Shown here one piece after another: positions 1 through 21,096 of a stretch of 21,096 bases of DNA; within the stretch, counting starts at the first letter, position 1; every line of letters starts with the position of its first letter. A model generated the notes under the pieces. That model was not told the DNA's origin, ran no database searches, and worked only from the letters and a program-made list of their open reading frames with translations. This DNA comes from a virus. A program made the position numbers and the translations under genes. The DNA is taken from the IMG/VR virus record IMGVR_UViG_3300026116_000108, positions 1-21,096 of that record; one strand, given 5' to 3'.

Positions 1-488
1 CGCAAGACAAGAGTAAACATGCCCTCCACGGTGATTTTTTCGTCCAGCATTCTGCCGATGGTTTTTGCCTTAACTCGTCCACTATCGCTAGTATCACTGT
101 GAGAAAGGATGTAAACGCGGACATCAGAAGCAAGGCCCCCGGCAGCCACGAGAATATTCCAAGCATTTCTACCTATCTCCGTAAACTTGTCGTATCCACG
201 TTCTTCGCTCCTGCGCATGAACTCATTTGCCATGACATACTGAAAATCATCAATGACAATGATCTTGCGCTTGGTCTTCTGCATCAACGTTACGATCTCA
301 GGCGCTTTATCGGTAACAAAGATGTTACCTTTCTTTGCCTCCATATCAAACTTCTTCCAGCTTGCTGACCTAAACGGCAATGGCTTTTCTAGTGCCTGAA
401 TAAGCAGCACATCCTCAGGCGAGAACTTCTCAAGAGACGTGGACTTGCCGCTACCAGTTTCACCTAATACCAGAGTGGCTATGCTCAT
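1..488 (-). CDS. P-loop ATPase, AAA_24/Sak4-like candidate (C-terminus cut by window edge)
   Basis: The reading frame opens at the ATG at 488 and stays open to base 1, so only about 162 N-terminal residues are visible. A Walker A motif, GETGSGKS, lies at residues 9-16. A Walker B strand, KIIVIDDFQ, lies near residue 80 and is followed by a stretch ending in YILSHSD, which looks like the sensor region of RecA-like ATPases. Small phage P-loop proteins of this kind (Pfam AAA_24, including Sak4-type single-strand annealing recombinases) often sit beside an exonuclease, as here. The start overlaps the stop of the upstream gene by ATGA (485-488), so translation is probably coupled. The P-loop assignment is firm. 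The recombinase role is inferred from family and neighbours, and a helicase loader or another ATPase role remains possible. Confidence 0.8.
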   Translation of the reverse strand, partial: MSIATLVLGETGSGKSTSLEKFSPEDVLLIQALEKPLPFRSASWKKFDMEAKKGNIFVTDKAPEIVTLMQKTKRKIIVIDDFQYVMANEFMRRSEERGYDKFTEIGRNAWNILVAAGGLASDVRVYILSHSDTSDSGRVKAKTIGRMLDEKITVEGMFTLVL

Positions 489-829
489 TGCATTCTCCCC
501 AATCGCTTCTTTGTTTCCTCCAACGCTTCTATAAACGATTCTTGTTCGCGTTCTTGTCGTATGCTAGCAACCAAGCTTTCAAAATTAATACCGCATGCCT
601 CTGCTCTTTCTCTTGCAAATTCTGCTAAAGCTTTTTGAAAGACAGGATCATATTTATACGTTTCCTCTTGATTCAACATTAATGCCTGCTCCCCTTCGGG
701 ATTACACTGGAAGATAATGCAGTACTCATCCGCCCAAGCACGAAGGAACAATTGTCGTTCTCCGTGTTCATCTTCCACCATCATGTAAAACGCTTGCATT
801 GGTAGCGCTTCTTTAATTTTTAAGCTCAC
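485..829 (-). CDS. Hypothetical 114-residue protein between nuclease and P-loop ATPase
   Basis: I do not recognise this protein. The N-terminal half looks like mixed alpha/beta (FYMMVEDEHGERQLFLRAW). The C-terminal half is a charged helix rich in Glu, Arg and Lys, ending KKRLGRMQ. There is no signal peptide, membrane segment or metal motif. It lies 10 bp after the nuclease gene and overlaps the following ATPase gene by 4 bp, so it belongs to the same leftward transcription unit. Its place between two recombination-type genes suggests a partner in DNA metabolism, but that is context only. A GAAAG-like element precedes the ATG. Confidence 0.75.
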   Translation of the reverse strand: MSLKIKEALPMQAFYMMVEDEHGERQLFLRAWADEYCIIFQCNPEGEQALMLNQEETYKYDPVFQKALAEFARERAEACGINFESLVASIRQEREQESFIEALEETKKRLGRMQ

Positions 830-839
830 TTGCTTTCTC

Positions 840-1739
840 CTATTTCCGCTCTAGCGGTGACCAAAATTGAATTTCATATTGATCATAAAATGCTTCCGGG
901 TTTGGTGTGGTGCATAGCCTTGTGTACTCACATGGCCTTGCGTAGCTATAGCAGCTATCGCCCATCCTGTGCAAATAACTGCTAAGTTCAAATGCTTCCA
1001 CCATATTGCAGACTTCAGCATTTAATACCCGCCACCATTGTGCAAGTTGGAAAGGTGTACGGAATACCGAAACTCTAACATGATCTATGCCACTTGCGGA
1101 AACTCCGATGCCACGAATTAACCCACTCGCTGTATCGCCCGGAGCCGCAAATACTGTTGTCGCAAAATACAGATATCCAGTTAGCTGAGTATCCATATCC
1201 CATTTGCTAAACCACGAATCGGTAAAGCGCCCCGCGGTCTTCTCATCCACCACCACAATGGCGTCTGTGTCCACATCGCGAGCCAACATATCCATGCGAC
1301 CGCAATATACCAATGGCTTGCCGGTAGCTGGGTGGTTCATCGGCAGCTCAAGATGGAACTCGTACTCAATGCCGTCATTCACGGGCACCAATGGGTCCTC
1401 ATCCAATGGCCACTGTCTGAAGTAGCTGCACACAGCATTGAGTAGATTCCCAAGCGTTTTTGAGTTCTTCGCAGGAGGTATGCGCGTGCCATACGATTTA
1501 GCCGCAGCCTCGGTCGCGGCATCGACGGCATCAATGCAGGGAAGTCTGTCCACAAAGTAAGCTCGGCGTCCAGCTTCAATGCCCGCAGCCATGGCCTTGC
1601 CGAAGTGCAAATCAATTGATATTTCATCATCTTTCACCTTCAATCCCTGGCAGTGCCGCCGCATGAAGTACTGTGGGCACCGCCGCCAATCTTTCATCAT
1701 CGTGTTGTCGATGGCCTCTGGAAAGCGCAACTCAGTCAT
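840..1739 (-). CDS. PD-(D/E)XK exonuclease, Cas4/RecB-like, with possible Fe-S cysteines
   Basis: This is a 299-residue nuclease of the PDDEXK_1/Cas4-RecB type, expected to cut or resect DNA during phage recombination or replication. The visible motifs are LHFGKAMAAG near residues 44-53, GRMD (Asp150), VVDEKTAG (Asp165, Glu166, Lys167) and QLTGY (Gln185-Tyr189). These correspond to the family's acidic metal ligands, catalytic Lys and Q-Y motif. Cys21 plus Cys263, Cys270 and Cys276 give the one-plus-three Cys layout of Cas4/AddB-type Fe-S nucleases. I chose the ATG at 1739, preceded by GGGAGA at good spacing, rather than the longer frame starting at 1766. The start lies 8 bp inside the end of the upstream gene. 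A Sak4-like ATPase two genes downstream fits an exonuclease/annealing pair. Confidence 0.85.
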   Translation of the reverse strand: MTELRFPEAIDNTMMKDWRRCPQYFMRRHCQGLKVKDDEISIDLHFGKAMAAGIEAGRRAYFVDRLPCIDAVDAATEAAAKSYGTRIPPAKNSKTLGNLLNAVCSYFRQWPLDEDPLVPVNDGIEYEFHLELPMNHPATGKPLVYCGRMDMLARDVDTDAIVVVDEKTAGRFTDSWFSKWDMDTQLTGYLYFATTVFAAPGDTASGLIRGIGVSASGIDHVRVSVFRTPFQLAQWWRVLNAEVCNMVEAFELSSYLHRMGDSCYSYARPCEYTRLCTTPNPEAFYDQYEIQFWSPLERK

Positions 1740-2058
1740 GTACTTCTCCCTTCGTTGCGCGCTCAAGCGCTTCTTTCAAGCGCAATCCGAGCGGAGCCAT
1801 TGCCTTGTGCCTAAACTCCACGTACGGCGGATCATCATTCACCTTGCACTCGAGCATGCGAATCTGCGGATAGAGCATCCTTGCGCCCTCATCCTGCAAT
1901 ACCAAACGTCTGGCCCGGTAAAAGTCCAAGCGGTCGGCTTGCGCCCGCTTTAAATTCTCACAAGGCACTTTCACCACCGTTTCTGGGCTTCTTTCCAGTA
2001 GGTCAAATAGCTCCAACCAGTACGGATTGCAGCCACGTATATCTTTTGGCGCTGTCAT
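1732..2058 (-). CDS. Hypothetical 108-residue protein heading the left operon
   Basis: I do not recognise this protein. The ATG at 2058 is preceded by TGAGGAAAC, a good ribosome site, so I prefer it to the upstream in-frame ATG at 2091. The protein is soluble, helical and basic, with segments such as YWLELFDLLERSPE and a basic C-terminus ending in KGEVHD. It overlaps the nuclease start by 8 bp and is the first gene leftward of the 2059-2575 noncoding region, so a leftward promoter for the operon should lie there. No known domain can be named from the sequence alone. Confidence 0.7.
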   Translation of the reverse strand: MTAPKDIRGCNPYWLELFDLLERSPETVVKVPCENLKRAQADRLDFYRARRLVLQDEGARMLYPQIRMLECKVNDDPPYVEFRHKAMAPLGLRLKEALERATKGEVHD

Positions 2059-2261
2059 TGTTTCCTCATCAAGTTTGCGTCTAAAAATCACTACATTCTA
2101 TGTAAAAGCTATGACCTGTCGTCCGGTTAGAAGTTCAGCTTTTTATCTAGGAAAATTCGAATATCTGATAACTGAGGTGATATCAGGGTGATACTAGGCG
2201 ACGGATGGGGCTTATCTTCAGCGGAGCCCTTACTCAGACCTCTACTAACAGATAGGGCAAA

Positions 2262-2309
2262 TTAGCCCTTCCGTAGCCCTCTATATGTCTCCACTAGCCC
2301 CTTAAACGG
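2262..2309 (+). repeat. Left arm of 48-bp imperfect inverted repeat
   Basis: This arm begins TTAGCCC and ends CTTAAACGG. Read on the plus strand it aligns without gaps to the minus strand of 2508-2555, with 36 identities in 48. The best-kept block is ATGTCTC followed by TAG, CCC and TTAAA. Shortly upstream, AGGGC and GCCCT (2254-2269) form a further short inverted repeat. Confidence 0.65.
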
Positions 2310-2365
2310 CACCCCCGGCAATTTTGGGCAAAAAGAAGAAAAGAAAATTTATTTTCGAAAAGGTG

Positions 2366-2394
2366 TTGACATGCCATCGACGTCTATATAATAT
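2366..2394 (+). promoter_or_regulatory. Sigma70-like promoter candidate, rightward
   Basis: TTGACA at 2366-2371 is followed after 17 bases by TAATAT at 2389-2394. TATAAT also occurs at 2387-2392 with 15-base spacing. This is the best promoter match seen in the region, yet it points away from the nuclease operon and antisense to the leftward small genes. It could drive a short RNA or a priming transcript. It overlaps the start of the TATAAAGGG tandem repeat, so a dedicated phage polymerase site is another possibility. Confidence 0.45.
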
Positions 2395-2429
2395 AAAGGG
2401 TATAAAGGGGGAGTCTATCTATATATAAA

Positions 2430-2458
2430 AAAATACTCTCGTACAGACATTGTAACAA
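2430..2458 (-). promoter_or_regulatory. Weak leftward promoter candidate for the nuclease/ATPase operon
   Basis: On the minus strand TTGTTA (2458-2453) and TATTTT (2435-2430) are separated by 17 bases, each matching the sigma70 hexamers at four of six positions. It lies about 370 bp upstream of the ATG at 2058. It is proposed mainly because the leftward operon needs a promoter after this long gap. Confidence 0.25.
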
Positions 2459-2507
2459 TCCTTTTTGACAACATTGGCGAGTACTTGGCCAAAGGGTGGG
2501 GGGTACC

Positions 2508-2555
2508 CCATTTAAGGGTCTAATAGAGACATAAATGGGGCATCAAAGGGGCTAA
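2508..2555 (-). repeat. Right arm of 48-bp imperfect inverted repeat
   Basis: On the minus strand this arm begins TTAGCCCC and contains TTTATGTCTC, TAG and ACCCTTAAA, matching the left arm at 36 of 48 positions. The plus-strand 13-mer GGCATCAAAGGGG at 2539-2551 recurs exactly at 5937-5949 in the other palindrome-rich intergenic region. A shared 13-mer alone is not significant in 21 kb. Confidence 0.65.
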
Positions 2556-2575
2556 GGCGATATACGCGCCATATT

Positions 2576-2758
2576 TTATAATGCTATTTGGAAACTAACT
2601 GGTGCATATTCATTCCACGTTACGCCCTTCGGATCGAGCTTCGCTCGCAAATGTAACAATTTGGCGTACATTTCCTTGCCTTTTCGCCAAATTCTTTGGT
2701 CGTCACTGTAGGCAAAATGCCAATCATGTTGTTTCAAAAGTGCAACATACTCATCCAT
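2576..2758 (-). CDS. Hypothetical 60-residue phage protein, last of the small-gene train
   Basis: I cannot name a function. The start at 2758 (MDEYVALLKQHDWHF) is preceded by GAGGGG at a workable distance and lies just after the upstream stop (2762-2760), so the longer frame from 2809 is unlikely. The protein has a compact pattern HDWHFAYSDD followed by a basic middle and WNEYAP near the C-terminus. Small phage proteins with a D-W-Y/H...SDD pattern are familiar, but their role is unknown to me. No membrane segment or signal peptide is seen. Confidence 0.7.
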   Translation of the reverse strand: MDEYVALLKQHDWHFAYSDDQRIWRKGKEMYAKLLHLRAKLDPKGVTWNEYAPVSFQIAL

Positions 2759-2759
2759 T

Positions 2760-2978
2760 TCACACCCCTCGCTCACTGTCAAATACCATTTTGGCAATAG
2801 CCAATGCATTGTCGAAGCTGGTTTCCTGCATGATGCACGCCGTGTGCATCAAGTCCACCAGCAAATCACACAGATCGCTTTGCGTGACGGGCTGGCCACG
2901 CTTGTCCAAATAGCCAAGATAGAACTTCAACGTCTCCAGGCCCGCCTCACGGCCTCGCTTAATCACTTCAGTACGCAT
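2760..2978 (-). CDS. Hypothetical 72-residue helical protein
   Basis: I do not recognise this protein. I chose the ATG at 2978 because GGAGG lies five bases before it. The in-frame ATG at 2990 lacks such a site. The protein is probably all-helical, with a run of hydrophobic and acidic residues in the middle (SDLCDLLVDLMHTACIM). It ends two bases before the next start, which implies coupled translation. It could be a small host-takeover or regulatory protein, as is common in such trains, but nothing in the sequence shows this. Confidence 0.65.
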   Translation of the reverse strand: MRTEVIKRGREAGLETLKFYLGYLDKRGQPVTQSDLCDLLVDLMHTACIMQETSFDNALAIAKMVFDSERGV

Positions 2979-3001
2979 CAAAACCTCCATAATCGCCTTA
3001 C

Positions 3002-3019
3002 AGGCGTTTATTTACGCCT
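3002..3019. other. Perfect 6-bp hairpin over a stop codon
   Basis: AGGCGT (3002-3007) and ACGCCT (3014-3019) are perfectly complementary around a six-base loop. The hairpin overlaps the TAA of the 46-residue gene. There is no T-run after it, so a classical terminator is unlikely. An RNA-stability or processing element is possible. Confidence 0.3.
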
Positions 3020-3148
3020 TGCCTTAGTCAATCTACTGTTGAGCCATCCAAAGCCCTCGTAGAGCGTTTTAACCACGCCCACAACGGCAATGGTCAATAG
3101 GCAACTCATGCAGAACAAATAGAACCCAAACAAAATCATTTGCACCAT
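3008..3148 (-). CDS. 46-residue single-span membrane protein
   Basis: The ATG at 3148 has an excellent ribosome site (GAGGTGAGCTGATG). The frame gives a 46-residue protein that begins MVQMILFGFYLFCM and continues with a hydrophobic stretch to about residue 26 (VVGVV). A basic tail ending TKARRK follows. This is a classical single-span inner-membrane protein with a positively charged cytoplasmic end. It fills the gap between two small genes in the same operon. Phage membrane peptides of this size can be holin-like, superinfection-exclusion or host-takeover factors. Which one applies cannot be told from the sequence. Confidence 0.65.
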   Translation of the reverse strand: MVQMILFGFYLFCMSCLLTIAVVGVVKTLYEGFGWLNSRLTKARRK

Positions 3149-3215
3149 CAGCTCACCTCGCGTTAAAATTGAGCGGCCGTGGTAGGGCAGGCCGCCGCAT
3201 GCGTGTTAACAACAC

Positions 3216-3503
3216 TCAATCCTTACCATACTTCTTGCGGTAGTAGGCCAACGTCTTCTGCATTTCTGTCTCCCACTCCTGCTTTTCTTTCTCCCAAGCA
3301 GCTTTTTGCTCCTCTTCACTCATCAGCTTCTTTTGGGCGGCATCGCCGCCCATAAGCAACGCCGCCACCTCATCCACCGGCACCTCTACTGTATGAAACC
3401 CCTCGCCCAGCGTATCGATCCAAGTCCTTCCATAGTCATCTCGCTTGACCCACGTGACATGCTCCTTATTCACCCAAATGTCGCCAATTTTCACCAACTT
3501 CAT
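3216..3503 (-). CDS. Hypothetical 95-residue protein with charged C-terminal helix
   Basis: The start at 3503 (MKLVKIGDIWVNKEH) is preceded by GGAG and overlaps the upstream stop as ATGA (3500-3503), so it is preferred to 3536. The N-terminal half looks like a small beta-fold with aromatic residues. The second half is a long, highly charged, probably coiled-coil helix (EEEQKAAWEKEKQEWETEM). No catalytic motif is visible. It may bind a partner through the helix, but its function is not recognised. Confidence 0.7.
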   Translation of the reverse strand: MKLVKIGDIWVNKEHVTWVKRDDYGRTWIDTLGEGFHTVEVPVDEVAALLMGGDAAQKKLMSEEEQKAAWEKEKQEWETEMQKTLAYYRKKYGKD

Positions 3504-3694
3504 AGCATCTCCTTCAAACTCTCCAGAAAATCGCAAATATGGTTAAACTTTACAGAAGGTAAATCTATCAAGTTTCGCAGTGCATCCGGCCTCCGCTCCG
3601 CCAACGCCTTCAATGCGTCCTCCTGCTCCGCGTTTTCCACATGTAATCGCAACACGTACGGTCTAAACTCGTTCTCTACTTTCTCAATCTTCAT
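3500..3694 (-). CDS. Hypothetical 64-residue protein
   Basis: I do not recognise this protein. It begins MKIEKVENEFRPYVLRLHVE and then becomes mostly helical. It overlaps both neighbours by 4 bp (ATGA at each end), a strong sign that it is translated as part of the chain. There is no cysteine motif, signal peptide or membrane segment. Its start follows a weak purine stretch, so translation probably depends on coupling to the 34-residue gene upstream. Confidence 0.65.
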   Translation of the reverse strand: MKIEKVENEFRPYVLRLHVENAEQEDALKALAERRPDALRNLIDLPSVKFNHICDFLESLKEML

Positions 3695-3795
3695 TTAAAA
3701 TCCTTCAACGCAGTATAAAAGTTCGCTAACACTCTCCGCACCACCTCGCCATTCACCAAGTCGGAGCGCTTCCTCAATTCACCCGCAACCTTCAT
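3691..3795 (-). CDS. 34-residue basic peptide with a strong ribosome site
   Basis: The ATG at 3795 follows AGGAGG at six-base spacing, one of the strongest ribosome sites in the window. The frame reads MKVAGELRKRSDLVNGE and continues as a short amphipathic helix to a stop overlapping the next ATG (ATGA). It also overlaps the end of the upstream gene by 17 bp. The peptide is basic and probably helical. Its function is unknown. The ribosome site and the coupled end make it likely to be real. Confidence 0.6.
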   Translation of the reverse strand: MKVAGELRKRSDLVNGEVVRRVLANFYTALKDFK

Positions 3796-3967
3796 TTCCA
3801 CCCTCCTGCTTCATCAACTCCATATACCGCGCATGCAACTTCAGCACCCTGCGCAACTCATCCGCCGTCCACGCTCCCTCTAACTCAATCTCTCCGTCAT
3901 CCAAAAAATACACTTCATAGAAACCCACAATTTCCTTCAACTCCGCCTTAATTTCCTCTAACGTCAT
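3779..3967 (-). CDS. Hypothetical 62-residue acidic protein
   Basis: I do not recognise this protein. The chosen ATG at 3967 has GAGGAG upstream within the end of the preceding gene. A GTG one codon earlier is also in frame. The protein begins MTLEEIKAELKEIVGF, is acidic and probably alpha/beta, and ends in a Gly/Asn/Cys-rich tail. It sits 3 bp after its upstream neighbour. The ORF is well placed in the train, but nothing in it indicates a biochemical role. Confidence 0.65.
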   Translation of the reverse strand: MTLEEIKAELKEIVGFYEVYFLDDGEIELEGAWTADELRRVLKLHARYMELMKQEGGNEGCG

Positions 3968-3970
3968 CAC

Positions 3971-4177
3971 TCACTCCTCACTCTCATTGATCCCGCCCCA
4001 CTCACTCGTCCAAAACTCCACTTTCTTGCCATTCTCAAACGTCACCACCAAACTCCCGCCATCCACCGCCAATTCCCCGCTATCGTTTATATAAACCAGC
4101 GCCTCCTTCACCTCCGCATCCCGCACAATCCCCCCAAATATCTCCCGCACCTTCACAAACAACTCGTAATTCGTCAT
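3971..4177 (-). CDS. Hypothetical 68-residue acidic protein
   Basis: I do not recognise this protein. The ATG at 4177 has GGAGTGA upstream. The N-terminal half appears helical (MTNYELFVKVREIFGG) and the second half is a beta-hairpin-like, acidic segment (GELAVDGGSLVVTFENGKK). It has no membrane segment or cysteines. It lies 3 bp after the stop of the upstream small gene. It may be an antirestriction-like or takeover protein given its acidity, but that is speculation from composition and position. Confidence 0.65.
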   Translation of the reverse strand: MTNYELFVKVREIFGGIVRDAEVKEALVYINDSGELAVDGGSLVVTFENGKKVEFWTSEWGGINESEE

Positions 4178-4180
4178 CGC

Positions 4181-4351
4181 TCACTCCATCCTATCCAAAC
4201 AATATCCCGCATCCACAAACCCCGACACAACCTGTTGCCTAATATGCATCCTCATGTACGCCCTCGCCTGTCTGCCCCACATCCAATACCATGCCATTAC
4301 CTCCTCTCTATATGCCCCTACGGGGCTGACATTTGACATCACACACTTCAT
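4181..4351 (-). CDS. 56-residue aromatic/basic protein (start uncertain: 4351 or 4297)
   Basis: The ATG at 4351 overlaps the upstream stop (ATGA) and gives 56 residues. An internal in-frame ATG at 4297 follows AGGAGG closely and would give 38 residues beginning MAWYWMWGRQARAYMRM. The hairpin at 4314-4326 lies between the two starts. The core is strikingly rich in Trp, Tyr, Met and Arg. It is not a clean membrane segment, but it could associate with a membrane or nucleic acid. Both starts leave the stop two to three bases before the next gene. I do not recognise the protein. Confidence 0.5.
   Translation of the reverse strand: MKCVMSNVSPVGAYREEVMAWYWMWGRQARAYMRMHIRQQVVSGFVDAGYCLDRME
4314..4326. 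other. GC-rich hairpin ahead of an internal ribosome site
   Basis: GCCCC (4314-4318) and GGGGC (4322-4326) pair around a three-base loop. On the leftward transcript it lies just upstream of the AGGAGG that could start the 38-residue form at 4297, so it could affect which start is used. There is no T-tract for termination. Confidence 0.35.
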
Positions 4352-4419
4352 GAAAGTTCAACACACGCTACACAAATAGATAAAATTGCTGTAATCACCA
4401 CAAACGCCAGCGCAATCAC
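4348..4419 (-). CDS. 23-residue hydrophobic peptide (GTG start)
   Basis: The frame starts at a GTG that overlaps the upstream stop (GTGA, 4416-4419) and ends by overlapping the next ATG (ATGA). Its sequence reads VIALAFVVITAILSICVACV and then ELS. That is essentially one transmembrane helix with two cysteines. A GGGGGTGA stretch lies just upstream. A peptide this short can arise by chance. The overlaps on both sides and the clean hydrophobic character argue that it is translated. Confidence 0.4.
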   Translation of the reverse strand: MIALAFVVITAILSICVACVELS

Positions 4420-4571
4420 AATTCACCCCCACCAATTGCCATCAACTCAAAATCCCGAAATGTATCGGCATCAACGTACCGAGATTCCAGGGGAATCTCG
4501 AACCACTCTTGAAAGACATGCATCTTGAAATGCCAATGCCAATCCAGCCTATAAAAATGCGACCACATCAT
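4416..4571 (-). CDS. 51-residue aromatic/His-rich small protein
   Basis: The ATG at 4571 overlaps the upstream stop (ATGA). A second ATG at 4568 is at better distance from the GAGGTG site, giving 50 residues. The N-terminus is full of Trp, His and Phe (WSHFYRLDWHWHFKMHVF), followed by an acidic middle and a Gly-rich end. I do not recognise it. The His/Trp cluster could bind a metal or a surface, but no defined motif is present. The gene closes the gap between the 55-residue and 23-residue genes. Confidence 0.5.
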   Translation of the reverse strand: MMWSHFYRLDWHWHFKMHVFQEWFEIPLESRYVDADTFRDFELMAIGGGEL

Positions 4572-4735
4572 GTCACCTCTTTAGTCTTCGTTACGGTTTC
4601 GAGGCGGCTTTGCCGCACCAATGTGCAAATTACAGCACCGTACTCTGCATCGATCTTATCTGCGGCCTTACGGGCCGCATTGCGCGTCTTGTACCGATGG
4701 ATTGTGTTGGTCTTGGTGTTTGTGAACTCGAACAT
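4568..4735 (-). CDS. 55-residue basic protein, paralogue of the gene at 5014-5157
   Basis: The ATG at 4735 follows AAAGGATAAATC, an acceptable ribosome site. The protein reads MFEFTNTKTNT at the start, and its middle carries a Lys/Arg-rich helix ending KIDAEYGAVICT. The same layout occurs in the 47-residue protein two genes upstream: M-[FY]-E, then KT, then a basic helix, then K-[IV]-D-x-EYGAV. The two are therefore probably duplicated genes. Their function is not recognised. The basic helix could bind nucleic acid. The stop overlaps the next start (ATGA at 4568-4571). Confidence 0.6.
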   Translation of the reverse strand: MFEFTNTKTNTIHRYKTRNAARKAADKIDAEYGAVICTLVRQSRLETVTKTKEVT

Positions 4736-4738
4736 GAT

Positions 4739-5017
4739 TTATCCTTTCATCACCCATTCAGCTTGCTTAAAGATGCGCCTTGCCATCATCCAATCCAACA
4801 TGCATCGATAACTTGCAAACAACGCTTCACTTACCACACCATCTGCATAGATGACTCTTATGCGCCCGTTGAAGTCGTTATTCTCATCCTTCCAGTACAC
4901 CAAGCGCACTACCTTTGCGGGATGCCTCAGTATTCCCCTCAGGTTCTTCGAGGTGAACGCTATGCTTCCATCAATGCGCTTGCCAACGGTGCTCCACTGA
5001 TCAATTGGATATTTCAT
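4739..5017 (-). CDS. Hypothetical 92-residue protein
   Basis: I do not recognise this protein. The start at 5017 (MKYPIDQWSTVGKR) is chosen because it overlaps the preceding stop (ATGA) and has GAGGTG upstream. The longer frame from 5053 would run through the upstream gene. It looks alpha/beta, with strands around VVRLVYWKDE and GRIRVIYADG, then a helix with paired aromatic and basic residues (CMLDWMMARRIFKQAEW). No known catalytic motif is visible. It stands between the two paralogous mini-genes. Confidence 0.7.
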   Translation of the reverse strand: MKYPIDQWSTVGKRIDGSIAFTSKNLRGILRHPAKVVRLVYWKDENNDFNGRIRVIYADGVVSEALFASYRCMLDWMMARRIFKQAEWVMKG

Positions 5018-5157
5018 GATTGCACCTCTACCAAACGCGGATAAGTGGTGCACACCGCACCGTACTCGCGGTCAACCTTGTTGCGCAGCTTCATAATGGC
5101 CTCCAGCGTGGCACGGCGATAAACCTGTCCAGTCTTCAGATTACGCATCTCATACAT
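5014..5157 (-). CDS. 47-residue small protein, first gene of the leftward train
   Basis: The ATG at 5157 follows AGGAGG at five-base spacing, a strong ribosome site. The protein begins MYEMRNLKTGQVYRR, continues as a basic helix and contains KVDREYGAVCT, matching its paralogue at 4568-4735. It is the promoter-proximal gene of the leftward small-gene train, so it should be expressed early. Its function is unknown. The stop overlaps the next ATG. Confidence 0.65.
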   Translation of the reverse strand: MYEMRNLKTGQVYRRATLEAIMKLRNKVDREYGAVCTTYPRLVEVQS

Positions 5158-5462
5158 GATAACCTCCTATACTACGCTAATTTTGTTCACCAAAGATCAT
5201 TCGCTACATGTGTAAGAGCCTGATCACGGGGCATAAGTTCACACCGGAGATCACGAATCGTAATTGATAGTTTTAATGCGTTCGGAGAACACAATAGTGG
5301 GTTTCAAATGGGCAAAACCGCTAAAAAACGCTATCATTTGCCTGTCTCTTTAGCGCCCACAGGGTAGGCTCGTTTGCCGTGCCAAAGGGACAACCCACAA
5401 AATGGGGACAGAGTGGAAGTGAACGGTCGTACTAATTGTTGTGTTAGAACAATAGGGCTGCC
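5158..5462. promoter_or_regulatory. Divergent control region between leftward and rightward genes
   Basis: These 305 bp hold no credible gene. They separate the leftward mini-gene train from the first rightward gene, so promoters in both directions are expected. I see the repeated heptamer GATCACG (5222-5228 and 5249-5255) and the segment GGCAAAACC...TTTGCC (5311-5342) that could fold. There is also a TGTCTC-TT-TAG-CG-CCC stretch (5343-5358) resembling the conserved core of the 2262/2508 repeats. ATTGTT/AACAAT lies just before the rightward gene. No strong sigma70 pair stands out on either strand. Confidence 0.45.
5435..5453. promoter_or_regulatory. Operator-like inverted repeat before the rightward gene
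   Basis: ATTGTT (5435-5440) and AACAAT (5448-5453) form a perfect 6-bp inverted repeat with a seven-base spacer, ending 9 bases before the ATG at 5463. Its position would allow a repressor to cover the transcription or translation start. Binding is inferred from symmetry and position only. Confidence 0.35.
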
Positions 5463-5822
5463 ATGTATGAGGAGTGTGATCCGTGTCCTAAGCATTACCG
5501 CCTATATGAGGGCGTTGCCAAGGTCCTGGCGAAGTACTTAATCGAGCTGGAAGGCGCTTCTGGCCTGGGTTTAGTGGAGTTTGGGCGTGTTCTGGTGTGC
5601 GATATTGTGAGTGTGTTCTATGCGGATAACCCGCGCTTTAATGAGGTGCATTTCAGACGCGTGTTGCTTGATGAAGTGAAGCGCATCCAAGACACCAAGG
5701 AATATAAGGCCCGAAAGTATGCAGAACGTAAAGCTAAAGTGGAATGCTCAAATGCTCTAAATGTGACGCCCGAAAATGCTGCGCACACGCAATCCAATCA
5801 ATCACAATCAAATAGCGAATGA
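5463..5822 (+). CDS. Hypothetical 119-residue protein, first rightward gene
   Basis: I do not recognise this protein. It starts MYEECDPCPKHYRLYEG, and the two Cys plus His near the N-terminus could bind a metal. A hydrophobic helical middle follows (GLVEFGRVLVCDIVSVFYAD). The C-terminal third is a basic helix then a low-complexity Asn/Gln/Ser tail. The ribosome site is weak (AGGG at suboptimal distance). It stands alone between two palindrome-rich intergenic regions, which fits a tightly controlled regulator. No helix-turn-helix can be claimed. Confidence 0.65.
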   Translation: MYEECDPCPKHYRLYEGVAKVLAKYLIELEGASGLGLVEFGRVLVCDIVSVFYADNPRFNEVHFRRVLLDEVKRIQDTKEYKARKYAERKAKVECSNALNVTPENAAHTQSNQSQSNSE

Positions 5823-5872
5823 TAGCATCGCGCCCAATTCAATTGTGTACAACCTAATTGCGCGCAACCGAA

Positions 5873-5887
5873 GTTGTACGGTACAAC
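5873..5887. promoter_or_regulatory. Perfect palindrome GTTGTAC-G-GTACAAC, operator candidate
   Basis: Two 7-bp half-sites are exact inverses around one base. A third copy of the half-site, GTACAAC, lies at 5847-5853. Clustered symmetric half-sites upstream of a gene are typical of repressor operators. The regulator is not identified in the window. Confidence 0.4.
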
Positions 5888-5924
5888 TCCCTAAAACCGA
5901 ACTATCTACAGTGCAAACAGGAAA

Positions 5925-5944
5925 TTGATGCCGTCAGGCATCAA
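5925..5944. terminator. Perfect 8-bp hairpin, possible terminator or attenuator
   Basis: TTGATGCC and GGCATCAA pair perfectly around the loop GTCA. On the plus strand it is followed by A and G runs, not T. On the minus strand it is followed only by a short TTT. It is thus an atypical terminator for the 5463-5822 gene, and a structural or protein-binding role is equally possible. Confidence 0.35.
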
Positions 5945-6049
5945 AGGGGGGTGTTCCCCGCTAAAGGGTGGTAGGGTAGGCTAGGGTAAGTCTTAGGTCG
6001 AAGCCCGCACAAAATTTTTTGGTTTTGGAAATAAAGAAAGGTTATCAAA

Positions 6050-6421
6050 TTGTCTACAGATCAAGCAATTGAAGCGCAGCTTCAGGCCAAGGGCCTCACC
6101 GCGCCCCGCGTCACGCCCGCCGACATCGAAGCTAACATTGCAGCGGAGTACTACTTCACCGCGGGAGAAGGCGTAATTGGCGCAACCCGCCCCAACCCTA
6201 TTCGGTACCGGCCAGAGCTAGACCTCTTGACCTTCTGTGTCCTGGTGCTAAAGAACGGCTTCTCCGTCACAGGCTACTCCGGCTGCGTCAGCCCTGAGAA
6301 CTTCGACGTCGATATCGGCAGGCAGATTGCTCGGGAGAACGCCGTCAACAAGGTGTGGCCCTTGATGGGTTACGAACTGAAATCCAAACTGGCAGAACAA
6401 ACATGGCAAAGTACTCCGTAA
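6050..6421 (+). CDS. Gp49-family phage protein (TTG start)
   Basis: This 123-residue protein matches the Gp49/66 family of small phage proteins. The recognisable signature is LLTFCVLVLKNGFSVTGYSG, then SPENFD, and IARENAVNKVWPLMGYELKS near the C-terminus. The family is widespread in phages of Proteobacteria. Its biochemical role is not established. Translation appears to start at TTG (6050), with AAAGG at eight bases upstream; no ATG gives the full conserved length. The next gene begins within its last codons. Confidence 0.85.
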   Translation: MSTDQAIEAQLQAKGLTAPRVTPADIEANIAAEYYFTAGEGVIGATRPNPIRYRPELDLLTFCVLVLKNGFSVTGYSGCVSPENFDVDIGRQIARENAVNKVWPLMGYELKSKLAEQTWQSTP

Positions 6422-6591
6422 CTCTCCTGGTGGACGCCTCCGTCACCGTCGCGGTGGTGGCCGACTCTGAGGAAGAAGCCATTGCCTTCGCTGAGGAAAT
6501 CGCGGAAACCCCCTGCCTGTGCCACCACTGCGCCAGCCAAATGGACGTGGGCGACTTCACCGGCGAAGTGGCCGAGGTGTTCGAGGTATAG
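6403..6591 (+). CDS. Hypothetical 62-residue acidic protein with a CxCxxC motif
   Basis: The ATG at 6403 (MAKYSVTLLVDASVTV) is preferred to the frame start at 6355, which would lie deep inside the Gp49-family gene. The N-terminal half alternates hydrophobic and acidic residues as in a small alpha/beta fold. CLCHHC (residues 38-43) could bind zinc. The rest is acidic (MDVGDFTGEVAEVFEV). Similar short proteins beside Gp49-like genes are known in phages, but I cannot name a function. The ribosome site is weak. Confidence 0.65.
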   Translation: MAKYSVTLLVDASVTVAVVADSEEEAIAFAEEIAETPCLCHHCASQMDVGDFTGEVAEVFEV

Positions 6592-6622
6592 ATCTTCATG
6601 AGGCGCTCCCACTTTCAACAGC

Positions 6623-6799
6623 GTGCACTGGTGCGCACTATGTAACCCGCGATCCCTAACCCTGCCGAAGCCTCAACCGTTGTTCCACCAGCGGTGCATG
6701 AACCGGCAGGGCATGGGCAAAGCCTGGGAGCTTAAACACAAACGGGCTAATCGCGGGAACCGAACCAGGAAGCTGGCCTTTTTTGATGAGGGCAAATAG
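6623..6799 (+). CDS. Possible 58-residue basic protein with zinc-ribbon-like Cys (GTG start)
   Basis: An open frame starting at GTG reads VHWCALCNPRSL and later contains a third Cys and a strongly basic helix (KAWELKHKRANRGNRTRK), then LAFFDEGK. Its TAG is directly followed by the ATG of the next gene, and the next gene's GAGGG ribosome site lies inside it. These are signs that it is translated. Against it, there is no ribosome site for the GTG and no ATG start. An alternative is a 33-residue form from the ATG at 6698. Nucleic-acid binding is suggested only by composition. Confidence 0.35.
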   Translation: MHWCALCNPRSLTLPKPQPLFHQRCMNRQGMGKAWELKHKRANRGNRTRKLAFFDEGK

Positions 6800-7003
6800 A
6801 TGAAACCGAGGATTAGACGCAGCACGTGTAGCAATGGGTGGGTGTGCATTGGGGACGGCATTTTTGCACATGGCCCTACTTCACACTCAGCTTATTGGAG
6901 GTGGAATATCGCCCTCAACGAACATAAATTTGCAACGGATATAGCTTTACGCCACGCTAGGGATACCCCCCACCCCCCGGCCGTCCCGGCCAGTTTAACA
7001 TGA
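6800..7003 (+). CDS. Hypothetical 67-residue protein
   Basis: The ATG at 6800 abuts the preceding stop and has GAGGG seven bases upstream. The first half has a compact pattern seen in other small phage proteins: MKPRIRRSTCSNGWVCIGDG, then a Gly/His turn and an A-Y-W-R-W motif. The second half is less ordered and ends in a Pro-rich tail. I cannot assign a role. It ends 26 bp before the convergent leftward gene. Confidence 0.55.
   Translation: MKPRIRRSTCSNGWVCIGDGIFAHGPTSHSAYWRWNIALNEHKFATDIALRHARDTPHPPAVPASLT
6979..6991. terminator. GC-rich hairpin between convergent genes
   Basis: GGCCG (6979-6983) and CGGCC (6987-6991) pair around three bases, between the end of the rightward small gene and the end of the leftward secreted-protein gene. 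It could act as a bidirectional terminator. The T-run on either side is poor, so confidence is low. Confidence 0.3.
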
Positions 7004-7029
7004 AAACCATGAACTGTGTAAATAAATTT

Positions 7030-7575
7030 TTAGCTTTCATGAAGCGCGCATTCACAGTCCGGCGGCGCAACACCGTTGCTCCAGGTACCGGGATCACAGA
7101 AAGTCTTGGTGGTGGGGCTGCCGTCAAGGAGAGCCGGGCTACCGTTGGACGTGTGGTTGATCGTGTCGTACCCAACACAAGCAGAGTTGCTATTCCGAAC
7201 GTAAAAAACTCGGGCGGGCATCGCAGTGATTTGGTGAGCAGTAGCGTCTCCCGCAGGTTTGTCGAATACGAGGATGCGCAGTGGACTGATGCGTTGATCT
7301 TGCATCGTGCGTGTGTCCCACTCCAGAGTAGCGCTTGTGCCGTCGCCGGAGGGCGTGAAAGTGGCGAAGATAGGCGCGTAGTTGAATTGCGGGACGAGTT
7401 CAGCATTCCGAATACCTTTTCCTTCAATACGGAAAGTGACGACGCTCGAAAGGATGTCTCTTGCGGGACTTTCAACCAGGGTGGCGCAGAAGTCGGAAGC
7501 ACAGTAGTCAGTAGCTCCTGCGGAGCCGATTACGGAGGCGGTAGCTATAGCAGCAGCAATGATTTTGGGGGACAT
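7030..7575 (-). CDS. Secreted Ig-like protein encoded against the late genes
   Basis: The ATG at 7575 has GGAG at eight bases. It encodes a Sec-type signal peptide (MSPKIIAAAIATASVIGSAGA), with cleavage likely after AGA. The mature part has paired Cys near its N-terminus (YCASDFC), then an Ig-like domain (VVTFRIEGKGIRNAELVP... FATFTPSGDG... ISPLRILVFDKPAG). Cysteines follow near residues 137, 160 and in CEC (residues 175-177). The domain aligns along its length with the two Ig-like domains of the GH16 protein at 16127-18505. The antisense frame at 7000-7605 has no such support. It is the only clear leftward gene in the late half, so it probably has its own promoter and acts in the periplasm or outside. 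The role is unknown. Exclusion or adhesion is speculative. Confidence 0.85.
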   Translation of the reverse strand: MSPKIIAAAIATASVIGSAGATDYCASDFCATLVESPARDILSSVVTFRIEGKGIRNAELVPQFNYAPIFATFTPSGDGTSATLEWDTRTMQDQRISPLRILVFDKPAGDATAHQITAMPARVFYVRNSNSACVGYDTINHTSNGSPALLDGSPTTKTFCDPGTWSNGVAPPDCECALHES

Positions 7576-7661
7576 GATAGTTACTCCACAACGAACGATT
7601 TCTGATTTCATGTTTGCACGCGCCGCCATATTCGCTTTGTGCGAGCGCAAAAGGGGGTGCG

Positions 7662-8129
7662 ATGGGCGGAAGAAAAGCTAAATACACGACCCGCATTGCC
7701 AAGCGTATATGCGAGCACATCGCATTGGGTGCTACGCTGCATCAGGCGCTTGCCAAGGAGCCCTTAGGGCCTTCTGTGCCTATGTTTTGGCGTTGGCTGG
7801 ATGAGTATCCTGAGTTTCGGGAGATGTACGAGAGGGCGCGTGTGTTGCAGGCGGATTTGATGTGCGACACCATTATGGTGATGGCTGAGAACGTGTTGAA
7901 GCAACCGCGTTTTGCGGCGGCGTACAAGGTGGCGGCGGACATCCTGAAGTGGCAAGCGGAGATCAGAAATCCGGCGCGCTACGGCTCGAAGGTGACGGTA
8001 GAGCATAAGGCGACTCTAGACCCGGCGAAGATGAAGAAAGAGATCATGCAGCTTGAGAAAGAGCTTGGATTGCTGGGCATGGAGGAGCGAACGATTGATG
8101 CGGAGATAGTGGAGGCCAAGGGTGAGTAA
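7662..8129 (+). CDS. terS: Terminase small subunit (Sf6-like)
   Basis: This 155-residue protein is expected to recognise phage DNA and to bring it to the large terminase. The N-terminal half is the DNA-binding type: RIAKRICEHIALGATLHQAL, followed by an aromatic-rich segment (PMFWRWLDEYPEFREMYERA) that resembles the Sf6/P22-like small terminase. The helical C-terminal part ends with acidic residues. I chose the ATG at 7662, with GGGGG at four bases. The frame extends upstream to 7614 without a ribosome site. The gene overlaps the large-subunit start by 8 bp, the usual pairing. Confidence 0.9.
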   Translation: MGGRKAKYTTRIAKRICEHIALGATLHQALAKEPLGPSVPMFWRWLDEYPEFREMYERARVLQADLMCDTIMVMAENVLKQPRFAAAYKVAADILKWQAEIRNPARYGSKVTVEHKATLDPAKMKKEIMQLEKELGLLGMEERTIDAEIVEAKGE

Positions 8130-9570
8130 GAAGGACGAAGGTATTGACCACGCCCGGCTGGCAAAGCTTAAGCGCTTAAAGGAGTTGAAGCGCCACTACA
8201 GCATGTTTTTCTATAAGCCCTACCCTAAGCAGATGGAGTTCCATAGGGCGGGCGCATCCTTCCGTGAGCGCTTGTTTATGGCGGGCAACCGCTTGGGCAA
8301 GACCTACTCAGGAGGCTACGAGGTGGCTTACCACGTCACCGGCTTATACCCGGAATGGTGGGATGGCTACGTGTCGCACAAAGCGACACGTGGTTGGGTT
8401 GGCTCCGTGACCTCCGAACTTACGCGGGACGGCGCGCAGCGTATTTTGCTTGGCCCGGTTGGCCAGTGGGGCACGGGCTGCATTCCCAAGGAATGCATTG
8501 TCGATATCAAGCGGGCGCGTGGCGTCCCTGACGCCGTTGAGACAGTGCTGGTGCGGCACATGGCCTCCGGGGATATTTCGCAGATTACCTTCAAAGCGTA
8601 TTCGGACGGGCGGGAGTCATGGCAGGCGGAGGAGTTGGACTTCATTTGGATGGATGAGGAACCGCCGGAGGATATCTACATTGAAGGTATCACCAGAACG
8701 AATAACACCATGGGGCCGGTGTTTCTGACATTCACGCCGCTTATGGGTATGTCGGGCGTGGTCATGCGTTTCATAGGCGAGCAGCACCGTGACAGGCATG
8801 TCACGAACATGACCATTGACGATGTGGGCCACTATACGCCGGAGCAGAAGCGCATCATTATTGACGCATATCCCGAGCACGAGCGAGAGGCGCGTACCAA
8901 GGGCGTGCCGATGCTGGGGGAGGGGCGTATTTTCCCTGTGGCTGAGGAAGTTATTGTGGAATCTCCGCTTGCGGTGATTCCGAAGCATTGGAAGCAAATA
9001 GTGGGGCTTGATATTGGTTGGGATCACCCTACGGCGGCGGCGCGCTTGGTTATTGATCCAGATACCGATGTTGTGCATTTGGTGAATGAGTACCGGCAGC
9101 GCAAGGAGATTCCTATTGTGCATGCCTCTGCCATTAAGCCCTGGGGGCCGTGGATACCCGTAGCGTGGCCGCGCGACGCCCTGCAGCATGATAAGGGCGG
9201 CTCTTGCGAGCAGATTGCTAAGCAGTACCAGGACGCGGGCTTGCGCATGCTTTCCGAACCCGCAGGGTTCGGGGACAAGCGTGGTTATGGTGTGGAGGCA
9301 GGTATTGCGGAGATGCTTCAGCGGATGCGCACAGGGCGTTGGAAGGTGGATGTTAATTGCCGGTTGTGGCTGGAAGAGTTTCGCATGTATCACCGGAAGA
9401 AGGGAGCCGATGGCTCCCTGCAGGTGGTGAAGGAACGGGAAGACCTTATCTGCGCCAGCAGATATGCGACGATGATGTTGCGGTATGCATTACCGCAGGA
9501 ATGGGCACCTATCCCGCCGGATAGGTATTCGAGGATGTCGAGAGGTGGGGCCTCTTGGATGAGTGCTTAA
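8122..9570 (+). CDS. terL: Terminase large subunit (ATPase and nuclease)
   Basis: This is the 482-residue packaging motor, which pumps DNA into the capsid and cuts the concatemer. The N-terminal ATPase has Walker A GNRLGKT (55-61), Walker B LDFIWMDEE (about 172-180) and the coupling motif TFTPLMG (203-209). The C-terminal RNase H-fold nuclease has GLDIGWD (295-301), RD (351-352) and a late acidic motif at Asp441 (DLICASRYA). The length and motif layout match Sf6/P22-like large terminases. It starts at a GTG overlapping the small-terminase end. Confidence 0.95.
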   Translation: MSKKDEGIDHARLAKLKRLKELKRHYSMFFYKPYPKQMEFHRAGASFRERLFMAGNRLGKTYSGGYEVAYHVTGLYPEWWDGYVSHKATRGWVGSVTSELTRDGAQRILLGPVGQWGTGCIPKECIVDIKRARGVPDAVETVLVRHMASGDISQITFKAYSDGRESWQAEELDFIWMDEEPPEDIYIEGITRTNNTMGPVFLTFTPLMGMSGVVMRFIGEQHRDRHVTNMTIDDVGHYTPEQKRIIIDAYPEHEREARTKGVPMLGEGRIFPVAEEVIVESPLAVIPKHWKQIVGLDIGWDHPTAAARLVIDPDTDVVHLVNEYRQRKEIPIVHASAIKPWGPWIPVAWPRDALQHDKGGSCEQIAKQYQDAGLRMLSEPAGFGDKRGYGVEAGIAEMLQRMRTGRWKVDVNCRLWLEEFRMYHRKKGADGSLQVVKEREDLICASRYATMMLRYALPQEWAPIPPDRYSRMSRGGASWMSA

Positions 9571-9579
9571 AGGAGCAGC

Positions 9580-9876
9580 ATGGATCACAAAGTTAAAGCG
9601 AATTGGCGCAGGCTGGTTGACGGACAAGGCCGGAAAGTGCGGGCGTTGAACATCCACGTGCCGCAGGATCACCCCCAAGTGAAGCGGTACCCGTTGACGC
9701 ACCAGTATATGAAGGCGTTTTACCTGTCCACTTCTGCAGGAAGTATTAACAACTCGCGCAATTGGCGGCTAGATCAGTTCTTAGTGGTGGATACCGGCTC
9801 GAAAATTTCGGCGGTTGATAGACAAGTGGCGAATTTTTGGAAGTTAAACACATCAGCTAGTGCAGGAGCAGCTTAA
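9580..9876 (+). CDS. Hypothetical 98-residue protein between terminase and methyltransferase
   Basis: I do not recognise this protein. The ATG at 9580 has AGGAGC upstream. It is basic at the N-terminus (MDHKVKANWRRLVDGQGRK) and contains aromatic and Ser/Asn-rich stretches, ending in a Ser/Ala tail. It overlaps the methyltransferase start by one base (TAATG). Its position would fit a packaging or head accessory, or the first member of the modification cassette. Nothing in the sequence decides this. Confidence 0.7.
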   Translation: MDHKVKANWRRLVDGQGRKVRALNIHVPQDHPQVKRYPLTHQYMKAFYLSTSAGSINNSRNWRLDQFLVVDTGSKISAVDRQVANFWKLNTSASAGAA

Positions 9877-10613
9877 TGAATCTTGAGGAATACCAGCAAA
9901 TTCAGCCCCATGTAAAGGCCCATGGCTTGACTTGGCTTGTTCCGAACACGCATTGCGCGTGGCGCGTGGACTCGTTGATGGAAAAAGAGCCTGATACGGT
10001 GGCTTGGATCGAGAAAATGGGTGAAGGCGACGTGCTTTTCGATGTTGGCGCTAATATTGGTCAATATGCGATGTTGGCTGCAAAGAGAGGTGTTTTTGTG
10101 CATGCATTCGAGCCAGAAAGTCAAAATTTTGCGCTCTTGTGCCGCAATGTAGCCGTCAACGAATTGAACAAAAACCTGCGTGTTTGGCCTATTGCGCTGG
10201 CAGATCAGCCCGGATTGCACACGTTTTACGTGCAGTCGCTCATTCCGGGTAATTCCTGCAATACCTTAGGACAGAAGACCGACTACAACCTCAAACCCAA
10301 GGACAATTGGGGCTTCGAGCAAGGCTGCGGGGCCATGACGTTGGACTTTTTTGCGGATACTTTCGGCCCGCCGACGCATATCAAGCTGGACGTGGATGGC
10401 TTGGAGCATAAGGTGCTCCTGGGCGCGATTCGTCACATGAAAAACGTGAAAAGTGTGTTGGTGGAGACCAATTACAACCTCCCTGAACACCAGATTTTCG
10501 ACCTCTACATGCAGGAGCACGGGCTTTTTCCGGATGAGGAAACGGCGGAGAGGGCAAAGCGCACGGAAGGAGCGTTTAAGGACATTGGCAACCGCATTTA
10601 TTACAGAAAATGA
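9876..10613 (+). CDS. FkbM-family SAM-dependent methyltransferase
   Basis: This 245-residue enzyme is expected to transfer a methyl group from S-adenosylmethionine, often to a hydroxyl of a sugar or polyketide in this family. Motif I is FDVGANIGQ (55-63), with the ribose-binding acidic residue in HAFEPE (76-81). The later motif IKLDVDGLE (169-177) is typical of FkbM proteins, and a final strand carries VKSVLVETNYN. The phage substrate is unknown. It is the first enzyme of a tightly joined cassette with two 2OG/Fe(II) oxygenases. The stop overlaps the following start (ATGA). Nothing indicates a DNA methylase (no DPPY or PC motif). Confidence 0.9.
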   Translation: MNLEEYQQIQPHVKAHGLTWLVPNTHCAWRVDSLMEKEPDTVAWIEKMGEGDVLFDVGANIGQYAMLAAKRGVFVHAFEPESQNFALLCRNVAVNELNKNLRVWPIALADQPGLHTFYVQSLIPGNSCNTLGQKTDYNLKPKDNWGFEQGCGAMTLDFFADTFGPPTHIKLDVDGLEHKVLLGAIRHMKNVKSVLVETNYNLPEHQIFDLYMQEHGLFPDEETAERAKRTEGAFKDIGNRIYYRK

Positions 10614-11218
10614 CAAAGCGAAATCCTTGTGTTTGGGCCTCTCAGAACCCTCGCATTGCTCTCTTCACTAACTTTTTGTCGGATGAGGAGTGCAACTATC
10701 TGATTGAGCTATCTGAGCCGCGCATGATCCGCTCCACCGTTGTCGTAGACAATGATGAGCCTGACGCGGTGCATGATGGACGCACCTCAAGCGGCTGCTG
10801 TATCGAGCGAGGGGAGACGGCGCGCATCACCGCTATTGAGAGGCGGTTGGCGCAGCTAACCGGCACGCCTCTTGAGAATGGTGAAGGGCTGCAGGTGTTG
10901 CGGTATGAAGAAGGGCAACACTACTTGCCGCATCACGACTATTTCGACCCTGGCGTTGGCGGTTATATGAAGTACCTGGAGCGCGGCGGGCAGCGCACGC
11001 ACACGTGCATCATGTACCTGTCGGACGAGTTCGAGCAGGGGGAAACGGAGTTTCCACTTCTGAGGTGCGTTGTGCCTCCTCGCAAGGGTTCCGTACTGGT
11101 GTTTTGCAATATTACGCCTGAAGGTAGGTTAGATGAGCAAACTCTGCACGGCGGCAGGCCGCCGGTAGGTGGTGTGAAGTGGATTGCAACGAAGTGGATT
11201 AGACAGAGGGTTTTCTAA
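10610..11218 (+). CDS. Prolyl-4-hydroxylase-like 2OG/Fe(II) oxygenase
   Basis: This 202-residue enzyme belongs to the P4Hc type of 2-oxoglutarate/Fe(II) oxygenases, which hydroxylate proline or related residues. The iron ligands are H108-x-D110 (LPHHDYF) and the distal His180 (TLHGGRPP). Lys190 (VGGVKWIATKW) is positioned to bind 2-oxoglutarate. DGRTSSGC near residues 56-63 and VLRYEEGQHY (96-105) match the family. The length is usual for a stand-alone domain. It overlaps its neighbours on both sides by 1-4 bp. The substrate is unknown; polyproline tracts in the later surface proteins are candidates. Confidence 0.9.
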   Translation: MTKRNPCVWASQNPRIALFTNFLSDEECNYLIELSEPRMIRSTVVVDNDEPDAVHDGRTSSGCCIERGETARITAIERRLAQLTGTPLENGEGLQVLRYEEGQHYLPHHDYFDPGVGGYMKYLERGGQRTHTCIMYLSDEFEQGETEFPLLRCVVPPRKGSVLVFCNITPEGRLDEQTLHGGRPPVGGVKWIATKWIRQRVF

Positions 11219-11907
11219 TGAGCGATGTGAATGTTGAAGGGCATGTGCTGTATTCGTTGCGCAATGCGCGGGTTAATCCCTGGCCTTTTCCGCACTTTTA
11301 TGCGGAGAATGTCTTTCCGGACGAGACTTACTGGAAGATATACGACTACGTAAGCAAGAAGGGAGCGGAGGAGTACACACAAAGTAAGAACAACTACAAC
11401 GGGCGTCTTTTTGCCAAAGATACCGATGAAGACATTACGTTCTTGGGCCTGGATTTCTTGAAATCCGAGGACTTTTTGCGGCATGTGGTGAAGATTTTCC
11501 GTGACGAGTTTTCTATGCGGTTTACGGATTATACCCGCGTCAAATTAAGCAATGATCTGCGCTTGATTCGCGACGGCAGGGATTACTCGATTGGCCCGCA
11601 CACCGACGCGCCGCATAAGGTGGTGAGCATGTTGTTTTACCTGCCTTTAGATGGTTGGAACCACGACTGCGGCACAAGTATTTACCTGCCGAAGGATCGT
11701 AGCTTTCGCTGCGCGGGCGGCCCGCATCGTAAGTTCGAGGACTTCGACAAGATCTTCACAGCACCCTTCCTGCCGAATACTTGCTTAGGCTTTTTCAAGA
11801 CGGATTACAGCTTCCACGGGGTGGAGAAAATAGAAAAGGATTTTCAGCGGGACGTGCTTCTGTACAATGTTTATCATGGAAACATAAACTCTCTGTCATC
11901 TGAATAA
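11218..11907 (+). CDS. Second 2OG/Fe(II)-dependent oxygenase
   Basis: This 229-residue protein is a different 2OG/Fe(II) oxygenase, not a duplicate of its neighbour. The metal triad appears as H128-x-D130 (IGPHTDAPH) and His200 (SFHGVEK), with Arg211 (FQRDVLLYN) placed for 2-oxoglutarate. The strand after the HxD is VVSMLFYLPL, as in the double-stranded beta-helix fold. Similar enzymes are frequent in aquatic phages. Their substrates, which may be glycans, proteins or nucleic acid, are mostly unknown. The start overlaps the previous stop (TAATG). It ends 21 bp before the portal gene, which has its own strong ribosome site. Confidence 0.85.
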   Translation: MSDVNVEGHVLYSLRNARVNPWPFPHFYAENVFPDETYWKIYDYVSKKGAEEYTQSKNNYNGRLFAKDTDEDITFLGLDFLKSEDFLRHVVKIFRDEFSMRFTDYTRVKLSNDLRLIRDGRDYSIGPHTDAPHKVVSMLFYLPLDGWNHDCGTSIYLPKDRSFRCAGGPHRKFEDFDKIFTAPFLPNTCLGFFKTDYSFHGVEKIEKDFQRDVLLYNVYHGNINSLSSE

Positions 11908-11928
11908 ATAGCGCCGGGAGGGCGAATA

Positions 11929-14157
11929 ATGGCTAATAACGAGGACTTTATCGACCAAGCAAACCGACGCTTTCGCGCCGCGAATGACTTCTTAGCGTCC
12001 TGGCGCGCCGAAGCGCGGGACGATTTTGCGTTCGTGGCGGGGCAGCAGTGGACGCCGGAAGATGAAGCCATTCTGAATGAACAGCGTCGCCCTCCCATTA
12101 CCTTCAACTACAGCGAGAAGATGATCGACGCGGTGATTGGTGCGGAGGTCAGTAACAGGCAAGAAACCTCGTTTCTGCCGAGGGGCATTGAAGATGCGGG
12201 ATTGGCGGACTTATGGAATGCGGCGGCGAAGTACGTACGGGAGGAGTGTAATGCGGATGATGAAGAAAGCGATGCGTTTCGTGACGCGCTCATTTGCGGC
12301 ATTGGCTGGACCTGGACGCGTTTGGATTATGATCGCGATCTTGACGGCCTTGTGGATATATCTCGTATTGACCCCCTCGAAATGAGCTACGACCCGGCTG
12401 CAACTAAGCCGGGGCTTACTGACCGTCGATGGAATGACCGAGAATGGTGGGTGGACGACGAAGAGGTAAGGCGTCGGTGGCCGGATGCTATTCCATCGCA
12501 GGCAAGTGACGATCCTGGGCGCGGCGTGGTGCGGCGCGGCATGCGCTATGCGGATGACGACACTTCCGAGTTCGAGCGGCACGAAGGGCAATCCAAGATT
12601 CGCTTGCATGAGTATTGGCAGATGGAGGATGTCTATCGTGTGGCGGTGGGCGGGCAACTTCATGAGGTTGACAAGAAGACGCTTGCACAGATTAAGGAGC
12701 AGATGCCTGATGTGCAGTCCGCCAAGCAGAAGAAGCGTGTGTATTACCGCGCATGGTTCATGGGCGAGACACTGCTTCAGGGACCTGAAAGGTCCCCTAC
12801 GCAGAAGGGTTTCACCTTCAACCCTATCACTTGCAAGCGCGACCGCAACAAGGGGACGTGGTACGGATTAACCCGTGTGATGAAAGACCCGCAGCGTTGG
12901 GCCAACAAGTGGTTATCGCAGATTCTGCATATCATCAACACCAACGCCAAGGGCGGCATCTTGGTGGAGTTGGGCGCTGTGGTTGATCCCGAGCGCTTTA
13001 AAGAAGAGTGGGCACAGCCGGATAGCGTCTCGCTGCTGAATGAGGGCGCGCTGTCCCAGAAGAAGGTCATGCCCAAGCCTCCAGCCCCGTACCCGACTGG
13101 CTTGGACAAGCTAATGACCTTCGCGCTTGACTCCCTGCCAATGGTCACCGGCATCAACCTGGAGGCGCTTGGCCTTGCCAATAGGGATCAGGCCGGGGTT
13201 GTGGAAAGCCAGCGCAAACAGGCGGCATACGGCCTTCTTAGCCCAATGTTTAACGCGCTGCGCAACTATCGCAAGACGCAAGGGCGCGTGCTTTTGGACT
13301 TTATCCAAAACTATATTGCCGATGGGCGCTTGATTCGCATTGGCGGGCCGGAGTCACAGCAGTTCCTGCCGTTGACCAAGCAGGATGGCGCGGCCAATTA
13401 CGATGTCATTGTTGACCAGTCCCCGAATGCACCAGACACCAAGGACAAGACGTGGCAGGCCCTTGGAGACTTGATTCCGGCCATGTTGAAGGCGCAAGTT
13501 CCTGTGCCGCCTGACGTGCTGGATTACGCACCTATCCCGACTGCGTTAGCGGTTAAGTGGAAGCAATTCATTGGGCAGCAGATGCAGATGCAGCAGGAGA
13601 TGCAAGACCAGATGAATCAACTCCAAGAAGAAAACAACCAGCTCAAGAGCGACCAACAGGTCAAGATGCAGGAGATGGACTTGGAGCGCCAAAAGATGCA
13701 ACAAGAACTGCAGATAGAGTGGCAGCAGACGCAAGCCAAGATGAAGATGGAAGCGGATGCGCATGCGCAGAAGATGCAGTTGGAGCGCGCCAAAGCGCAG
13801 TCCCAATTCGAGTTGGAGTCCTTCAAACAGGATCGCCAATTCGAGCTGGAAGGGCGGCGTATGCAGCATGAAAACAATATGAAGCAGCAGCAAGTGGACA
13901 ATGACTTCAAGGTGAAGGCGTTTACAGCTGGCGTCAAAGCGGACGACGCTGGCAAGTTCCAAATTGACGTCAACACCGGCGAAATAGGCGACCTTGTGAA
14001 CCAGTTCGCACAAGCCTCCCAGCAAATGGCGCAGCAGGCGCAAGCCTCGCAACAAGCCACCTTGCAGGCTATTGCGCAGCTTACACAGGCGCTTACCAAG
14101 CCGCGCATGCTGCAATATGACCAGTCCGGCAGGCCAGTGGGGAGCACGGTGCAATGA
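11929..14157 (+). CDS. Portal protein, P22-like, with long Gln-rich coiled coil
   Basis: This 742-residue protein forms the dodecameric DNA gateway at one capsid vertex, where the terminase docks. The N-terminal half is of the P22-portal type, with an acidic DDEESDAFRDAL region, then GWTWTRLDYD and the DP-L-E-M-SYDP pattern. A long central region includes GTWYGLTRVMKDPQRWANK. From about residue 544 to 668 the protein is a long Gln/Met/Glu-rich coiled coil, like a P22 barrel. The extreme C-terminus reads QALTKPRMLQYDQSGRPVG. P22 portal has 725 residues, so the length fits. The ribosome site GGGAGGG precedes the ATG. The following gene overlaps by ATGA. Confidence 0.93.
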   Translation: MANNEDFIDQANRRFRAANDFLASWRAEARDDFAFVAGQQWTPEDEAILNEQRRPPITFNYSEKMIDAVIGAEVSNRQETSFLPRGIEDAGLADLWNAAAKYVREECNADDEESDAFRDALICGIGWTWTRLDYDRDLDGLVDISRIDPLEMSYDPAATKPGLTDRRWNDREWWVDDEEVRRRWPDAIPSQASDDPGRGVVRRGMRYADDDTSEFERHEGQSKIRLHEYWQMEDVYRVAVGGQLHEVDKKTLAQIKEQMPDVQSAKQKKRVYYRAWFMGETLLQGPERSPTQKGFTFNPITCKRDRNKGTWYGLTRVMKDPQRWANKWLSQILHIINTNAKGGILVELGAVVDPERFKEEWAQPDSVSLLNEGALSQKKVMPKPPAPYPTGLDKLMTFALDSLPMVTGINLEALGLANRDQAGVVESQRKQAAYGLLSPMFNALRNYRKTQGRVLLDFIQNYIADGRLIRIGGPESQQFLPLTKQDGAANYDVIVDQSPNAPDTKDKTWQALGDLIPAMLKAQVPVPPDVLDYAPIPTALAVKWKQFIGQQMQMQQEMQDQMNQLQEENNQLKSDQQVKMQEMDLERQKMQQELQIEWQQTQAKMKMEADAHAQKMQLERAKAQSQFELESFKQDRQFELEGRRMQHENNMKQQQVDNDFKVKAFTAGVKADDAGKFQIDVNTGEIGDLVNQFAQASQQMAQQAQASQQATLQAIAQLTQALTKPRMLQYDQSGRPVGSTVQ

Positions 14158-14390
14158 GCATCATGCAATCCACAAATGAGGTTCAGAGCAACCTCAAGCA
14201 AGCTATCCAGACGCTTCTGGAGTCTCAATACAACCTAATGCAAATTTCGCAACAAGGGAACACTGCGTTTGCGGCGGCGCTTTCGCAACTGGCGCAGGCC
14301 ATCACTGCGCCGCGCACCCTGATCAATGATGCCAACGGGAACCCTGTTGGCGTGTCTTATCAATCCACCCAAGGAAGTCAGAATGTCTGA
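14154..14390 (+). CDS. 78-residue protein that duplicates the portal C-terminal tail
   Basis: The gene starts at an ATGA overlap with the portal. Its last part reads QAITAPRTLINDANGNPVG, aligning with the portal end QALTKPRMLQYDQSGRPVG. Over the 29 aligned residues I count 15 identities. The N-terminal 40 residues are a helical Gln-rich stretch, again like the portal tail. It is therefore likely to be a duplicated and detached piece of the portal C-terminus, perhaps a plug, adaptor or assembly factor. The role is inferred. The stop overlaps the scaffold start. Confidence 0.75.
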   Translation: MSIMQSTNEVQSNLKQAIQTLLESQYNLMQISQQGNTAFAAALSQLAQAITAPRTLINDANGNPVGVSYQSTQGSQNV

Positions 14391-15270
14391 TGGTTTAACG
14401 CCTGATGAAATCAAGTTCTTCGAGACCGGCGACGCCTCCGTGTTGGGTTTATCGGGCGATGCTCCTGCCCCTGCCTCTGCACCTGTTGAATCGCCTGCGC
14501 CTAGCCCAGTACCTGAACCGGCACCGGCTCCTGCACCCCCTCCAGTAGAGGACACCCGAGCTCAGCAATTGGCGCAGGAACAAGCGTACCGTGCCCAATT
14601 GGAGGCGCAACTGCGGGCGATTAACGAGCGTCTGGAGCAAGCTACAAAGCCGCCCCCACCGCCGCCGAAGGTTGCGCCGGATCCTGCGCAAGACCCGTAC
14701 GGCCATCTGATGCACGAGATCAACAGCATCAAGGAAGCCTTGACCGGCATCAGCCAGCGCACGGAAGCCGAGCAGCAGCAGTACGCGCAGCAACAACAGT
14801 TCTTGGCGCTGAAAACCAAGGTGGAGACAGCGCGCAACGATTTCATGAAGAATACGCCGGACTTCCAAGAAGCCTATCAGCACCTGCGGAATGCTCGAGC
14901 GCAGGACTATCGGGACGTAGGAATTGCGGAGGAACGTATTCCCGAGGCGCTATTGACGGATGAGTTGGCGGTGTCGCAGAACGCGCTTAAGCAGGGCAAA
15001 AATCCTGCGGAGGTGGTCTATAACATGGCCAAGCGCTACGGCTACACACCGAAGGCGGCAGCGCCTGCTGCAGTTGACCCGGCTAAGCGCGTAGAGCAGA
15101 TTATTGCGGGCCAGAAGGCTGCGGACGTGCCGCCGCGGGGCGCGCCGACCGGCGAGATTACGCTTTCCTCGCTGAAGGATGCTTCGGAGGCGGATTTGAA
15201 CAAGGTGGCGCTGGACGACAAGCTGTGGAGCAAAATTGTCGGCGGCGGCAAAAACGACATCTTCGGGTAA
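14383..15270 (+). CDS. Head scaffolding protein (predicted)
   Basis: This 295-residue protein is acidic and Pro/Ala-rich at the N-terminus (SPAPSPVPEPAPAPAPPPVE), with a helical, Gln-rich middle and a PPPPPP stretch (TKPPPPPPKVAP). Its position after the portal, its low complexity and its predicted helical content are typical of scaffolding proteins that guide capsid assembly and then leave. The C-terminus (LWSKIVGGGKNDIFG) would be the coat-binding end by analogy. I chose the ATG at 14383, with AAGGAAG upstream, over the frame opening at 14326. No protease motif is seen. Confidence 0.75.
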   Translation: MSDGLTPDEIKFFETGDASVLGLSGDAPAPASAPVESPAPSPVPEPAPAPAPPPVEDTRAQQLAQEQAYRAQLEAQLRAINERLEQATKPPPPPPKVAPDPAQDPYGHLMHEINSIKEALTGISQRTEAEQQQYAQQQQFLALKTKVETARNDFMKNTPDFQEAYQHLRNARAQDYRDVGIAEERIPEALLTDELAVSQNALKQGKNPAEVVYNMAKRYGYTPKAAAPAAVDPAKRVEQIIAGQKAADVPPRGAPTGEITLSSLKDASEADLNKVALDDKLWSKIVGGGKNDIFG

Positions 15271-15273
15271 GCC

Positions 15274-15507
15274 ATGAATGATGACGTCAAAATTCGGATA
15301 CACATTACCAAAGGGAGCTTAGTACTTGCGGAACTACACTCAAGCGTGGACGGGGGCCGACACGAATTTCGGTTTGCGCAACCCATACAAGTTAAAGGAC
15401 GTCACTTTGACGGTTTCGCAGTCGAGTGCTACATCGACCAGGAGACAAGACATGTCTGTTACGACGACCGACCAGAGCGGAAGCTCGAACTCCCCTTTAC
15501 GCGCTGA
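15274..15507 (+). CDS. Hypothetical 77-residue protein after the scaffold
   Basis: The ATG lies three bases after the scaffold stop. The product is beta-like and charged (KIRIHITKGSLVLAELHSS... GRHEFRFAQPIQVKG), with two Cys near its end, and no recognised family. The ribosome site is weak. A competing frame (+1 phase, opening at TTG 15326) covers 15326-15451 with more GC-rich third positions, so which frame is used here is uncertain. A normal phage would carry its major capsid gene at this spot. Confidence 0.5.
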   Translation: MNDDVKIRIHITKGSLVLAELHSSVDGGRHEFRFAQPIQVKGRHFDGFAVECYIDQETRHVCYDDRPERKLELPFTR

Positions 15508-15667
15508 ATTGTCAGATTTGGCGCGCAAGGAGCTGCTGCGCGAGATTGCGGACTTGACCGGCGAGAAGTACACCGTAGAATGTCGATTGCAATGGATCAA
15601 CAATCGCGTGGATGAATTGAGGCAGCGGCTAGCTACCTCAAGGCGGCACGGCAATTCAAAGGGATAA
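15452..15667 (+). CDS. 71-residue protein with a basic coiled coil
   Basis: The ATG at 15452 has GGAGAC at a good distance. The product has a Thr/Ser-rich start (MSVTTTDQSGSSNSPL), then a charged helix with heptad character (DLARKELLREIADLTGEKY... NRVDELRQRLATSRR). The same frame is open upstream to 15326 but without a good start. It overlaps the end of the 77-residue gene by 56 bp. A structural or adaptor role is suggested by position only. I do not recognise it. Confidence 0.6.
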   Translation: MSVTTTDQSGSSNSPLRAELSDLARKELLREIADLTGEKYTVECRLQWINNRVDELRQRLATSRRHGNSKG

Positions 15668-15671
15668 GAAA

Positions 15672-16127
15672 ATGGCTTTTTTTGGCAACTCTGTGCAACC
15701 GGCTGCGCCCGGCACGACCAATGATGTTTTAACGCTCACGTCTGCCAATGGCCGTAAGCTTCGGCTGGTGGAGTTGTCAGTTTGCGGCCTCGGCACTTCC
15801 AGCGCCGCCAATGAGTTGGGGGTAAAGCGCCCGGGGCAACTTGGCTCCACGCCCACCAACCAAGCCAGTATCCCGTTAGACCCTGACTGCGGTTCTTGCA
15901 GCGCCACGGTGGCCACCGGGTGGACCACGCAGCCTTCCTTGGGCACGGTGGCTATGCTGCGCCTGGGCTGCAACAGCAACGGGGCGATTTATCGTTGGGT
16001 GGCTACGCCGGGCATGGAGATTACCTGCCGGGGCGATTCATTGACCACGCATGCGTGCCTTTCGTTCCGCTTCACTACTGGCGGCGCAGGGCCGATGGGC
16101 GTTCACATCGTCTTTGAGGAATTGTAA
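15672..16127 (+). CDS. Predicted virion structural protein, 151 residues
   Basis: A ribosome site (AAGGGATAAG) precedes the ATG. The protein is Gly/Thr/Ser-rich and probably all-beta, beginning MAFFGNSVQPAAPGTTNDVL. It contains KLRLVELSVCGLGTSSAANE, patterns familiar from phage decoration or fibre-like proteins, and has five Cys. It overlaps the GH16 protein start by one base (TAATG). It could be a head decoration, a head-tail adaptor or a tail-surface protein. I favour a surface protein because of its composition and its neighbours. Confidence 0.65.
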   Translation: MAFFGNSVQPAAPGTTNDVLTLTSANGRKLRLVELSVCGLGTSSAANELGVKRPGQLGSTPTNQASIPLDPDCGSCSATVATGWTTQPSLGTVAMLRLGCNSNGAIYRWVATPGMEITCRGDSLTTHACLSFRFTTGGAGPMGVHIVFEEL

Positions 16128-18505
16128 TGCCTATCATTGACCCGACCACGCCTTCGGGCGTGCAGCCGGTTGGCTTCGGCTCCGGCTTCACGCTCATTAT
16201 GTCCGATGAGTTTAACAGCACGGGACTCGATAACAAATGGAACAACGCACACGATTTTGGGAACTATGGTTCTACTAGCGCTTGGGACGTCAACAACAGC
16301 AACAATTCCTGCTTGCGCATGTGGTACAACGGCGCTGGAGGTGGCACGCCGTCTAACCAGATGTTTGGCTCCAACGGAGCCGCACGCGGTGGGCAGTCCT
16401 GGCGGGGCCGGTTTGGCTATTACGAGGCGCGCATTCAATGCATACGCGGGCGCGGCTTCTTCCCCGGCTTCTGGTTGTATCCGCTTTCCGACGGCAACGG
16501 CGAGAATGGCGACGGCAGCCAGCAAGAGATCGACATCGATGAGTGGTTTTCCTATGAAAATGGGGATTGGCTTGTTGATACCAGCGCCTTCCGTTGCAAG
16601 AACTCGTCCTTCACCATTTGGACAGAAGGCGGGGGCGGCAGCACTAACCAAGCAGGGCACTTAAGCTTCACCAACACACGTGGCTACGACACTACCGTCA
16701 GCACGCAATTCCACACGTATGCCATGTATTGGGCCTCCTCTGGCGGCCTGAAGTGGTACTACGATGGCAATCTCCTGGGCACCATTAACGACCCCTGGGG
16801 TGCTGGCAACAACATGCAACTGGTGTTGTTCCTGCAGCTTTGGTGGGGCCCTGGCGGAGGTAATCCTACGCCGGACGGCAACACACCGCAGGGTTCCAGC
16901 AATAGCATGATCTTTGATTATGTGCGGGTGTGGAGCATTGCGGGCTCTCCGAGTCCTGCGCCGCCTCCGCCACCGCCGCCGCCCTTTAGCGCATCGCTCA
17001 CTACTGCACCAACGGATGGCGCTACTATCAGCGGTACTGTCAACTTCCAAATCGACGGCCAAGGCATTAAGAATGCCGAGCTGCTGCCGGCGACTGGCTA
17101 CACGCCCAGCTACGGCACCTTCACGTTGTCCAACAACGGTGCGCACGGCGACTTCAACTGGAACACAACCAATGTCGCCAACGGGCCAATAAGCGTACGC
17201 ATCTCCGCGTTTGACCAAGCGGCAGGCGTATCGCCTGCCAATGAGATAGTGGCGATGGCGTCGCGTACCTACAACGTCAACAACTCGCCATCGTCACCAC
17301 CTCCGCCGCCACCACCTCCGGGAACGTTAGTTTGGCCGTACGGACGCAACAGTTCCGGCTTTGACAACATGACCTTCTACGACGAGTTCGATTCCGGCAC
17401 CACGCCGGATACCTCGCGGTGGACAAATCATTACTACTACGAGGCAAGCAACTCCACGGTCAACTATGACGTGAACGGCGGCTATCTGCGCATTTGGCCC
17501 AAGGTGGATGGCTCCAACAACTTTTTCAACCGTGTGTTCACGACAGAAAACTTCTTTACGCAGCAATATGGGTACTTCGAGGTACGCGCACAGTTGGATC
17601 ACGGCGATGGCTTACATCCGGTCATCGGCATTATTGGGAACAACAACAAAGATGTTGGGTACATGCATGCCTATGGGAACGCACCGTCCGGCGGTTGGAC
17701 TTCTGGCACGGCTGTCATCGATTATGCGTGCGCTGTTTTCGATATTCCCACACAGACCTTTAACTTCGACACTCGGCCCGGCACTGCTGCCCTTGGTGGA
17801 GCTAACTTAGCAAACAGCTTCCATTACTACGCATGTGAGTGGACACCCAACAATATCCGCTTCTTCTACGATGGCACGCAGGTAGAAGAGTGCGTAATTA
17901 GCGTCACCGGCCAGTTCTACCCCTATGTAGGGCTGGCGATGCAAACCAACGAGACTACGGCCAACACCACCGGCACGCCGCAAGGCACAGCCAATGCCAT
18001 GCTAGTAGATTATGTTCACGTTTGGACGCTGCATAACAACGCCAACTCTGTGCCCGGCACCTCTGCGCCAGCGCCGTTTGGTATCACGCAGGTAACTGCT
18101 CCGCCGGACGGCGCAAGCATTTCCGGGGTGGTGGCCTTCCGTGTAGAAGGCAACCTTTTGGCAAACGTGGAGCTGCTACCGGCAACTGGTTACACGCCTA
18201 TTTATGGGCAGTTTTCGCTTTCCTCAGGCAACACGGTGGCCGAGCTCAACTGGAGTTCTACTGCGGTGGCCAACGGAGCTATTCAGGTGCGCATCTCCGC
18301 GTTTGACCATAGCGCAGGGCAGGCAGCTAGTGAATTGGTTGCCATGCAGCCGCGCACCTACTACCTCAACAACACGGCAGCGCCTCCGGGGCCTGCTCCT
18401 ACACCTACGCCAGTACCGCCGCCTCCGCCAACAGATCGCGGGCTGCAATACCTTTATTCGGAACTCCTTGGCCGCTTGCCTTGGATTAGGCGCGGGCGGC
18501 GGTAA
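16127..18505 (+). CDS. GH16 tail enzyme with two GH16-fold domains (one without the catalytic motif) and Ig-like domains
   Basis: This 792-residue surface protein probably degrades or binds the host's polysaccharide coat. Residues 1-272 form a GH16 domain with the acid motif EIDIDE (134-139; Glu134 nucleophile and Glu139 acid/base by family rule) and the GFWLYP substrate strand. An Ig-like domain follows (about 292-385) after a polyproline linker. A second GH16-fold domain (about 400-640) keeps the YGYFEVRAQ and FHYYACEWTPNNIRFFYDG landmarks but has GNNNKDVGYMH where the acids should be, so it is probably non-catalytic. A second Ig-like domain (about 656-749) and a Pro-rich C-terminal segment complete it. 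The substrate (laminarin-, agar- or xyloglucan-like) cannot be told. Overlaps its upstream neighbour by TAATG. Confidence 0.9.
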   Translation: MPIIDPTTPSGVQPVGFGSGFTLIMSDEFNSTGLDNKWNNAHDFGNYGSTSAWDVNNSNNSCLRMWYNGAGGGTPSNQMFGSNGAARGGQSWRGRFGYYEARIQCIRGRGFFPGFWLYPLSDGNGENGDGSQQEIDIDEWFSYENGDWLVDTSAFRCKNSSFTIWTEGGGGSTNQAGHLSFTNTRGYDTTVSTQFHTYAMYWASSGGLKWYYDGNLLGTINDPWGAGNNMQLVLFLQLWWGPGGGNPTPDGNTPQGSSNSMIFDYVRVWSIAGSPSPAPPPPPPPPFSASLTTAPTDGATISGTVNFQIDGQGIKNAELLPATGYTPSYGTFTLSNNGAHGDFNWNTTNVANGPISVRISAFDQAAGVSPANEIVAMASRTYNVNNSPSSPPPPPPPPGTLVWPYGRNSSGFDNMTFYDEFDSGTTPDTSRWTNHYYYEASNSTVNYDVNGGYLRIWPKVDGSNNFFNRVFTTENFFTQQYGYFEVRAQLDHGDGLHPVIGIIGNNNKDVGYMHAYGNAPSGGWTSGTAVIDYACAVFDIPTQTFNFDTRPGTAALGGANLANSFHYYACEWTPNNIRFFYDGTQVEECVISVTGQFYPYVGLAMQTNETTANTTGTPQGTANAMLVDYVHVWTLHNNANSVPGTSAPAPFGITQVTAPPDGASISGVVAFRVEGNLLANVELLPATGYTPIYGQFSLSSGNTVAELNWSSTAVANGAIQVRISAFDHSAGQAASELVAMQPRTYYLNNTAAPPGPAPTPTPVPPPPPTDRGLQYLYSELLGRLPWIRRGRR
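17078..17217 (+). repeat. First copy of intragenic Ig-domain repeat
   Basis: Bases 17078-17106 match 18170-18198 at 26 of 29 positions, and the 20-base block CGCATCTCCGCGTTTGACCA (17198-17217) recurs exactly at 18290-18309. The two Ig-like domains are a fairly recent internal duplication. Confidence 0.7.
18170..18309 (+). repeat. Second copy of intragenic Ig-domain repeat
   Basis: Partner of 17078-17217; see there for the exact match. The spacing between copies is about 1.09 kb, so recombination between them would delete the second GH16-fold domain in frame. Confidence 0.7.
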
Positions 18506-21096
18506 GTGGGCGTAGTAAAGGACGCCACCAGTAGCCTAAACACCGGCAGCAGCGGTACCAGTCAAAGCTGGTCGCATACATGCTCCGGCAGCAATCGCTA
18601 TTTGCTGGTGGCGGTGTCCACCAATGGCGGCGGCAGCGACGTTACCGGCGTCACCTACGCCGGAGTGGCGCTGTCCGCGTTGGGTTCGCAGCAAGAGTCC
18701 GACACAGGTTATCGCATCTCCATGTGGGGCCTTGCAGGCCCCGCCAGCGGTACCAATACCATCACGGTATCGTGGAATGAGTCGCATGCCGTAGAGTGCT
18801 GCGCCATCAGCTTCACGAACGTGAGCCAGTCCGCACCTACCGGCACGATCGCGTTGGCGCAAACGCAAAGCGCGGTCAGCATTTCCAAGACCTTGGGCAC
18901 CTTCACGAACGGCCAATTCATCGTGGATGCCGTGGCATGGAACCAGGGCGCGTTGCCTGCGAATGAGTCCACCGGGCCGCAGCAAACGTTTCGTGTAGGC
19001 GGTTCTGGCAGCTTTGCGCGCTGCGTTATCAGTACGGAGTCGGGCAGCGCCACCATTACGATGTCGCACGGCTTCAACACCTCTACAAATGCGGCTTTAG
19101 CCTGCATGCCGTTGCAATCCGCCGACTCCCCAAGTCCCCCGCCTCCGCCGCCGTCCTCAGGCAGCGTAAGTGTGGATACCACCAGCACAATTAATACAGG
19201 CGGTTCTGGTACGGCTATCTCATGGACGCATACCTGTACCGGCGCGAATGGCTACCTGTTGGTGGGTGTGGGCGTCAACGGTGGCGGAAGCGATGTAGTG
19301 AGTGTGGAGTATGCAGGTTCTCCCATGTCTCTGTTGGCGGGTAAGCAGGAAGGCCCCACCGGGTACCGGGCTTCCTTGTGGGGTAAAGCCGGGCCTGCTA
19401 GCGGCGTGAACGTGGTGGTGGCGAAGTTCGCGGAATCTCATGCTATCGAGATCAAAGCAATTAGCTTTGCGGGCGTTGACCAAAGCACGCCAACGGCGCG
19501 TGCGTACTCTGCAGAGACTGCTGCTGCATCCATTGGGCGAAGCATCTCCAGCTACGCCACCAACAGCAAGATCGTTGATTTTGTGGTGTGGAACCAATCC
19601 TCTACGCCTGGCACGGAGTCAGTGGGGCCGCAGCAAACGAAGCGAGGCGGCGCGGCCGCCGGGGCATTCACACGCGCAGCGATGTCCACGGAGTCCGGCA
19701 GCGCGGATATAGCCATGACCTGGGGCTTCAACGCGGCGGTGAATTTGGCTTATGTGGGCATAGCTATCCAGCCCGCTAGTGTATCTTCTCCTCCGCCTCC
19801 GCCACCACCGCCTGCTTCGTTTGGTGCTCCTGTATTCGACAGCTTCACGCAGGTGCAGAACTCGGCGGTAGGTACGGCAATTACGGTCAACACGCCAACT
19901 ACGTACAACGCGGGCGACCTTTTTATAGCCGTCATCAACTTCGCGTCGGCCTCGGAAACCATCAACTCAGTTCCGGGTGGATGGACTTCCATCCGTACGG
20001 TGGCGCAAGGCACTGCGAACGACATTACCTGTGCCTCGTACTACCACTACGCTTCCGCCGCGGAAGCCTCCAGCTATACATGGCACATGACCGGCACCGG
20101 CGTGCAGAACAACGGCATTATTGCGCGCATCACCGGCGCAAGATCGGTTTCTGCGGTTGACACAAGCAGCGGGCAAGGGGGATTTGGCGCTGGTGCATCT
20201 GCGCCTGCCGTAACAACCAGCGTCAACAATGAGCTTCTTATCTATGCTTTTGCGCTGCGCAGTAGCGCAGGTGGCCTTACGTTTAATCAGCCTGTTGGCA
20301 CAAACGTTAATTGGTTGTTGGCTTCCTCCGGCGTGTGTAATGCGTGGGGCGCGTCCAAGTCGCAAACAGGCGCGGGCGCGTCTACCAACAACGAGGCGGT
20401 GTTGGCAAACGCAGGTACCACCGATCCGTGGGCCGCCCAGCTTATTGCCATCAAGCCGCCTGACGTGTCGATCGACCCGCGCCAGCCTGGGATGGAGCAG
20501 TTTCCGCTTCCGCAGAACTTCTACACCCAACGCAATTGGCCGATGGTTTTTTGCGGGTGGCTGCAAAAAGACCCTACTCCTACGGTATTAACTCCCATCC
20601 CACCAACGGCGTTGAGCGGCTTGCCGGATATTTTCTACCGTAGGCGCGTTGCCAAGTACTGGCAGCAGGACTTTGTGCAACCTGTTGTCGGGCCGGATAA
20701 TCCGTTTGCGCCTCCGCCTCCGCCGCCACCTGCACCGCCCCCGCCGCCAGCTCCGCCACCTGGCGGAGGCTCCGGCGTAACCGACGAAATCCTACCGCGT
20801 ATCTCCTTGCCGCCGCAGCAGTTGGCGGACGACGCGCAGTGGAAGCGGCAAGCGGCAGCGTGGATGGCTGAAGCCAACAAAGGTCACCTACAGAACACTG
20901 GCGTGATTACCTTGGCGGCCAACCAAAATACAACAGTGGTGTTGGATGACAGAGCCGGGCCTACCTCTATGATTGAGTTCATGCCGCGCACGGCAAACGC
21001 AGCGGCGGAGTTCGGTAACGGTACAATGTTCGTCGCCTTTCAAGACAACGGGCGCTTCGACATCACTCATAGCAACGACGCAAGCACAGATCGCAC
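18506..21096 (+). CDS. Large tail-fibre-like protein (C-terminus cut by window edge)
   Basis: The frame is open for 863 codons from the GTG after the GH16 stop to the window end. There are three related beta-rich domains (about 3-205, 221-424 and 440-650); the first two share SWSHTC/SWTHTC, YLLV, GGGSDV and GPQQT. They are joined by polyproline linkers (209-216, 429-436, 736-752). After a segment rich in Pro and aromatics, the C-terminus (QWKRQAAAWMAEANKGHLQN... MPRTANAAAEF... FDITHSNDASTDR) matches the end module of many phage tail or fibre proteins, probably a few residues before its natural stop. It is expected to be a host-facing virion protein. The GTG start has no good ribosome site and may depend on reinitiation or stop readthrough. 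Confidence 0.85.
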   Translation, partial: MGVVKDATSSLNTGSSGTSQSWSHTCSGSNRYLLVAVSTNGGGSDVTGVTYAGVALSALGSQQESDTGYRISMWGLAGPASGTNTITVSWNESHAVECCAISFTNVSQSAPTGTIALAQTQSAVSISKTLGTFTNGQFIVDAVAWNQGALPANESTGPQQTFRVGGSGSFARCVISTESGSATITMSHGFNTSTNAALACMPLQSADSPSPPPPPPSSGSVSVDTTSTINTGGSGTAISWTHTCTGANGYLLVGVGVNGGGSDVVSVEYAGSPMSLLAGKQEGPTGYRASLWGKAGPASGVNVVVAKFAESHAIEIKAISFAGVDQSTPTARAYSAETAAASIGRSISSYATNSKIVDFVVWNQSSTPGTESVGPQQTKRGGAAAGAFTRAAMSTESGSADIAMTWGFNAAVNLAYVGIAIQPASVSSPPPPPPPPASFGAPVFDSFTQVQNSAVGTAITVNTPTTYNAGDLFIAVINFASASETINSVPGGWTSIRTVAQGTANDITCASYYHYASAAEASSYTWHMTGTGVQNNGIIARITGARSVSAVDTSSGQGGFGAGASAPAVTTSVNNELLIYAFALRSSAGGLTFNQPVGTNVNWLLASSGVCNAWGASKSQTGAGASTNNEAVLANAGTTDPWAAQLIAIKPPDVSIDPRQPGMEQFPLPQNFYTQRNWPMVFCGWLQKDPTPTVLTPIPPTALSGLPDIFYRRRVAKYWQQDFVQPVVGPDNPFAPPPPPPPAPPPPPAPPPGGGSGVTDEILPRISLPPQQLADDAQWKRQAAAWMAEANKGHLQNTGVITLAANQNTTVVLDDRAGPTSMIEFMPRTANAAAEFGNGTMFVAFQDNGRFDITHSNDASTDR

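Follow-up and report, generated by a model that had tools for sequence, protein, structure and literature searches.

A predicted exported moron protein of a podovirus-like phage shares an Ig-like domain with lipoproteins of the Noviherbaspirillum group and with phage GH16 proteins

Phage-encoded lipoproteins that exclude superinfecting phages have been described for T5 (Llp; PMC9586334) and TP-J34 (Ltp; PMC3952083). The protein considered here, designated P0001, resembles them in being encoded by a phage outside the structural genes and in being exported, in its case by prediction (PMC9586334, PMC3952083). However, Llp and Ltp are lipid-anchored proteins with demonstrated exclusion, whereas P0001 is unanchored and is known here from its sequence. 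The window, i.e., the whole stretch of DNA that was analysed, is a virus record of 21,096 bases from a podovirus-like phage with terminase and portal families of the Sf6/P22 type. The P0001 locus contains the following features:

7030..7575, minus strand: whole coding sequence of P0001 with stop codon, a 181-residue predicted exported Ig-domain protein (from the ORF and homology to the Ig domains of a GH16 protein and to host lipoproteins)
7513..7575, minus strand: predicted Sec/signal peptidase I signal peptide, residues 1–21, cut between AGA and TDYC (from the sequence, the hydrophobic core, and the lack of a lipobox)
7183..7491, minus strand: Ig-like domain, residues 29–131 (from homology and an AlphaFold2 model with pLDDT >90 for residues 30–130)
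7030..7182, minus strand: Cys-rich C-terminal tail, residues 132–181, of the class-C type of host lipoproteins (from tail alignment, HMM, and cysteine positions)
7584..7587, minus strand: GGAG Shine-Dalgarno-like site, 8 nt upstream of the P0001 ATG (from the sequence)
7662..8129, plus strand: terminase small subunit gene (terS), the divergent neighbour, with a likely ATG start at 7662

Gene, Signal Peptide, and Genomic Setting

The ORF and coordinates of P0001, which starts with the ATG at 7575, were checked and found to be correct. A plus-strand ORF antisense to it (7000–7605) was judged spurious. The signal peptide, MSPKIIAAAIATASVIGSAGA, is followed by TDYC and contains one Lys, a strongly hydrophobic core, and an AXA cut site. 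The best 12-residue Kyte–Doolittle mean of the core was 2.48, the highest among the window proteins checked. These features bear out the Sec signal peptide that the earlier note had assigned to the protein. No lipobox was found in the sequence before the first Cys (TDYC). All six cysteines (positions 25, 30, 133, 160, 174, and 176) are located within the mature part, which suits an exported, disulfide-bonded protein. Three additional records of this phage contain the gene in intact form, and both the gene and its protein are identical across all four. The promoter search for P0001 gave matches at chance level only, and no terminator was found. A strong hairpin without a U-run lies 3′ of the gene (window 6950–7045, minus strand; z −2.6) and is a possible transcript end.

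The minus-strand genes on the left of the window are of the early type (a Sak4-like annealing protein and an exonuclease), and those on the plus strand, starting with terS, are structural. P0001 is located between a gp49-like gene region and terS, from which it diverges, on the early-gene strand. The earlier description of the gene as a lone minus-strand gene in the late region was thus correct in that plus-strand genes flank it on both sides; however, the minus strand is that of the early genes, and the site is the early/late boundary. The nearest syntenic phages, L080, L081, and MW202512, have terS, terL, FkbM, and portal genes in common with the window phage (terL identity of 66–67% for L080 and L081). 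Neither P0001 nor any Ig match was found in these three phages, and the interval before terS in L080 contained no P0001-type gene. P0001 is an accessory phage gene of the moron type, and its absence from this site in the three relatives agrees with the moron-like character first proposed for it.

Other observations concern the remainder of the window. Between terL and the portal gene (9876–11907, plus strand) are genes for an FkbM methyltransferase and a 2OG-Fe(II) oxygenase and a phrog_1644/YhhC-like 2OG gene, the first and last of which are conserved in L080, L081, and MW202512. When window 10000–11500 was compared with L004 and L006, the 2OG gene differed by 46–58 synonymous codons with 0–1 replacements; near identity was seen for P0001 and most of terL. 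This mosaic divergence suggests recombination and strong purifying selection. Of the ORFs scanned from the scaffold-like gene to the GH16 gene (14326–16127), none was recognised as a major capsid gene, and relatives have different genes at this point.

The Ig-Like Domain and the GH16 Protein of the Same Phage

The window phage also encodes a GH16 protein that contains two Ig domains:

16127..18505, plus strand: GH16 protein with the order GH16, Ig, GH16-like, Ig, and Pro-rich linkers; no signal peptide seen
16982..17296, plus strand: first Ig domain of the GH16 protein, 40% identity to P0001
18074..18376, plus strand: second Ig domain of the GH16 protein, 37% identity to P0001

At these identities, a tblastn search of the window's own record matched the P0001 Ig domain to the first and second GH16 Ig domains with E-values of 4.6e-20 and 3.6e-16, respectively. 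The local alignment scores were 189 and 153, compared with shuffle maxima of 60 and 54 (z-scores of 31 and 26). The Ig domain that had been suggested to be common to P0001 and both domains of the GH16 protein was therefore confirmed, with the shuffled scores far exceeded. The ExDxxE motif (residue 134) is kept solely in the first GH16 domain of this protein; the second, which is devoid of it, may be a binding pseudo-enzyme.

In the AlphaFold2 model, residues 30–130 of P0001 form a high-confidence beta-sandwich with Ig/FnIII-like PDB neighbours, in keeping with the domain assignment. The C-terminal tail was modelled with a pLDDT near 50 and was left unused. The best structural neighbours (Z 6–7) were accessory Ig/FnIII modules, including the N-terminal domain of chitinase A and the FnIII domain of CbhA. 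With the P0001 model, no PDB or viral match fell below E 0.001 in Foldseek, and no Z of 8 or more was obtained with VIA-align; only a general Ig/FnIII-like fold is therefore claimed for the domain, and this is supported by the model.

The Ig family is absent from Pfam, PHROGs, and NCBIfam, and no family emerged when PADLOC and the PDB were searched by sequence. P0001 did not reach the gathering score of Pfam Big_7 or of the named Ig families. Big_7 (PF17957) and other bacterial Ig-like domains have the general fold and the start pattern P.dGA.vsG in common with the family of P0001; however, the Big_7 profile gave E 0.11 in just one of three domains, and the family is therefore not assignable to it. 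A match to ribosomal S10 (E 0.01, a 33-residue stretch) was taken as chance. A tblastn search of 50,697 phage and 72,556 plasmid records yielded no Ig relative, and peptide-pattern scans built from the GH16 Ig alone gave no match; the relatives were located by hand-made degenerate DNA patterns. Both family motifs, N[AV]EL[LV]P..(G/N)Y.P and R(I/V).(A/V)F(D/N), are present in the Ig domain of P0001 (about 100 residues), the best identity of which to any relative is about 43%.

Relatives in Host Genomes and Other Phages

The degenerate DNA pattern for N[AV]ELLP..GYTP detected 15 loci in genome_contigs, nearly all of them in Noviherbaspirillum, Herbaspirillum, or Keguizhuia, and the Ig domain at these loci was confirmed by blastp. 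Ig matches were obtained in 19 of the 294 genomes in the family of N. autotrophicum, in 14 of the 15 genomes within its genus (the Noviherbaspirillum group), and in none of the 397 other genomes in a phylum-wide draw. The last two values tie the Ig module to one host lineage. There are up to 15 copies of the domain per genome, and the family is nearly confined to the Noviherbaspirillum group. Most carriers in these genomes are lipoproteins, and the Ig domain is a repeat unit of surface-type lipoproteins, which fall into four classes:

Class A: three tandem Ig domains
Class B: DUF4214 (Pfam match) and Ig domains
Class C: one Ig domain and a Cys-rich tail
Class D: one Ig domain and a PLGFYGPW..C tail

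The lipobox of the host members is of the ..ACGGG type, and P0001 does not have it. Among the loci recorded, L011–L025 and L064–L077 encode unnamed lipoproteins with one to three Ig repeats, some of them fused to DUF4214. In one host lipoprotein (L075, 8462–9799, plus strand), the region after the same Ig domain contains an HELIH motif and may be a metalloprotease.

The class-C lipoproteins of the Noviherbaspirillum group, exemplified in N. autotrophicum by L018 (2926–3789, minus strand) and L069 (8510–9334, minus strand), resemble P0001 in that a Cys-rich tail comes after a single Ig domain of the same family. Residues 132–181 of P0001 align with this tail. With an HMM built from five host tails, P0001 ranked first of the 291 window frames, with a moderate E-value of 5e-4 (the next frame had 0.28). 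The tail match was also reached by 0 of 5000 shuffles. The cysteine spacing is C-x26-C-x13-C-x-C in P0001 and about C-x27-C-x12-C-x-C in the host proteins, and P0001 also contains the (S/T)K..C.P motif of the class. Unlike P0001, the host proteins are chromosomally encoded and carry a lipobox, a long linker of low complexity, and an additional tail segment (GRAARC...VVCI; GR[AT]A[RK]C...PVVCI as the class pattern), which is absent in P0001. With the tail kept and these three elements missing, P0001 has the architecture of a trimmed, unlipidated class-C protein. The class-C loci of the hosts sit within conserved chromosomal neighbourhoods, which rules out that they are prophage genes, and the other viral contigs yielded no class-C tail.

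A comparison of trees addressed the origin of the P0001 Ig domain. The two GH16 Ig domains were sisters with support of 97–98, while the best trees placed the P0001 domain outside this pair, together with other phage enzyme Ig domains and one host protein (support of 71–94). Forcing it together with the GH16 domains cost 4.8 log units, and monophyly was not rejected (AU p = 0.34). Copying of the P0001 domain from the GH16 protein of this phage is thus neither supported nor rejected by the tree and the AU test. The view of P0001 as a secreted copy of a tail domain, which the earlier note had put forward, is unsupported as stated: the best trees place its Ig domain outside the GH16 pair, and its tail is of the host-lipoprotein type, which suggests that a host-type lipoprotein contributed to P0001.

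The Ig module was also found in other phage contigs. In L027 (42 kb), the gene for a type-D Ig lipoprotein (3129–4214) is the last in a run of plus-strand genes and faces lysis genes. In L117 (65 kb), which carries an integrase and is therefore probably temperate, an Ig lipoprotein (4491–5327) adjoins phrog_4389 genes, which are present in L027 as well. In L007 and L118, the Ig domain is located inside GH16/SGNH multi-domain proteins near tail genes. These very large proteins (L007 9523–13428, minus strand; L118 8337–11384, plus strand) combine GH16, SGNH/GDSL, and Ig domains, with DUF4874/DUF4832 in L007, and are probably exopolysaccharide-degrading tail enzymes, as judged from their domains. 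The first of the two GH16 domains of L118 also appears without ExDxxE. The Ig domains of L007, L118, and the window GH16 protein belong to the same family as that of P0001 (37–43% identity); however, they are internal modules between catalytic domains and have no Cys-rich tail, and the window GH16 protein, unlike P0001, has no signal peptide. Exported and enzyme-linked forms were seen together only in the window phage, although other records may be partial. The recurrence of the Ig domain in two phage contexts, i.e., lipoproteins and GH16/SGNH enzymes, suggests selection on both, and by analogy with the recurring Ig lipoproteins a surface role of P0001 is plausible.

Possible Roles of P0001

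Taken by its sequence features, P0001 is a predicted exported phage moron with host-like domains. We tentatively propose that it acts in exclusion or as a decoy at the host surface through the shared domain, a reading that is possible rather than probable. The host of the window phage would be a Noviherbaspirillum-type bacterium, as suggested solely by the restriction of the Ig domain to such hosts; a portal search of the 294 family genomes, run without a positive control, found no related prophage. During infection, P0001 would be exported via Sec, cut by signal peptidase I, and folded with disulfides, and the mature protein would remain in the periplasm or leave the cell. It could then occupy an envelope or exopolysaccharide partner used by the host Ig lipoproteins and by the Ig domains of the phage enzyme, and fewer sibling or rival phages would re-adsorb to infected cells and debris. 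In favour of this reading are the Ig homology to the phage's own GH16 protein, the tie of the module to one host lineage, the class-C tail, the recurrence of the module in other phage contigs, the absence of the gene from the nearest syntenic phages, and the precedent of Llp and Ltp. Several points count against exclusion: without the lipid anchor of Llp, Ltp, and the L027 and L117 lipoproteins, P0001 might diffuse away; its Ig domain may be only a structural spacer; and neither a promoter nor a terminator stood out above chance.

A rather more doubtful alternative is that P0001 is a captured host surface protein that alters the envelope of the infected cell or its exopolysaccharide matrix (and thereby adhesion, biofilm, or stability) with no exclusion, as a conversion-type moron. 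The match of both its tail and its Ig domain to chromosomal host lipoproteins with conserved neighbourhoods is consistent with this, as are the probably temperate, integrase-bearing contig L117 and the fold neighbours among accessory modules of chitinases and a cellulase; however, an integrase was not among the genes recognised in the window fragment, and P0001 has lost the lipid anchor that the host proteins have.

Ig-like modules are common in phages and glycoside hydrolases, and P0001 might accordingly be a spacer of generic Ig fold that lacks a specific partner, its gene being passenger DNA of little function. The lack of a detected promoter and the absence of the gene from the nearest relatives would fit, but the frame, ribosome-binding site, signal peptide, six cysteines, and Ig signature have been kept despite the low best identity to any relative, and the gene is present in all four records of the phage. 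We regard this reading as unlikely.

Less likely still is that P0001 is a partner or competitor of the phage's own GH16 enzyme, binding the same glycan or the enzyme itself and shielding the infected cell from released GH16 protein. Both proteins, with their common Ig domain, occur in one phage, and other phages place the domain beside GH16; however, elsewhere a lipoprotein and an Ig-bearing enzyme were not found in one record (records may be partial), and the Ig domain may be a mere linker. Ig-like domains decorate many phage virions, but a reading of P0001 as a component or decoration of the virion, with a hydrophobic N-terminus that does not serve as a signal peptide, is highly improbable in view of the signal-peptide features, the Cys-rich mature part, the early-gene strand, and the homologues with lipoprotein signals.

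In conclusion, the sharing of one domain by host lipoproteins, a phage exported protein, and phage enzymes is, on the alignments obtained, real and somewhat surprising. A fairly unlikely generalisation from these cases is that phages of Noviherbaspirillum-type hosts use one Ig module, specific to the host lineage, both in polysaccharide-degrading enzymes linked to the virion and in proteins, exported or lipid-anchored, that keep out phages with such enzymes, a self-exclusion through a common binding domain. The unnamed, lineage-restricted Ig family, which occurs in surface-type lipoproteins of hosts as well as in exported proteins and GH16/SGNH enzymes of phages, yields a host prediction for phage contigs that are otherwise orphans, and the P0001 system allows a direct test of whether phages reuse an enzyme binding module as an exclusion factor.

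Follow-up and report, generated by a model that had tools for sequence, protein, structure and literature searches.

An FkbM-family methyltransferase and a diverged oxygenase of the 2OG-Fe(II) class, denoted here Ox2, are encoded together next to the packaging genes throughout a clade of phages represented by the IMG/VR record IMGVR_UViG_3300026116_000108 (21,096 bases; this whole stretch is hereinafter referred to as the window). In phages, genes for oxygenases and FkbM methyltransferases are mostly classed as stray auxiliary genes without known use, whereas in this case one oxygenase–methyltransferase pair constitutes a clade-wide core module, and bacterial operons and natural gene fusions provide independent evidence that FkbM and Ox2 cooperate. 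We propose, albeit tentatively, that the pair is a two-step tailoring unit whose enzymes act on the same substrate, the likeliest candidate being a virion protein or a sugar carried by such a protein. In the window, the pair is interrupted by a gene for a prolyl-4-hydroxylase-type oxygenase (P4H), which sequence comparison identifies as a private addition of this lineage.

Organization of the locus

All genes of the locus are carried by the plus strand. The gene for the large terminase subunit (TerL; 8122..9570; PF03237 and PF17289) is followed by a 98-aa ORF of unassigned function (9580..9876), homologues of which were found only in near-identical copies of the window and which overlaps the start of the FkbM gene by 1 base. 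The genes for the SAM-dependent FkbM methyltransferase (9876..10613; 245 aa) and P4H (10610..11218; 202 aa) overlap by 4 bases (ATGA), those for P4H and Ox2 (11218..11907; 229 aa) by 1 base (TAATG), and a P22-type portal protein is encoded immediately downstream (11929..14157; PF16510, E 1.1e-102). A preliminary description of the locus, based on the nucleotide sequence, had depicted three enzymes with visible catalytic residues, joined by stop-start overlaps and wedged between terminase and portal, and this picture was borne out: the ORF check upheld the trio at 9876-11907, the overlaps are as given above, the profile matches of the flanking genes confirm the position, and the catalytic residues are intact in all three proteins. 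The trio is not a chance arrangement because near-identical copies are present in three other contigs and strong purifying selection is evident. At the start of the window, an early region in the reverse orientation includes a gene for a Sak4-like ssDNA annealing protein (3-488, minus strand; phrog_2872, E 2e-61).

Three enzymes of known superfamilies

Each of the three proteins belongs to a known superfamily. The product of 9876..10613 is a firm member of the FkbM family, with scores well above the curated thresholds of PF05050 (E 7.8e-11; 42.8 bits versus a cut-off of 22.7) and TIGR01444 (78 bits versus 37.7), and is predicted to transfer a methyl group to a hydroxyl or possibly an amide. 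Its SAM loop reads DVGANIGQY, and residues D56, G58, A59, G62 and E79 are invariant in 15 of 15 sequences, in agreement with the D-x-G-A-x-x-G loop signature.

The first oxygenase matches PF13640 (E 6.5e-15), and its closest solved structure is the algal prolyl-4-hydroxylase 2jig (E 4e-45), with nearly full-length alignment. H108-x-D110, H180 and K190, corresponding to the HxD...H motif and the 2OG-binding Lys, are conserved in phage homologues. The earlier assignment of this protein to the prolyl-4-hydroxylase type is thus supported by the domain, the structure and the motif, and hydroxylation of proline is its predicted activity.

The second oxygenase had been credited with its own H-x-D...H and Arg set, and this set (H128-x-D130, H200 and R211) proved invariant in 22/22 phage homologues; the HxD...H motif and the C-terminal Arg are likewise retained in each of the 22 sequences of a broader alignment that included bacterial relatives. 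Ox2 is predicted to be a diverged 2OG-Fe(II) oxygenase. The window protein itself yields no Pfam match at E<=1, with 12 of 14 family members weakly matching PF13640 (best E 4.7e-5), and profile searches of solved structures retrieved a single weak relative, the 'putative hydroxylase' 9blq. Comparison of Ox2 with the P4H set using hhalign, with both alignments being shallow, gave no sign of close kinship between the two oxygenases (probability 0.1). The window Ox2 also weakly matches phrog_1644, annotated as 'minor coat protein' (E 1.3e-6), which would fit a structural minor coat protein that has lost its enzymatic activity. This reading is extremely improbable, given that just 2 of 14 family members match phrog_1644, that the four catalytic residues are invariant across 22 phages and the bacterial relatives, and that Ox2 is fused to FkbM elsewhere, which argues against a purely structural role.

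The FkbM–Ox2 pair is inherited with the packaging genes

Scans of viral contigs, a phage collection and bacterial genomes identified 22 distinct loci of the clade, including one in the complete podovirus MW202512, and all 22 encode both FkbM and Ox2 upstream of the portal protein, FkbM always being the first. The pair adjoins the terminase gene wherever the contig reaches that far; a single contig among the 22 starts downstream of that gene. According to motif reading, FkbM and Ox2 are separated in one locus (L016:3496-6007) by three ORFs, of which two are small and the third encodes a 561-aa surface-type protein containing a PAPxPAP linker, and HNH-like ORFs are located 5' of FkbM in two others (L030 and L037). 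The Ox2 gene of MW202512.1 (L008:7250-7990; about 36,400-37,150, minus strand) is unannotated in the GenBank record, in which a small ORF overlapping its start bears the odd name 'sercA1a'.

Phylogenetic analysis places the clade on one branch in the trees of both FkbM (support 100/99) and Ox2 (97/94), and the main subgroups match between the two trees. Pairwise identities of FkbM, Ox2, terminase and portal co-vary (FkbM-TerL, r 0.87; Ox2-FkbM, r 0.75), with none of 2000 permutations reaching the observed correlation in a Mantel test of the identity matrices. Among terminase relatives outside the clade, the pair was not found downstream of the terminase. The simplest history compatible with these comparisons is a single gain of the pair in the ancestor of the clade, followed by inheritance together with the packaging genes. 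Where synonymous sites are unsaturated, dN/dS ranges from 0.04 to 0.14, indicative of strong purifying selection. Presence in 22/22 loci sets the pair apart from morons and auxiliary metabolic genes, which are recognized by patchy presence.

Operons, fusions and the probable substrate

Association of the two genes extends beyond the clade. Profile searches detected FkbM directly upstream of Ox2, abutting or overlapping it, in 22 of 47 non-redundant bacterial loci of the Ox2 family, with the pairs encoded mostly in Betaproteobacteria and other Pseudomonadota; about 40% of the bacterial loci, mostly the more distant ones, have no FkbM nearby. In four of the 47 bacterial loci and in seven other viral contigs, FkbM and Ox2 are joined in one ORF. 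The domain order in the viral fusions examined is MptE-like, class I methyltransferase, FkbM and Ox2, as in the ~900-aa phage proteins L143:3796-6624, L144:3919-6633 and L161:3745-6621, which include the MptE-like domain DUF115; the first of these genes is located upstream of a portal gene and the last just 3' of a head-decoration PHROG match. A phage with a P22-type portal outside the clade carries FkbM and Ox2 just downstream of the portal gene (L155:2730-6705).

The fusions together with the conserved gene order are strong evidence that FkbM and Ox2 share one substrate, on the nature of which the genomic context provides mixed clues. Mechanistically, Ox2 would activate a C-H bond using Fe(II), O2 and 2-oxoglutarate, and FkbM would move a methyl group from SAM onto a hydroxyl. 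Oxidation followed by methylation is a plausible order, with the reverse fitting the sequences equally well. Within the clade, the two genes belong to the core of the packaging/head operon, and the likeliest target of their products would be a virion component, either a side chain of a structural protein or a sugar attached to it.

The main alternative is that the pair oxidizes and O-methylates a host surface glycan (LPS, capsule, exopolysaccharide or flagellar glycan), thereby altering the receptor or excluding competitors. The neighbourhoods of relatives offer some support for such a target. Enzymes encoded beside the pair, or beside Ox2, in these relatives are often sugar enzymes, which would be more in keeping with a glycan than with an unglycosylated protein: genes for GDP-mannose dehydratase, DegT aminotransferase and pyruvyl transferase adjoin some phage relatives, and the neighbours in some bacterial loci include TPR, GT41 and GT8-like genes and, in one case, fliD. 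A radical SAM/SPASM gene is also among the bacterial neighbours. The addition of the MptE-like domain and a second methyltransferase in the fusions points in the same direction, as does the occurrence of FkbM genes in flagellin glycosylation islands (PMC4875605). A GH16 protein encoded in the window is also compatible with a glycan target. Nevertheless, genes that alter receptors usually occur sporadically and are tied to particular hosts, unlike this pair, which is retained at all clade loci observed and shares the evolution of the terminase and portal genes. Furthermore, the pair of Burkholderiales is an isolated two-gene unit outside any recognizable glycan cluster. Neither the window nor six sister records encode GT2, GT4 or MptE-like proteins, so that the clade podoviruses tested do not seem to build a glycan by means of such enzymes. 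Modification of a host glycan appears possible but somewhat unlikely.

Phage DNA or a nucleotide might also be considered as the target, since packaging genes adjoin the trio and some 2OG enzymes act on DNA. Neither P4H nor Ox2 resembles the DNA-base-modifying 2OG families in the libraries searched, a kinase or nucleotide enzyme does not accompany the trio, and sugar or TPR genes form the context elsewhere. We reject this reading as very unlikely.

P4H is a lineage-specific insertion

The distribution of P4H is strikingly different from that of the pair. The gene was found only in the window and in three closely matching contigs (98-99.7% identity across most of each contig); neither the 11 sister IMG/VR records examined (several of which are fragments, three being 44-48 kb long) nor the complete MW202512 carries it. 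Such patchiness among close relatives is characteristic of a moron. Neither FkbM nor Ox2 is encoded close to any of the other viral P4H relatives detected, and P4H was not found at other Ox2 loci. A pathway shared by P4H and the pair finds no support in this separate occurrence, which the preliminary description had specified in advance as refuting evidence. The check that it suggested, a search of other phages for the three genes side by side, showed FkbM and Ox2 linked in all clade loci and P4H accompanying them exclusively in the window lineage.

The same description suggested a single pathway in which all three enzymes act on one target. The stop-start overlaps linking all three genes, purifying selection on FkbM, P4H and Ox2, and the placement of P4H exactly between the other two would be in line with this scheme. 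By contrast, P4H is missing from the sister phages examined and its viral relatives occur apart from the pair, which renders a three-enzyme pathway unlikely; the part of the proposal that stands is a shared pathway of FkbM and Ox2, supported by adjacency, co-inheritance and natural fusions. Under our preferred two-enzyme reading, the insertion of P4H between FkbM and Ox2 would have occurred later and kept the operon translationally coupled.

The P4H gene is not decaying but evolves under strong purifying selection, as judged from comparison of the window (10610-11215) with contig L004: the two copies differ at 62 nucleotide positions but only at one residue. Given that the adjoining terminase genes are identical, the P4H segment seems to recombine among close relatives, and this tract likely originates from such an exchange.

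P4H most probably acts independently of the pair, hydroxylating Pro-rich linkers in structural or tail proteins of its own lineage. Its likeliest substrates would be the poly-Pro linkers of three proteins encoded downstream, each on the plus strand. The first, of 314 aa (14326..15270), is a probable scaffold, judging from its position, with the Pro-rich runs PAPSPVPEPAPAPAPPPV and PPPPPPK. The second (16127..18505) has two GH16-type stretches (PF00722, E 3.5e-17) connected through poly-Pro linkers, with three Pro runs; it is possibly virion-borne, binding or degrading polysaccharide, and the sister record behind L130 encodes a 42% relative. The third, a putative minor tail protein whose gene runs off the end of the contig (18506..21094; phrog_553, E 1.9e-9), has poly-Pro linkers with another three runs. 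Eight Pro runs in the 21 kb of the window compare with 2, 0, 0 and 0, both in one protein, in four sister genomes lacking P4H (about 182 kb), a comparison that concerns a single P4H lineage and sisters carrying different tail genes and hence is best regarded as a lead. A comparison of P4H-bearing viral loci with terminase-only loci revealed no clear excess of Pro runs (6 runs, all in 1/15 loci, versus 2/17 loci) or of G-x-y repeats. Collagen-like G-x-y repeats are absent from the window and were rejected as substrate.

Implications and relation to known systems

In the literature searched, in which subscription journals were thinly covered, no description was encountered of FkbM–Ox2 as a clade-wide core module in phages that has counterparts in bacterial operons and fusions, and searches on FkbM and oxygenases in podoviruses, phage hydroxyproline and YhhC returned nothing relevant. 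The module makes the function of phage 2OG oxygenases testable, with shifts of +14/+16/+30 Da predicted on virion proteins, and P4H predicts hydroxyproline in phage poly-proline linkers. A bolder proposal, that the clade depends on obligate oxidation and O-methylation of a virion protein by FkbM–Ox2, to which one lineage added virion hydroxyproline through P4H, strikes us as doubtful.

In a RiPP pathway, the FkbM protein EreM and the 2OG enzyme EreI act on one peptide (PMC9259500), a precedent for the joint action proposed here; the window protein belongs to the same family as EreM, scoring above the curated cut-offs. The curated family nearest to Ox2 is YhhC (NF041706), a 2OG oxygenase of cyclophane-containing peptides, to which 9 of 22 Ox2 members show weak similarity; equivalence to YhhC was rejected, the score of 22.8 bits being far below the NF041706 cut-off of 150. 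P4H resembles the prolyl 4-hydroxylases 2jig and 3itq/5hv0, with near end-to-end alignment and the HxD...H...K motif, but unlike these is encoded inside a phage packaging operon. It also matches phrog_61 (E 1.5e-21), which comprises 2OG-Fe(II) oxygenases from large phages, cyanophages among them, although no viral P4H relative found adjoins FkbM or Ox2. Finally, in contrast to known FkbM systems, the FkbM protein of the window is devoid of a surrounding biosynthetic cluster and is instead consistently paired with Ox2, its gene belonging to the clade core and lying between those for terminase and portal.

Follow-up and report, generated by a model that had tools for sequence, protein, structure and literature searches.

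Genomic context and gene content

The window, by which we mean the whole 21,096-nucleotide stretch of viral DNA analyzed here (IMG/VR record IMGVR_UViG_3300026116_000108), codes for a terminase, a portal, a scaffold-like protein, and two large proteins with proline-rich linkers (Table 1). Between terminase and portal, and away from the genes of the linker proteins, lies a prolyl 4-hydroxylase (P4H) gene, tightly packed in one run with the genes for an FkbM-family methyltransferase and OX2. The original prediction had not named OX2. This protein had no Pfam match; its H128-x-D130...H200 motif and R211 are invariant among podovirus relatives, and its AF2 model (pLDDT 87) matches PasI, PolD, and OGFOD1 in Foldseek, so we assign it as a second 2OG oxygenase.

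Table 1. Features of the window discussed in the text
Feature	Coordinates	Strand	Evidence
Terminase large subunit	8122..9570	+	Pfam
FkbM-family methyltransferase, conserved neighbor of OX2	9876..10613	+	PF05050, TIGR01444, clade map
Predicted prolyl 4-hydroxylase (P4H), 202 aa, algal/collagen type	10610..11218	+	Pfam, PDB sequence, tree, AF2, Foldseek
OX2, second 2OG-Fe(II) oxygenase, 229 aa	11218..11907	+	Conserved residues, AF2, Foldseek
P22-like portal	11929..14157	+	PF16510, 1.1e-102
Scaffold-like protein, Pro-rich N-terminal region and P6 run	14326..15270	+	Run scan; homolog position
Scaffold-like protein, P6 run, residues 109-114	14650..14667	+	
GH16 protein, with proline-rich linkers connecting two GH16 stretches and two Ig-like domains	16127..18505	+	
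GH16 protein, P8, residues 279-286, preceded by GSPSPA; part of GSPSPAPPPPPPPP linker	16961..16984	+	
GH16 protein, P8, residues 391-398, preceded by SPSS; part of SPSSPPPPPPPP linker	17297..17320	+	
GH16 protein, C-terminal tract AAPPGPAPTPTPVPPPPP, residues 751-768 (AAPPGPAPTPTP-V-PPPPP)	18377..18430	+	
Fibre-like protein, at least 863 aa, ORF open at window end	18506..21096	+	phrog_553, tandem domains, C-terminal homology
Fibre-like protein, P6 linker between tandem domains, residues 211-216	19136..19153	+	
Fibre-like protein, P8 linker behind second domain, residues 429-436	19790..19813	+	
Fibre-like protein, P7-A-P5-A-P3, residues 736-752, before conserved C-terminal domain	20711..20761	+	
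Linker peptide sequences of window proteins: GSPSPAPPPPPPPPFS, NNSPSSPPPPPPPPGT			

A prolyl 4-hydroxylase of the algal/collagen type

The P4H-like oxygenase originally predicted for the window is a real ORF with a match to Pfam 2OG-FeII_Oxy_3 (6.5e-15), and, judged by its sequence and its model, the enzyme is a genuine P4H of the algal/collagen type. A sequence search of the PDB placed Chlamydomonas P4H-1 (Cr-P4H-1) first among solved structures (4e-45), followed by the Bacillus anthracis P4H (1e-36) and then by human collagen P4H, with no match to PHD or PPHD at E of ≤0.001. The AF2 model (pLDDT 87) had as its first Foldseek match 3gze, the algal P4H with (Ser-Pro)5 (43% identity, 6e-22). 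The iron ligands (H108, D110, and H180) and the 2OG lysine (K190) align with those of Cr-P4H-1, Y99 and Y105 are the equivalents of Tyr134 and Tyr140, and every key residue that we examined in the alignment agrees between both enzymes; the roles of these residues in the algal protein, such as the contact of Tyr140 with the target proline, have been described (PMC9676403). In the phylogenetic tree the window enzyme was placed near Cr-P4H-1, at an unresolved position. Of 398 Pseudomonadota genomes, 49 contain similar P4Hs (at most 49% identical), which makes capture of the gene from bacteria probable.

The fold also bears on the possibility that the target of the enzyme is a host protein such as elongation factor Tu (EF-Tu), whose modification would tune host physiology. 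The B. anthracis P4H entry 5v7y, which has the same fold, is among the top fold matches and is titled as an EF-Tu modifier. However, the PHD/EF-Tu-type structures are only 16 to 17% identical to the window enzyme by fold, and the Pseudomonas EF-Tu hydroxylase (4iw3) is remote, at rank 35 with 17% identity and 4.6e-9, so the model lies nearer to the algal/collagen group.

Polyproline runs at domain borders

The polyproline linkers of the GH16 and fibre-like proteins and the PPPPPP of the scaffold-like protein were recovered as originally described, as P6 to P8 runs, and the latter protein has a PAPAPAPPP stretch as well (residues 65 to 73). The runs do not seem to be products of one-codon slippage, since their proline codons are a mixture of CCG, CCT, CCA, and CCC. 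Within-protein shuffling regained them in none of 2,000 trials each for the GH16 and fibre-like proteins and in 2 of 2,000 for the scaffold. They are unusual but not unique: in a quasi-random set of 120 viral loci (1.08 Mb), 5 contain a run of P≥6, none of them longer than 10, and 13 contain looser proline-rich stretches (at least 10 P in 24).

In both large proteins the runs lie at domain borders, between duplicated folded domains: residues 6 to 204 and 217 to 425 of the fibre-like protein are tandem domains with 51% identity, and the two Ig-like domains of the GH16 protein are 55% identical to each other. The designation of these products as surface or virion proteins rests on gene position, on a single PHROG tail match (phrog_553, fibre residues 7 to 198), and on the match of the fibre C terminus to small proteins of the structural region, and it should be read as putative; for the GH16 protein we found no relatives among phages.

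Such a location, exactly between folded domains, is what would be expected if the runs were passive rigid spacers of the kind often present in fibres and modular glycoside hydrolases, with the P4H acting on some other target. The loosely proline-rich stretches of the random loci fit this alternative, whereas the rarity of long runs in the same loci argues against it.

Podovirus relatives

Relatives of the window phage were gathered by searching with OX2 and the terminase. The core TerL-FkbM-OX2-portal is common to L314 to L316, L318 to L321, L324, L326, and ctDrO704, and in L317 it is visible as far as OX2. A profile search detected the P4H in none of these 11 FkbM-OX2 relatives, and the called ORFs of the fetched DNA, which for several relatives is a fragment and for ctDrO704 a complete genome of 44.4 kb, contained no run of P≥5. 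A homolog of the scaffold was seen in six relatives, in ctDrO704 at the same place, and all of them are devoid of the run. Within the sampled clade, P4H and polyproline are thus found together only in the window phage, which suggests that they appeared jointly on its branch; L314 has an (AP/TP)n linker and no P4H. That relatives without P4H are also without runs speaks against passive spacers.

Since FkbM and OX2 are kept without P4H in all sampled relatives, the P4H seems to be an add-on to this block. The same distribution leaves the proposed methylation of the linkers by FkbM unsupported, as FkbM and OX2 are conserved where both P4H and polyproline runs are absent. It also weighs against the alternative that the three enzymes together modify another virion component (the portal, the capsid, or side chains of the spike), with the polyproline being coincidental, which we consider improbable despite the packing of the three genes in one run from terminase to portal.

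A second lineage in Xanthomonas-type (pro)phages

A P4H scan of IMG/VR yielded ten loci (L005, L006, L011, L014 to L017, L019, L020, and L023) with genes for a contractile-tail baseplate. They belong to a lineage unrelated to the window podovirus, to which further scans added Xanthomonas albilineans, Xanthomonas sp. GPE 39, and two MAGs. In this lineage, a protein of 164 to 182 aa with a tail-fibre-like N terminus has its body replaced by a polyPro/(Thr-Pro)n tail of 51 to 92 residues, and the P4H (42 to 45% identical to that of the window) is located 3 to 6 kb downstream in all loci with a contig that is long enough. On all contigs that extend far enough, the gene order is baseplate J, the fibre with the proline tail, a 199-aa protein, a PP-loop protein of 338 aa, a 108-aa protein, a cupin of 236 aa, the P4H, and DUF5675. 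The P4H of this lineage is under purifying selection (dN/dS of 0.09 to 0.16). Two Xanthomonadaceae outgroup prophages with a baseplate J protein of 42% identity have ordinary fibre bodies, and the cassette is absent from the 20 kb that we fetched of each; their genomes carry a P4H elsewhere. A possible relationship between the PP-loop protein and the asparagine synthase beside the P4H of Erwinia phage Y3 was discarded, as only the PP-loop motif matches. The pairing of P4H with long proline tails in another lineage is a further argument against passive spacers, and these prophages provide a sharper model than the window itself, with enzyme and proline tail in one conserved cassette.

Distribution of P4H and polyproline among viruses and bacteria

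Among viruses in general, P4H does not always go with polyproline. P4H-bearing phage records free of polyproline span 45 to 261 kb and include L018 (52 kb), L007 (45 kb), and the phages Erwinia Y3, Salmonella Sen-NF, and Microcystis Mel-JY01, the last three with divergent enzymes (29 to 32% identical). The original prediction had proposed that relatives keeping the enzyme and lacking all linkers would speak against it; taken broadly, these five phages are in part such cases, while the sampled podovirus relatives lack both. Nor is polyproline a general predictor of P4H, as only 1 of 36 viral contigs with true runs of P≥13 showed a 2OG match, weak and partial (41 residues), and none of 50 random records did. 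By lineage, our own grouping of the P4H tree gives about 14 viral groups, two of which contain runs of P≥6, compared with the background of 5 of 120 loci (P of about 0.11). Frequency by itself is therefore not above background, and most of the weight is carried by the co-gain within the podovirus clade and by the conserved cassette.

That most viral contigs with polyproline have no P4H favors passive spacers, a reading that, with the clade and the second lineage against it, we regard as rather unlikely. A host target such as EF-Tu would serve the P4H phages without polyproline, which need another substrate, but it gives no reason for a branch-specific co-gain with polyproline, and we judge it improbable.

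Several other candidate associations were rejected. L018 was not a third polyproline lineage, as the 15 matches to the DNA pattern in it correspond to poly-Gly of the opposite strand, and the pattern in L321 has the same origin. Collagen-like GXY repeats, another possible P4H substrate, were not present in the loci searched for them, and the proline-rich neighbor of the P4H in L386 is an unrelated RNase E tail region. In bacteria, a hint in favor of the link comes from one type I secretion (T1SS) operon, where the P4H gene has TolC on one side and, on the other, a repeat protein that carries EPSPPP repeats and a EPSPPPGEPSPPPDEP stretch; this pairing was found in 1 of 20 bacterial loci and is not a general rule, and proline-rich neighbors around the 20 bacterial P4H genes were no commoner than background.

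Proposed function

The best single explanation, to which we give about an even chance, is that the window P4H hydroxylates the phage's own linkers; the position of its gene, away from those of the linker proteins, counts against it. The analysis establishes the family and fold of the enzyme, its catalytic and substrate-loop residues, the linkers, and the co-occurrence of enzyme and polyproline on this branch and in a second phage lineage, and the activity of the enzyme, the identity of its substrate, and the mechanical or glycan role of the product are what we infer. During infection the P4H would be active with Fe(II), O2, and 2-oxoglutarate and would target prolines in the polyproline linkers, held in an extended polyproline-II (PPII) form, of the GH16 protein, the fibre, and perhaps the scaffold. 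The reaction would be cytoplasmic and would precede or accompany assembly, and hydroxyproline could make the linker a stiffer PPII rod with a hydroxyl group open to further decoration. A sugar could be added there, as happens in algal mastigonemes (PMC11015965); no glycosyltransferase was identified among the window proteins scanned, which are products of the larger ORFs of an incomplete genome. The link between the P4H and the linkers, as first proposed, has gained from the co-gain and from the second lineage with polyproline tails and still stands short of proof.

Extending this explanation to both lineages, it is possible, with a likelihood somewhat below even, that the virions of two or more unrelated groups of phages contain extensin-like elements rich in hydroxyproline and made by a phage P4H, as linkers in the window phage and as a distal fibre rod of 51 to 92 residues in the Xanthomonas type, the latter perhaps decorated by the PP-loop and cupin proteins. 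That some phages build hydroxyproline-rich arms is plausible and unproven. If true, a plant- or algal-style proline hydroxylation would shape the receptor-facing arms of phages, with sugars possible at hydroxyproline.

Comparison with known systems

A 2012 paper described the prolyl hydroxylases needed for collagen as absent from bacteria and viruses (PMC3368898), and a survey of viral auxiliary genes called the use of viral P4H cryptic (PMC9301287); the linkers described here offer a concrete substrate candidate. The original view that such self-modification is not known in phages holds for the open-access literature, where we found no report of a phage P4H acting on its own fibres, but among viruses there is a precedent in the chlorella virus PBCV-1. 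The P4H of this giant algal virus (vCPH, 5c5t) is likewise virus encoded and is 27 to 29% identical to that of the window, and 4-hydroxyproline in viral proteins and peptide substrates of the enzyme are reported for PBCV-1 (Eriksson 1999, as relayed in PMC9301287). The mimivirus lysyl hydroxylase/glucosyltransferase L230 is also a virus-encoded hydroxylase, and it acts on structural repeats of the virus itself, as shown in particles (PMC9614988), although it differs in modifying lysine in collagen repeats, in belonging to a eukaryotic giant virus, and in its unrelated domain layout. The PBCV-1 and mimivirus cases show that hydroxylation of a virus's own repeats is possible. Among phages, 2OG-Fe(II) oxygenases of the same superfamily are common (PHROG 61, cyanophages), mostly as partial matches with 24 to 38% identity.

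The bacterial P4H of B. anthracis (3itq, 5hv0) is of the same family and acts in vitro as a hydroxylase of (PPG)n peptides (PMC8968730), but it is chromosomal, with collagen-like or EF-Tu substrates instead of polyproline linkers. C. reinhardtii P4H-1 (2jig, 3gze) resembles the window enzyme in sequence (46 to 47% identity), fold, and active-site residues. It acts on hydroxyproline-rich wall glycoproteins, and the (Ser-Pro)5 substrate of its crystal structure is similar to the SP-rich beginnings of the window linkers; unlike the phage protein, it is a eukaryotic enzyme of the secretory pathway, alongside hydroxyproline glycosyltransferases. As in such systems of hydroxyproline-rich glycoproteins, the window has a polyproline/SP-type candidate substrate in the same genome as the P4H.

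FkbM and OX2 genes in the podovirus clade

Within the P22-like podovirus clade to which the window belongs, the interval between terminase and portal holds a conserved pair of genes, coding for an FkbM methyltransferase and OX2, a 2OG oxygenase. In one relative (L314), the gene of a 561-aa protein, possibly a spike, is inserted between the two, and this protein contains a PAPVPAPVPAPTPAPAPTPTPSP linker. The OX2 gene is absent from the annotation of the ctDrO704 record (MW202512.1), where only a 96-base ORF (sercA1a) is annotated nearby, just upstream of the OX2 start. One minus-strand ORF of the window, which overlaps the region where the terminase small subunit begins, shares 40% identity with the GH16 protein's Ig-like domains.

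Features and their coordinates
Feature	Locus	Position (strand)
FkbM + OX2 pair	Window	9876-11907
FkbM + OX2 pair	L314-L321, L324, L326, L038 (ctDrO704)	
561-aa protein gene	L314	7496-9181
OX2 gene	L038	7250-7993
Ig-like ORF	Window	7030-7650 (-)
Poly-Gly-rich tail region	L321	15938-16945
Poly-Gly-rich tail region	L308/L309	
Type I secretion operon	L385	7283-17999
Asparagine-synthase-like gene + divergent P4H-like oxygenase	L310; L311 (Sen-NF and Y3)	5095-6618; 4784-6579

P4H in other genomic settings

In a prophage lineage (L005, L006, L011, L014-L017, L019, L020, L023, L055, and L056), the C terminus of a tail-fiber-like protein consists of up to 83 consecutive prolines, and downstream of its gene lies a conserved cassette that encodes a 199-aa protein, a PP-loop protein, a 108-aa protein, a cupin, P4H, and DUF5675. 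Poly-Gly runs (GGGGGG) are abundant in tail-region proteins of L321 and of the L018 virus record (L308/L309); on the opposite strand, they mimicked polyproline in DNA pattern searches, and these matches were rejected. P4H was also found in a bacterial type I secretion operon, flanked by TolC and an 883-aa repeat protein that carries EPSPPP repeats. Salmonella phage Sen-NF and Erwinia phage Y3 both have an asparagine-synthase-like gene with a divergent P4H-like oxygenase directly after it.
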